From Chrysophaeum taylorii (lineage: Eukaryota; Sar; Pelagophyceae; Pelagomonadales; Pelagomonadaceae), in NCBI GenBank assembly GCA_029834535.1, contig JAQMWT010000428.1, forward strand, positions 121,479 to 185,478: DNA of 64,000 nt, read 5' to 3'. The notes under the pieces are model-generated. The model did no database searches and was not told where the DNA came from. It was given only the letters and a program-made list of their open reading frames with translations. How positions within the stretch are numbered: the first letter of the stretch is position 1; each line of letters starts with the position of its first letter. The position numbers and the translations under genes were made by a program. Positions 1-64,000 of this stretch are shown here, piece after piece.

Positions 1-165
1 CTCCCTTCTTCCTCCTACCTTTGCGTCTGATGAGAATTTGCGCGCTCTTGCTTCATCCGTCTTCCCCTCTGCGCGCATATCCTTTGTATTCTTGGTGCTT
101 CCTTGCGCTCATCCATTCTGGCTCTCTTGAGCCTGGCACACCGTAATAAATAAATAAATAAACAA
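1..165 (+). mobile_element. 3' end of a LINE-B family copy (copy A)
   Basis: The first 165 bases closely match 5890-6070, the 3' end of LINE-B copy B: the same pyrimidine-rich stretch, the same 'tctggctct..gagcctgg' segment, then an A-rich simple tail, here (AATA)n. Only the last part lies in the window, so this is the 3' terminus of an element that starts to the left. No coding sequence is visible. Confidence 0.75.
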
Positions 166-453
166 ACGAAGGCATTCGTGCCATGGTGCATCTTCCTTTT
201 ATGGGAGCTCCTTAAATTTCTCTTCTCTGCACTATATGTCTGTCTGTCTGTCTGTCTGCTGGAAGACTCTTCTGCCCCTGGCACGCGCCTTTTTTTTGTG
301 ATCACACTACAGGTTCTGAAGATGACGTGAAATCATCTGACGACAGTATGGAGCTAGTCAAAACTCACCGTACATCTGATGATGATGATGATCATATAAG
401 AAACACAGATTTAATATTATTCCCCATATGGCGTATTTGGCTATCTGCAATAT
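166..453. other. No gene; two short microsatellites
   Basis: I see no gene here. A (TGTC)n run lies at about 236-258 and a (GAT)n run at about 377-392. A similar TGTC/TGTT run occurs near 57757. Confidence 0.5.
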
Positions 454-790
454 TTGTATGGTATCATCCCATGGCACTTCAAAGTTTCAGTCACTTTTAG
501 ACATACATCGACTATCATGCTCAGAAGATCCATCCCCCCCGCTCATGTCCGCGCAGCCATAATCAGACTAAGCAAAGGCATCCACCACAGCTTATTAAAA
601 GGCGCTCTCCTACGTCGCTTAGCTGGGATCTATTTACCTCCAATGACTGTAACGGGTCTGGAACATCTTATCGCCTGTTGGTCTCTTCTCCATTCTATGC
701 AGGTTGTGCTATCGTCGACGATCGATCCTAAGGCCCTTCTTGATCTTCTTCTGGTCGACGTATACGTGACGTGCACGGTGAAACAGCGAG
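454..790 (+). pseudogene. Fragment of Copia ORF-B
   Basis: The frame opening at 454 encodes a stretch that aligns with the middle of ORF-B in the Copia elements at 25.4-27.4 kb and 33.0-34.9 kb. Shared features include 'AHVRAAIIR' against 'AHIRAAILR', a following block of leucines and lysines, and '..LE.LI..WSLL.S' before a DPKALL/TPDELL segment. Similarity fades near 790 and the frame runs on without homology to 927. It is a diverged relic with neither end, placed just upstream of LINE-B. Confidence 0.55.
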
Positions 791-2080
791 AATTAGCATC
801 CGCGTCCGACCCCACGTTTCTAACAGACTCATGGTTGCCGAGTACCGCTCACGGCTCCACGTGCCGATTGCGTTCGTTGTTCGTAGCCTGGTTCTCGTAC
901 CGTCTTGGCGCGAGGCCGCCGAAATAGGGGGCGTCAAATACGTTTCGATTGTCACCCCGACGAATTGCGGATCCACAGCGAACCAGCCGGTGTCGCCCGC
1001 GTTTTGGTCCGCCGTGTCCACAGCTGGATGGGCGGAGGTTCACGGCATTTCTGGTGCCCACAGCTCTAGATGACCCGGGCCCTCGTGGACGACGTCTACG
1101 CCGGCGTTTAGTTCTAACACCGACCTTGCAGCTGCTGCGGATATCCCCGCAAAGTTCGCCCCTGTACTCTCGACACCATTCGCACCGTAAGCCAAATGCG
1201 GATGAATCGCACTACGCAAATGTCCTGGCTCCTCTTATACGAGAGGAGTGGGACCGTTACTGGTCTACGCGGTGGCGGCGTTTCGGCAAAACACCAGGCC
1301 TCTCTGGTGTCATGGTTGACATGGTTTAAGGCCTTCGTCCAGAGCAACACGACGACCTTTTGCGTCTACTCATTGCTGCTTGCGCGACGCGTTGTATACT
1401 CTCGGAGCGGAAGGAGCGGGCTACTGTTCCAATCCCGAAGATCCCTGGCAATCGTAGAGATGTCGCGTCCTATCACGCTGATGGACACGACACCATCATG
1501 AAGGCCTACTGGTCGGCTATCTTCGGCCGCATTACACCTATCTGGGAACATTGCAAAATTTTCGATGCAAGGCAATATGGTTCACGGGCTGGTAGTGACG
1601 TTCATTCGCCATTCGCAATCGCTGCGTCTTTGTCTGAATTGGAATGTGCGGACCATGCATGTGCCCTTGCTTGCAGTTGCCCAAGACATTTCGAAGGCCT
1701 ACGATAGTGTTCCTGTTTGGTTAGGCTAGGAGATGGATGGCCTTACGTCCCTTTGGATTACCCGACTTTTTTACCGACTACTACCTACAACCTCCCTCGC
1801 ACCACGGCCGGCTTATGCTTTGTTGATTATGCTTTGTGCTATTCGATTACGCGCCGCGGCTTAGAGCTACGGGTCAACGTTGGCAACCTTTCTTCTTTGA
1901 GTTCTTCGCAATCCAATTCAACATAACGAAAACTCAACATAACGAAAACCAAAGCGCTGGGACTCGAGTGGTTCAAGGGCCCCCTCGATCTCGCGGCACA
2001 GTGCTGGCTGGCGGCCTTGGGTGTACGATACCGCCGTGAAATGGACGCTTACAGCTCGGTGTTGATGACCCGGGTCACAT

Positions 2081-2967
2081 TGGGCTTGGCGACAGCCGCA
2101 TCCGGGGGGGGGGTGCCGCGCGAGAACAGGAAGAGAACGCACCCCCATCACGACAGCTTAGCGCTGGGGGGTCGGTGTCCCCTCACCTAGGGCTCTCCTA
2201 TAGCGCTGGGGGATCGCCCCCCCCCCCACCCACCCTAGGACGCACCGCAGTACCTGAGTGGCTGTACAAGGTATAGGCTACAGTTTGGTAGGGAAATTGG
2301 ATTTCGAGTGGGGTGTTTGGCGACGCTGAATGGGTCGCAAGGAATGTGGCGGCCTCATGGTAGAATATGGCGTCTCCGAGGTCCATAAGGTAGTCGCGGA
2401 GGTTCTCCTCGGGAGCTAGGCTCTCATCCTCCTCCTCCTCCTCCTCCTCCTCGAGGGCGGGCTCGTCGACGGAGTCTGGCTCGTAGGCCTCGCCATGTCC
2501 ACCGGGGGCGGTTCGTTGACGTCATCATCGTCGTCTTGAGGACAGGACGCGTACAATATCCCGACGACAAGTTTTACTCTGGCTCGAAGTCGCGCGTATG
2601 GCTATGGCACAGTGATTTATTTTCCTGCAGCCGCGCTCCCTCGGGTCCTTTTTTTTTACGCCTATGCCCGAAAAGAGCGCGAGGCTAGCAGAGGCGCTCC
2701 CTCCCGGCCGAGTCGCCGGCACCCAGTCCGTGGCCGTCCCTAGTTCTATTGCTATGCTGACCACCTGGGCGCTCGGCAAGCATTTAAGGCACTTCTAGAG
2801 TGCGCGCGCGGTGGTCAGGTCAGACACCCCCCTTGCACGAAACTTTCGTGCTGGGAGGTCGCAGACTCCCCCCCCCCCCCGGACACAAAACTTTAGTGCT
2901 GGGGGCCCGCCCAGCAAAACGCTGCTCTCGCGCCCCCCTCCTCCTCGGATGCGGCTGTCGCCAAGCC
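2081..2967. repeat. 22-bp inverted repeat around a low-complexity insert in LINE-B
   Basis: The 22 bases at 2081-2102 are the exact reverse complement of 2946-2967. Between them lie long G and C runs (near 2105, 2217 and 2867), a (CTC)n run near 2427-2450, and no LINE-like protein. The distance from RT motif A (about 1690) to the thumb (about 2990) is far more than the family needs, so an insertion or local inversion has split the gene here. Imperfect repeats of an 'acttt.gtgctggg' segment lie near 2840 and 2890. Confidence 0.5.
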
Positions 2968-4479
2968 TTGAGCCTCGATCAGCCAAACGTGGTGAAATTT
3001 CTGTTATTCCTTTTGACCACGGTGTGCGGTACTTGGGGATCCAGTGGCCTCCCGCAGTCGAGTATCTTGACGTTTACGTTGCAGATTCAATTCGTCATAT
3101 TGTCGACGATTTTGTGGCTAAGCTCCGCGCCGTTCCGGTATCCCCGGATAGCATACCTTCTTGACCAAGTGCTCTGGAGCAAGCTTGCCTATCGCTTTCG
3201 TTTTGACCGTTTCGAACAGTGCTTTGTGGATTTACTTCAACGTGAAGTGGAGTCTCTGTTCTCTGTTGTTGAAGCGAGCACGTTCGGGCGAACGAACTAA
3301 TCGGTTGGTTTTATACGAACACCCGCAAACCTCGGAGGTGATGCCGGCTTACCATCCTGGGTTGACAAAATTCATGCGGATCGTCTGGAATGGATGGCGC
3401 GTTTGTTGCATCGGGGTGGCCTCGCGACACGGTTGATTGAGGCGCTCATTCGCCAGGCTCGAATGCGTTCTGGCGCCAGTTCTCCCGTCTTCGAATCCAG
3501 CCATATGCTGCAAATGCCAAATAGATCACCTCTATTGCCACGGACCGCACACGTTTCGGGTGGGTGGAGGGCACCATCGTATGGGCCAGTTCAAATGACG
3601 TGCAACTTACTGGGGGTGGTCCGCTCCCTTGCTCCGCTGCTCCATCCGATCGCACTGTTGTCGATCTCGCGCTCGCTGTTGGTTGGCCTGTCCCTGATAC
3701 AATCAAGCTGCAACGGGTGTGCCTCGAGAACGAGGTCTGGTGGTCCACTTCCTTCCTCGCGGCGGACGGATGTACCTTCCATGAAGCATGTATTCCTCGT
3801 TCAGCGGTGGACCGTGCTTGGTTCGTCGCGCGCTTTAAGACATTACTCCGCGTGGATGCTGCCGGTCTTGTTGGGTCCGAATTTCGGGCCGATCGCGCCA
3901 TGGCAGGTATCATCCGTGGTGACGCTGCCTTGTGCATGTTTGACGGCCACCTGCGCATAGTTGAGGTGCAAGACACGGACGGTGATAAATCGCGCTCGTC
4001 TGTGAATTGGAATTCCGGACGTATCACCGCGAGCTGCAGCCAGGTACAGCTGACGGTAAACTCGAAGGGGTTTGGTACGAGTGTCGTATCCACGGTGTCA
4101 CGGGCCGCGGCAGACACCACACACGCATCCTTTTTTGCGCTGGCGGTGACCAATACCCTTTGACCCCCTTTGACCTCCAAAGGCTGTGCGACCGTTTCGT
4201 GTGCTTCCCTATGATTTGTCACTTGACTGGGATCCTGCAGCATGGTTTGTCCCGAAAGCCACGGCCGTTACGGTCTCTTGCGTCGGTATGCGTCGCCTTC
4301 CCGTGTTCAAAACGCCGCCGCCCCGCTGGCGAGTTTCATCGGAAACCTTTCTCTTTGCCGTTAAATCCCGATGCAATGCGTAACGAAATTATTACTTGTT
4401 TCCATACCCGCCGCCGCGCATCCAACCCCGCCTCCCACGTCCTCCACTCTTCCCCCGACCTCGGTTCCGGCACCTACGC

Positions 4480-5060
4480 TGCCGACTGTCGCCGCCCGGT
4501 TTCGTATGTGGGCAACGCCTCGTTCTGCGCTTGATGGCTGTGGTCCTAGACCGCCCATCAATCATCTCTACGTGGCCAATGACGGATCCGTGTTCAAAGG
4601 TGGGGGCGGAGCCGCTGTAGCCATTTTCGATCCTTCGGCCCCTCGCCTCTACACTTTCGCTTTGCGGGTCGCTCCCGGTCCTGGAACTCTATCTGCGTAT
4701 CGTGCTGAGGTCATAGGCAGAATCTATGCCGCCGCACAAGCTGCACTTTTGGTCCCTACGTGATGTACTCCCTCGGCTACCTGTCAAAGCTGTTCTTGAC
4801 AATAAAGGCGCTGTGCTCGCACATTCTGGCCTCTCGCAGCGCGTGCCAGTCACATCCAGCGATATTTGGGATGAGACTGCGCACTTCACTCCACGCTCAA
4901 CGACACATTTTGGTTCATTTCACCTCGAGTGGGTGCAAGGCCACCCGGAACGTCGCAAATCTTCTTCCCAGTTCACCTTTGTCGAGTCTCTCCAACATCA
5001 TCTTGTTGATGGCCTTGCGGCGCATGGCCGGTGTGGAGCGAGTGCGGATGAACCTTCTCG
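4480..5060 (+). pseudogene. RNase H domain of LINE-B, frameshifted
   Basis: This part of the LINE-B polymerase would remove the RNA strand after first-strand synthesis. The first acidic residue lies in 'YVANDGSV' (about 4580) and the second in 'YRAEVIG' (about 4705). After a frame change near 4750-4770 come 'AVLDNKGA' (third acidic residue, about 4795), 'LEWVQGHPERR' and 'DGLAAHG', which match the last RNase H blocks. Order and spacing fit the family. The frame change separates the catalytic residues, so the domain is inactive here unless the break is a consensus error. Confidence 0.75.
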
Positions 5061-5479
5061 CATGCTTTTCTGCCATGGCCGACACTTGTTCGTCACCTTC
5101 CAGCGGCGCCGTCTCTTTGATGGGGTTCGCTCCACTTTGCTGACGCAGCTTGGCATTGCGCGCCTTCGTGCTTATGAGCCTGCCGACGTCCGTCCTCTCA
5201 ATTTGCTGTTCCGGACGTCTTTTGTCGGCTCGTGCAAGTCATTCATGACGCGTGCCATGCAGGTCAAGTTCCTCGTGGCGCAATTAGCCACCCGACAGCG
5301 CTCTGCTGCCTGGAGATTTGTTGTCCCTGATCACACGTGTCGCTGTTGTCGCCGCCCTGGTTCTTCCGAGTCCCTTCACCATCTTCTGACTACCTGCCCA
5401 CATCCCATTTTGACGACGGCGAGACAGAGTTATTGGCTACTCTGCTGCTCGATCCGCTTGTATTTGCCAGCTTGACTTT

Positions 5480-6076
5480 ACAGGACCGGTCGTCTTCACG
5501 TCCCTCTGCTTCCCACACTGCTCTTGTGCTTGATCTACGACCACGACGTTCGTCTGCCCTACCCTTCGCATATGGCACCGACGCTGCATGTGACTTCGTG
5601 CGCGGTCGTTTGCGGGCGGCGCTTATTGACGTCCTTGTTGCTCGTGACGTCGATGCTGATGACGTGTGGTTATCTCGTCTTCTCGCGACATTTGGCTGCC
5701 TCGCCCGGACAAAATTATGGAGGCCTGTTTGGGAGGTTTCGCATCATGCGCTGCAACGGTCGCTTAGCGTCGTCTCCTCGTGTCTATTTTTATTGTTTAT
5801 TTATTTATTTATTATTTTCATCACCACGCCTGCCGCTACTCTCTATTCTTCTTTCCCCTCGCCCTCTTTGAGCTCCTTGCGTCACTCCTTTTGCCTTGCT
5901 CCCTTCTTCCTACCTTTGCCTCTGATGAGAATGTGCGTTCTTGCTTCATCCGTCTTCCCCTCTGCGCGCATATCCTTTGTATTCTTGGTGCTTCCTTGTT
6001 TCCTTGCGCTCATCTATTCTGGCTCTTTGAGCCTGGGAGTTGCAAACCATAATAATAATAGTAATAATAATACACT
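5480..6076 (+). mobile_element. 3' region and tail of LINE-B copy B
   Basis: Downstream of the Cys/His motif the sequence becomes pyrimidine-rich and loses protein homology. The end repeats the segment seen at 1-165 and finishes in an (ATA)n-like tail at about 6048-6076. This marks the 3' terminus of a plus-strand insertion whose coding part is the broken LINE-B. Confidence 0.7.
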
Positions 6077-6737
6077 GGACGCGTCTCCCCCGTTGGTACA
6101 TAGGTTTCCGTTTTGGCCTCTAGTTCTGTTTCCACAAGTTGCGCTGAGCGAGATTTCACTCCCGCCTTCGTACAAACGGCCTCCTTGTATTGCCCCATCT
6201 CCTGCTCCATTTCTCCAGTTCTTTGCTATGGGTTCTCTTTCTACCACATGCGTTCAACCTGCGCTGAGCAGGATCACTCTCCCGCCTGACTACAAGCGGC
6301 GGACTTGGATCGCCCCATAACATGGGTGGTATTGGCGGCGACGGCGGTCGCGGCGGCCCTGCCTCTGAACCAGTCCCATCTCTCTACCCCAAACACTCGT
6401 TCTGGCCCCTTCCCAACCTACGTGCTCTGCGCTCATTTTGCTGTCCCCTCCGCCTCTCTTGCGCCTCATCCCACCATGCGCTCCTTTTGCCGTCTCCTCC
6501 AGTCTACGCCTCTCTTGCACCTCATCCTACAATGCGCTCTTTTTGTCGCTCTCACCACGCGTCTCACTGCGTTACCGCCCCTTCCGGGTTTTTCCCGTCT
6601 GCCTTGCCATTTTCTTTTTTGCTCCATCGCCTTCCTCTGCGGTCGTCTTTGGTCTTCTCTTCTTTTGTGTTTCTCTTCCTTTGAGCGATCATCGTTTTTC
6701 TGGCTCTCTGAGCCTGGGAGTTGCAAACCATAATAAT
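6077..6737 (+). mobile_element. Short element sharing the LINE-B 3' end (copy C)
   Basis: This 660-bp stretch ends in the same 'ctggctct.tgagcctgggagttgcaaacc' region (split here by one variable base) and A-rich tail as LINE-B, but has no RT in front of it. It contains two imperfect direct repeats of about 59 bp at about 6139-6197 and 6258-6317, and a second duplication around 6447-6540. It may be a 5'-truncated, rearranged LINE-B or a non-autonomous SINE-like derivative using the LINE-B 3' end. Open frames across it are low-complexity Ser/Leu/Phe strings and are not taken as genes. Confidence 0.5.
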
Positions 6738-6928
6738 TAGAGAACAGTAAAAATCACTGTGCCTCTGGTAGAGAATGGTGGCAGTGGTAGTGCTGCCTTT
6801 CGTCCTGTCCTCGAACGACACAAAGAGCAGCACGGTGTGCGACACAGCGATTTAGTGGTTGTAAGTGTGAATGCGATGAGGTTAAGGGGGAGGGGGGGTT
6901 CCTAACCCTAAGTGGGATTTTCTACCTC
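6738..6928. repeat. Left copy of the 190-bp direct repeat (LTR candidate of element X)
   Basis: It is closely similar along its whole length to 14906-15093, in the same orientation, starting TAGAGAACAG and ending TTTTCTACCTC. The pair brackets element X, which fits short LTRs. No canonical TG..CA ends are visible, and the outer flanks give at best a weak target duplication (TTAG left, CTAG right). The left flank is the tail of copy C. Confidence 0.5.
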
Positions 6929-7278
6929 GACGCCCTCGGCAGATTGAACTCGGGGATGAGCGAAATCTGGGACAAACAAAACAAATGTCTGGCCAAGGAC
7001 AAATGGATGTCGAGTCGTGAGGAGGTGTTGAAGGAAAGTAAGCGAAGTGCATGAAAGAGATAGAGGAAAACGAAACGCAGGTAGTGTGTGAAGTGAGAAA
7101 GGAGAAAGAGCGGAAGATCAAAGAAAGGAAAAAGCATCGATCGTGAGTAAGAAGAAAAGTGGAGGAAGATGCTAAGTAGGCTAGCGATGAAGTATGGCGA
7201 ATGTTGTGCGAGAGATCAGATCGTCATCTTGCTCGGTGGCTAATGATATAGGGGACGGTGCGTGCCGGTGGATAAATC

Positions 7279-8879
7279 CTAAGTGTCTGGGGGAGCATTT
7301 GAGTAGAGCAGGTGATCTAACGAATAATAACAGGAGGGATCATGGGTCAGGCAGTCGGGAATTGTGCAGCAGCAGACCAATGATTGATCGAAAGGCGAAT
7401 AATGAGAGTGGCCGTAGGGATGTGATTCTATTGTGGCTAATGTTGGACTTGTAAAGATTTGACGATGTGACGGAGCGCTAGCGTGATCCCATGAAGAGAT
7501 ATGACCATTTAACCAAATCGGTTTCGACATGGTAAGGTAATCGTCGTAATGAGAGCGAGTAAGGCGGAGCTGTTTCTGGAAGATGAGGGAACCAGAATTG
7601 CATGTCACATACGTGTCAAAGCTGTCGTCCTGAGTGTAGCGTGGGACAGCTGAAGCTAGGCTATGAACGTCTAAAATAATATGCGGATAATCGTAGCGCG
7701 ATGATGACATCGGGATAAAGTTGTCTGGGGGTGGCCATAAATATGAAAACTCTAAATTTGCTGTAGGTTTGGGTTCGTAGTCTCGTGTAAGTCGCCAGTG
7801 GCTATCATCAAAAGATGATTGGGCGGAGACTGAGGTTTGCGAGTGTATCGCGTATGATGGTGGGTACAGGCGTGTGTCCTGTGCTGACGAGTCGGTGCCA
7901 CGTGCAGAAAATGCAGAAGAGTTGGGCAACAGAAGAGAATGCCTGAAGGCGATGGACTGCTTGAAGATAGTGTCCGTGCCAGGGGGAGAGTTGACTTCGA
8001 AGGTATGGTCGAAGTCGCATCTTTCGTGTTCTATGTTGTAAAGTGATCCTGAACTGTTACAATCGACTAATACATTCATTTCATGTCCGGAGTCGTTTTC
8101 ATCAGAATCAAACGAAGCGTTTTCACCAGAATCAAACTTCCCTTGATGTACAAGCGCGAGGGAGCGTGGTGCATCCCTGGTGAATCGTGCAGTGACTGAA
8201 AGGGGAGACATTCGACAGAAGGGTGTTGTCGATATGCGAGAGCTGTACAGTTTACAACGTGTAGGGAGCGTATGTTGCAAGAGAGGATTAATCTGTGGAC
8301 GGGGGATGTCCGAAGAATGAACATGATGTGAGGTCCTGTCCATAATGCGAGAACTGTCCGGCAATGAGTCATGTGAGACTGTGGCAAGCAGCGAGTGCGT
8401 GGGAATGAAGAAGTGGATAGGCATGGCAGTTGACATCCTTTGATTAGTAACACAACTGGGTGGGGCTAGCGGTGTGCGGCAGTGAGATTCGGTGGAATGC
8501 TGAGAGCAGAGCGCGTGTCCAACCTGTGGAGATTGGGGATTATCTTCGCGGGTGCTACGGGAAGCGTCGGCTGGGTGCGAATCGCAATGGCGGCTGTTGG
8601 CCTCAGAGTTCTGCAAGATGGAACCTGCAGTGCGAACGGAGAGGAGCGAACCGAGTGCGTCATAGGAGCGTAATACGCTAGTGCAGTCTGAGTTGTGTCC
8701 GAAGCATGATTCTGATAACAATGTCGACGGATGCGAGATATGATCAGAACTGGACGAGGATTTCGTGTGAAGTTGTGTTGTAACCGAACCATAATGGTGC
8801 AGAGCTTCAACGTCAAGCATAGTGCTGGGAGGGACGTGAAAAGAGGTGAGCAAAGTACTCTGCGTGCGGCTATCATTTG
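7279..8879 (-). CDS. Element X, last frame: Ser/His-rich protein of unknown function
   Basis: This is a long minus-strand frame of about 525 residues ending at 7279. It has no ATG at its upstream edge and is cut off there by the LINE-C insertion, so it is probably the C-terminal part of the frame seen beyond the insertion at 9481-10567. Once LINE-C and one copy of the GTGGC target duplication are removed, the two frames still differ, so a further small indel is needed. The product is rich in Ser, His, Asp and Thr, with an acidic 'DSGENASFDSDENDSG' patch near the middle. I see no membrane segment or known motif. Confidence 0.4.
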
Positions 8880-8884
8880 GTGGC

Positions 8885-9475
8885 GGGCATTTATTGCGCG
8901 AGACTAGCGATAACTGTGACCTCGTCTATGTCTCGCTCGTCCTGGCCATCCTCCTTCACGGTGCGGAATCGTGGTGCCTCACCGAGGTCCTGTTCCGCCG
9001 GCTGCGGTGTTTCCACGCGCAGTGCGCCCGCGTCATGTGTCGTGTGACCCGGAAACACACCTGGTCCCACCACATCTCAACGGAGATCCTGCGGCGGCGC
9101 CTCGGCCTCGAGTCCATCGACGTCTACGTCACGCGCCGCCAGCTCCGCTGGGCCGGTCACGTCGCCCGCATGCCCTTCTCCCGACTCCCTCGCAAGATGC
9201 TCTCGTCTTGGGTCCGCTCCAAGCGCCCACCGGGGGCTCCGCAGATGACGTACGGGAGGTCGCTCGCCAAGGCACTCCGGAAATGCGACATCCCCTTCAA
9301 CTCGTGGCACGACCTCGCACAAGACCGCGCGCAGTGGCGGTCCGCCATCCATGCAATTTCTTCCCAAGCTTCTACCCCAACTGTGTGATTTTTTGCTCTG
9401 TGATCCTGGACCGGCTACTACCGGCCCAGCCTGGCTCCCATGCCCGGGAGAGGTCCGAAGTTAGTTAGTTAGTTA
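8885..9475 (+). mobile_element. LINE-C, 5'-truncated insertion with (GTTA)n tail
   Basis: The plus-strand frame encodes the C-terminal end of a LINE polymerase: 'ILLHGAESW', a Cys/His stretch, then 'RRQLRWAGHVARMP' and 'RKMLSSWV', which match the block after the RT domain in many LINEs. The 3' untranslated part contains a short hairpin (CTCCC..CGGGAG class) and ends in (GTTA)n. Only about 590 bp remain, so the copy is heavily 5'-truncated. GTGGC occurs at 8880-8884 and again at 9476-9480, a plausible short target duplication. It splits an element X frame. Its 3' end is shared with the SINE-like repeats at 19618 and 24784. Confidence 0.8.
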
Positions 9476-9480
9476 GTGGC

Positions 9481-10567
9481 TTTGGCGTGACTGAACTTCG
9501 TTTGCATATGGCAGCATGCTGGATAAAATCGAGCGAGGGTGGAATGCTGAAACCTGAGAGGTCTGACCTGCGAGAGATTGACGGAAGAGCGTGGGAGGAT
9601 CTGAATTGCATTGATGACGGAACTTAGTGTCATCACAAATCGTCGGGGATTGGATCGTCGGGAGTCGCGTTGAAGCGGAGAGGAACGATGAATACTTATC
9701 AGGTCTTTGCGTGTGACAGAGGTCCTTAGAAAGAGGGACTTCGGTACATGCCGTGAATTGTGTTCCGATGTAGCCAGAGTAGCCATAGGAGGTATGACTG
9801 ATACGAATCGAAACGAATCTTGTCGTCGGTGGAATACTAATGCGCCCTCGTAATTCGAACTGGGTGAAATCTTCGAATTGCCGGTGAGACCGAGAGACCA
9901 TGATTGCGAAACGAGCGCAGAGCCGGGCGGCGGTCGGAGGGGGCGCTTCAGTGGTGGCTGAGACGACAGTGTTCTGTGTATCATGAAGCGAAAGGTGTTT
10001 GGGCATCGTACTGTGCGACAAGCGAGCGTGCGTCTCAGTTGACTGTGAGTGTACCATGGGTATGGCGCAATGTTTGTAGTCTAAACCGAGAGGGGCGGTG
10101 AGCGTGCCGTCGCGAGTGCATTGTAGCCTGTGCGGTGTCTGGGCTTTAATCAGAATAAGACATATGACGTCATACAAAGCGATGGGAGCTGAATCAGACG
10201 TGGTGGGACTGGCTAGTAGTGCCGGGAGCAGCATGTCGGGGGTGGTGCTCGGAGATGAGAGTGGAACGCAGTCCACTTCTATCTTGATTGCCGTGTGTCG
10301 CGGTACTATGGGCGTAAACAAATGACATGAAGTAAATGCCTGTGTCCCAAACGAGAATGCGGTTATAGTCGCATGGGGAGGTTTCATTTTGTCTCTGCTG
10401 CAGTCAAATGCTTTGGGGGAAACCAATGGAGAAACCATGAGCACATGGGTGGCGTCCGGTGGCCAAAGTTCCTGTGGGAGTGGTTGAGGTGACTCCAAAG
10501 TAGGATTCCTTCTTGGGTATGACTCAAGCGTTGCAATGAGTTCATGCTCGAGATCATAGCCGTCCAT
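9481..10567 (-). CDS. Element X, fourth frame (N-terminal part)
   Basis: This frame starts with ATG at 10565-10567, overlapping the stop codon of the previous frame (10567-10569) in the five-base arrangement TAATG. It runs about 360 residues until LINE-C interrupts it. The product is rich in Ser, Thr, Pro and His and has no motif I recognise. The overlap could be real termination-reinitiation coupling or simply a frame break in one longer gene. The coding run and absence of stops support a real ancestral protein. Confidence 0.4.
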
Positions 10568-11622
10568 TAGATGACTTGAGGTGGTCGCGAATGAGCGATA
10601 CGTCGACCTGGTGTCAGGGGAGACCGAGGTGGTGCAGTGACCTGACTGGCTGAGGTAGTGAGGTAGCCGTGCTGGTAAAATTCCAGCGGGTGCGCATAAC
10701 TCTGCAGAGTGCTGACATTGGCTTGTGCCTGATCTGAAGTCGTGCAGGAAGGCGAGATCGTCTGTGCTAATACGGATTGCAGCGACAGGGAAGGGTCAGG
10801 TGCCTGGGGGGCTGAGAGGCGGCCTTTGTATTCCAGAGGCGAAGGGGTCAAGCAAAGCTGTAGCTTCGTCTCGTCGTGATCGGATAGGCGCAATGAGCTT
10901 GTGCGCATGATCGTGGTGCGCTTACCTGTGTCTTCATGATGTACCTTTGTGTCCTGTGGTGGTGCTTCTGCGAGCGGGACATTTCTTAGGGATTGGTCCA
11001 TCGGATGGGGTGCATCAGTTATGAATGAGACAGGAGCCAGTAGCAGTGCAAGGTCAGGTGACAGAACGTTTGCGTGGTCGAGTAATTGAGCGTTGGACCT
11101 GAGCATCGTCTGCATAGTCTGGAACCGTGCTGTGCAGTTGGTTTGCGTTGTCTCGTCTGCTACATCAATGAGCTGGCTGGTGTAGCTGGCCGTTGTGGTC
11201 TTATCTTTCGTCTTGTCGCTCAATAGAGACTGCGGGATAGTACTCGTTGCTATGTGCGAGACTTTAAGTAGCTGTTGAGCCTTTGTTGAGAGCTGAGTGC
11301 TCTCTTGTCTGGCAGTTTCTGTTGCTTTGGAGTTCCAGAGACATGATTGCGCAGCTTCAGACGTCTTGGCATTGGGGATTGCCATAAAGTAACTCGTAAG
11401 TTCAAAGTCGGACGTCGGAAAATGCATCGAAAGACCTGTGAGGTCACCAATTGAAATGCGCCTTCGTAAGGCGTGCGCGACGTGGTGCGGGCGCGAGCGA
11501 CTTAGGTTGGTAATCTGAAGGGCGTGAGATACGTAGCGGCGCAGAGTGTCGGTGGAAATGACGAGTGTCTTGGTGTTAAAGGCGGTGACGCGGAGAGCAT
11601 CGAAAAGCGTGTCATGCTCCAA
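10567..11622 (-). CDS. Element X, third frame: unknown Ser/Thr-rich protein
   Basis: The open frame is about 350 residues, ends in the TAATG overlap with the next frame, and has no clear ATG at its 5' edge. It overlaps the previous frame by about 120 bases. Composition is rich in Ser, Thr, Leu and Gln. A central region with regular hydrophobic spacing could form helices, but I see no catalytic motif. It is most simply a continuation of one long gene after a frame change. Confidence 0.35.
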   Translation of the reverse strand: MEHDTLFDALRVTAFNTKTLVISTDTLRRYVSHALQITNLSRSRPHHVAHALRRRISIGDLTGLSMHFPTSDFELTSYFMAIPNAKTSEAAQSCLWNSKATETARQESTQLSTKAQQLLKVSHIATSTIPQSLLSDKTKDKTTTASYTSQLIDVADETTQTNCTARFQTMQTMLRSNAQLLDHANVLSPDLALLLAPVSFITDAPHPMDQSLRNVPLAEAPPQDTKVHHEDTGKRTTIMRTSSLRLSDHDETKLQLCLTPSPLEYKGRLSAPQAPDPSLSLQSVLAQTISPSCTTSDQAQANVSTLQSYAHPLEFYQHGYLTTSASQVTAPPRSPLTPGRRIAHSRPPQVI

Positions 11623-12700
11623 GAGCGAAAGCGCGTGATGCGGGTGGTCCGAGTCAGTGCCAAAAGGAGCGGGGCTCGCGGCTGACCTGTCTGCAAGGTA
11701 GGGATGCGAAAATGCTTACAGAAGTGGGTCAGTTGAAGCGAGTCTGTGCATAGTGCGAGGAGAATGTTTCCTGAGAGCGCAACGTCGATTTTCCGGAGGC
11801 AGCGCAAGCGTGTGGCGTCCAGAAGAGAGCTATGCAAGGGGACACACAGGACCGAAGTGGTCGCAATGGAATCGTGCATAGTTTGCGGCTGATCGGGTCG
11901 TTCAGAACTCTCGAAATCTGTGTCTGTTACTGCAGCCATGGGGAAAGGTTTCCAGAGGCTTGGTCGCGGTGAGACATAAGGATCGGCAGTCAAAAGGAGT
12001 GCGTCCTCTGACTGAGAGTTGGGGAGCGGGTGATCAGGTGTTGCGACTGGTGCTCGTGCGAAGACATCCATCAAATCGTTACACGGTGGTCGCAGATGGG
12101 TCCATGCAACCTGCTGAGCAGTGTCATCCAGTGCATCCAACCGAGAAGGTGGATGGTGGGTGCAGCAGCAAGCGCCGGTGAGCGGCAGTGCGCGCCTGTC
12201 TTCGAGGAGGGGAGGCGGCGAGGCGGAACCAGCTTCGAAGTGATCGGGAGCTGCGGATCGAGAGATATTGAATAAGGCGGGAATACCTTGTGAATCTGAG
12301 CTGATACCTGCAGGTGCGGTGAGTGCCTGCGAGTATGTTGACCGTGGGACCGTTGACAGCGTGTATTGTCCTTGTGGATTCGGCATTGCGGGTCATTGGT
12401 GGTGCTTGGATCATGCGGCTGATCTGGAATGGTCGAGGAGACCATCTTCGGGACTTGTGAAGTGGGTCTTGCTACTTCGCTGTATGCATCATACCAGGGG
12501 ACTGAATCAGAGGGAATGTTGTCAGTGGCCTGCGGCTCTTGTGCCCGGTGCATGGAATACGGCGGAGCTTTAGATTCTTGGGTGTGGTTGCCATAGTCGA
12601 TGTAGGCGTAATACTCGGGAACATCTCGAGGTGTCTTGGTCTTTGACTTGTCGAAAGTGGGAACGAGATAGCTTGGTGTTTCTTCGACAAGATTGCTTCA
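11502..12700 (-). pseudogene. Element X, second block: two overlapping frames of one broken gene
   Basis: One frame is open from about 12700 to 12071, the next from 12386 to 11502. The upstream one reads like an ordinary structured protein for about 50 residues ('PSYLVPTFDKSK', 'VPEYYAYIDYG'), then becomes Pro/Ser-rich. The two overlap in the region encoding repeated Pro-Pro and Cys-Cys stretches. Together they look like one ancestral coding sequence with a one-base loss. No family is recognised. Confidence 0.35.
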
Positions 12701-12732
12701 TGGGCCGTTGTGCCCGAAGAGAGAAGAAGCCC

Positions 12733-14688
12733 TTATGCATGTCTTGGCAGCATGATGGTGAGCATGACCATCTGGCAAAGAGCTGTCTTTTGATAGTTCG
12801 GAACTTGTCGACTCTTGATGTGGGTGGTCTTCATTATTGGTGGGACTTTGCACGTGGTGATCGTCGCTGGTGGTAGGGGTACGGTCGCCGGTGTTGAATG
12901 TACGCCCTCGCAACTCGGACGCGGGGATGTGGTCGAGTTGGAATGAACCAGGTAGCTGATAAGGCGAGCGGGTGCAAAGGGGTTCAGGGGGTGCCAAAGA
13001 GGCGAAGAGTGAGTGGGTAGAGGAGGGGCCAGAGATGGCGGGGGTTGAGAACAGAGAGACGGAGTGGGTGGTGAACCAGGAGAACCAGGTCCGGGGCATC
13101 CGTGGAGGTGGTGATGATACTCGGGGAGAATCGGGGGAGAGGCATTGGAGGTTGGTTCGGAAGGGGATGAAGGTTGGTTGTGGATGGGGAAAGGAGGTGA
13201 AAGATGCGATGCAGCATCTTGGGTGGGGTGAGTGGCATCCAATGAGGTAAGAATGGTTTGGAGGACGGCGTTGGTTTCAAGGTGGGAGCTGCGGATGTCA
13301 GCGTGGGCAGTTTCGAGTGCCTTGAGCTGGGTGTGGGTGAGATGGTGTTCGGCTTGGGTGGAGACCAGTTCGTCGGCTTGAATGGCGAGCTGGGCAGTGG
13401 CGAAAGCCAGGGTGGCGTCGGTGATGTTGAGTTTGTTGGCTGTGGAGGACAAAGCGTCATCATTGCGAATGAGCATGGCCTTGGTTGCGGCCAATTCAGC
13501 GGTTTGGGAGCGGAATGCAGCCGTAGTGGCGGCCAACTCGCGTTGGAGCGCAGACGGAGGTGCATTGGAACTTTGAGAAAGGAGGTGGAGTGTTGCTTGA
13601 ATGGGGACTCGAGTGGGGACGGAGGAATGGTCGTAGTCGTAGAATGCATAGTCACGCGGGTGGAGGTGCAAATCGGGGGAACAGCGACTTTCGAAAGGTG
13701 ATGAAGGTCTGTCAGGAGGGTGCGATGGTTGGGCGGCAGGAACTTGAGCCGCGGAAGGAGCTGTGGTAGAAATGGAAGTGCCGGGGCCGTCGTGGCCGTA
13801 GGTGGCATGGTCTTGTGGATGGAGAGGAAAGTCCTGAGGAGAGTGACTTGCGGAAGATGATGGATATCGGACAAGGGAATCCGACAGTGGGGCGGCATGA
13901 GCTTGAGCCGCGGTGGGGGCTTGGTCAGGGATGAAGGTGCCGGGGCCGTCATGGCCGTATATGGCATGATCATCAAGGAGATGAGTGGTGCGGCGAGGGG
14001 GTTGACGAGGATGTTGGGGAACTTGTATAGGTGGTGTAGCGGGAGTCGCCGATAGTGGGGAGTTAGGCTCCAGTGAAGGAGGTGGAGGCTCCGGTGGGGT
14101 TGGTGGAGTGAAGGGAGTAATGTTTATTGGTGGTGGAGTGTTCAACATTGCTGGTGCGATATTTGAACAAGGTGGAGTGTCCTCGTGAATGTGGGGTGTG
14201 CCAGGTTGTGGAGTAACCTTGGCTATGCCTGGGTCCGGAGGGAAGGCAGTTGGGTCTGAGACTTTGCCGTGGGGTGTTTGACATCCAGTGGGGTTGTCGG
14301 CATGAGGGGGGGTGACCATCGAGATGATCGGGTCTTGGGTCGCGACTTCGTGAGAAGTTTGCTTGTGCTTGAGGGGAGTTGCCGTATGAACAGCTGGTTG
14401 GGGAGCTTGTTCAAGTTGCTCGTCTTGATCGAGTTGCACGTCTTGATCGAGTTGCTCGTCTTGAGCAGCGATTTTGGCTCTGAGAGCAGCGTAATCAGCG
14501 GCGATTCTGGCTTTGAGAATAGCTTGATCAGCGGCGAGTTGATCCAAGAAATTAGCTTTGCGCCGTTGGCAATCAGCGGCGAACTGAGCAAAGAAATCGG
14601 CTTGGAACTGTTGAATGAGAGCTTGTTGTGTAGCGAATTGCTTCGCTACTTCCAGACTCGGGACTTGTGGGTCGTGAGTCGCCATCAT
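12733..14688 (-). CDS. Element X, first frame: Pro-rich protein with coiled coils and tandem repeats
   Basis: The longest frame of element X. I place the start at the ATG at 14686-14688 (another ATG follows at once), giving about 650 residues. The N-terminal 90 residues are Gln/Ala-rich with heptad-like spacing ('FQADFFAQFAAD', 'DQAILKARIAAD'), consistent with a coiled coil, followed by an acidic Asp-Gln-rich run. A Pro-rich middle holds repeats of roughly 50 residues marked by 'YGHDGPGT'. A second Ala/Leu/Thr-rich helical stretch follows, then a Pro/Ser-rich tail. A helix followed by a disordered proline-rich region is common in retroelement Gag or ORF1 proteins, but there is no zinc knuckle or clear capsid. 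Function unknown. Confidence 0.5.
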   Translation of the reverse strand: MMATHDPQVPSLEVAKQFATQQALIQQFQADFFAQFAADCQRRKANFLDQLAADQAILKARIAADYAALRAKIAAQDEQLDQDVQLDQDEQLEQAPQPAVHTATPLKHKQTSHEVATQDPIISMVTPPHADNPTGCQTPHGKVSDPTAFPPDPGIAKVTPQPGTPHIHEDTPPCSNIAPAMLNTPPPINITPFTPPTPPEPPPPSLEPNSPLSATPATPPIQVPQHPRQPPRRTTHLLDDHAIYGHDGPGTFIPDQAPTAAQAHAAPLSDSLVRYPSSSASHSPQDFPLHPQDHATYGHDGPGTSISTTAPSAAQVPAAQPSHPPDRPSSPFESRCSPDLHLHPRDYAFYDYDHSSVPTRVPIQATLHLLSQSSNAPPSALQRELAATTAAFRSQTAELAATKAMLIRNDDALSSTANKLNITDATLAFATAQLAIQADELVSTQAEHHLTHTQLKALETAHADIRSSHLETNAVLQTILTSLDATHPTQDAASHLSPPFPIHNQPSSPSEPTSNASPPILPEYHHHLHGCPGPGSPGSPPTPSLCSQPPPSLAPPLPTHSSPLWHPLNPFAPARLISYLVHSNSTTSPRPSCEGVHSTPATVPLPPATITTCKVPPIMKTTHIKSRQVPNYQKTALCQMVMLTIMLPRHA

Positions 14689-14790
14689 TATTGGGTTGCG
14701 TTTTGCGCGTTGTTGGTTGCCTTTCACACTTTTTCACACTTTTTCACCAGTAGCAAGCGATGAGACTTGACAACGGTCTTAAAACTATCA

Positions 14791-15208
14791 GGAACGTCAG
14801 GAGATTGCTCTTGCCTGGAAATCCTGGGTCTTTGTCCGAGACGTCGATCGAGGTCGATGTCTTTCGGAGGACGTTTCTCTACCAGTACCGGACTGGGTCC
14901 AAACCTAGAGAACAGTAAAAATCACTGTGCCTCTGGTAGAGAATGGTGGCAGTGGTAGTGCTGCCTTTCGTCCTGTCCTCTAACGACACAAAGAGCAGCA
15001 CGGTGTGCGGCACAGCGATTTTGTGGTTGTAGGTGTGAGTGTGAGGTTAAGGGGGGGAGGTTCCTAACCCTAAATGGAATTTTCTATCTCTAGGTTCAAT
15101 TGGTACACATGGCGCGCAGAGCTACTGTGAGCGCTGCCTGAGCATTGGAAATCTTGTCCTGACCGAGGGAAACACGTTACTCGGCGCGGACGAGACGGAC
15201 ATAGTTGC
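14791..15208 (+). pseudogene. Possible host gene, 5' portion, cut by the Gypsy element
   Basis: From about 15094 to 15208 the plus strand is open and reads a protein-like sequence with a Cys pair ('SYCERCLSIGN') and an acidic end ('LLGADETDIVA'). This frame continues across the Gypsy insertion once one copy of the 5-bp target duplication is removed. Upstream, 14791-14914 is also open and can be joined either directly or by treating 14915-15093 (the 190-bp repeat) as an intron with a GTAAAA donor and a TATCTCTAG acceptor. I do not recognise the family. It may be host sequence or a still older mobile element. Confidence 0.4.
14906..15093. repeat. Right copy of the 190-bp direct repeat, with inverted ends
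   Basis: It matches 6738-6928. Its edges form a perfect 10-bp inverted repeat: AACCTAGAGA at 14902-14911 and TCTCTAGGTT at 15087-15096. As an LTR it would be the 5' LTR of element X. Alternatively it is an independent small repeat, possibly intron-like, because its ends offer a GTAAAA donor (14915) and a pyrimidine-rich CTAG acceptor. The left copy lacks the AG at the matching place. Confidence 0.5.
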
Positions 15209-15528
15209 TATGGCGGCACAGAAAAAAAACACTCCCGACCCCCGGGTGACAAAGGGGGTACTCATCGACTCGTCCTAGACCTCACTGAACGAGGAAAACA
15301 CGGACTCGGGGTCGGATATGCTCGCCACACACCTTGCTCACGCTCACCAAACCTCTCAACAAGATGGGGCGATGGTATATGATAGCAAGAATGCTACAAG
15401 AATACTGCAAAAATGCTTCTCACAAGAGAGAGGTGTGACCTCACTAGGAAGATAGGGAAAGGCGTCCCGTTGAACGGGTATCAAGCCTCGAGAGAGGGGG
15501 TTGCCTTGACGGTCAGGAGTTGCCGCCA
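15209..15528 (-). repeat. 3' LTR of the methyltransferase Gypsy element
   Basis: It is about 320 bp and matches both halves of 23530-24296. The ends carry the inverted pair TGGCGGCA / TGCCGCCA. On the element strand the LTR starts TGTGGCGGCA in the other copy and ends GCCGCCAT. A purine-rich AGGGGAG lies just inside (about 15533-15539 on the minus strand), a candidate polypurine tract. Confidence 0.8.
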
Positions 15529-15719
15529 CAGGACTCCCCTGGCGAGAACACGAGCGGCCCTCAGCGAGTCCGGCGAGAAGCACGAGCCTTGGCTGAATGA
15601 GCATCTCGGGAACGAATCTTCTTGTAGGCACGTTCAACGACAGGTTCAAGAACGCGTCCACCACGCAAGGTGAACTTAGGAATCAACACATCGATCTCAT
15701 GCGGGGCGAAGTCGGTGAC

Positions 15720-16991
15720 TCAAGGAGTGGTACTGTTGTTGACCTTGGTCTTGTCGGTGAAACTGCGACCGTCCACGTCCTTGTATTCCGGCTTAAGCTT
15801 GCGAGTAGAGAGATGTGAAGTAGGCTTGTAATAAGAAACCTTGTCATGGGGACCGAGATCAGCATAGAAATGCAGAGCGACTCGATCATTCACAAAATCA
15901 TAGGGTTCATAAACTTCAGCGACATAAATCTTCTTTCGCCAATCGGATCGTTTATTATCCGGAATCCGGAAGGTAACGAACTTACCATGCTTGTAATCAT
16001 CCCGAAAGGTCTCCTTGGGCTTGGGCGCAGCTCGATCGACCACTGGAGAAACCATCACAGGGGTAATCTGGCTAACATGAACACAACGGCGTTCGGGAGG
16101 AGAATCAAGAGACTCAATCCTGTAAGTGACCGGGGACAAGCGTTCCAAAATAACGAATGGACCGCGCCATTCCGGTCGAAGCTTGTTCTGAAGAAAAGGG
16201 ATGTAGAGCAGAACATGTGAACCTTCTTCATACTCCACATCAACATGGTCCGCATTATAGGCGAGGCGTTGTTTACGAAGAGCCTTCTCACGAGCTTCGT
16301 TCACCGTAGCGGTATAGAACTTCAGCCTCTCGCGAGTCTCTGCCACGACATCGGAGTGAGTTTTCGGCAGGCGACGGACATCAAGATCCATGATCGTGTA
16401 ATCGGTTGGCAATAAAGGCTGCCGGTTAAGACGAAGCATGCAAGGTGAGATCTGAGTCCCCGGAATAAATTTACGATTGTAAAAGAAAGCAATGTACTCC
16501 GCGAATTCGGGCCATTCCGTGATCTTGCGGTTTTGAAGGCACGTACGGAGGAAAGCCTTAATAAAGCGGTTGACCCTTTCCGCAGGATTAGCCTGAGCAT
16601 GATACGGAATCGTGGTACTATACCGAACATTGAAAAGATGACAAAACTCTCCCATCAACTTGTTGACGAACTCTTCCCCATTGTCGGTACGAATCATCGG
16701 AAGTAGATAACCTTTGAGTAATATATTCGCAACAAAAGACTCGAGGATTGACTCGGCAGTCTTATGGTGTAGTACGTCGAGAATCAAGAAATGAGAAAAT
16801 GGACAAAAAAAAATGATCAGATATGTCTCGGGACCAGCACCGGGCAAAGGTCCAAACAAATCCATACAAAGGACGGCGCAATCACCATCATACACCGGTT
16901 GCTGAAGCAGACCTGCTCTCTTTGGTTCAGGCGTACAAGCTTTCTTGCACACTATGCAACCAGCAATGTAAGCATCCACCTCATTAGACAT
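15720..16991 (-). CDS. Integrase (catalytic core and C-terminal domain) of the Gypsy element
   Basis: This is the rest of the integrase whose zinc-binding N-terminus ends the preceding frame. The first residues finish the HHCC zinc site with Cys12 and Cys15 ('AGCIVCKK'). The DDE core follows: Asp44 ('LCMDLFGPL'), Asp103 ('RTDNGEEF') and Glu138 ('NPAERVN'), with exactly 35 residues between the last two. A C-terminal 'EWRGPFVILERLSPVTYRI' block corresponds to the Gypsy GPY/F module. An extra tail of about 115 residues rich in Lys, Asp and Tyr follows, not a chromodomain I recognise. The ATG at 16991 is internal; the frame joins the previous one by a one-base shift in a run of T. All three catalytic residues are present. 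Confidence 0.9.
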   Translation of the reverse strand: MSNEVDAYIAGCIVCKKACTPEPKRAGLLQQPVYDGDCAVLCMDLFGPLPGAGPETYLIIFFCPFSHFLILDVLHHKTAESILESFVANILLKGYLLPMIRTDNGEEFVNKLMGEFCHLFNVRYSTTIPYHAQANPAERVNRFIKAFLRTCLQNRKITEWPEFAEYIAFFYNRKFIPGTQISPCMLRLNRQPLLPTDYTIMDLDVRRLPKTHSDVVAETRERLKFYTATVNEAREKALRKQRLAYNADHVDVEYEEGSHVLLYIPFLQNKLRPEWRGPFVILERLSPVTYRIESLDSPPERRCVHVSQITPVMVSPVVDRAAPKPKETFRDDYKHGKFVTFRIPDNKRSDWRKKIYVAEVYEPYDFVNDRVALHFYADLGPHDKVSYYKPTSHLSTRKLKPEYKDVDGRSFTDKTKVNNSTTP

Positions 16992-19330
16992 GTGGGGCCA
17001 CCAAAAACGTTCAAGTATCGACTACACTGTACTTGACGACCCGTGTGACCACCATTGAGAGGTGTGTCATGGTACAATCGGATGATGCGCGTCCGTAAAG
17101 TTCGGGGTGCGACTATCATCGGGTGCAGGTCAGGTGCGGCACGGTAGAGAACTCCTTTCACCACTTGATGGCGATAATTGGCTCCGTACCGACGAAGAGA
17201 ATTGCCCTGAGCCATGCGATAACGAATGTCCTCGCATGTAGCATCAGTGATCTGCTCTCTGGCTATCTCTTCCAAAGTCAAATTATCCGGAATCTTGTCG
17301 ATGTACTCTTGGTAATCATCGGCATCACGGAAAATACTAGGCTGGCTCTGCTGACGTTGCTTCTGACGTTGTTTCGTAGCATGAGACGTGACCAATTGCA
17401 TCGGCTCATCGAGGTCTTCTTCCTCTTTCTCCACAGGCAGCTCAGTCGTAACAAACGACAGAATGACATGGCACACAGGTAAAGGTACTCCTTCATCATC
17501 GACAGACTTTTGATTGTCGGGGGGGGGCAGCAGAAAAAGCATTGGCCGTCCCCGGCGCATCTGTCGGAAGCGGAAGCATAGGAACTTCTGGCGGTTCCCA
17601 TTTAGTGGGATCCTGGAGATCATAGTGGGATCCTGAAGATCATCTTTTGACACCCACTTAACGACACGAGTACGCGTATTTAACAGCGGAATCTGTACGT
17701 GACGAAAGGTGGTGTCGGAGATTCGTAAATACTGCTCAAAGGATCGATCTGTCGGGCTCAACGCGGTCGGCAGGACTTCACCACTTTGGCGGGAGCCTCT
17801 GGTCGCGGAGTTGTGCAGATCGACTGCAAAAATCACAAGAGTATCTGGAGGGACGATAGACGCTAAATGTTTGAACGAATCTGTCTTAGACAAGCTAGCC
17901 CAATCATGATCCACCGGCATCGTGAGCAACTCGGCCGTCATCTCGAGAGTCAAAGGCTGAGTGTCCGAGCGATGCGGTCCCAAACGAAGAGGAACTCGCG
18001 TAACGGTGTAAGCCGTATCTGTTGCTTCTCGGGACGAGCCAAGATTATTCAGCTGGAACAGGTGGCGTTCATGAGCATAACTTAAAGCTGCAGCAACTTT
18101 TTGTTGCATGTTCACACATGTCTTTGGAGCCTCTTGCAAGTGCAGTGGGTGACTGGAAACCAACAATCGCACGCGAGAGCTCATCGGAGTGGGCGTGATA
18201 TCATAAAAATTGACGACGTACACGCAAGGGTGTAAGCGCGCTATATAAGAAATAATGGACGCCTCCGGTTCAATCAGCCACATCATGAAGCCAGCCATTT
18301 TGCACAGCTTCATCCTCCAGTTAGTGGCCGTAACACCCCTGCCAACATCTCTGGATGTCAAGTTGCAGAGTGCTGAATGAACGCAGGGTGGAGACGCTAT
18401 ACACATCGACGATGACCATTCCGCTTCAGGCAAATAAGCCTTGATAAACCGGAGGGTCGAGTCATATCGTCCGCAGAGCGTGTGCTGAACCACAGGTATC
18501 TTCGGCAAATTCTTCTGATGAACCTTGTTGGCAGCTGTTGAAGAGTCAAGAGCAAGGACGACTCGAAACGACGTCCCGCACAACTCGGTCGCTCGTTGCA
18601 GTCCTAAAGTACTTCCTCCGGCGCCGCTAAAGAGCATCACAACCTTGCGATACGTGATCGGCACCCAATGGACCTTTTCAAACCTTCGGCGAATCTCGCC
18701 TTCTGTAACTTCTCGGCATTTCTTTTCCTCCTCGTCAGTTCGTCGGTCGAAATCGTCGTTACCGAGCGATTCTTGACGATTATTCTTCTTCTTATCGGCA
18801 GAAGGAGACGCCTTCTGCACCGAGCTCAAAAGCATCGGTTCGGGAGCCGCATCGCCTTGAGTAAGATGCCTTGCGACCGAAACAGTGAATGATAGATTAG
18901 CCTTGTTAGATTCGGCTTCACCATCCTTCGTTAAATCGCCGACCGTCTCAGCATTCAGCTCGCCATCGAAACGAACAATATCGCCCAAAGCAAGGACTTC
19001 ACCTTGAGTAATCACGGTCGGCACATCCTGGGTAGAGGATATCGCCACTCGAGCTGCGAACTTATCATGATCCTCATGAGAAGAACACATTCCATCGACT
19101 ACCCCGAGTTGCTCGTACCCAGAGGACGTAGCAACGAAAACCTGCCCAGTTTCCATGGGCTCTGAAAGGGCGACTGGCACGCAGTAGGTGCGCCCGGGCT
19201 CGACCTTCATCGTGCGCGCAGCATAGGCTATCACTTCATAGGCATCGCTATTCGAACTTTGAGAAGGCGTAACTTGACTCTCCAAGTCGTCGAAGCTCCC
19301 GCTCGTGTCGGCGGTGGACGCTGGAGGTCT
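16952..19330 (-). CDS. Linker + cytosine-C5 DNA methyltransferase + integrase zinc domain
   Basis: The frame has no ATG at its 5' edge and continues the protease frame after a one-base shift. Numbering from 19285, residues 1-110 resemble the beta-rich linker that follows protease in Gypsy polyproteins ('VEPGRTYCVPV..', 'VITQGEVLALGDIV'). Residues 115-210 are charged and disordered. Residues 213-490 are a C5 methyltransferase. Residues 500-670 are unassigned. Residues 675-765 are the integrase N-terminus, with His739 and His747 ('YHDTPLNGGH') of the zinc site. Gypsy RT and RNase H would normally fill the space between linker and integrase. The fusion in one frame shows that the methyltransferase belongs to the element and is not a neighbouring gene. 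Confidence 0.88.
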   Translation of the reverse strand, partial: RPPASTADTSGSFDDLESQVTPSQSSNSDAYEVIAYAARTMKVEPGRTYCVPVALSEPMETGQVFVATSSGYEQLGVVDGMCSSHEDHDKFAARVAISSTQDVPTVITQGEVLALGDIVRFDGELNAETVGDLTKDGEAESNKANLSFTVSVARHLTQGDAAPEPMLLSSVQKASPSADKKKNNRQESLGNDDFDRRTDEEEKKCREVTEGEIRRRFEKVHWVPITYRKVVMLFSGAGGSTLGLQRATELCGTSFRVVLALDSSTAANKVHQKNLPKIPVVQHTLCGRYDSTLRFIKAYLPEAEWSSSMCIASPPCVHSALCNLTSRDVGRGVTATNWRMKLCKMAGFMMWLIEPEASIISYIARLHPCVYVVNFYDITPTPMSSRVRLLVSSHPLHLQEAPKTCVNMQQKVAAALSYAHERHLFQLNNLGSSREATDTAYTVTRVPLRLGPHRSDTQPLTLEMTAELLTMPVDHDWASLSKTDSFKHLASIVPPDTLVIFAVDLHNSATRGSRQSGEVLPTALSPTDRSFEQYLRISDTTFRHVQIPLLNTRTRVVKWVSKDDLQDPTMISRIPLNGNRQKFLCFRFRQMRRGRPMLFLLPPPDNQKSVDDEGVPLPVCHVILSFVTTELPVEKEEEDLDEPMQLVTSHATKQRQKQRQQSQPSIFRDADDYQEYIDKIPDNLTLEEIAREQITDATCEDIRYRMAQGNSLRRYGANYRHQVVKGVLYRAAPDLHPMIVAPRTLRTRIIRLYHDTPLNGGHTGRQVQCSRYLNVFGGPTCLMRWMLTLLVA
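17816..18649 (-). other. Cytosine-C5 DNA methyltransferase domain
   Basis: The family transfers a methyl group from S-adenosylmethionine to cytosine C5 in DNA. Motif I (cofactor binding) is 'VMLFSGAGGSTLGLQ' at residues 217-230. Motifs II-III are around 'VLALDSSTAANKVH'. Motif IV is 'ASPPCVHSA' with catalytic Cys301. Motif VI is 'LIEPEAS', where the Glu of the usual ENV is kept but Asn-Val is not. Motif VIII is 'MSSRVRLLVSS' with the RxR pair. Motif X is 'LTLEMTAELLTMPVDHDW' followed by 'LASIVPP', matching the GNAVPP region. The target-recognition segment between VIII and X is short. Order and spacing agree with a complete, small enzyme of about 280 residues without a long regulatory N-terminus. 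Confidence 0.88.
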
Positions 19331-20889
19331 TCAATCTTGCACAAGCGAGCGTAGACTCGGTTCTCAACTGTGCTCAGGCTCTGTTGCATCGCATGGTGCT
19401 GTTGCCCATAAACCTGAACTACCACAGGATTGCGCTCGTCATAAGTTGTTCTGAACGTCAAAATCGGAGAATCGACACGTCGATCCTGCACCTTTAACTT
19501 CTTGCGCCCATAAGCGACTTGTGTGCGGAGAAACGCAATGCGATTTCGCGGGTAGTCCACTATGGCTCCCAACACCCGAATATCGCGCGCTCCCAGCAAA
19601 AATAGATGATTAGTATCCTTACCCTGATCGCCGACTGCGGTTGCGATGGAGGACGGTGCCTCATGAATCCTGAGCCTTGCGAGGGCATCCGCCCTCCCGG
19701 CGTAGGTTGGCACCTATTCGCCTCCCGGGCGGGCCGGTTGGCAGCCGGAACGTTCGCAGTGGGACGGGGTATGGCCGGGGGGCGAAGACGGAAGGTTATC
19801 GACGAGTTGGTTGTCAGTCACATCGCGGTCTCCTCGTCGCATGGCGACAAGCTTGATGGTCACTCTCCGCCGACCGACCTTTCGGCGCTCCTCGTCTACA
19901 GGCCCGTGATTCCGGACTGGCTCCTGTCGGTCCGGCCTGGCTCCCATGCTCGGGAGAGGTCTGAAGTTAGTTAGTTAGTTAGTTAGTATCGGCCACAATA
20001 GCAACAACTGGAACGGCCACGTTGCCCGCAAGCGCAATCCGCAATGCGACCCATTTGTGGATAGTCGTCTTGTTCAATCCTGACCCGTACAGGGTGCGCT
20101 CGACTGGAAGATCGCCCCGGTCAAGGATGATGCTATCCTTTTCCAGTTTTTCAACCACCCCACGACAAATATAGGAGACATCCCCCATTCCATCCACGCC
20201 TAAAGTCGTTGCAAACTTCGGCCCATCTCGTCGTCTATAAATATGACCAACTATAAACGTAAGTGTACCAGGGTCCAAACAACCAATGGTGATGAGATAT
20301 CGCTCGATCTTTTCCCCATCGCTCGGCGAAAGTGCAGTGTGATGACATCGTATCACCGGTTTCGCATCGCCCGGCATCTGCATCGTCACCGCTGCCATAT
20401 CTGGCGTTCCACATCTCGCCGCTGAATCTATATTGGCGCTCGCCGCTTCGGCTGCTTCCTCATTCCCCAGTTTCGCTGACAACAAATTCTGACACTCTTC
20501 AATCGGAGGCACATATATCTCCTCCTTTAACTCTTCTGGCAATCGCCGTTTCTCGTCCATCAAATCGGACATTCCCATCAACTTCTCCTCCATCGGCGCC
20601 GCTGTGGTCTGCTCTGCTGCGACCAAAACGGTATCGGCTAAAACATCGGCTAAAACGGGCTCGACATCGGCTAAAACGGGCTCGGGGGGGGGCGTAGGAA
20701 AAGAAGACGTCGTCCCCGACGTCAACTCAAAAGGTCTAACGTCATCATCGTGAACTGCCCTGCAAGACATGCACATTGACGAATGGGGGGGCACTGGAAC
20801 CTGCGGCATGGGTTCGTCGGTCTCCGAATCTGAGTCTTCCCAGTAGTGCGGAGAATCCAAAGTAGTATCTGATATTGCTTCCACATACT
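19231..20889 (-). pseudogene. Gypsy aspartic protease region, split by a SINE
   Basis: The upstream half (20889-19991) begins acidic, contains a short repeated 'PVLADV' stretch, and reaches a protease-like fold: 'TTLGVDGMGDVSYICRGVVEKL' corresponds to the usual DTGA..SFI active site but reads Asp-Gly-Met-Gly. After removal of the SINE and one 8-bp target duplication the frame continues without shift into 'HLFLLGARDIRVLGAIVDYPRNRIAF', the second half of the protease with the LG-D motif. The remaining 90 residues lead into the linker frame through a one-base shift. The SINE disrupts this copy, and the altered active site makes activity uncertain even without it. Confidence 0.7.
19618..19982 (+). 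mobile_element. SINE-like repeat inserted in the Gypsy protease
   Basis: It is about 365 bp, nearly identical to 24784-25146, starts at the same base (ACCCTGATCGCC) and ends in a (GTTA)n tail. TTAGTATC at 19610-19617 and 19983-19990 is the target duplication. The last 60 bases, including the CTCCC..CGGGAG hairpin, resemble the LINE-C end at 9400-9475. Identical 5' starts in two copies argue for a defined short element rather than random LINE truncation. The open frames across it are not considered genes. Confidence 0.85.
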
Positions 20890-20958
20890 ATGTAGAAGGC
20901 CACCGAACGATCCGAGCGTTGGTGGTATGTTGCTCCTGTTGCAAACGATGGCTGCTCG

Positions 20959-22176
20959 TCACTGCGACATCGGCAACATCATCGGAGACTCCGGCGGGCC
21001 GCGCCGTCGGGTAAAAGACAACCCCGACAATGGCGGCGCGTCGCATAAAGATTGGAACGCGAAAGTTGCGCTCGAATGTCCCGAACTATCCTGATATCTG
21101 CCTCCGTCATATTCGCCATCGTAATGTCGATGACGTCGGCGCCGGCGCGAATTGCGACTAGAGCTCCGGTGACGGCGAGGACTCGGGCTGCTTTGAGCAG
21201 TATGGGCTTTTCGATCAGAGCTCTGGCTTCGATGTCGTCGCGACGATCGTCTAGAAGGTGATCGTCCGTCTCGCTGTCGTGTAGAAATCGATGTAGTATC
21301 CTTGATGCCCTTGACCTTGCTCACCATGGTCGCCATTGTGGTTCCAAGATCGGTGAGGGCTGTTTGAAGTTCATTAGAAGGCTCCGATCCGCGCGTGGCG
21401 TTCGCATGAGATGCATCATCACGCTTCGCCCAATCGGAACGCGATATGGGCTGCTTCTTCTGCTTACGAATACGCTTCCACATCGCACAGTAGTAACGAT
21501 CCGGATCGCGGTTGCAAACCACGCGATTTCCGTGTTCATCTTCATCATGGGTGGTCCAGAAGAACCCACAGTGCGGGCACGTTCTCTTGCCCCACAAAAA
21601 AGGATCTCGTAAGATCAGCGGATCCGCATTCCCAGACGGTTTATCTGCATCTTGCTTGGCTTGTTGATCGGAGGCCATAGCTCGACCTCCCCGCCCTCGC
21701 GGCGGTTTATTCGATTTCGGATTAGGAGGGCCTTGGTCCTTCTCCTCCTCCATCAACTTTCGTAAGTCGTTCTCGAGCCGCGTAATAGGCGCTACCATCG
21801 ACTTAAAAGTCACGTAGCTATCAGTTTGTCCGCTCCTCATAGTCCGCACACGGGTCCTCAACTCCTTGGATGTCAATCCACTGATAAGCTGGTCGAGGAT
21901 ATCAACATCATCCATCGTGCGGCTGGACACGGAACAAAACTCCAAGGCTTCCGATTGGAATCTGGTACAATACGTCTGGACGTGCCGCTCCCCAGACTTC
22001 TTCGGAACTGAAGCCTGGGTGACCCTCCGCAGCTTGTCGAGCAGCTCCTGCTGCGTGCGCCGAGGTCGGCAAGTCGATCTAAAATAATCCAAAATCTTAT
22101 CGCAATACGTCTCGTTAAGACGACGGATGCGACGAACCGAGGCTCCATGCTCTTCATCGTCAGTATCCAATTTCAA
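20959..22176 (-). CDS. Gag (capsid and nucleocapsid-like part) of the Gypsy element
   Basis: Residues 20-140 form a helical block with the pattern of Gypsy capsids ('LLDKLRRVTQ', 'VQTYCTRFQSEALEF', 'ILDQLISGLTSKELRTRV'). A Cys/His cluster follows at residues 200-221 (Cys200, Cys203, His210, His215, Cys221), not the usual CX2CX4HX4C knuckle. Residues 305-370 are an Arg/Ser-rich stretch that could bind RNA. The stop is followed by about 70 bases before the protease frame opens, so no simple frameshift links them. The N-terminal portion is in other frames upstream. Confidence 0.75.
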   Translation of the reverse strand: MKLDTDDEEHGASVRRIRRLNETYCDKILDYFRSTCRPRRTQQELLDKLRRVTQASVPKKSGERHVQTYCTRFQSEALEFCSVSSRTMDDVDILDQLISGLTSKELRTRVRTMRSGQTDSYVTFKSMVAPITRLENDLRKLMEEEKDQGPPNPKSNKPPRGRGGRAMASDQQAKQDADKPSGNADPLILRDPFLWGKRTCPHCGFFWTTHDEDEHGNRVVCNRDPDRYYCAMWKRIRKQKKQPISRSDWAKRDDASHANATRGSEPSNELQTALTDLGTTMATMVSKVKGIKDTTSISTRQRDGRSPSRRSSRRHRSQSSDRKAHTAQSSPSPRRHRSSSRNSRRRRRHRHYDGEYDGGRYQDSSGHSSATFAFQSLCDAPPLSGLSFTRRRGPPESPMMLPMSQ

Positions 22177-22189
22177 GTAAAACGACGGA

Positions 22190-23097
22190 CCGTGCGCTAG
22201 CTCATCGCAGAGCTCCTCGTATTCTGCAAGTGTTCCTCAAAAATGGGTGCAACGGTGTCCCGTAGATGCACAGGTAGTAGGTAACGTAATTTCTCGACCG
22301 AGCAATGGTCATCTGCTAAAGTATGCATCATCGCCGCCGAATCCAATTTGAATTGCCGTTGGTCTCGGCCGTCGATGACGAGTTTGAAGTTGTCAGGCTT
22401 CAAATTGGAGGTGGGTCGACGGGATCGGCTCAAGTTGCCTTTTCGAAGGCGACCGCAACCGTCTGCGATATTCCCCGCGATAATTCCCGTAAAGTTTCGT
22501 ACCTTCTTTCTCAACTTCCGCCCTACCCTCAGTCTCCGTATCGACTCGGGGCAGAGGTTCACTCCCCGTTTCAGTGTTCCTTTCCGGTTCAGGCGGCCTC
22601 ACGGGCGTCTCCGGTTCGGGTCGACTCACATGTCGTTCGCGGCTACTCTCCTGACGCGCACGTTCGGCTAACAATTCATTTCGTTCACGACGAAATCGTT
22701 CAACCTCTTCACGTAGGGTCTTCGAGGTCTCAATCTCTTGCTGTAAAGCATCATTGAGCACATCAACTTCTCGTCAAGCCGCTGCCTCTTTCGCTTCAGC
22801 CCTTTCACGAGCAAAAAGCTCAGCTAATCGTTCATTTTCGCGACGTCACCGCTCGAGGTCTTCACGAAGTCGAATTCGGGCTGCAGATCCGCGCTCAATC
22901 GTAACACGCTCGCCACGGTCCGGGGTCGTTGGACTCAACGGCGAAAAAATAGCAGTATCCGGAGGCACGTCAGGGGGCACGTCAGCAACGTCGACTGCCT
23001 CGGCCCCTCTTAATTCACCTTCCTCGCGGCCTATCTCAGGGGCGGCGGGAAGAACTGGAGGAGATTCTTCCTCACGCACGTCTGCGTTTATCTCCAT
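22190..23097 (-). pseudogene. Gag N-terminal region, frameshifted
   Basis: An ATG at 23095-23097 opens an acidic Pro/Glu-rich frame that changes frame near 22850 and again near 22450. The middle part is a charged Arg/Glu coiled coil ('LREEVERFRRERNELLAERARQ'), and the last part includes 'FKLVIDGRDQRQFKLDS' and leads to the main gag frame. The pieces read as one N-terminal extension with two or three indels. The 23098-23529 interval before it is a leader without a clear gene. On the element strand, just inside the 5' LTR, a TGGTGGAT stretch is a weak primer-binding-site candidate. Confidence 0.55.
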
Positions 23098-23529
23098 ACT
23101 GTATCAAATATCGATCAAGAATCTCGAAACACGTCCGGATCCGATCACTCGAAGTAATGCACGTTGATTCCAAAAACGCTATCTGTCGCTGTAAAAACAG
23201 CACTCGCGAAATTCCAATCCGCCGGCAATTCAAAAATGCCGTGGGTAGCGATCCCTCTCGCTAAACAGCTTCCACCGTTCAGCTATACCAAAATCAATTC
23301 CCGGGAGAATGCGTTGCGATTTCAAACTCGCACGCGTGTTCGTCCTCACTCGGATCACACGAACACAAACAACGTTCGCGTATATGCTCAACGCAAACCG
23401 GTCCACTGGAACTCCGTGTGCTTGATCAGGGCGCACGTACAAATCCGGACCACGTATACAATACGTACGGTAGCACTCGCTCGTCGGCGACCGATGTAGT
23501 CGCACGAGCTCGTATCATCCACCACGGAT

Positions 23530-24296
23530 GGCGGCACAGACAAAAAACACTCCCGACCCCCGGGTGACAAAGGGGGTACTCACCGACTCGTCCTAGACCT
23601 CACTGAACGAGGAAAACACGGACTTTTCACCTTCGATACGATGCGTGCCGCCGGCTTCGTCGCCGCTGCGAGCGGCCATCGAGGTCGCGACCGCGGTCTC
23701 GGACTCGCCCGCGGGTTGACGTCCAGTCGACAAACCCGAAAAAATACTCGGCGGCTCGCTCTACGGGCGGCGCGCCGCGCCGCCGGGCCCGGCACTTCGA
23801 TACGATGCGTGCCGGCGTCTTCGTCGCCGCTGCGAGCGGCCACCGCCGTCCCGACCGCGGCCTCGGACTCTCCCCCGCGGGCGACAACGGCTCGCCGTAA
23901 AGTCGCGGCCTTCGTCGAGGCGTCGTCGACCTCGACGCGTCCGCGACCGCGATTACGCTTTGGTCGACGGTGGTCGCGCCACGACCTGGGACTGGCCGGG
24001 CTCTGGCCATCGCAAACCTCGCGACCTACTGCTGGAGCGCCTACGGATCGAAGACCTCGAAAAACGACTCGGGGTCGGATATGCTTGCCACACACCTTGC
24101 TCACGCTCACCAAGCCTCTCAACAAGATGGAGAGGTGGTATATGATAGCAAGAATGCTACAAGAATACTGCAAGAATGCTTCTCACAAGAGAGAGGTATG
24201 ACGTCACTAGGAAGATAGGGAGAGGCGTCCCGTTGAACGGGTATCAAACCTCGAGAGAGGGGGGGTAGGCCTTGACGGTCAGGAGTTGCCGCCACA
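23530..24296 (-). repeat. 5' LTR of the methyltransferase Gypsy element, with an internal insert
   Basis: About 765 bp, against about 320 bp for the 3' LTR. The outer parts match (23530-23623 and 24067-24296), and about 440 bp in the middle are absent from the other LTR. The end sequences carry the same TGGCGGCA / TGCCGCCA inverted pair. Confidence 0.8.
23624..24066. repeat. GC-rich insert with an internal tandem duplication in the 5' LTR
   Basis: It is present only in the 5' LTR. Two similar units of about 160 bp start near 23631 and 23796 with 'ttcgatacgatgcgtgccg' and share a GC-rich body full of CG dinucleotides. Frames across it are Arg/Ala strings of low complexity. It may be LTR sequence deleted from the 3' copy or an insertion in the 5' copy. 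Confidence 0.6.
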
Positions 24297-24476
24297 GTTG
24301 CCCTACTGCGCATGAACAAGAATTTCATTGCGGTGGCCCGGATTAAGTACAGGGACCTCGGACACGAGACCGAGTTTTTCAAAAACGCCGAGATCTCCAT
24401 CCGCGAAGACTCTTTGGAGATGGAGGTTGATGAGGAAGAACCAGACGAAGATACCGAGGTCGTTCACATCGCCTAA
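24297..24476 (+). pseudogene. Possible host gene, 3' portion beyond the Gypsy insertion
   Basis: From the second GTTGC target copy the plus strand reads on in the same frame as 15094-15208 and ends with TAA at 24474-24476 after an acidic tail ('EVDEEEPDEDTEVVHIA'). The segment between includes 'MNKNFIAVARIKYRDLGHE'. I do not recognise the protein. The in-frame join across 9 kb of element is strong evidence that one coding region was interrupted here. Confidence 0.5.
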
Positions 24477-24764
24477 AGTAAGAAACACTGAACCTAATCC
24501 ACGGCAACTCCTCCTTCGCCCCAAAACGCGAATGGATCTAAGAGCACCAGACCTAGGCAATAGCGCGCGGGGGGCACGGAACTGACGGGGCGCGGCAGGG
24601 ACCGACGCTGGCGTTAAAAAAAAAATAAGTGGCGTTCACTTCACAAAGGTTCACGATGGCCACGTAGGGTGACGTGTTCACTTCGAATCACTTCACCAAT
24701 ATTGCGTGGCTGGTGGAGTGGTTCACGTTCACTTGCTGAAGTGAATTCCCAACGCCGAAAGTAA
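24477..24764. other. No gene; GTTCACTT-rich spacer
   Basis: No protein-coding signal. Between about 24640 and 24740 the words 'gttcactt' and 'cacttc' recur several times. A run of A lies near 24617-24627. Confidence 0.4.
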
Positions 24765-24783
24765 TAATTGCGGAAGGGTTAGG

Positions 24784-25146
24784 TTACCCTGATCGCCGAC
24801 TGCGGTTGCGATGGAGGACGGTGCCTCATGAATCCTGAGCCTTGCGAGGGCATCCGCCCGCCCGGCGTAGGTTGGCACCTATTCGCCTCCCGGGCGGGCC
24901 GGTTGGCAGCCGGAACGTTCGCAGTGGGACGGGGTATGGCCGGGGGGCGAAGACGGAAGGTTATCGACGAGTTGGTTGTCAGTCACATCGCGGTCTCCTC
25001 GTCGCATGGCGACAAGCTTGATGGTCACTCTCCGCCGACCGACCTTTCGGCGCTCCTCGTCTACAGGCCCGTGATTCCGGACTGGCACCTGTCGGTCCGG
25101 CCTGGCTCCCATGCTCGGGAGAGGTCTGAAGTTCGTTAGTTAGTTA
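24784..25146 (+). mobile_element. SINE-like repeat in the Copia 3' region
   Basis: This is the second copy of the 365-bp repeat, flanked by a perfect 14-bp target duplication GCGGAAGGGTTAGG (24770-24783 and 25147-25160) and ending in (GTTA)n. It interrupts the 3' region of Copia copy 2, so it inserted after that element. Confidence 0.9.
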
Positions 25147-25160
25147 GCGGAAGGGTTAGG

Positions 25161-25426
25161 AAGGGGGGGGGGGGTAAAGTGAGGGAAAGCCGTATTACGG
25201 AGAGAAAACCCTCAAGTAGAAGGAGTGTGAAAGGAGGTGCGAGGAACTCCAGTGTCGTACACATTATAGTGTAAGCTGTAGCTCTCTGGACCCCCTCAAC
25301 GTGTGGGAAAGGCTTTATGCGTTCCAGACGTTCTTGAGTGTGAAGCTTGTGTACGATACATGAAAGCATCGAGTAACTTAAACATAAAACAACAACATAA
25401 ACGATGAGGTTACATTACAATTAACA
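25161..25426 (-). other. 3' region of Copia copy 2
   Basis: About 270 bp after the ORF-B stop, well conserved with 32684-32953 of copy 1. It includes a 'ccccctcaacgtgtgg' block and an A/C-rich stretch right after the gene. It probably carries the 3' processing signals. Family 2 has a comparable 'tctctgcaccccctcgag' block at about 41955. Confidence 0.55.
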
Positions 25427-27417
25427 TTAGGAGGAGGAAGTTGGACGTGTTGTTACATTACGTAACGAATCAGCATCCACAGTGTCTGATGTATGGTCCA
25501 ATTCATCATCACTATTGTCTTCAAGTTTCTTTAATTCTGGAGAGGAAGTGACATGATCTTCGAGCTGGTCGTTAGTGGTAGTGTTGTTCATAGTCGTCGC
25601 GTCGCAGAGATCAGCGAGTGGGGACATGACAGAAGACAAGTAGGACATAGCAGCAGCAGGTGGTAGAGTACGCAATTCTGTTGCAGGAATAACACGATCC
25701 TGTGCATCAGACATAGCGGTATGTAAACCAACAGCTGTATTTTCGATTAAAAGTTGTTGTGTCTCCTCAAAGGTGTTTGGAGGAGACTGTTCAACTGAAG
25801 CGATAAGGGACTTGGAGATAAGGTGAGCTAAAACAGCAAGGGTGGGCAATGTAGCGTCCTGGTGCATCTGGTAGCTGGAAAGCAAATCGTCCAAGAGTGA
25901 CACATGCTTGGTGTTATCAGTTAATTGCGCGGTGAGAGCATCGTTTGCACTTTGAAGTTGAGTGATGGTCTCCAAAGCATCGGAGATTCGTAGGTCACGT
26001 TCTGCAAGTTGCTTATCACGCTTGGCGATGTGCAAAGAAAGTGACTGGATTTCTTCTTTTAAAAGTCGTAAAGTTTCGTGTACATTATCAAGAGGCTCAG
26101 CTGTAGGAGTAAGCACAGCATGTTCATGTTCTTGCTCAGATTCAGACAATTTAGTGTCTGAAAATGAATCTATTATTACGGAGGGATAACCAACTTGGAT
26201 AAGCACATTCTTGAATGCAGTCTGATGATCTGGGACTAAGTTAAGGAAGTAGTCCACCATCGGTGGCAATGTCTCACGAGAGGAAGTGTGAATCTGATGT
26301 GTAACATCATTAACGAAACACTCAATGAGAACTCCGAGAAGTTCGTCAGGGGTTGTGACGACACAAACTTTGTCTTCGACGGACTGTAGTAGTGACCAGG
26401 CGGTAATAAGTATTTCGAGATTTACAATCGAAACATGAGGAAGTTGTAAAAGCAGTGGGGAGTTATCATCGTCTGGGCTGACTACTATGTCAGAGCTGTC
26501 AAGGTTGTGAACGGCCATGCATTTGAGGAGCGCGTCTTTGAGCTGTTTATTAATTGGAATGGACTTTCCAAAGCGCAAGATAGCGGCTCGAATATGGGCT
26601 GAAGGGTCATTATGACACGAGAGAAGAAACGTGTCAAGACGGTTCTTAGTTAGTGCGGTCCCGTGTTGCGAGAGGTTACACATAACACATATCCATAAGA
26701 AGACTGGACGAGGGATATCGAAGCAGTGCGCGGCATGCTGCGCTGATGCCAGGTGCTCTTCGATAATTTTAGTAACTTCATCCATTTTTACTTCGTCCTC
26801 AGTACAAATAGCGAGAACTAACGGAGTACCAGGTGCGTCAGATTTATTGAGGCACTTGGTGCAAAGCACATGTACTTTGACAACTCCTTTAACCTGCGGA
26901 GTTTTATGTAGACGAATGCCTTCATTTACTGGTACATTTGGTGCGTTTTTAATCCGTTTGGTCTTTAAGCACAGGAGGGAGCCCAAGAAATGAAGATTAT
27001 CAACTTTATTGTTCTGTTGTGCATCGGTGAGCAGCTGCTGCATAGGCTGAGACCAACATTGAATATCTTTAGGAGGAGGGAGTAGAAAATTCGGAGGGTG
27101 ATTACCAAGCGAAAGAACGTTCCCAGACATCATCGCCATAACGTCAAACTTACAGTTCTTTAACAAATAGTACTCTGTGCTCTTGACAGGGGTGTCAACA
27201 TCCTGTCGAGTTGATATTGACGTGGGAGTAACCGGTGTCTTGGTTCCTTGAGCAACAGAGAGATACGACGGTCGCTTACGGTTGTTGGGAGATCCGGGAG
27301 GAACAAGTGCCGGATTTAATGGATTAAAAGGTGATGATAAAGCGGATATTCCACCACGTCCACGATTAACACTGAATATCGTCGTCGTGCTGCATCTTTA
27401 TTCTTGGCAGGGTTCAT
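25427..27417 (-). pseudogene. Copia ORF-B, copy 2
   Basis: The ATG at 27415-27417 starts an Asn/Lys-rich N-terminus matching copy 1. A one-base loss near 27370 changes frame, after which about 580 residues are open to 25427. The first 250 residues include a Cys/His cluster ('VLCTKC', 'HCFDIPRP', 'CVMCNLSQHG') that could bind zinc. The middle is helical, and residues around 370-440 have regular heptads ('LRLLKEEIQSLSLHIAKRDKQL') typical of a coiled coil. The acidic C-terminus ends in '..RPTSSS'. It lies about 110 bases after the pol stop. It is not the capsid gene, because capsid-like sequence and protease precede integrase in the pol frame. The role is unknown; the position is that of an env-like or accessory gene. 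Confidence 0.6.
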
Positions 27418-27480
27418 CTTTTGTAAACATATATGAAGATCATATTATGTTTTCAGTGAGCCGCAATTTTCGTTTCTGTG

Positions 27481-27507
27481 AGGGCTAGTTTAATGTCATT
27501 GCGGACA
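27481..27507 (-). promoter_or_regulatory. Conserved 27-nt sequence between pol and ORF-B (copy 2)
   Basis: It lies just after the pol stop and before the ORF-B ATG. It is identical to 34995-35021 and agrees at 23 of 27 bases with 43785-43811 of family 2. On the element strand it contains TTAAACTAGCCCT. It may be a splice acceptor or internal promoter for ORF-B. Confidence 0.45.
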
Positions 27508-27525
27508 TAGTGATAAGGGTAACGA

Positions 27526-30500
27526 TTAAGTATCTTGCTGGGCTATGGGTTGTTGTAGACCAAGTAACGTGCGAAACCTAGCGAAGAGAGGAGCACCGAA
27601 GGGCTTAGTGAATCCGTCAGCAATATTTTGGGTGCCTGAAACATGGTGCAAGCGAATACGTCTTAGGTGAACATAGTCACGAATACGAAACCAGCGTGTG
27701 CTGATGGCTTTGGCTTTGGTTGCACTATCCGGATTATTCGATAAGTGGATGGCAGAAGCTGAGTCTCCAAGTATAGGGCTGTTACGTATGAATGACATGT
27801 CTGACGGGAGGGGATTGTCATGGGCATCATAATCTAATAGCAGATCTTTCCCTGGAGGTTGGCGACTATAGTATTGCGGATTTATAGCAAGAGCCATTTC
27901 CGTCCGCAGTTTGCGTAGCCAGACCATATCATCAGCACACATATTTAGAGCAATAAGCTCACTCTCATGTGTGGAAGTGGCCGTCATGGGTTGTAATTTA
28001 GATTTCCAAGTAATAAGGGAACCAAACAGGAAAATAGCATAACCAGTTGTAGGTTCGCGATCTTGTTCGTAGGAGGGTGCGTTATCAGCATCGACGAACG
28101 CAACCAGTGGATCAAAATTACATGAATCCACTTGTTCTTTAGTATAGTCCAACATGGTTGCCATATCAGTGCGATTGCCGATAATAGATATAAGATGTTC
28201 CATTAGAGCAGAAGAACCAGAGTAGTACCATAATCGAAGATTGCGATTTTCTGGTTTGCGCAAGTAGCGAAGTACTCCTGTTAATACCTGGACGTGCAGA
28301 TATTCTGGATTGTGCATTCCACGGGAGCAGCGACTGAGGCTTTGCGATAAATCAGGGCGACAGGCCAGCTGTACAAAAGTGAGCTTGCCGAGTAGGGTGG
28401 AGAAGGTATGTTGTATGAACTCGTCCATATCAGAGGATGGCTCTCCAGTTTTATATATAGTTGAAGGAGACATAGGGGTAGATGTTGGACGTAAATTTGC
28501 TAGTATAGGGTACTCTTCAAACAAGGCATCGATTTTAGCTTGGCAATCGAGTGAGATGGAGCCATCGGTAGTGCGTGTTACTCGCATGCCTAGAAGAGTA
28601 TGAACTTCTTCAAAGTCTTCAACGGAGTATTCTTTCTTTATGGCCTGTTGAAATTCACGACGTAGACTTTCCGATGTACAGATGACAACAACATCATCCA
28701 CTGATAGAGTACAAAGTAGAAACGTGGCGTCGGATTGGACTTTGGCATAGATGCAAGTATCTGTTCGAAAGCGTTGATATCCTAACGTGTCAAAGAAACC
28801 GTTTATGGTTTGGTTCCAGAGTGCAGGGCTCTGTCGTAATCCATAAAGAGATTTGAGCAGTTTTGGGAGACGTCGTCCCTGGTACTTTGCATCTTCTGGG
28901 TCCAGTAGGTGAATACCTTGTGGCAATTTAACGTAGACATGAGAATCTATGGGGGCTTGGACAAACGCGTTGGGCACGTCTATGTGATAGACAGGAAGTC
29001 GGAGGTGTGCTGCGAGAGCTAGAACACAACGAATACCAGTGAGCTGCGCCATTGGACTGAGTGTGTTAAAGAAGTCGGTGCCAAGTGAAGCTAAAAATCC
29101 CCTCAGGACCAATCTCGCTTTATGTTTGATGTATTCGCCGGCGGCGTTGGTCTTTATACGTAATACCAGCCGGGTATCAATAGGCTTGGAGTTGGCCATG
29201 GGCAACGATAACTTGAAGCAGCCAAATTTGACAATATCAAAAATCTCCTTGGAAATTGCGGAGATGTAAGCCTTGCGGTCAGCATCTGAAAGACCTTTTA
29301 GGCAGGTCAACTCATATTCATCAATCTTGATATCCTTGGCTTGAATTTTATATTCGTCCGGACCAACAGTGCTGGGATCTTGAGCGTGAGTTAGGTGGAT
29401 GATCGCGTAAGAATCAGCAATAGCGGTAGTATGATCGGGATCGGGAGTTTCGACAAGTTGAATGACAAGTAGAGGATCATCTCCAAGGTGTGCATCGATG
29501 TAATGAGACTGCACAGTGATGTAGTCTTCAATGGCGGAGAGGTGGGGTTCTGAGGCGCCATAAGAAGCATCGTTATGATCCATAACAGAATGGGGCGTTA
29601 GCAAAGCGCAAGCATATTGAGCGGGAGGAACTTGAAAAGCTTGGGCGTGTTCAGAAATTAGATGAACAAGAGCACGAGGGAGGTGGAAGTCCGAGAGGCT
29701 GAAGTCGTCGAGGAGATGAACAGGGGTGGCAGCCAACGGATGGCTAAGGCTACTATGACACATACCAGAAGAAGACTGGAATAGCGCTTGATGAACATGA
29801 TGATGAAGAGTTTGTGTAAATTCCCCCTCTGGAGGCATAGCCATCCAGTGGATGCCATGAGCAGCATGAAGGGAGTGGAGGGTGGGGTCGCAGAAGGCAA
29901 TGTACTGCTTGGAGAGGTCATACTTGAAGTCAGCAAGCGTACCACCAGCTTGTTTATAAGCGGCAACGGTTGGCGAAGCAATGCGGGTGAGAACAGCGTG
30001 GAGATTAGTCTTGCGACGAGGCTGAGGGTGATTAGGTCCGCGGGTGAGACGAAGGACGTCTTGCGAGTATAGGGACCGATAGGATTGTAAGATGGGTAAA
30101 TCATTGGACGGCAACTCAGATGCCGTAGGTGTGGCGACAGAAGCAGCGGGAGCACAGGCTGGAACTGAAGTGGGAGCGGGTGCTGGAGGTGAGGTATTCC
30201 CCCTCTCGTGTTCAGTGTCGTTGGACACAGCATTCCCCCTCTGCAACGCATCACTGGGGGTGCTTTGAACAGAAAAGGGTATCTCAGGTGAAGGTGCGGG
30301 TGGGGGATGTTGTTCGTAATCGGGAGGAGAATTAGAAGTTAGATGAGGAAAGGTAAGTTTAGATGAAACACGGACTTGGCCGTTCTCGGGATTAAGGACA
30401 ACATCAGCTAAGTGGTTAACATGGGGTGTAACCAGAGGGTTAATGACATTAGCGCCACATAAATATATGTAAGGACGACATCGAGGTTCATATTTATGAA

Positions 30501-31119
30501 ATTCATTAGATTCCAAATGCAAACAACAAACAGAACCAAAAGGTTTGAGGTAGTCTTCTTGGGGAGTATTACATTGGTCCAACAAAACTTGTCGGGGACT
30601 TAACACTTCAATATAAATGCGTTCGATAGAGACTTTAGGGAGGAGATTGTACGACTGAATGGCATGTATAACAGCCCACGGGTAGTGTGGGGCCGGATCT
30701 GTTACGGGGTGACCTTTATAGAACATATTGAGCATATGCCGGAGTCGTGTAGACGCAGCAGTTGCAATATGGCCCACAGCGGCTTCTACTTCGTGATTAA
30801 GCACATGCAAGTAGGGAGGGAAAGCAGACATATTAATGCCATGCTCAACACGAAAGGGAGTAGTAATGTGTTGACACAAATAGGGTGTAAAAGAGTCACA
30901 GTAAAGTTGCTTTAATTGCACTTGAACATAAGTGGTGCAAAAGTTACGAACAAACTTTGAGGCATTACAAAATTCGCAAGCGTTTGTAGTACGACAAAGG
31001 AAGACTAAACATAAATTTAGAAAATGAGACATGTTGGAAAACCTAAAATGTGTTCGAAAGAACCCCATTCGGATAAGGGCAGATATTATAGCCACCACGC
31101 ATGCCCAGCTCTTTTTCAC
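27526..31119 (-). CDS. Copia copy 2: integrase C-terminal part, RT and RNase H
   Basis: A continuous frame of about 1190 residues. The first 40 residues are scrambled relative to copy 1 and the first integrase Asp is lost. The rest of the integrase follows ('YCDSFTPYLCQ', 'NHEVEAAVG'), then a Pro/Ser linker and a complete Copia RT ('RLVLRIKTNAAGEY', motif A 'YHIDVPNAFVQAPID', motif C 'LSVDDVVVIC') and RNase H ('VAFVDADNAPSYEQD', 'STHESELIALN', 'NIADGFTKPFGA'). The RT and RNase H run through the site where copy 1 has a frameshift, so this copy shows the normal frame. Without an intact integrase it is unlikely to move by itself. Confidence 0.85.
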   Translation of the reverse strand: MKKSWACVVAIISALIRMGFFRTHFRFSNMSHFLNLCLVFLCRTTNACEFCNASKFVRNFCTTYVQVQLKQLYCDSFTPYLCQHITTPFRVEHGINMSAFPPYLHVLNHEVEAAVGHIATAASTRLRHMLNMFYKGHPVTDPAPHYPWAVIHAIQSYNLLPKVSIERIYIEVLSPRQVLLDQCNTPQEDYLKPFGSVCCLHLESNEFHKYEPRCRPYIYLCGANVINPLVTPHVNHLADVVLNPENGQVRVSSKLTFPHLTSNSPPDYEQHPPPAPSPEIPFSVQSTPSDALQRGNAVSNDTEHERGNTSPPAPAPTSVPACAPAASVATPTASELPSNDLPILQSYRSLYSQDVLRLTRGPNHPQPRRKTNLHAVLTRIASPTVAAYKQAGGTLADFKYDLSKQYIAFCDPTLHSLHAAHGIHWMAMPPEGEFTQTLHHHVHQALFQSSSGMCHSSLSHPLAATPVHLLDDFSLSDFHLPRALVHLISEHAQAFQVPPAQYACALLTPHSVMDHNDASYGASEPHLSAIEDYITVQSHYIDAHLGDDPLLVIQLVETPDPDHTTAIADSYAIIHLTHAQDPSTVGPDEYKIQAKDIKIDEYELTCLKGLSDADRKAYISAISKEIFDIVKFGCFKLSLPMANSKPIDTRLVLRIKTNAAGEYIKHKARLVLRGFLASLGTDFFNTLSPMAQLTGIRCVLALAAHLRLPVYHIDVPNAFVQAPIDSHVYVKLPQGIHLLDPEDAKYQGRRLPKLLKSLYGLRQSPALWNQTINGFFDTLGYQRFRTDTCIYAKVQSDATFLLCTLSVDDVVVICTSESLRREFQQAIKKEYSVEDFEEVHTLLGMRVTRTTDGSISLDCQAKIDALFEEYPILANLRPTSTPMSPSTIYKTGEPSSDMDEFIQHTFSTLLGKLTFVQLACRPDLSQSLSRCSRGMHNPEYLHVQVLTGVLRYLRKPENRNLRLWYYSGSSALMEHLISIIGNRTDMATMLDYTKEQVDSCNFDPLVAFVDADNAPSYEQDREPTTGYAIFLFGSLITWKSKLQPMTATSTHESELIALNMCADDMVWLRKLRTEMALAINPQYYSRQPPGKDLLLDYDAHDNPLPSDMSFIRNSPILGDSASAIHLSNNPDSATKAKAISTRWFRIRDYVHLRRIRLHHVSGTQNIADGFTKPFGAPLFARFRTLLGLQQPIAQQDT

Positions 31120-32420
31120 CGGTGAAGAAAGTTGAAAGGACTTTTCGAAGGAAGGTTTGCTTGGTAAGGTGATGTGGATGAGGAAAAACTTTTGTTTTTA
31201 TGTAATGTACAGTCCACACAAAATTGCGGTAGGGCAATCCGAGGGATGATGCCCGGCTGGCGATGACCATGACTGATTTATAGCTTGCGAGTCGCTGAAG
31301 TCGAGTGTTGTGGAAGTTCGTGGCACGTCTACTTGGGCATCGCGAAAAGCAAGAGTAGCCTATAGCATGGACTTTTCGTTCAAAAAGAAGCATTTTCTGT
31401 GTAACTGTCTTGGGGTTATGAGAGGATCGGCTTCTTTTTGTTTTGAAAGGATGGTTCATCTAGCATGAGATGTTAGACATGAAAATGTGCTACGAGTCGA
31501 CATGGAACGAAGGAAAGTCTGATTAGATGAGAGGTTGTCCACAAACATTGGAATATGAGTCAGTTTGAAATATGTTAGTGAAAAATGTTGACCTATAGTT
31601 TTTGGTTAGAGAAGTATGATCAGGGTCGAAAGATGGTGATAACGTTAATTTACGTAAATCATAGACAAGCTGACACAAATGTGTATAAATTACATGATAA
31701 GTCCCAGCCGGGATAGCATTAGCGATCATGTCACAGCAAAGGTCCGGGGACAAAGACAACAGAACAGAAAATTAATTTGGTGCGCTGTGAAGTTATTGGC
31801 GCGTGCCAATTCGCGAGTTGAGTAGTGTCGGATGCGATCAAGTCGTGGATCGTAAAGGATCATGTTCGCAAATCCACGAATAGTAGGGGTTGGTGTATGG
31901 ATAGAATGAACTTTAGCGCCCATCTTTCTATCGCTAGATGTAATAAAGCCGAGGTACCTGCTTTGAGACAGATGCATGTCACTTAAAGAGAAAATTTTAT
32001 CGATGAATTCAACGTGGTTGGACTTGGAGTAAAAGATAAAAGAATCCTGAAGCACAGGTGAAGTGAAGGAGACAAGTGTTTGCACGAGGCGACGGGTGTC
32101 TTGGGTTTCATTATTGTGGTGGTAAGCTTGACACAACCAAAGAAAGCCGGTCACAGGATCGAGAGTGGCGGTTTTATCGATTCCCAGATTCGTGCGTTTG
32201 GAAGGTGTAAGTTTCACCGAGTGCATTAATGTGCGCCTGTTATTTAGAGGAGGGATTGGTAACTTTGATGTCTCCACCTGTATGTGTTCCGCCTGTGATG
32301 TAGATAATGGAGGAGCTAGAGGTTTTATTTAAAAATAACCTGTGAGATGGTTGGTTAGATTCGATAGTTGTAATACGAAAAGACTGGAGAGATTTGACCC
32401 TCTCAAAGACTGGAGAGATT
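31043..32420 (-). pseudogene. Copia copy 2: broken capsid, protease and integrase N-terminal region
   Basis: Four minus-strand frames (32277-31726, 31759-31523, 31459-31043 and the start near 32420) match consecutive parts of copy 1 from 'FRITTIESNQ' through 'FLWLCQAYHHNNETQD' to the integrase zinc region. Several indels break the frame and the protease Asp-Ser-Ala segment is missing or scrambled. Copy 1 shows that about 340 N-terminal residues are absent. Confidence 0.75.
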
Positions 32421-32683
32421 TGACCCTCTCCGGGTACATGGTAGAGACTGCGTGCAGTCTTAGGCGTGCACAGACCATTCCGCTTGTCACATGCTACTAC
32501 ACAAGGTAGGGATTTAGGCCCTAACTCCTTAAGGACATTAGGTCCCATAGAAGCGCTTACACTGACAACCAGGAACGAAGCCCCTGCTAATTAAACAGAA
32601 AACCCCATACCTGACGGTGCGGACCTGGAGGCCTACTTCTTGTTGGAAGAGAACTTCAGACCTAGTACTTCATAGTCTGGAAA
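32421..32683. other. Spacer between the two Copia family 1 copies
   Basis: No gene seen. At 32381-32435 a unit of about 24 bp (gactggagagatttgaccct) is duplicated in tandem at the truncation point of copy 2. The remaining 250 bp match nothing else in the window. Confidence 0.4.
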
Positions 32684-32953
32684 TAATTGCGGAAGGGTAA
32701 GGAAGAAAGAAGCAGAGGGAAAGCCGTATTACGCGGAGAGAAAACCCTCAAGTGGAGAAAGTGGAAAAGGGGAGTAAGGAATGCCAGTGTCGTACACATT
32801 ACAGTGTAGCGCTCTGGACCCCCTCAACGTGTGGAAAGGCTTTATGCGTTCCAGACGCTCTTGAGTGTGAAGCTTGTGTACGATACATGAGAGCATCGAA
32901 TAACTTAAACATAAAACAACAACATAAATGATAAGGTAACATAACAATTAACA
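32684..32953 (-). other. 3' region of Copia copy 1
   Basis: Counterpart of 25161-25426. It ends on the element strand in ccgcaattatt at 32683, the same terminal bases as copy 2 at 24765, which defines the 3' end of the family. Confidence 0.55.
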
Positions 32954-34929
32954 TTAGGAGGAAGTTGGACGTGTTGTCACATTGCGGAATGAATCAGCAT
33001 CCACAACATCAGATGTGTGGTCCAACTCATCATCACTATTGTCTTCAAGTTTCTTTAATTCTGGAGAGGAAGTGTCATGGTCTTCGAACTGGTCGTTAGT
33101 TGTAGTGTTGTTTATAGTTGTCGCATCGCAGAGATCAGCAAGTGGTGACATGACAGAAGACAAATAGGACATAGCCGCAGCAGGTGTTAGAGTATGCAAA
33201 TCTGTTGCAGGAATAACATGATCCTGTGCATCAGACATAGCAGTATGTAAGCCAGCAGCTGTATCTTCGATTATGTTTTGCTGTGTCTCCTCAAAAGTAT
33301 TTGGAGGAGACTGTTCAACAGAAGTGATTAAGGATTTAGAAATCACATGAGCTAAGACAGCAAGGGTAGACAATGTAGTATCCTGGTGCATCTGGTAGCT
33401 GGAGAGCAAATTGTCTAAGAGTGACACGTGTTTTATGTTCTCGGTCACTTGCGCGTTAAGAGCATCGTTAGCATTTTGAAGTTGGGTGATGGTTTCCAAA
33501 GCATCGGAAAGTCGTTGATCTCGTTCTAAAGATTGCTTATCACTCTTGGCGATGTGCAAAGAAAGTGATTGTATTTCTTCTCTTAAAAGTCGCAAAGTTT
33601 CATGTATATTGTCAGGAGGTACATCTGTAGTAGGTCCAACTTGTGCTGGTTTGACTTCAGACAATTTAGTGTCCGAAAATGCGTCTATTATGGCAGAGGG
33701 ATAACCAACTTGGATAAGTACATTTTTGAAAGCAGTTTGATGCTCTGGGGCTAACTTAAGGAAGTAGTCCAACATTGGCGGTAACATCTCGTGAGAAGTG
33801 TCATTAATCTGGCGTGAAACATCATTAACGAAACCTTCAATGAGAACAGCAAGCAACTCATCCGGGTTTGTAATAATGCAGACTTTATCTTCGACGGACT
33901 GTAGTAATGACCAAGCCGTTACAAGGATTTCGATATTAACGGTAGAGATATGAGGTAGCTGTAGCAAAAGGGGTGAGTGGTCGTCTGGGTTTATTATTAT
34001 ATCAGAAGCGTTAAGATTGTGAGTAGCCATGCATTTAATGAGCGCATCTTTGAGTATCTTATTTATTGGAATAGACTTTCCAAAGCGCAGGATGATGGCT
34101 CGCATGTGGGCAGCTGGGTCATTATGACATGAAAGATGAAACGAATGAAGACGATTCCTAGTTAATGCAGTCCCATGTTGCGACAGATTACACATAACGC
34201 AGATCAAAAGGAAAATTGGACGGGGCACATCGAAGCAGTGCGAGGCATGTTGTGCTGATGACAAGTGCTCTTCAATGATTTTAGTAATTTCGTCCGTTTT
34301 AACTTCGTCTTCAGTACAAATAGCGAGAACAAGCGGCGTACCCGGTGCGTCGGTTTGATTGAAGCATTTAGTGCAAAGCACATGTACTTTGACAACTCCT
34401 TTAATTGGTGGGTATCGATGCAACCGAATGCCCTCATTTGCCGGTACATTAGGTGCATTGCGCACACGTTTGGTCTTTAAACACAGGAGGGAACTCAAGA
34501 AATGAAGATTATCAACTTTATTGTTCTGTTGTGCGTCAGTGAGCAGCTGTTGAATAGGCTGAGACCAACATTGAAGATCTTAGGTGAGGGTAAATGGGAA
34601 TTTGGTGGTTGAGTACCAAGCGAAAGAACGTTCCCAGACATCATCGCCATAACGTCGAATTTGCAATGTTTTAACAAATAGTACTCTGTGCTTTTAACAG
34701 GAGTGTCAGTATCATGTCGAGTTGATCTTGACGTGGGGGTCACCGGTGTTTTAGTTCCTTGAGCAACAGAGAGATACGACGGTCGTTTACGGTTATTGGG
34801 AGAGCCAGTAGGAGCAAGTGCCGGATTCAGAGCATTAAAGGGTGAGGACAGTGCAGATATTCCACCACGTCCACGATTCAATACTGAGTATCGTCGGCTC
34901 GCGGCGTCTTTGTTCTTGGCTGGGTTCAT
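32954..34929 (-). pseudogene. Copia ORF-B, copy 1
   Basis: The ATG is at 34927-34929 and the gene runs about 658 residues with one frame change near 34580, at a different place from the break in copy 2. Domain layout is the same: basic Asn/Ser-rich N-terminus, Cys/His cluster ('VLCTKCFNQ', 'CVMCNLSQHG'), helical middle, coiled coil ('LRLLREEIQSLSLHIAKSDK') and acidic C-terminus. Because the breaks in the two copies do not coincide, the ancestral gene was open throughout and was kept by the family until recently. Confidence 0.6.
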
Positions 34930-34994
34930 CTTTTGTAAACATATATGGAGATCACATATTATGTTTTCAGCGAGCCGCAATTGCCGTTTCTGTG

Positions 34995-35021
34995 AGGGCT
35001 AGTTTAATGTCATTGCGGACA
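34995..35021 (-). promoter_or_regulatory. Conserved 27-nt sequence between pol and ORF-B (copy 1)
   Basis: Same sequence and position as 27481-27507, between the pol stop (35040) and the ORF-B ATG (34929). Its survival in family 2, where the surrounding bases differ, suggests a function in expression or replication. Confidence 0.45.
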
Positions 35022-35039
35022 TAGTAATAAGGGTAATGA

Positions 35040-36566
35040 TTAAGTATCTTGCTGGGCTATGGGTTGTTGTAGACCAAGTAACGTGCGAAACCTAGCGAAG
35101 AGAGGAGCACCAAAGGGCTTAGTGAATCCGTCAGCGATATTTTTGGTGCCAGAAACATGGTGCAAGCGAATACGTCTTAGGTGAACATAGTCACGAATAC
35201 GAAACCAGCGTGTGCTAATGGCTTTGGCTTTGGTTGCACTATCAGGATTATTCGACAGGTGGATGGCAGAAGCAGAGTCTCCAAGTATAGGACTGTTGCG
35301 CATAAATGACATGTCTGAAGGGAGAGGGTTGTCATGAGCATCGTAATCTAACAACAAATCTTTCCCTGGAGGTTGGCGAAGATAGTATTGCGGGTTTATA
35401 GCAAAAGCCATTTCCGTTAACAGTTTACGTAACCAGACTACATCATCAGCACACATATTAAGGGCAATAAGCTCACTCTCATGCGTGGAAGTGGCTGTGA
35501 TAGGCTGTAGTTTGGACTTCCAAGTGATGAGGGAACCAAATAAAAAGATAGCATAACCAGTTGTAGATTTGCGATCTTGTTCATAGGATGGTGCATTATC
35601 AGCGTCGACGAACGCGACCAGTGGATCAAAATTACCTGAATTCACTTGTTCTATAGTGTAGTCCAACATGGTTGCCATATCGGTACGATTGTCGATGAGA
35701 GATCTGAGATGGCCCATTAGAGCGGAAGAACCAGAGTAGTACCATAGTCGAAGATTGCGATTTTCTGGTTTGCGCAAATAGCGAAGTGTTCCTGTTAATA
35801 CCTGGACGTGCAAATATTCTGGATTATGCATTCCTCGGGAACAGCGACTGAGGCTTTGTGATAAATCAGGGCGACAGGCCAACTGTACAAAAGTGAGCTT
35901 GCCGAGTAGGGTGGAAAAGGTGTGTTGGATGAACTTGTCCATATCAGAGGATGGCTCTCCAGTTTTATATATAGTTGAAGGAGACATAGGGGTTGATGTG
36001 GGACGTAACTGCGTTAAGATGGGATACTCTTCAAACAATGCATCAATCTTAGCTTGGCAATCAAGTGAGATGGAGCCATCAATAGTGCGTGTTATTCGCA
36101 TACCTAGGAGAGTATGAACTTCTTCAAAGTTTTCAACCGAATATTCCTTCTTTATAGCTTGTTGGAATTCACGACGTAGACTTTCCGATGTACAGATGAT
36201 AACAACATCATCCACTGATAGAGTACAAAGTAAAAACGTAGCGTCGGATTGGACTTTGGCATAGATGCAGGTATCTGTTCGAAAGCGTTGATAGCCTAGC
36301 GTGTCGAAGAAACCATTTATGGTTTGGTTCCAGAGTGCAGGACTCTGTCGTAATCCATAAAGAGATTTGAGTAGTTTTGGGAGACGTCGTCCTTGGTACT
36401 TTGCATCTTCAGGATCCAGTAGGTGAATACCTTGTGGCAATTTAACGTAGACATGAGAATCTATGGGGGCTTGAACAAACGCATTAGGCACATCTATGTG
36501 ATAGACGGGAAGTCGGAGGTGGGCTGCGAGCGCCAGAACACAACGGATACCAGTGAGCTGCGCCAT
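35040..36566 (-). CDS. Copia copy 1: reverse transcriptase and RNase H
   Basis: About 508 residues, all RT core and RNase H blocks present. RT motif A is 'YHIDVPNAFVQAPID', motif C is 'LSVDDVVIIC' (Ser-Val-Asp-Asp), and the thumb includes 'FEEVHTLLGMRITR'. RNase H shows 'VAFVDADNAPSYEQD', 'TSTHESELIALN' and the C-terminal 'NIADGFTKPFGA'. A one-base excess in the TTTTTTAAA run at about 36577-36586 separates it from the upstream frame; copy 2 is continuous there. The domain itself looks able to fold and act. Confidence 0.88.
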   Translation of the reverse strand: MAQLTGIRCVLALAAHLRLPVYHIDVPNAFVQAPIDSHVYVKLPQGIHLLDPEDAKYQGRRLPKLLKSLYGLRQSPALWNQTINGFFDTLGYQRFRTDTCIYAKVQSDATFLLCTLSVDDVVIICTSESLRREFQQAIKKEYSVENFEEVHTLLGMRITRTIDGSISLDCQAKIDALFEEYPILTQLRPTSTPMSPSTIYKTGEPSSDMDKFIQHTFSTLLGKLTFVQLACRPDLSQSLSRCSRGMHNPEYLHVQVLTGTLRYLRKPENRNLRLWYYSGSSALMGHLRSLIDNRTDMATMLDYTIEQVNSGNFDPLVAFVDADNAPSYEQDRKSTTGYAIFLFGSLITWKSKLQPITATSTHESELIALNMCADDVVWLRKLLTEMAFAINPQYYLRQPPGKDLLLDYDAHDNPLPSDMSFMRNSPILGDSASAIHLSNNPDSATKAKAISTRWFRIRDYVHLRRIRLHHVSGTKNIADGFTKPFGAPLFARFRTLLGLQQPIAQQDT

Positions 36567-36570
36567 TGGA

Positions 36571-39500
36571 CTAAATGTGTTTAAAAAAGTCGGTGCCCAG
36601 GGAGGCTAAGAATCCCCGTAGGACCAGTCTCGCTTTATGTTTGATGTATTCGCCGGCAGCGTTGGTCTTTATACGTAATACCAGCCGGGTATCAATAGGC
36701 TTGGAGTTGGCCATAGGCAACGATAGCTTAAAACAGCCAAATTTGACAATATCAAAAATCTCCTTGGAAATTGCGGAGATATAAGCCTTGCGATCAGCAT
36801 CGGAAAGACCTTTTAGGCAGGTCAACTCATATTCATCAATCTTGATATCCTTGGCTTGAATTTTATATTCGTCCGGACCAACAGTGCTGGGATCTTGAGC
36901 ATGAGTGAGGTGGATGATCGTGTAAGAATCAGCAATAGCGTTAGTATGATCGGGATCGGGAGTTTCGACAAGTTGAATAACAAGTAGAGGATCATCTCCA
37001 AGGTGTGCATCAATGTAATGAGACTGCACAGTGATGTAGTCTTCAATGGCGGAGAGGTGGGGTTCTGAGGCGCCATAAGAAGCATCGTTATGATCCAAAA
37101 CAGAATGGGGCGTTAGCAAAGCGTAAGCATATTGAGCGGGAGGAACTTGAAAAGCTTGAGCGTGTTCAGAAATTAGATGAACAAGAGCGCGAGGAAGGTG
37201 AAGGTCCGAGAGGCTGAAGTCGTCGAGGAGATGAACAGGAGTGGCATCCGCCGACGGATGGCTAAGGCTACTATGACACATACCAGAAGAAGACTGGAAT
37301 AGCGCTTGGTGAACATGATGATGAAGAGTTTGTGTAAATTCCCCCTCTGGAGGCATAGCCATCCAGTGGATGCCATGAGCAGCATGAAGGGAGTGGAGGG
37401 TGGGGTCGCAGAAGGTAATGTACTGCTTGGAGAGGTCATACTTGAAGTCAGCAAGCGTACCACCAGCTTGTTTATAAGCGGCAACGGTTGGCGAAGCAAT
37501 GCGAGTGAGGACAGCATTGAGATTAGTCTTGCGACGAGGCTGAGGGTGATTAGGACCGCGGGTGAGACGAAGGACGTCTTGTGAGTATAGGGACCGATAG
37601 GATTGTAAAATGGGTAAAGCATTGGATGACACTTCAGATGCCGTAGGTGTGGCGACAGAAGCAGCGGGAGCACAGGCTGGAACTGGAGTAGGAGCGTGTG
37701 CGGAAGGTGAAGTATTCCCCCTCTCGTGTTCAGTGTCGTTGGACATAGCATTCCCCCTCTGCAACGCATCACTGGGGGTGCTGTGAACAGAAAAGGGTAC
37801 TTCAGGTGAAGGTGCAGGTGGGGGATGTTGTTCGTAATCGGGAGGAGAATTAGAAGTTAGATGAGGAAAGGTAAGTTTAGAAGAGACACGGACTTGGCCG
37901 TTCTCAGGATTGAGGACAACATCAGCTAAGTGGTTAACATGGGGTGTAACTAGAGGGTTAATAACATTAGCGCCACATAAGTATATGTAGGGACGACATC
38001 GAGGTTCATATTTGTGAAATTCATTAGATTCCAGATGCAAATAACAAACAGAACCAAAAGGTTTGAGGTAGTCTTGTTGGGGAACATTACATTGGTCCAA
38101 CAAAACTTGTTGGGGACTTAACACTTTATTATAAATGCGTTCGAGAGAGACATTAGGGAGGAGATTGTACGACTGAATGGCATGTATAACAGCCCACGGG
38201 TAGTGTGGGGCCGGATCTGTTAGGGGGTGACCTTTATAGGATACATTAAGCATATGCCGGAGTCGTGTAGACGCAGCAGTTGCAATATGACCCACAGCGG
38301 CTTCTACTTCGTGATTAAAAACATGCAAGTAGGGAGGGAAAGCAGACATATTAATGCCATGTTCAACACGGAAGGGAGTGGTAATGTGTTGAGATAAATA
38401 GGGTTTAAAAGAGTCACAATAAATTTGCTTTAATTGTACATGAACATAGGTGGAGCAAAAATTACGAACAAACTCGAGGGCATTACAAAATTCGCTAGCA
38501 TTAGTAGTACGACAAAAGTACACCAACAAAAATTTAGAGATGAGACATTTGAAAACTAAAATGTGGCGAAAAGAGCCCCATTCGGATAGGACAGATACGT
38601 AGCCACCATCGCATGCCCAGGCTTCACCAGGTTGAAAGATTTTTTCAAAGGAAGGTTGCTTGGTAAGATGATGTGGATGAGGAAATTTTTGTTTATGTAA
38701 GGTACAATCCACACAAAACTTACGGTAGGGCACTTCTGAAGGGTGATGTCCCGGGCTGGCAATGACCTGAACAGCTTTTATTGCCTGAGAGTCGCTAGAG
38801 TGGTGCGTGTTGTTGAAATTGGTGACACGTCTTTGGGCATCTCGAAAAGCTAGAGTGCCTCTGGCATGTACTTTTCTGTCGAAAGAAGCATGTTTATCGT
38901 GTAACTGTCTTGGAGTTATTAGAGGGATGTCTTGTGGTTTTGTTTTGGGGATAGATGGTTCATCTAAGGATGAGATGTTAGACATGAATACATGTGCTGC
39001 GGAGTCGACATGGAACGAAGAGAGTTCTTGGTTAGATGGGAGGTTGTCACAACATTTGAATACTTTATTAGAAATATATAACATTGTGATAGAACTCTGG
39101 TTTAGTATTAAAGATGAGTCAGCTTGAAATATGCTAGCGAAAAAGGTCGACCTATAGTTTTCGGTTAGGGAAGTATGATCAGGGTCGAAAGATGGTGATA
39201 ACGTTAATTTACGTAAATCATAGACAAGCTGACACAAATGTGTATAAATTACATGATAGGTCCCAGCCGGGATAGCATTAGCAATCATGTCACAGCAAAG
39301 GTCCGGGGACAAAGACAGCAGAAAATTAATTTGGTACGCTGTGAAGTTATTGGCGCGTGCCAATTCGCGAGTTGAGTAGTGTCGGATGCGATCAAGTCGT
39401 GGATCGTAAAGGATCATGTTCGCAAATCCACGAATGGTCGGGGTTGGTGTATGGATAGAATGAACTTTAGCGCCCATCTTTCTATCGCTAGATGTAATAA

Positions 39501-40965
39501 AGCCAAGGTACCTGCTTTGAGACAGATGCATGTCACTTAGAGAGAAAATTTTATCGATGAATTCAACGTGGTTGGAGTTGGAGTAAAAGATGAAAGAATC
39601 CTGAAGCACAGGTGAAGTGAAGGAAACAAGTGTTTGCACGAGGCGACGGGTGTCTTGGGTTTCATTATTATGGTGGTAAGCTTGACACAACCAAAGAAAG
39701 CCGGTAACAGGATCGAGAGTAGCGGTCTTGTCGATTCCTGATTCGTGTGTTCGAAAGGTGTAAGTTTCACCAAATGAATTAATGTGTGCCTGGTATTTAG
39801 AAGAAGGATTAGTAACTGTAATGTCTCCACCTGTATGTCTTCCGCCTGTTATGTAGATAATGGAGGAGCTTGAGGATTTATTTATAAATAACCTGTGAGA
39901 TAGTTGGTTAGATTCGATAGTTGTAATGCGAAAAGACACAGGTAAGGTGGTAGAGTTTGGGAACAAGCGTCCCATAATATTATAGAGGATGACAAAGGCC
40001 TTGAGTTCAATAGGCGAAGTCATACACGTGAGGGGCTTTCTTGAATTCGTTAAGAATCCCAAGCGAAAGTTAGAAATGCCCTCCATTTCGTCTTGAAATG
40101 GGTGTTCGGTCGTTTTATATGAATGTAACCGGAGGAACAGCATGGTTAGTGTTTCTAGCTCGGTAACAGTTAGGCGAACGGACCCCGTGCGACTGAAGGT
40201 GCTGTAAGTTTTAGGTATGGAAACAACTGGTACGTCAGAGAAGACTTGAGTCCATGGTTCATCGATTAGTAGCTTTCGACTTATGGTATTAGCGTGATCC
40301 GCAATGTCCAGGAAGGAAGTGACTCGTTTATTGGGCCAAGAAAGTAAGTCTATCGGACCGGTGTTAAACTTGCGGGCGACGAGGATCCATCTTTCCCGTG
40401 CTTGGTAATCTCCACACAAGTAACAAGGAAAGCGATCACAAATGTCCACTGTATAATGCATTGTAGTGAAAATCAGGTTAGCAACTCGTATATGATCTTC
40501 ATAGGATGCAGAGTGTGGTGGTGTCATCTCCATAAAAAGAACAAGGGGCTTTAAAAGCTCAAGTACACTTAGAGCACTTGGGAATAAAGAATCGTCCATA
40601 TCTCGCTCGAAAGTTGATATAGATCTCCCATTAATTATGTTGCGATTAGTACATGGGGAAGTCAATTCCACAATGTCAGAGTAGTATCTTGCACGTTCAG
40701 CGTCCGATGCTCGATGCAGATAGGCTAGGAACTTTGGTAGGGACGGAAACACTTCAATGGAATTGCCAAACCGTCTTCGAAGCATATGCGTAAGATTTTC
40801 ATCGCTTTCAACAAGAACTTTAACGTTAATGTTGATTCGCAAGTCATTGGAAGCGCAAGCCAAGAATGCAGGAGTGGACATCCCGGAGCAAAGTAGAGTT
40901 ACAGTAGGTACTCGTGAACTAGAAGTGGTCGTTACAGTATGAAGCAAGCTTGGATTAAACTTGCG
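36571..40965 (-). CDS. Copia copy 1: capsid-like region, protease, integrase and start of RT
   Basis: A frame of about 1460 residues, open from the TGA at 40966-40968 and therefore without its own ATG. Counting from 40947, residues 1-630 are a long helical region with no known motif, in the position of capsid. 'SFHVDSAAHVFMSN' at about 644-657 matches the Copia protease signature but reads Asp-Ser-Ala. The integrase zinc region is around 715-748 (Cys745, Cys748). The DDE triad is Asp780 ('ACDGGY'), Asp845 ('YCDSF') and Glu880 ('NHEVEAA'), 35 residues apart for the last pair. A Pro/Ser/Thr-rich linker follows at about 1040-1130. The frame ends at an inserted base just before RT. Confidence 0.82.
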   Translation of the reverse strand, partial: RKFNPSLLHTVTTTSSSRVPTVTLLCSGMSTPAFLACASNDLRININVKVLVESDENLTHMLRRRFGNSIEVFPSLPKFLAYLHRASDAERARYYSDIVELTSPCTNRNIINGRSISTFERDMDDSLFPSALSVLELLKPLVLFMEMTPPHSASYEDHIRVANLIFTTMHYTVDICDRFPCYLCGDYQARERWILVARKFNTGPIDLLSWPNKRVTSFLDIADHANTISRKLLIDEPWTQVFSDVPVVSIPKTYSTFSRTGSVRLTVTELETLTMLFLRLHSYKTTEHPFQDEMEGISNFRLGFLTNSRKPLTCMTSPIELKAFVILYNIMGRLFPNSTTLPVSFRITTIESNQLSHRLFINKSSSSSIIYITGGRHTGGDITVTNPSSKYQAHINSFGETYTFRTHESGIDKTATLDPVTGFLWLCQAYHHNNETQDTRRLVQTLVSFTSPVLQDSFIFYSNSNHVEFIDKIFSLSDMHLSQSRYLGFITSSDRKMGAKVHSIHTPTPTIRGFANMILYDPRLDRIRHYSTRELARANNFTAYQINFLLSLSPDLCCDMIANAIPAGTYHVIYTHLCQLVYDLRKLTLSPSFDPDHTSLTENYRSTFFASIFQADSSLILNQSSITMLYISNKVFKCCDNLPSNQELSSFHVDSAAHVFMSNISSLDEPSIPKTKPQDIPLITPRQLHDKHASFDRKVHARGTLAFRDAQRRVTNFNNTHHSSDSQAIKAVQVIASPGHHPSEVPYRKFCVDCTLHKQKFPHPHHLTKQPSFEKIFQPGEAWACDGGYVSVLSEWGSFRHILVFKCLISKFLLVYFCRTTNASEFCNALEFVRNFCSTYVHVQLKQIYCDSFKPYLSQHITTPFRVEHGINMSAFPPYLHVFNHEVEAAVGHIATAASTRLRHMLNVSYKGHPLTDPAPHYPWAVIHAIQSYNLLPNVSLERIYNKVLSPQQVLLDQCNVPQQDYLKPFGSVCYLHLESNEFHKYEPRCRPYIYLCGANVINPLVTPHVNHLADVVLNPENGQVRVSSKLTFPHLTSNSPPDYEQHPPPAPSPEVPFSVHSTPSDALQRGNAMSNDTEHERGNTSPSAHAPTPVPACAPAASVATPTASEVSSNALPILQSYRSLYSQDVLRLTRGPNHPQPRRKTNLNAVLTRIASPTVAAYKQAGGTLADFKYDLSKQYITFCDPTLHSLHAAHGIHWMAMPPEGEFTQTLHHHVHQALFQSSSGMCHSSLSHPSADATPVHLLDDFSLSDLHLPRALVHLISEHAQAFQVPPAQYAYALLTPHSVLDHNDASYGASEPHLSAIEDYITVQSHYIDAHLGDDPLLVIQLVETPDPDHTNAIADSYTIIHLTHAQDPSTVGPDEYKIQAKDIKIDEYELTCLKGLSDADRKAYISAISKEIFDIVKFGCFKLSLPMANSKPIDTRLVLRIKTNAAGEYIKHKARLVLRGFLASLGTDFFKHI

Positions 40966-41058
40966 TCATACAGGAGGTGAGAAATGCTTGCGAACATAAG
41001 GCAACTGTGAGTGCATGGACTCCAAAATGGTTTTAAGCCACGGGACGTATATTACACG

Positions 41059-41652
41059 TTATAGGAGTTTGGAGTATAGTTTTAGCATCTCACGTTGTTC
41101 GTTGAAAGCACTTAATCTGAACTGCAAAGAGCGTAGTTCCATCTTTTTAGCTTGCTGTAGCGAATAGATTGGGAGCGTAGGTAATAAATTGTTTAACATA
41201 AACAAAGTAATCTTGACGTTGTCGTCAATCTTGCTCTGGGTAGATGATTGTCCTTTAAACTCAACCCCATAGAGATGTATACCAAGTTTGTCTTCTCCCC
41301 ATTGAGTCATGCTGATGATGTGCAAACCAGGATCGTTATGTTGATTATAGGGAAGCTCAGAATGAAGAGAGGCGTTTTCCCGTGCTTGACGACGAACGAT
41401 AGCATTCTGTGCTTTAGCATTTGTGTGCTGCAGTAACGGTTGCGTAATATTATCGACTTCGTCATCTTTGATAGAAAGAAAGGTATGAAACATCATTTCC
41501 GTTTCAGCAGCCCCCCTCTGCTCCGCGTTACCGGGGGACGCTGCAGGAGCAGAAGTTTCAACTTGATCCTTTTCTTCTACGATGTAAGACTCTTTATCTG
41601 TCTCTAGAAGGCTCGAGATGGTGCTGGACATTGTATCAACACTGCAGAGCAT
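41059..41652 (-). CDS. Copia copy 1: N-terminal frame of the polyprotein
   Basis: ATG at 41650-41652, 197 residues, same reading frame as the following capsid-pol frame but closed by TAA (41059-41061). A second in-frame stop, TGA at 40966-40968, follows about 30 codons later. The product starts Ser/Glu-rich, contains 'MTQWGEDKLGIHLYGVEF' and ends helical ('QQAKKMELRSLQFRLSAFN'). It is probably the N-terminus of Gag. The two stops could be decay or read-through signals. Confidence 0.5.
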   Translation of the reverse strand: MLCSVDTMSSTISSLLETDKESYIVEEKDQVETSAPAASPGNAEQRGAAETEMMFHTFLSIKDDEVDNITQPLLQHTNAKAQNAIVRRQARENASLHSELPYNQHNDPGLHIISMTQWGEDKLGIHLYGVEFKGQSSTQSKIDDNVKITLFMLNNLLPTLPIYSLQQAKKMELRSLQFRLSAFNEQREMLKLYSKLL

Positions 41653-42160
41653 TTAGCAAGCAGTGGTAAGTCACCTGGGAAACCACCCCGTCTCATCATG
41701 AGCGTCTGGAAGTATTTAATTCGGGGAATGAAAAGGTATGTTCCCTATATCCTCAGAACACGACAGGCGGCATCTAGAACTACACGAGAAAGGTAAAGTG
41801 TATAGTGCTACATACCTCGGGACGCGCTAGACCATGATGATGAGCTTAAGCACAAATCAGAGGACTATTTGATTGTGTAGAAAGGAAGAAGAAGGGTAAA
41901 GAAGAGATCACGTTCTCAACGGACGGATAAGGGTAAGAGGCAGCAGATTTCTCTGCACCCCCTCGAGATGTCTTAAGCGCAAGGTGCGTCTATAGAACAT
42001 CTCTTGAGAAAGATGATGATGAAGGAAAGAAAAAAAGAGGATACAGTCTTGATGGTCGCAGAGATCACATACGAAGCATCAAGAGTATAGGTCGATTTGA
42101 CCCTTTTGAACAGAACATTAAGAGACACAGATACAACAGACAGTGTGTTAGGATTATCAA
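41653..42160 (-). other. 3' region of Copia family 2 (left copy)
   Basis: No gene. It follows ORF-B of family 2 on the minus strand and has a 'ccccctcgagatgtcttaag' block comparable to the 3' region of family 1. It ends where family 1 copy 1 starts; no terminal repeat could be defined. Confidence 0.4.
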
Positions 42161-42166
42161 TAATCG

Positions 42167-43724
42167 TCAGCTTCTGCTGTAAGGTGGTGAACACCAATAG
42201 CTGAATGATGTGGTGCCAAGTGAAGGGTGAGTGCAAGTAGAGCATTCAGTATGGATGGCGAAAGAGAATCTAGTTGAAAGGTGTCCAGTTGGTTTTCCAA
42301 CAAGTTGGACTTGGCGAACGAAGATAGAAGAGTCTTCAGATTCACATGAGAGCGGACGGAATGCTCTGAAGCATGAGAGCAACTTGTCACGTAGATGAAG
42401 GAGGTGATCGTCCGGGGAGGAGTGGTTGGCAGCATGTTGGTCATGAGCGGTGAGTGTTAAGCGAGACAACAGCTCTGTGATCTTGTACAGTGTTATAAGT
42501 AACACGTGGGTGTTGGCTGTAGGAGGGAAGAGCCGGTTCTCCAGGGAGGTGATTGAAGCAATGGCAGCCTCGGTAATATAGATTCGAAGAGTTTCCTGGA
42601 GTTGGTCGACTTGTTGACACAAGACGTCGAAATCAGCAAGCGAAGCAGAAGACGTAGGTAACGATAGCGAAGATATCTCCAGAGTCGCGTCTGGCGTGGA
42701 GTGTAAGTAGTAGTTTAACGACGTTTCGGTCAACGTTAAAAAAAAAAGGGGCGCAGGAAGTCTTAGTGTTCTGCCTGAGTATAAGTGTGGCCGAACATTA
42801 CATCCCGGAGTGATGGCGGTTCTGTATCATCAGAGGATGATGCGTAGTCGTCAAGATGTTGTACACACGATCGAGCAACAGTAGTAATCAAATGCTGAAT
42901 GGATGGCTTGCATAGCCTGAGCTTTGCGACTCTGTGTTCGAACAAGAGTCACAAGTAAACTACGATGCTCAAGGTGCGTATGATGGTAGCGCGTATACGA
43001 CCAGCTGAGCGCGCATCACAGGGGGATTGGAAGGAAGTAGCATTGCGATCACATACAGTAGGTTGTATAGGCACCTGATCGGTGTTGTGACAAGCACAGC
43101 AAATGTTCACGGTAATAGCAGAAATGGGAATGTGACTATTCTTCTTATGATCGTCCGTGTTGAGGTGACTCAGCACTTCAGTGGGGAGTTCACGAGGTGT
43201 TTGTGCCTCGGAACTGTACGTGGTCGAGACAAGGAAAGTCGGTTGTCCACGATCATCGAGGCACTGCGTACAACAGAAGGAAAGCGACAAAACGAAACGT
43301 TCGCGTTTGGGGCCTCTGTAGCTGCCAGTAGAAGCAATAGCAGGAGCAGCTCCCCAAGGTATAGTAATGGGTAAGCGCATGGATAATGTGTGGTCAAACA
43401 ATGAAAAGTCAGTAGACTCATAGGGTGTGTGAGTTCCACTCGCATAAAAGAAGAGAGAAATGGGGTGATAGGGACACGGAAGTTCTCAAGGAGAGAGATT
43501 CCTCGCTCAGCAGCATAGTCAATACTGAGGCCGTCCTGGAACGTCAGCGACTGAGGTGAGATATGCACGGCGGGTGTCGGTGCAACCACAGCAGCCAGTG
43601 TGGTAGCAGTAGTAGCAGTCATGGTCGTTGCTTTGCGACAACCTGGGGGAAGGTTCGGCCGTGGAGAGCGAGAAGGACTGTCCTTCAACCGACTAGGGAG
43701 ATGCCGCGGCCACGGGAGTGCCAA
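42167..43724 (-). pseudogene. Copia family 2 ORF-B, broken
   Basis: Frames 43724-43170, 43401-42949, 42945-42763 and 42733-42167 together resemble family 1 ORF-B: 'VLSLSFCCTQCLDDRG' against 'VHVLCTKC', 'NICCACHNTDQ' against 'CVMCNLSQHG', then 'GRIRATIIR' against 'AHIRAAILR', and a C-terminal helical part. Similarity is low but ordered, and the gene again lies directly after pol. At least three frame changes make it a pseudogene here. Confidence 0.55.
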
Positions 43725-43784
43725 GAAAAGACACGAGCGACACTCACACGCGTACGAAAAATTGTGGCAAAAGAAGGTAAGGCC

Positions 43785-43811
43785 AGGGCTAGTTTAACGA
43801 CGTTGCGGTCA
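43785..43811 (-). promoter_or_regulatory. Conserved 27-nt sequence after pol (family 2)
   Basis: Differs from the family 1 motif at four positions and lies between the pol stop (43828) and ORF-B. The flanking bases are not conserved. Confidence 0.4.
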
Positions 43812-43827
43812 CTAGAGTTAGGCATCT

Positions 43828-46800
43828 TCAATCCTGTAAAGGCTTGTCGTCAGAGGCATGATGCATACCGAGTAGAGAACGAAAAGTGGAGAACTCAGCA
43901 GCAAGTGGCTTTGTAAAACCATCCGCCACGTTTAGCTTGCCGGGAACATGATGGACTCGTTTTTTGTAGCGAGATGTACTCACGGATCTTAAACCATCTG
44001 GTCGACAGTGCCTTGGATCGAGAAGACCCATCTGGGTTATTAGAGGTGTGAACAGCGGCAGCATTGTCAGACAAGAGAGGTAGGCTTCTGATGAAGCGCA
44101 TATCTTCAGCAATTGGGTTGTCATTGTCATCGAAGTCAACAGGATCAGCGGTGTTCTCACCATTAACATTGTTGACGTAGAAGGTGGGGTTGACGACAAA
44201 GGAGAGTTCCAACAGCAGCTTGCAGGTAGCCAAATCAGCACAAATACGGAGGGCAACTCAGCTTCGTGAGTTGCAGAGATCGGTTGAAGTTTGCTTTTCC
44301 AACCAATAAGGCAGTTGAAAAGATAGAAGACAAACCGGTGGTAGATTTCCTATCTTCCTGTGCTAAGGAAGGGGCGTTGTCAGCGTCAACCATGGCAACG
44401 GGATCAAACTGTCCAGTGGATGTCCTGCGGTTGGTAGTCGACCACAGTGGGATGATCGATTAGCCAAGCGGTCGTGCGAAGGTGAGCTTCATAGCATTAC
44501 CTTAGGATGGAACCAGAGGCGAAGTGGCGGTTTTTCGGCTCTGAGGCGCGAAGAAAGATGCTCTAGCATTTGGACGTGAACATATGGGTGCATGCACGCA
44601 CGCGAACATCGGGTCTGCTTCAGTGAGAGGTCAGGGTCTGCAAATACTTCGCATGAACACCAGTTGCCAAGGAGTGGTATGGACAGGTTCAACCGCCCAC
44701 AGCATACCGTTGTGGAGGGCATTCGTCCTCGGCACGAAGAGTCAACATTGACACAATAACGATGTCGTCTGGCAGCATACTCGCATAACGACGAATCTAG
44801 CATGTGATACTGAGATAGGCAAGAGTCCGAATGCAGGCGTTTCAGCCAAGGCCAAGGAAAGAAGCCGTCTATCTCGTCTCCAGAGATGGTGATTGCCGAA
44901 CCATGTGACTTCAGCAGTTTCGTCGGCCCCTTGTACTTAGCGTCATCGGGGTCGATGTTGATCGTCTGGTAACTGAACATAGACGTTGGCATCAATGTCA
45001 GACGAACGAAGGCGCGTTCGGGACGTTCGTTGGTGGGCAATTGCTAGTGCGTAGCGTAGTACCCGGATTGCGGTCAGGTGGCCATGGGGCTGAAGGTGCC
45101 GTCGGCGCCAAGAGATGCTAGAAAACCGACGTAGACGAGCGAGCCTTGTGCTTAACGTATTTGCCTGCAGAGTCGTCTTATCTTCAGCACCATCCTGCTG
45201 TCGGGACGAGGACACCGTCGGGTAAGGTGTTTGAAGCAGCCAAAGCGGATAATGTCGGGGTTCCTTGGCGATGGCCTTGAGGTAGGCGCCTGTTTTCAGG
45301 CGACAACGTGTGGAGGCACTTGAGTTTATATTCGTCGATGGAAACGTCCGCTTCGACCTTATATTCGTCAGGACCAACAGTGGCTGGTGAATTATAGTTT
45401 GGACGTTGCGGTCGAGGCAGTGTGCGCAACTTCGGGCGGAGACAGCGTCAGTAGGCAGGAGTAGGAGCAGATTCCAGTTGAATATGGATAGTAGGGTCGG
45501 TGTGTAAGACCTGGGTGATAAACTCGGTAGAGACCAGAAGGTATTCCTCCAAGTCAGCCAGAGATGCAGAATTAGCGCCAAACTCGAGGAGTTGTGATCA
45601 AAAGCTGGTCGGCGCCAGGTACGGGCGCATAGTAAGGAAGAAGTGCCAGCAGCAGTGTCAGTGAACAGATAAACGGGGCTGAGGAATGGGGCACGGGTGA
45701 ACCATCAGCTAAAGTTGCAGCTGCTGGATGCTGGATGCCCTTATTGCGGGCGAAAACCATCGACGGGTAGCGGCAAGTAAGTCAGTGCGCAACGGAGAAG
45801 AAGACGAGCTAACAACGCATGTTCCTCTTCTGAGCAGATAGCAGACCAGAGGATACCACGATGTAGGGCGGCGGCGGCGACTTGAACGTAAGAAAGGATG
45901 GCGAAGATCCGGAAATGAACCAGCGGTTTTAAGCACCAACCGATAGACGCATTGTTTGGATATTTTTCACGGGCGGTTGCCTTGCGTGGGTTAGGTTGTT
46001 TGGAACCGGGACAAGAATGGGTCATCTTGTGCAAAAGGTCTTGTAAGAAGGAAGAAGGGCGGCGGTGACATAGAGCCAGAATCGTCGGCGCTGGGTCAGA
46101 AGAGGGAGAAGAAGCAGGAGCAGGGGGCGAATAGGAGCGGAGGGAGGTGGAGGGCCCCTCTGAGGATGAGTCCGTGTCCCCTCTGAATGACATGGTCTTG
46201 GATGGCTAGTGGCGTGGCGAGCGGAAGGCGGAGGAGCGGAGCGAGGCGGAGGAGCAAGTTCAGGATCGGGTGATGCCGAGCATGTAGGAATTGCAGGACG
46301 AAACACAATTTGTCCGTTTTCAGGTTGAGGACGACGTCAACGATATGTCGACGCGTGGGGAGACGAGCGGGTGCGCGGCGCAACAGAGATATAGTATTTG
46401 CGCGGCACTCCCCACGTTGTTCGTGGGCCCACAATAGAAGGTAACATTCAGCGCCGTGTCACTTGAGTCATGTTGGGGAGTGTTGAGTGGTTGTAGAGTA
46501 GCTGTTGCGACCCAGGATAGCGGTGAGTGCGCTCGAGCGTGGCGTTCGGGTTGTGCTTGGACTTGTGTGTAGCACCGTCAGGGTGATGGCTGGTTCCACG
46601 ATCTTGGAACCACGATAGTGAGCATTAGAGAGAACGAAGGCGAAGTTGAGGAGGTGGAGGCGATGAAGTCGATGGCGACTCAACTTGTTAAAGTGGTGCA
46701 TGTACGGCGGAGCGATGAGTCGAATGCCCTTAATCGACGCGGTGCACGGAGGTAATGCCGGCTAAAGTAGCTTGAAGGCGTCGGAGGTGCGCATGACGTT

Positions 46801-48760
46801 GAAGTTGTGTACGACAAAGTCACACACAAACCAGAGCTGAGTGAATCATGTTGGTGGCGGCCGCGTACACCAAGAGAAATTTTCGAATGAAAGCCTGAGC
46901 TGCATGCGTGTGTCTTCCTTTGAGCTCGGATGGGATGGTCACATACGCCGTCGCCTTCAGATTGTCGAAGTTGGTGAGCTTCGCTCGCAGTACGCTTGGT
47001 CGCATTGAAGTGCTTGCGGGTGGCGTTGTTGTGCGATGCAGTCGGCGATGTCGCGCAGGCGTCAGAGGCAGAGAATTAGGCGAAGCCAGCGCGGGGCATC
47101 TCGCGACGCCGTCGGGGCAGTGGCGCACCTGGCGGAAGATTATACGTTCATTGGCATTGAGACACTGGTCTCGTGCGAAGCTGATTCTGCGAGGAATGGG
47201 ATGAGCGGGAATATGGCGCTTGCCGAACATCGATCGAGTTCGGTGTCCAAGGCAGGGGGCGGTGCACGCTGTCTCTGGTGCGCAGCAGGGTCACCGCGTG
47301 CATCCTCATCACGAGTAACGAGTAGTACCGTAGGACGAAGATATAGTTTGGTCTCAACGACAGTTCGGTCGTTGCCGGAAATATCATAAAGCGCAGCCAG
47401 CGGGGTATCGTGCCGCACGTGGCGCTGGATTACCGTCGGCGAAATCGATACATAGATTTCAGTCTACCGCAGCAGGATGTTTGAGGTAGGTCCATGCGAT
47501 TTGGTCATCGGCAACGAGGAAGTTTAGAAAGGCGCTTGTACAGAAGTGCTGTACGCCGGCAGGCAAGATTGTTGAGATGTCACAGCAGCGTCATGGCGGC
47601 TATATCAACGAGGAAAAGACCTGCGTATTGCTGCTATCGATCAACTCCGGTCGGCGGTAGCAATTTCCGTTGCGAGGTCAAGTAAAAGGGCTGATATACC
47701 GACGGCAATGGAGCAAGGATGGAGTGATTTAAACGAGTTTCGCGGTTCACTTCCACGAAGGTACCCTAGGCGACTATGAGATGTGCGCTGAGAGCAAAAT
47801 GAGGATCTCAGGTCGAAAGAGCTGTCGGTGGCCCGCAGGTTGTGCTAACAGCATGCATCTGACAAGAGCTTTTTGCATGAGTGAAACATATAAAATAACT
47901 TCGGAAGGGCTTCGACCAATAAGAAACTCACAAACGGTTCAGTCAGTATTCAACCGGTCGCGGGGATGTCGGAAGCAGTGAACGCACGTGTGCCCAAACG
48001 CGTCATGGAGCTACGGTATTGCGGCGGCGTTCTCTATGGTGAGCCAGCCAAACATGGTGTCACTGTTAAGAAGTGGAGTTGCGTGATGTTGATGAGGCAG
48101 GTAAAAATTCGTGTGATGGTTGGTCGTTGAAAACTTGCCATGACAATTGGAGCGGGTGAAAGGCGTAATCTCGGCGCCCAGTTACAACGAGGACAGTGCG
48201 TCCGATGCGTGATAGTCGCAGAGTAGGTTCACGAGGAGCGTTTGCTATCGTTGCGTCACCGGGATTGAACAGAGTGAGTATGCGAAGCCTGCCAGGAGAA
48301 TGCGAAGCTGCAACATACAGGTTAAGGTCAACTAGCGGCCGAACAACCCGTGCGAGTAGCGCGTTTTGTAACGGGATACGGTGGATCGAACACCGTCCAG
48401 TCTTGATACGTGCGTTGTGCAATCATGGCGCTGGGACGGCCTGCATCCACGACGAAGGGCGTGGATGATAGGGGCTCACGATACAATCACTGGGTCCAGT
48501 GTGAATTTAGAGGAGATGCAACCATCTTCTGTGATTGGTGTCGCCACAGTGCAGGTCGGGAACCCATCACACAACATTTATCATCAGCATCGAGCGTGCA
48601 TGGATGCAGACACACAGCCGTGCGGTAATCTTGATGACAGTATTGCGGAGGTGCCTCGTCTCAGCCGTGCAGTACAAAGGCCGGAGTAGCTCTGATGACA
48701 AGATTAGCATGCCGTCGAAAGAATCGCCCGCAGGCTGCGTGTCGTCAATGCTTTTGGTCA
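43828..48760 (-). pseudogene. Copia family 2 pol, left copy, heavily decayed
   Basis: Minus-strand pieces follow family 2 pol from the capsid region (about 48.7 kb) to the RNase H end at 43828 ('HVPGKLNVADGFTKPL', 'FSTFRSLLGMHH'). RT and linker pieces lie at 44.5-46.4 kb ('MSFRGDTDSSSEG' at 46.19 kb matches the right copy). The copy is full of small gaps relative to the right copy, mostly losses of one to four bases, and no frame exceeds about 210 residues. It is the left arm partner of 58985-64000. Confidence 0.75.
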
Positions 48761-49753
48761 GATTCTTCAGTGCAGGGAGGAGTCATCCAATTATGTCACA
48801 ACAGTGCAAATAAGCCCACCTAGTCCCGCCCTCACCCTCGGTGTCTCATCACAGTAAAAGTCATGTAAACAAACCCAACAAAACATCAACCGTGTTTCTA
48901 ATCTCAGCAAAGCTCACTGGTCCAGCAATTTCATGTACCACTGGTCAGTTATCTAGCTGACATTACTCTTCGGAGCTCACGTCGTTTCTGCCCGCCATTC
49001 CAAGGCGCTTGATCCGCACACGCTAACCTTGCGTTTGAGTCCCCCAGAAACAATTGCCTGCAGTCATCACTGTTTTGTCCCGTCTAAACCCCAGTAAAGC
49101 TCACCCGGCGTGTCACTTCCATAGCGCGCGTAGATCGCGCCGGGAGGCTTATAGAAGCCGCGAGCACGCTGGGGTGGGCGGGTCGTCGACCAGAAGAAGC
49201 GAACCGGGGTTGCCGACGACGGCGCCACGGCTGCGACGCCGACCTGCGGGCGTTCGCCTCTGGCCTGTCGATCGTTTGCGTCGGTGTTGAGGACAGCCAG
49301 GAGCTCGGTGACACGACACGATCGATCATGCACGTGTCGCCGCGTCGCGTGACGGGCCGAGCCAGAAGACTTTGCTCGCGATCAGTCAGCATGTTGTTGG
49401 TTGCTGGAGTTGAGAACTCGACCGCGCGCGCTCGACCGTCGGTCGAAAGAACTGATGTCTGCCCGGGAAAAGGTCGTGAATATGTGCGTTGTCAGCATCG
49501 ACAACATCGCCTGACGGGGCGTGCGGGACGCACGCTGAAGAGCCGCCACGGGTCGTGGAAACAGTTCGCGAGGTCGTGCCGTATGGCCTGGTGAGCCGTT
49601 CGGCCTCGCGTGCCTACCCGATCTACTCCTAAATCGAGGGGACAGACAAACAGGCGATGACCCCGGCTAGTCCCGCGTACGCACTCCGCCTCGTGAGGCA
49701 CATTCATACCACAAACTCCACGCCATAAATTTCACACACACTCTTCTCGTTAG
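48761..49753. other. Copia/LINE-D junction and LINE-D 5' region, left arm
   Basis: No gene. 48830-49100 is a degenerate counterpart of the tandem GTGAACTTACTGG region at 58570-58962. 49100-49700 mirrors 57880-58560, with a segment near 49625-49680 whose inverted partner is at 57890-57955. It probably represents the LINE-D 5' untranslated region. Confidence 0.5.
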
Positions 49754-51923
49754 GTGCTTGTCGTGATCATTTGCACAAACAGACAAAGTAGTCATCAGCA
49801 TCAGACAAACAGGATGACCACCAGTGTATCGCCGACACGGGCCGACATAGCCGACGCAAGTCCGCCACCATGCAGCTTCGGGCGAATGGGGACCGGCTTC
49901 TCGGGAAGGCCTGAAACTTTTCTCCACCGTATCTTCGCTATTTTTATCATTGTCAGATGCCCGCCATCAGCGCCCTCGCGAAGTCACCATCCCGCAGTTT
50001 GGCTGCTCCGGTCCAAATGTGAAAATACCACGGTTGTTTCTCACGACGTCGACGCCACCTAGCGTACGATGTTCTCATAGCTTTACTGCGCTTACGTTAG
50101 TGGGTGCCTGATCTCTCCTCCTGGTTGCTGCAGCCGTATGGTCATTGGTCTCAGCTGCTGCTGCCGGCTCACAAATAGCGCCTCCGCCCTGTCTGCGCAC
50201 CCCTGCGTCGTTGCACCGGTTCTTGTTCTTCGTGCTTATCATATCGCTCGGGGTGCGGATCTTCACGCACGGGCCATCACGTTCAGCTCACCGCGGGTCA
50301 TCGTGTTCACCGCCACGCCGGGCTGGCCGCGGCGGCTCAGCCGTAACGCTACGCGGCTTCGGTTCGTCGCGGGAACAGCCCCGCCATTCATGGTCGTCTT
50401 ACGCACGTGCCGAGGCATGCAGAGTTCATCACGTCCCAACGCGTCGCTTTTGCTCTCGCGCCACAATACCGTTCTGGCCTGCTCTGACGCGTTTCGATGA
50501 CGACGCACGATCATCCGGTGGAGCTGCGTTCGGAGTCTCGCCGCCTGCAATCTCCGGAGCCACCTCAGCCACACCGCTCGCCGTGGTCTGCCATCGACGC
50601 CGACAGGAGTCCGACGGTATACCGGTTGCGCCCCGGAGCCACGCCCGCTCATCTTCACCGGTGCACCAACAGGTCCGCTCTCGTGCGGAGTCTTCTTCGC
50701 AACCCGGTCATGTCCCCGTGGAACCGACTGCCTGTGTCAGCGTCACAGGGCTCACCACTGTCGTCCACGGACATGTAGTTTGATTCTCCTCTCGCATCTC
50801 TCCGGAAATCGACACCATTCGCCGCCGCAGGTCTTCTCGCCACCGATCGATCACATTTTCCTTCGCCTCGTGGTTGACTGGAGTCACGGAGGTAGGGTCC
50901 ATTTCTTCGCCAAATGGGATCATCGAGACTTCTCTTCGCGCCGCCGCACATTGGCACAGAGCCGCCATCTCGTCGTCGCAGCGCCAATATCCGGGTTCAG
51001 CCCACCGATGGGAACGCCAATACACCGCGCCCTCCTCTGGTTACCCATTACAGATAAAGCCAGTCACCACCTGTCCGTTCTTCCGTGCCGAAAACCGTCG
51101 CGTTACGATGCTCACGCCGCGGAAGCCCGCCGCTGGTTACGACCTCGAGCTCAGCCTGCGAGACGCCGAACCGCCATGTGTCACTCACATAATGGCGAGA
51201 ACCTCCCCAAACAGTACACACTCTCACAGCACGATTATGGACCTGGAGTAAATGACCGCCTGCCACCGGTTCTGCGATTGCTGCCCCGATTTCTTCCGCC
51301 ATCTCCCGCACCCACGCCAACGCCTCGCCCCGTCGAGGTCGCCCGGCTCAGTCGCACGCCCCCAATGTTCCACGCCTTGCCTACCGATCGTGCTCGAGCC
51401 TGCGCCCATCCCACTTTGCCAGCGGTCGCCCGCGCTGCACGCACCCAACACTACACGCCCAGGCGCGTGCAGCCCGGTTGAGCCCGTCGCAGCTCGGCGC
51501 CACGATCCTGGTGAAGTCTCGCCACCACAAGTGTCGTCGTCTCGTAGCGCCGCTTTCGCGCAATGGACTCAACTCCCAGGGAGTTCTCGCTACCGACAGC
51601 CCTCCATCGTCTGCGCGCCACACCGGCTCACCGCCGCCCGCCTCCGCGACCCAGATCTCGTCAATCTCCCCTCCGCCACCACAACCGGCTCTGCCTCCGA
51701 CCCTGCCCTGCACTCGACTTTCGTCCACCGCTCGTGCTGGCCGAAGTCGCGCTCAGCATACTCTTGCACGTGCCGCCAGACACTCGTTGCGACCCTGCGC
51801 CGCGCCCTGGTCGCCACGTCACACCGCTGCGTCTGTCTTCAGCGCTTTGTTCGCGCTCGGCAGCACCTCCGTGCTCGTCGCTCACCTGCTACGCCCACAC
51901 AGTCCGCTCCACACCCAGTGCCA
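49754..51923 (+). pseudogene. LINE-D ORF1 region, left arm
   Basis: Plus-strand frames (49754-50062, 50145-50783, 50780-51481, 51252-51923) mirror the right-arm ORF1. The first has 'IADASP' and a hydrophobic 'IFAIFIIV' shared with the right copy. The last two share 'HALPTDRARACAHPTLPAV' with the right. Products are Pro, Arg and Ser-rich. The frames are broken, and homology stops at 51923 where the unique centre begins. Confidence 0.5.
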
Positions 51924-54866
51924 GGCCTGGGCCGCCGTGCCAACAAAGGCGGCGGGGCTGAGGTCGGCGCAGGAGCGAATGCCGCCACCCATCTTCGAGC
52001 AGGAAGGCGGTGGCGTTGGAGGACGATGCCGGTGGAGTCAAAAACCTGACGCGGATCTGCGCCAAGTGCTGTGGCGACGAAGCTGAGGACGGCAACGTCG
52101 AAGGGCGGAGCGCGCCCAAGGCATTGGGGTAGCAGTGTTGCGCGATGTAGTCCATGCGCGGGGCGATGCAGTAGCGGCCCAACGAGTAACATGCAGTGGA
52201 GGGAGACGTTCTGGAGCTTGTGCGAATACGGCCTCATGTAGCTCACCTGAGCGTCAACCCGCGTTGCGTTGTAGCTCGACATAGGCATCTCCGGCGTGGC
52301 CGGGGAGCCGATGGGCACACCGTAGATTACGAGGCCGTCGGCGACAACGGGGATACCAGCAAGAGTACGCGTGCCGTCAGGCGCAACTTGGACGTGGTCG
52401 TGAACATCGGGGTGGTCGAGAAGACCCATGCCAAGTGCCGACAGAACGCCACGCACTTGTCGAGGCGGGAGCTCCTCGCCGCTAGCTTGATGTCGCGGGC
52501 GTACTGCAGGAGGGCGTCGACAACCTCACGAGGGGGAATCCAGAGATGACGCCGTCGTCCATGCAATCGGGCGTAGCCGGCACATGAACGTAAGCGCGTC
52601 AGGCCTGTGCGGCGTCATCATCAGCGCCGCGGTCATACGCCGGTGGATAGGTGTGGGGTCGCCTTGCTGGCCGCCTTCTTGAGAGTCGAAGGGGGCGGCG
52701 ATCGAGGCCGGTGGGGCCGTGGAGGGCCAAATCGGTGATCCGGCCGTAATTGCTTGAACATAAAGTGCCAAAGGCACGCAGCTTAGCGCTGGCGTGGTTT
52801 GCGAGTTTGTCCACGACGGTCCGGCGCTTGAGCTCGTTGAAGGCAAGCAGGCTTGTCCAGCTTGACATGACCCGGGTCGGGGTACTGCCCGCGTGGGCGC
52901 GGGACGCCAAAGACGAGGCGGGGGCCGCCCTGACCCCGACGGCAACGTTGACGGGTACAGTGCCTCAGAGAGCTCGGAGTCGAGGCTACGCACGAGGCAC
53001 CGTCCAGTGGCACGGCGGCGGACGGTGCCAATGCCGATAGGTGAACGTCAGGTGCTTGGTTAGCGTCATGGCGCGTCGTTTTGCCAACGGAATGAGGGTT
53101 ACCGTGGTGCCTTGCTGGCCGCCTTCTGAGACCGCGCCCGAGCATGGGTTTGTGGCCGACCGACAGGTGCCGGCCGGAATCACGGGCATGTAGGACGAGG
53201 AGCGCCGAAAGGTGGTTTGCGAGTTTGTCCACGCTTGTCGCCTTGCGTCGAGGGAGGCCGCGTTTGTCCACTGATGATGACCTGGTCGGTACCTTCCGTG
53301 TGCGCCCGAGGCGCAAGGCCCCCTTGTCCCGACGGCAACGTGATCGGGCTGCCAAGAGGCTCCGAGTGGAGGCGAAAGGTGCCAACCTACGCCGGAGGGC
53401 CAATGCCCTCGCAACGTCAGGCTTGGTTAGGCAGCGTCCTCCATCCAACGGAATGAGGGTTCCGTGGTGGTGATGAAGTAATACCAGTCAGGAAGAGCTC
53501 GAACGAACAAGGTCTCAAGGTTGGCGAAAACGGAGAGGAATTCATTGCGGCACTGGTCGGGGCCCACACCAGCCTTCGGCCGGAGCGTGCGGTAAGTTTC
53601 ACGCAGGGCGACCGAGAGTGTGGCGAGCCCTTGCGGGTGGTTGGGGAAAGTGTGAAGGTCCTCCTTGCGAGCAGGATGTTTGGACACGAGTTGGCGCATG
53701 ACGTCTGGGTGGCATGGGTCGGCGATGCCCAGGCTGGTGAGAATACGGCACGCCCGAGAGAGGTCGCCAGATTCAGCGAGTCGCAATGCACGAAGTGCGT
53801 CCGCGTCATCGTCGGGGGCCGCCCGTGAGCGTACATGGGAGCGCACGCGAGTCACGTCGTGGAGGTAGCCGTCAATGAGGAGGTCGTAACGCCCTGCGGC
53901 GAAGGCTGTAAAGCGGTCAGTGAGCACGTCGGGCCGACGGGCGCCGCCTCGTGGTGCTCGCCGAAGAAGTAGGCTGTGAAGGCTCATGTACCAAAGGAGG
54001 GCACGGTCACGAGCGTTATCGGAAGTGGCGTCTTCAAACCATGAACACACCTCGGCCATTGCGCTCGCCCATGCCTCGCGGAATTGGGCGGGAATGGTGC
54101 GAATGCAAGAGCACGGCGATATAATGAGGTCTTTGATGGAGACCTCGTCGATCGCAGAGCGCAAATCGCTCAGGTCACGTGGACGGCGTGTCGGGAGGGA
54201 GGGGGCTGGCCCGGATGACGTAGGGTGGGCGGGGGCAACAGACGGTGGCGCCGAATGTGACCGAGGCCCAATGGGGAAAATGCCAGGAGACGCGCTCGTG
54301 GAGGCTGCAGCCGTGACAGGGGTGTTGCGGCTGGTGGCAGGGGCAGGGGCGGCGGTTGCCGGCGGCAGCGGCGGGGGTGGAGGGGTGCTAGTGGGGGTGG
54401 TCCGGTGCCAGCGGCAGGGGTGTGGCGGCTGGCTGTTGCATTCGCAGTGCGGTTGCCAGACGCAGTGGTGCGGCGGTTGCCAGCGGGAGGGGTGGTAGGG
54501 GTGTTGCGGGCCAGTGGATCGCGTGCGGGAGCCAATGGGAGAGGCGGGCGGCACGGGCAGCTTGAGCAGCGTGGGCGGCAGCGCGATGGGCGAGGTAAGC
54601 GTCGGCGCTGGCAGCAGCGGCGGCGGCCCGTCCCGTGTCGAGTTGGAGTGCCGCAGCAGCGGCAGCAGCAGCGCATAGCGGCGAGATGGCGTTCCGCAGC
54701 AGCAGCGGCTCGAGCAGCAAGGGCGGCGTCGCGCATACGCGCTCGAATGCGATATCGGGCGGTAGTGGCGGCAAGGGCTGCAGCAAGGGAAAATGCGGTG
54801 GGGTGCGGCAGCGCGGACCTGGGGGAGAGAGTGCACAGACACCCAGCGTTGATGAGGGCGGACCAT
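51924..54866 (-). pseudogene. LINE-D ORF2: reverse transcriptase, broken and truncated
   Basis: The frame 54866-53427 is Pro-rich for about 225 residues and then becomes a typical LINE pre-RT region: 'DALRALRLAESGDLSRACRILTSLGIADP', then 'LRPKAGVGPDQCRNEFLSVF' leading into RT (quoted in pieces of a longer block). Further down, in other frames, are 'EGGQQGDP' (RT motif B, about 52.7 kb) and 'GLVIYGVPIGSP' (thumb, about 52.3 kb). A tandem duplication disrupts the RT at 52.56-53.46 kb, and motif C was not found. The gene stops at 51924, where the opposite arm begins, so the endonuclease and 3' end are missing. Confidence 0.65.
52560..53462 (-). repeat. Tandem duplication within the LINE-D RT
   Basis: Two similar units of about 400 bp, each containing the '(E)GGQQG' coding segment and a shared 'GACAAACTCGCAAACCAC' stretch. 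AACCCTCATTCCGTTGG (minus strand) occurs at the outer edge (about 53446-53462) and at the unit border (about 53083-53100), inside a longer imperfect match. Part of the first unit also resembles the SINE at 19618 and 24784, for example around 53380-53417. Confidence 0.55.
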
Positions 54867-54925
54867 GCGTATAGGACTGCGGCAGTTGGGGCATGGCGGA
54901 AGGCGCGCGGTTGGTGGGCGCCACG

Positions 54926-57752
54926 TCAGGGTCGCCTTGGTCGCCGGCGAGGTTGCTTAGCGCCCACTGACCAACGCAGGCGTGGTGCAGGACCACGCGA
55001 CAGCAGCGGACTTGGCAACGGGTAAAGCAAGGGCTGGAGCATATAGGACAAGCGCGGTCCCGGAGGTAGCTGACATAGCGGCCGGCCGTGTGGCGCAGGA
55101 AGCGGCGGATTATTGCCAGGGATCGACGAGCACGTAATCGCTTCCAGGCTCGAAATTGGTGCTGAAGAAGGGCCGCTGCGTAGTGGGTGGCGGGCCAGGA
55201 GTCTGGCGCAAGGCCGCGACGCGGTTTTGCCGGGCAGCACGTGCTTGAGCGTTGAGCGCGGGTGCGTATAACGCGGGCGACATCCGGATGTGCAGAGTTG
55301 GTGCATGCGCGTGAAGGCGAGGCAGATAGCGGCGGCTGAGAGGGTAGGTGACGGGCCCGAGGGTGGCGAGGAATTTGGCGGGTGTGGCAGACGCCGGGGA
55401 AGTATTGTGGCAGTGGGTGTGACGGACTGTGTGGGCGTAGCAGGTGAGCGACGGGCACGGAGGTGCTGCCGAGCGCGAACAAAGCGCTGAAGACGGAGCG
55501 CGGCGGTGTGACGTGGCTGACCAGGAGCGCGGCGCAGGGTCGCAACGAGGTTCTGTCGAGCAGCACGTGCAAGAGTATGATGAGCGCGACTTCGGGCAGC
55601 ACGAGCGGTGGACGAGAAAGTAGAGTGCGGGGCAGGGGTCGGAGGCAGAGCCGGTTGTGGTGGCGGAGGGGAGTTGACGAGATCTGGGTCGCGGAGGCGG
55701 GCGGCGAGTGAGCCGGTGTGGCCGCAGCAGACGATGGAGGGCTGTCGGTAGCGAGAGCCCTGGGGTTGAGTCCGTGCGCGAAAGCGGCGCTGGAGACGAG
55801 TTGCAGCGTGGTGGCGAGACTGACCAGGATCGTGGCGCCGAGCTGCGACGAGGTTCAGCCCGGCTGCACGCGCCTGGGCGTGTAGATGTTGGGTGCGTGC
55901 AGCGCGGGCGACCGCTGGCAAAGTGGGATGGGCGCAGGCTCGAGCACGATCGGTAGGCAAGGCGTGGAGACGCGGTAGGGGGCGTGCGACGAGCCAGGAG
56001 CCTCGACAGAGGGCGAAGGCGTTGGCGTGGGTGCGAGATGGCGGAGAGATGTCAGGGGCAGCGGTGCGCGGGAACCGGTGGCGGAGGATGGTCGAGCTCA
56101 ATGTCCATGTCCGTGCCGGTGGGAAGAGGGTGTGTGCCAGACGATGGGAGGTTCTCGGCGGCAATGTGGATGGACATGAAGGGCGGTTCGAGGTCCATAG
56201 GCGCAGGCTCGAGTGGTACGGGTCATGAACTGTGGCGGAGGACCGCTGGCGGTGTGGGCGGCGGCGACGCGATGCAGGAGAGTTTTCGGCAGAGGGGCGG
56301 GAGGGTGGGTGGCTGGCGCCGTGGTGGGTATTGGGAGGGGCGCGGTGGTATTGGCGTTTCCCGCGATCGGTGGAGGCGCGATGTCCGTAGCAACAGACCC
56401 GGATGGTGGCGCGCGGCGGCGGGGGCCATGGCGGCGCGGTGCCGGTGTCGCAGCGGGCGGAGGGGGAGTCGCATTGGTGGGTTCCCGACGGCGAGGGGGG
56501 AAGTAGCGGACCCTGCCTCCGATGACTCCAGGTCCATAGCCACAGGCCCAGGAGTGGTGTCAGTGGGCGTGGGGGAAGACCTGCGGCGACGGGAGTGGTG
56601 TCGGTCTGGTCCGGGTGCGGGAGGAGGGGAATCCGGCCCCATGTCCGTGGACGGTGGAGTGGTGAGCTCCTGTCGGCGCTGACGACGAGGACGCGGAGCA
56701 TGCGGACCTGAGGACGTATCCGAGGTTGCAGGAGACTCCGCACGAGGGGCGGACTCCTGTTGGTGCCGGTGGGGAGGATGAGGAGCAGGCGTGGCTGGGG
56801 GCGCAACCGAGGGTGCCGGTGATTTCGGACTCCTGTCGGCGTCGATGGCGAGGCCGACGAGCGGGTGTGGCTGGGGATGGCTCCGAGGTTGCAGGTGACG
56901 CCGCACGAGGGGCGGACTCCGAGGCAGCTCCACGGGGATCGCGATGTTGCTCGTAAGGGAGAAACGCGTCAAGAGCAAGGCCAAGGGCCACGGAAGTGGC
57001 ATGGCGCGAAACAAAAGCGACGCGTTTGAAGAAGGTGGCGAAAGGCCGCGGGACATGACCGTAGACTCTGCGTGCCTCGGCGTGCGTGAGAATAAGGCAA
57101 CCATAGATGGCAGGGCACCGGGCGGATCGATGCAAGGATCACGCTGAACCGCACGGCGGAGCGACCAGAAGCCGCGCATGAGACGCAGCTGGGCCGCCCG
57201 CGAGTAGCAGCAATGGCGGTGGCAACGATGATTGCGGTGGGCGAGGCGGTGACGAGCACGTGCGTGTGAGATCCGCACGAGCGTGCTGACCAAGTTGCAG
57301 AGGGCGGTAAGAGGTCCAATGCAAGCGGCCTTGAAGGGTGCGCAAGGCAAAGAGTTGCAGGCGGTGGCTACAGATGAGCCGGCAGCAGCAGCTTGCGAGA
57401 TAGTGACCATACAACGCTTAACCAGGAGGAGAGTCAAGAGCCGCACTAACGTAAGCACAGTAAAGCCTATGAGGAACATGCGACGCTGGGACCAAAAGTA
57501 ATCGACGTCGGTGGGGAAGACATCGAGCCGCGTGACGCCGCAGGAGACCTGGACCGAGAGCGAAGGCCAAACACGGAATGGATGACTCGCGGGGGCTGAT
57601 GGCGAGCTGACAATGAGAAAAATAGCGAAGATGGTGGAAAGGAGCAGGAGACGCCGGAAGCACGAGAAAGCCAGTCCCCGACTGCCCGAAGCCATGGTGG
57701 CGGGACTTGCGTCAGCTATGACAACCCGTGTCGACGTGCACACTGAGCTCAC
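54926..57752 (-). pseudogene. LINE-D ORF1 region, right arm, with a RING-like motif
   Basis: Overlapping minus-strand frames of about 500, 625 and 400 residues (57752-56223, 56806-54926, 55602-54388). The first begins with a short hydrophobic stretch ('LLLLSTIFAIFLIV') and becomes Pro/Arg/Ser-rich with a repeated unit of about 170 bp (copies near 56721 and 56891). The third contains a Cys/His cluster at 54961-55050, 'CPICSSPCFTRCQVRC' followed by 'CRVVLHHACVGQW', which resembles the first part of a RING-H2 finger. A nucleic-acid-binding ORF1 is the simplest reading. Frames change several times, so which one is translated is unclear. Confidence 0.5.
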
Positions 57753-57756
57753 ATTG

Positions 57757-57797
57757 TCCTGTTCTGTCTGTCTGTCTGTTTGTTTGTCTGTTTGTCT
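57757..57797 (+). repeat. (TGTC/TGTT)n microsatellite
   Basis: An imperfect run of TGTC and TGTT units just upstream of the first LINE-D frame on the minus strand. A related short run lies at 57922-57940. Confidence 0.8.
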
Positions 57798-58569
57798 TTA
57801 AATGTCGACTGCTAACAGGGGGGTGTGTGTGGGGAACATGAAGGATGTGGGTGGGTTTGTGGGGTATGAGGGATGTGCCTGACGGGCGGAGTTAAGTACG
57901 CGGGACCTAGTCGGGGTCATCGCCTGTTTGTCTGTTTGTCCCTCGATTTAGGGTAAGGATCAGGTAGGCGCGCGAGCCAGGCAGCCAGTGATCCTCCAAG
58001 CCGTATACGGCGACCTCGCAGACTGTTTCCACGACCCGTGGCGGCTCTTTCAGCGTGCCATTCTCACGCCCCGTCGAAACGATGTTGTCGATGCTGACAA
58101 CGCGCGCATGACCGCGGCCTTTTTTTCCCGAAGACGAGGCGTCGGAGTTCTTTTCGGCCGACTAGGTTGGGTCGGAAGCCGACGCCTCGCTCTTTACAGT
58201 CGAGTTCTCAACTCCCTGACAACCAACAGCATGCTGACTTTGATCGCGAGCTTAAAGTCTTCGCAACCTCGACCCGTCGCACGGCCACTGCAACGGTACC
58301 AGATACATGATCGATCGTGTCGTGTCACCGAGGCTCCTCCAACCTGTATCCCTCAAGCCCCACCGACGCCAAACGATCAACAAGAGCCAGAGGCAGACGC
58401 CCCGCAAGGTCGGCGTCCTCTTGCCCAAGCCCGTCTTCTGCCACGTCCAGCTCTACGTGGCTCTCTGTCGATCGGCAACCCCGAGGATACGCTCTTCTGA
58501 GTCGACGACTCCACCCTACCCCACACGTGCTGCGCAATACCTATAAGCCCCCTCCCGGCGTCTACACGC

Positions 58570-58962
58570 GCACTGTAGGTGAGCTTACTGGGCCAGGTGA
58601 ACTTACTGGGGTTTGAGATTGGGACTAGGTGAACTGAGTGACCAGGTGAACTTACTGGGACCAGGTGAACTTACTGGGGGTTTTAGAGTAAACTCAAAGG
58701 TTAGCGGCGTGTGCGGATCAAAGCGCCTTAGATTGGCGGAGGCGAGAGCGACGAGCTCGAAGGAGTGGGTGTGAGCTAGGTGAACTTACTGACCAGGTGA
58801 ACTTATATGAAACTTACTGGACCAGGTGAACTTACTGGGGTTAGAGATTTGGACTAGGTGAACTTACTGACCAGGTGAACTTATATGAAACTTACTGGGA
58901 TTAGGTGAACTTACTGGGGTTAGAGATTGGGACTAGGTGAACTTACTGGCCTGCACTTGTTG
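58570..58962 (+). repeat. Tandem repeat of a GGTGAACTTACTGG unit
   Basis: About a dozen imperfect copies of AGGTGAACTTACTGG separated by short spacers ('gggttagagattgggact' recurs). It lies between LINE-D and the Copia family 2 pol. The left arm has a more diverged version at about 48830-49100. Confidence 0.8.
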
Positions 58963-58984
58963 TGATATAATTGAGATTACTCCT

Positions 58985-61900
58985 CCCTGCACGAACGGAA
59001 GAATCTACTAAAGCCGCACAAGACCGACGACTTACACAGCCTGCTGGACGATTCTCTTTTCGACAGCATGCTGTCTGTCATCAAGCTACTCCAGCCCTTG
59101 GTACTACTGGCTGAGATGACGCCTCCGCACAAGTACTGTCATCAAGACCACACAACTGTGGCCAATCTCATCCATACTACACTCGATTACTGTGTTGATG
59201 TTGTTGATAGGTTCCCGACCTACCTCTGTGGCGACTACCAATCTAGAGAAAGATGGATTTGCATCGCACGCAGGTATTCTACTGGACCAATTGACTTATT
59301 GTCATGGCCTATCCTCCATCCACGCCCCTTCCTAGATCGTGGATGATCTACAAACCATCCCCAAGCGCCCTTGGTTACCCAAACACGTATCCAAAGACTG
59401 GATGCGGGTGTTCCCCGATCCTCCATATATCCCCGTCCCTAAAACGCTTGCACTTTACTCTCGCACAGGTTCTGTTCAGCTTACTATGGTTGACCTTGAA
59501 TCCCTCAATATGTTACTGCTTCGCCTTCACTCACAACAGGCTCACGAGCAACGTACTCACTCTGTTCAATCCGAGTGTACTTATCATCAGCTGTGCTTTA
59601 AACGCTCCTCCATGGAGCCGCTACCTCATGCAACCTATCCTATACACGTCAAAGTTTTTACAATCCTCTATAACTTGTTTGCCAGATTACACACTAACTC
59701 GCCCACTCCTGTGTCCTATTACATAACCGTTTTCGAAACTGACCTACCTTCACACAGGTTACTACTTACAACCTCATCAACATCACACAACTCCCACTTC
59801 TTAACTGGTGGCCACCACTCTGACGGCAACCTCACCATAGAGAACGCCACCACCAAATACCATGCTTCCATTGACGCGTTTGGAAGCACGTACACGTTCA
59901 CTGCTTCCGACATCCCCCGCGACCGGGACAGGTCCATATATTTGGAGCCGTTTGTGGGTTTCTTGTGGATAGTCCAAGCCCTCCCTCAAGTTGGCTCCGC
60001 TGCCACCTATGGCACCGCCATACAAAAGCTCTTGTCCAGATGCTCTCTTGTGATGCCTGGCTGCCTTACCTACAAGGCCACCGACAGCTCTTTCGACTAC
60101 AAGGATCCTCATTTTGCTCTGGAAGATCACCACTTATCTCATAGTCGCTATATAGGGTACCTTCGTGGAAGTGACCGCGAACTCGGCTCTAAAATCCACT
60201 CCATCCTTGCTCCATTGCCCACCGTCCGAGGGTATGCCAATGTTATTTTACTTGACCCTCGCAACGGGAAATTACGCTACCCCACTCGACCGGAGTTGAT
60301 TCGTGCTAACAACCACACCAAACAACAGGAATCTTTCCTCGTGTCTCTACGCCATGACCTTTGCTGTGACATGCTCAGCAATGCTCTGCCTGCCGGTACG
60401 TACAGCACTCTGTACAAGCACCTCGCCCTCGTTGCCGATATTAAATCCCTTATGTTGGACCCTACCTCCAACATACTGCTGCCGTGATAAGAAATCCTAT
60501 GTATCCAAGTTCATGACCGTTGATCAAGCTTCCACCACGTGTAGCACAGATACCTTGCCTTTGGCACACGCTTTTATGATGTCTATTTCAGCAACTGCTT
60601 GACCGAAATGTCGTTAGTTAAACTATATATCTTCGTCCTACGAAGATACTCGTTACTCGTGATGATGAGGATGCACCTCCAAGTGACCCTGCTGCGCACC
60701 AGGATGACGACGCACCGCCCCTGCCTTGGACACCGAACTCAAGTTCGATGTTCGGCGCAAACGCCATATTCCCGCTCATCCCATTCTCGCAAGTCCTTCG
60801 CACACGGATCTACCGAATATCTCAATGCCAAAGAACGTGCCAATCGCTTCCACCGGGTGCACCACTGCCCCGACAACGTCGCTGCCAAGGCCCCCAACGT
60901 ACTGGCTCGCCCTGGATTCTCTGCCTCTGACATACCATATCGCGACTTATGCACCGACTGCATCGCACACAACAAGCGCCACCCGCACAAGCACTTCAAT
61001 GCGACCAAGCCTTCTTTTGAGCAAACTCACAAAGCCGGCGAAGTCTGGGCGTGCGACGGCGGCTATGTGACCATCCCATCCGAATGGGGAGGCTTCACAC
61101 ATATCATCGTCTTCAAGGAACTCATTTCGAAATTTCTCTTGGTGTACTTTACACGCACCACCAACGCCACGGAGTTCACTCAAGCTCTGGATTTTGTGTA
61201 TGACTTTTGTCGTACACAACTCAACGCACATGCGCACCCTCTACTCCGATGCCTTCAAGCCCTACTAGCCAGCACATTACCTCCCCGTACCGCGTCGATA
61301 AGGGCATTCAACTCATCGCTTTCCCGCCGTACATGCACCACTTTAACTTTGAAGTTGAGTCCGCCATCGGTTTCATCGCCTCCGCCTCCTCAACTCGCCT
61401 TCGTTCTCTCCATGCTCACTATCGTGGCGCCAAGATCGTGGAACCAGCCATCATGTTTCGGGCGGTGATACACACCGTCCAAAGCTACAACCTTCCCGAA
61501 CGCCACGCTCGAGCGCACTCACCATGCTATCCTGGGTCCGCAACAGCTACTCTACAACCACTCAACACTCCCCAACATGACATGCTCAAGATTTTTGGCG
61601 CTGAATGTTACCTTCTATTGGAGCCCCACGAACACCACAAGTGGGAACCGTGCCGCCGCAAATACTTATATCTCTGTTGCGCCAACGCGCAAACCCGCTC
61701 GTCTCCCCACGTCGACCATCTCGCTGACGTCGTCCTCAACCCTGAAAACGGACAATTTGTGTTTCGTCCAAGCTGCAATTCCTCTACATGCTCTAGCATC
61801 CCTCCTGATCCTGAACTTGCTCCTCCGCCTCACGCTCCTCCCGCGCCTTCTCGCTCACACCCCACGCCACTATCCAAGACCATGTCATTCAGAGGGGGAC

Positions 61901-64000
61901 ACGGACTCTCATCCTCAGAGGGGGCACCTCCACCTCCTTCAGCTCCTTCTTCTTCGTCCCCTGCTCCTGCTTCTTCCTCTTCTGACTCTCGCCGACGATT
62001 CTGGCTCTATGTCACCGCCGCCCTTACTTCCTTCTTGCAAAGACCTTTTTGCACAAGATGACCTCATTCTTGTCCCAGGTTCCAAACAACCTAACACCCG
62101 CAAGGGAACCTCCGTGAAAATATCCAAGCCCGGCTGCAAGCGTCTACTATTGGTGCTTACAAAGCCGCTGGTGGCAAACTCGCCGATTTCCGCTGGGATC
62201 TTCGCCACCACTTTCTTACGTTCCAAGTCTCCCGCCTCTCCGCCCTTCACTCATGGTGGTATCCTCTGGTCTGCTATCTGCTCAGAGGGGGAACATGCGT
62301 TGTTAGCTCGTCTTCTCCCGTTGCGCACTGACTTACTTGCCCCCGCTACCCGCACGTCGATGGTTACTTCGCCCACGCCAAGTGCGCATCCAGCATCCCA
62401 GCTGCAACCTTTTTAACTGGTGATGGTTCACCTGCGTGCCCTATTCCTCAGCCCCTTTTATCTGCGTTCACTGAACACGCTGCTGCCTTCGGCACTTCTT
62501 CTTTACAATATGCGCTTACGTACCTGGCGCCGACCAGCTTTATTGATCACAACCCCTCCGAGTTTGGCGCTACTTCTGCATCTCTGGCTGACTTGGAGGA
62601 ATACCTTCTGGTCTCTACAGAGTTTATCACCCAGGTCTTACGCACCGACCCTACTATCCATATTCAACTGGAATCTGCTTCTCCTACTCCTCCTACTGAC
62701 GCTGTTTCCGCTTATCCCGAAGTTGCGCACACTGCCTCGACCGCAACGTCGCTAAACTATAATTCACCAGCCACTGTTGGTCCTGACGAATATAAGGTCC
62801 AAGAAGCGGACGTTTCCATTGACGAATATAAACTTAAGTGCCTCCACGGTTTGTCGCCTGAAAACAGGCACGCCTACCTCAAGGCCATCGCCGAGGAACT
62901 CCACGACATTATCCGCTTTGGCTGCTTCAAACTTTCTTACCCGACGGTGTCTCTCGTCCTATTGACAGCAAGATGGTGCTGAAGATTAAAACAGACTCTG
63001 CAGGCAAATACGTTAAGCACAAGGCTGCGTGGCTTCCTAGCATCACTTGGCGCCGATTTCTTTGGCACCTTCAGCCCGATGGCCACAATGACCGCAATCC
63101 GGGTACTACTGGCTATTGCTGCATACAAGCAGTTGCCTGTCTACCAAGCAGACGTCCCGAACGAACGCCTTCGTTCAGTCTGACATTGATGCCAACGTCT
63201 ATGTTCAGTTACCAGACGGCATCAAGCTTATCGACCCCGATGACGCTAAGTACAAGGGCCGACGTCTACCGAAACTGCTGAAGTCACTTTATGGACTTCG
63301 GCAATCACCATCTCTTTGGAACAAAGAGATAGACGGCTTCTTCCGTAGCCTTGGCTACAAACGCCTGCATTCGGACTCTTGCCTATATGCTCGAGTATCC
63401 GCACATGCTAAGTTCGTCGTATGCAGTCTGTCTGTAGACGACATTGTTATTGTGTCCAATGATGACACTCTTCGTACTGAGTTACAGGATGCCCTCCACA
63501 AACGGTATGCTGTAGAGCAGTTTGAACCTGTCCATACCCTCCTTGGCAAGCTGGTGTTCATGCAAGTGGCCTGCAGACCTGACTTCTCGCAAGCCTTGGG
63601 CAGATGTTCGCGTGGTATGCATGCACCCACGTATGTTCACGTCCAAATGCTAGAGCATCTGCTTCGCTACCCAAGAAGCCGAAAACCGCTCACTTCGCCT
63701 CTGGTTCCATCCTAAAGGTAATGCCATTGAAGCTCACCTTCGCACTGTCTCCGCTAATCGAATTGATCTATCCACTGTGGTCGACTACCAACCGCAGGAT
63801 GTATCTACTGGACAGTTTGATCCCTTAGTTGCCATGGTTGACGCTGACAACGCCCCTTCCTTAGCACAGGAAGATAGGAAATCTACCACCGGGTTTGTCT
63901 TCTATCTTTTCAGCTGCCTTATTGGTTGGAAAAGCAAACTTCAACCGATTGTCTCCTGCTCAACTCACGAAGCTGAGTTGATTGCCCTCAGTATTTGTGC
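58985..64000 (+). pseudogene. Copia family 2 pol, right copy, continuing past the window
   Basis: In order on the plus strand: a capsid-like part (58985-59346 and 59339-60487) matching family 1 from 'MDDSLF' onward, protease/integrase (60599-61468, with 'WACDGGYV' holding the first catalytic Asp), integrase C-terminal part and Pro-rich linker (61207-62416), start of RT (62593-62982) and RT (63116-63715, with 'LYGLRQSPSLWNKEIDGFF' and 'LSVDDIVIVSN'), then RNase H at the edge ('VAMVDADNAPS', 'STHEAELIALS' near 63825-63990). Each piece is in a different frame. About 110 N-terminal residues are missing at the junction with the tandem repeat. ORF-B is expected outside the window. Confidence 0.8.

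Follow-up and report, generated by a model that had tools for sequence, protein, structure and literature searches.

The element at positions 15209..24296 of the window (the whole 64,000-nucleotide stretch of DNA that was analysed), which codes on the minus strand of a contig of the pelagophyte Chrysophaeum taylorii, a stramenopile alga, is a dead or dying member of an abundant Ty3/Gypsy LTR retrotransposon family. The order of this family is LTR, gag, protease-like region, C5 methyltransferase (MTase), reverse transcriptase (RT), RNase H, integrase and LTR, and in the window copy a deletion fuses the MTase to the integrase. We assign a probability of roughly 0.93 to this anatomy of the window copy and to the deletion of RT and RNase H within an RT-bearing Gypsy family. 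An earlier note on this DNA had described a Gypsy-type LTR element with a C5-type MTase in Pol and without RT, which holds for this copy, and had proposed that the MTase replaced RT, a claim that falls.

The LTRs and the 5-bp target duplication described in that note were both found. The 3' LTR (15209..15530, minus strand; 322 nt, TGTGG...CCATA) was delimited by blastn among sister copies and by its ends and target-site duplication, and the 5' LTR (23528..24296, minus strand), identified from the LTR comparison together with its ends and duplication, is interrupted at 23625-24065 by a 442-nt insert. Where they align, the two LTRs are 93.5% identical over 232 columns and 97.9% identical over 97 columns. 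Reading of the element ends placed the duplication, GCAAC on the minus strand, at 15204..15208 and 24297..24301. As LTRs and a target-site duplication are present, a copy was inserted at this site. Four sister copies could be read at both ends; two have a perfect 5-bp duplication (CATAT, CGAGT), one matches at 4 of 5 bases, and one has none.

Between the LTRs, the gag region (20959..22773, minus strand; from open reading frames and sister copies) lies in several broken frames, unlike the single gag frame of sister copies C174 and C235. The post-gag sequence and first part of the protease-like region (19979..20887, minus strand; blastp to sister copies) are separated from its second part and linker (19231..19618, minus strand; tblastn with relatives) by a dispersed repeat (19619..19985, about 365 nt), of which a 99% copy lies at 24784-25147 of the window and further copies lie in other loci. 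The broken gag frames, this repeat and the 442-nt insert in the 5' LTR are further damage in the window copy; its inserts gave no matches to tRNA or Rfam. The gag and the split region of the earlier note are thus present, with protease identity given by position and motif: a Pfam protease search of two unsplit relatives returned no match, so the label derives from a conserved VDGMADVSYI ... FLLG.RDIRV region at the expected place. Downstream, a 792-aa open frame (16952..19330, minus strand; ORF and Pfam) comprises the pre-MTase linker, the MTase, the deletion junction and the start of the integrase. As the note had stated, a C5-type MTase, here a divergent domain, lies between the protease-like linker and the integrase, with its core (FSGAGG, SPPC, E, RVR) at 17678..18730 (minus strand; Pfam, alignment and profile-profile comparison). 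The DDE integrase (15720..17107, minus strand, over two frames; Pfam and sister copies) has H2C2, rve and C-terminal domains, with Pfam matches to rve (E 5e-8), H2C2 (E 1.6e-6) and p58_C (E 7e-9).

The Pol of copy C5, one of the RT-bearing relatives that the earlier note had suggested looking for in the host genome (C57 is another), was aligned to the window by tblastn at E 1e-5. Residues 2-44, 53-628 and 1234-1879 were recovered, and residues 629-1233, which contain RT and RNase H, had no match anywhere in the window at this threshold; both domains are therefore missing from the window copy, as the note had observed. Four copies read across the gap (C246, C57, C683 and C610) carry 1,809-1,810 extra bases at 17505/17506, and comparison with these sister copies places the deletion junction at 17505..17506 on the minus strand, with about 1,810 nt absent. 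As seen in C57, the missing stretch includes RVT_1 and RNase H by coordinates, plus the FVDD motif of RT. A 30-base junction pattern, allowing up to 3 mismatches, occurred once in the 70.8 Mb host genome, the reversed pattern used as a control occurred 0 times, and among the best 40 of 441 candidates for a 120-nt junction query the window alone spans the junction. Copy C617, from the other subfamily, has also lost most of RT, at breakpoints that differ from those of the window. We found no set of copies with a common RT-less structure, and among the matches listed we saw no sign that an RT-less element had multiplied. In the copies that could be read, RT loss is sporadic decay. The earlier note had itself named RT in other copies, with a deletion in this one, as the outcome that would tell against replacement, and this is what was found: in other copies RT and RNase H lie between the MTase and the integrase, and the window copy has a 1.81-kb deletion with a junction of single occurrence.

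The search of the host genome covered 70.8 Mb on 697 contigs; the genome paper reports 71 Mbp on 702 contigs, and the words transposable and retrotransposon are absent from its main text as available (PMC10366177). A first survey yielded 57 MTase places, and the DNA around 10 of these was taken for reading. All ten copies read have the order protease-like region, MTase, integrase, and seven have a gag match upstream; C610 stops at the contig end, and blastp gave no gag match for C351 and C5. In C5, a single 1,879-aa frame holds DNA_methylase (E 7e-4), RVT_1 (E 4e-12), RT_RNaseH (E 1e-25) and rve (E 1e-11), so that MTase, RT and integrase share one coding frame, and as the whole open frame is 3,063 aa, gag probably lies at its start. 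RT sequence was present in 9 of the 10 copies, the best single match covering 175-462 of 462 codons, with the minimum in C174; short matches may have been truncated by frame breaks or by the edge of the DNA taken for reading. The RT matches contain one stop in C351, one in C610 and two in C246, and the RT remnant of C617 consists of 71 codons with 2 stops. The order RT, RNase H, integrase is present in C5 and C57, and the closest solved protein to the family Pol is Ty3 Gag-Pol (PDB 7q5b, E 5e-69).

A census with probes of 110 and 111 aa examined 150 MTase places of 704 first-look candidates and 150 RT places of 770, giving a family of at least 150 MTase places in the host genome. At 69 of the 150 listed MTase places, the same strand carries a listed RT no more than 4 kb downstream; the spacing is 1,372-1,434 nt in 64 of the 69 and 1,063-2,497 nt in the other five. 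By MTase identity, a listed RT lies downstream at 39 of 98 listed places at or above 87% and at 30 of 52 below 87%. The 81 of 150 listed MTase places with no listed RT within 4 kb are, among the matches listed, not evidence of RT absence; as pairing is known among 150 of 704 and 150 of 770 candidates, more RT-less copies may exist. Likewise, no listed MTase accompanies 81 of the 150 listed RT places; these include 23 of the 56 RTs whose identity is 95% or above, and the MTase may therefore be absent from some members of the family. The contig pairs C10/C297 and C25/C521 gave near-identical lists, and haplotype redundancy may therefore inflate these counts.

The window MTase matched PF00145 with E 8e-4 and 19.3 bits (cut-off 22) over the first 52 profile positions only. 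Matches to TIGR00675 (E 0.0015 in copy C5, E 0.025 in the window copy) fall far short of the cut-off of that model; by itself, the sequence evidence for a C5 MTase is thin. When the MTase was compared, profile to profile, with 25 DNMT2-type proteins selected from 120 listed, the probability was 96.5% (E 7e-10), with 40 column shuffles and the reversed profile reaching at most 2.2%; a rerun scored 71.4, and the best of the 40 column shuffles scored 23.7. FSGAGG (which we take to be motif I), ASPPC (which includes the catalytic Cys), a Glu and RVR are the same in all 10 aligned copies. What is presumably motif VI has E-Q/P-E where ENV would be usual, and the motifs of the C-terminal half, which was matched by eye only, are weak. 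Protein searches for MTase homologs returned none among 4,920 candidates at E 1e-3 and none among 7,993 at E 1, and 31 pattern matches in viral contigs yielded no confirmed case. A PDB search returned nothing below E 0.1, with a DNMT2 type at E 0.12 and no Dnmt3 among 10 matches up to E 10, and single-sequence AlphaFold prediction of the MTase core alone gave a pLDDT of 34 and no usable fold. The best matches found were DNMT2 types, in the SAM-binding half only, and the enzyme is not recognisably Dnmt3, the profile compared being DNMT2-type alone. DNMT2 types are tRNA methyltransferases. A separate DNMT2-like host gene lies on contig C634 and is 100% identical to CTAYLR_008533 of C. taylorii.

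Codon comparisons show that the MTase is under purifying selection between the two subfamilies, A and B, with dN/dS of about 0.08 in the MTase core (21 pairs). The corresponding values are 0.12 for the pre-MTase linker (15 of 21 pairs unsaturated), 0.05 for the integrase (14 of 21 pairs) and 0.028 for RT (14 pairs), all approximate because median dS between subfamilies is 1.5-2.5, near saturation. Within subfamily A the ratios are higher (MTase core 0.23 in 21 pairs, integrase 0.23, RT 0.45 in 19 pairs), as expected if many copies drift. In the first survey, the MTase match is free of stops at 33 of the 57 places. The RT of C5 is 93% identical to that of C57, and its MTase is 71% identical to that of the window copy; recombination between subfamilies as a source of this high RT identity was rejected, since RT and the MTase core have median dS values of 1.5 and 1.6, respectively.

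In order to look for a mutational footprint of CpG methylation, CpG content and transitions were determined. There is no CpG depletion, with an observed/expected ratio (o/e) of 1.22 in the element and 1.02 over the window. Transitions at CpG are 1.37-fold those at other C, and per site pair amount to 0.048 for CG, 0.043 for CC, 0.041 for CT and 0.023 for CA. No footprint was thus found; any cytosine methylation is unlikely to leave a lasting, mutagenic mark at CpG, and the CpG data lend no support to self-marking or silencing by the MTase.

We lean towards a role for the MTase as a modifier during retrotransposition, a reading drawn from sequence. The element would move like an ordinary Gypsy element, with Pol packaged together with the RNA, and the MTase, being made as part of Pol, would sit beside RT in the particle. 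As RT makes cDNA, the MTase would modify cytosines of the new copy, either the cDNA or the RNA. A single capture of the MTase may have preceded the split of the two subfamilies, and the enzyme may have been kept because it is helpful to the element. The view that the enzyme is instead a passenger or decoy, a catalytically dead SAM-binding fold that serves Pol structurally or by binding nucleic acid, would fit the altered motif VI, the weak C-terminal motifs and the lack of CpG depletion with only a slight CpG transition excess, but we judge it unlikely, as motif I, SPPC (which includes the catalytic Cys), a Glu and RVR do not vary among the 10 aligned copies and constraint between subfamilies is strong. 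Activity on genomic RNA or the tRNA primer, and not on DNA, is quite unlikely; the DNMT2 types among the best matches and the missing CpG footprint are consistent with such an RNA methyltransferase, but the match to DNMT2 is a weak one at sequence level (PDB E 0.12), covers the SAM-binding half only and comes from a comparison with the DNMT2 profile alone.

Exceedingly improbable is a non-autonomous class of elements whose RT was replaced by the MTase and which borrow RT in trans. The window copy lacks RT, yet its LTRs and target-site duplication show insertion, and C617 is a second RT-depleted copy; against this, RT-bearing copies are common and regularly spaced among the listed places, the window junction occurs once in the genome with other breakpoints in C617, and no amplified RT-less subfamily was seen among the matches listed. 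The window copy itself may have been mobilised in trans, before or after the deletion.

A second MTase repeat family (MT2) occupies up to 55 places, of which five were aligned. A relationship between the Gypsy-family MTase (MT1) and MT2 was rejected, with a profile comparison probability of 0.4%, and inspection by eye against listed RVT_1 and RVT_2 matches revealed no regular RT neighbour of MT2. On C120, one same-strand RVT_1 lies about 6 kb from MT2. That two unrelated C5-type MTase lineages came to the same slot behind a protease-like domain, with the DNMT2-like enzyme of the Gypsy family acting on a new target (element RNA, tRNA primer or RNA-DNA hybrid), is decidedly unlikely; if true, retroelements would encode most cytosine methyltransferases of C. 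taylorii.

Finally, the family can be set beside known systems. The best PDB match, Ty3 Gag-Pol (7q5b), shares RT, RNase H and integrase with it; to our knowledge, Ty3 has no methyltransferase. The capture of MTases by dinoflagellate and charophyte retrotransposons, mentioned in the earlier note, is in print: in the parts available to us, de Mendoza et al. 2018 (PMC5890265) describe KnitGypsy-Dnmt3 of the charophyte Klebsormidium nitens, a Gypsy element with a captured DNMT, report that DNMTs of retrotransposons, tested in yeast, carry out de novo CG methylation, propose that the retrotranscribed DNA is self-methylated, and cite Iyer et al. 2011 for links between DNMT and RT. KnitGypsy-Dnmt3 resembles the present family in its Gypsy-type domains, its C5 MTase within the Pol frame, its presence in several copies and purifying selection, and differs in its Dnmt3-related enzyme, its charophyte host and repeats arranged as in DIRS; the C. 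taylorii family has ordinary LTRs, a stramenopile host and an enzyme that cannot be recognised as Dnmt3. From the same portions of that paper, SymbioLINE-Dnmt and SymbioDIRS-Dnmt3 of dinoflagellates are likewise high-copy with C5 MTases under purifying selection but belong to other retrotransposon classes, and SymbioLINE-Dnmt is CpG-depleted, which the C. taylorii family (o/e 1.22) is not. Morozov et al. 2019 (PMC6338049), in the accessible sections, list Dam- and Dcm-encoding Ty3/Gypsy and DIRS elements in several groups including stramenopiles; those sections name the groups without assigning particular enzymes to elements or species, and this family or a relative may be among those meant. 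The excerpts available of a 2025 survey (PMC12344493) place DNMT3 in retrotransposons of streptophytes and dinoflagellates, and those of an Ectocarpus survey (PMC12477816) describe chromatin-reader domains in Gypsy elements as well as a DNA transposon that carries an N4-cytosine or N6-adenine methyltransferase. Across the open literature, with few subscription papers or preprints covered and sources seen in part, no report of MTase-bearing retrotransposons of pelagophytes or C. taylorii was found. A Gypsy element with a captured DNMT is thus already known, and what is new is a pelagophyte family with an MTase of uncertain class. What stands is another, possibly independent, retrotransposon with a cytosine-methyltransferase-like enzyme, at no fewer than 150 places and in two subfamilies, in an alga that is sequenced and cultured, which makes the benefit of such enzymes to the element a testable question.

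Besides the copy in the window, the methyltransferase (MTase)-bearing family includes an independent reverse transcriptase (RT)-deleted copy, which belongs to the other subfamily and lies at G000:C617:23069-25657. The host genome also holds a second C5-MTase repeat family (stretches L039-L048; for example, C120:39296-39742 and C683:69659-70132), to which as many as 55 of 57 listed places may belong. Its MTase carries LPCQ and VEN motifs, matches PF00145 with E down to 5e-12 and is preceded by a DGAS protease-like motif in three of the five frames read, and five aligned members share 72-84% identity with the first sequence. A profile comparison found no similarity between this MTase and that of the window's element.

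The retrotransposon in the window is adjoined by another element at 6738-15044 with 139-nt terminal direct repeats (96%). Scanning three of its long minus-strand frames yielded no Pfam domains, and one part of it, 9578-10657, has 22% identity to the region behind the second-family MTase.

The short repeat that splits the protease-like region of the window's retrotransposon (19619-19985) is dispersed, with further copies of this roughly 365-nt sequence at 24784-25150 and 53129-53449 of the window, at 4799-5162 of the fetched stretch L019 and elsewhere. Identity is 97-99% in the best copies and 77% for the copy at 53 kb, and one end of the repeat carries TTAG units. The integrase of the element copy on C683 apparently also bears this insertion. 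As to the origin of the repeat, the window gave no tRNA match, and nothing in 14900-25400 matched an Rfam family. A separate insert of 442 nt, containing an internal direct repeat of 83 nt (89%), lies in the 5' LTR at 23625-24065 and was not detected in the DNA surrounding ten copies of the family.

Elsewhere in the window, 25306-40965 holds two Copia-type elements in head-to-tail arrangement, spaced by about 7.5 kb, with repeated stretches 79-97% identical; RVT_2 was detected in the first (E 3e-41) and only partially in the scanned frame of the second (E 0.007). A 130-nt inverted repeat (45457-45586 and 62559-62688) has arms that are 95% complementary and lie 17 kb from each other.

The host protein encoded at G000:C621:16962-17498 is DNMT-like, bears the motifs GTSCVDYS and ENV, and is perhaps DNMT5. 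Host contig G000:C696 (58,038 bp) carries at least eight RVT_1 frames of 565-716 aa among the matches listed, probably intron-encoded RTs, and its size fits that published for the C. taylorii mitochondrion, 58 kbp (PMC10366177).
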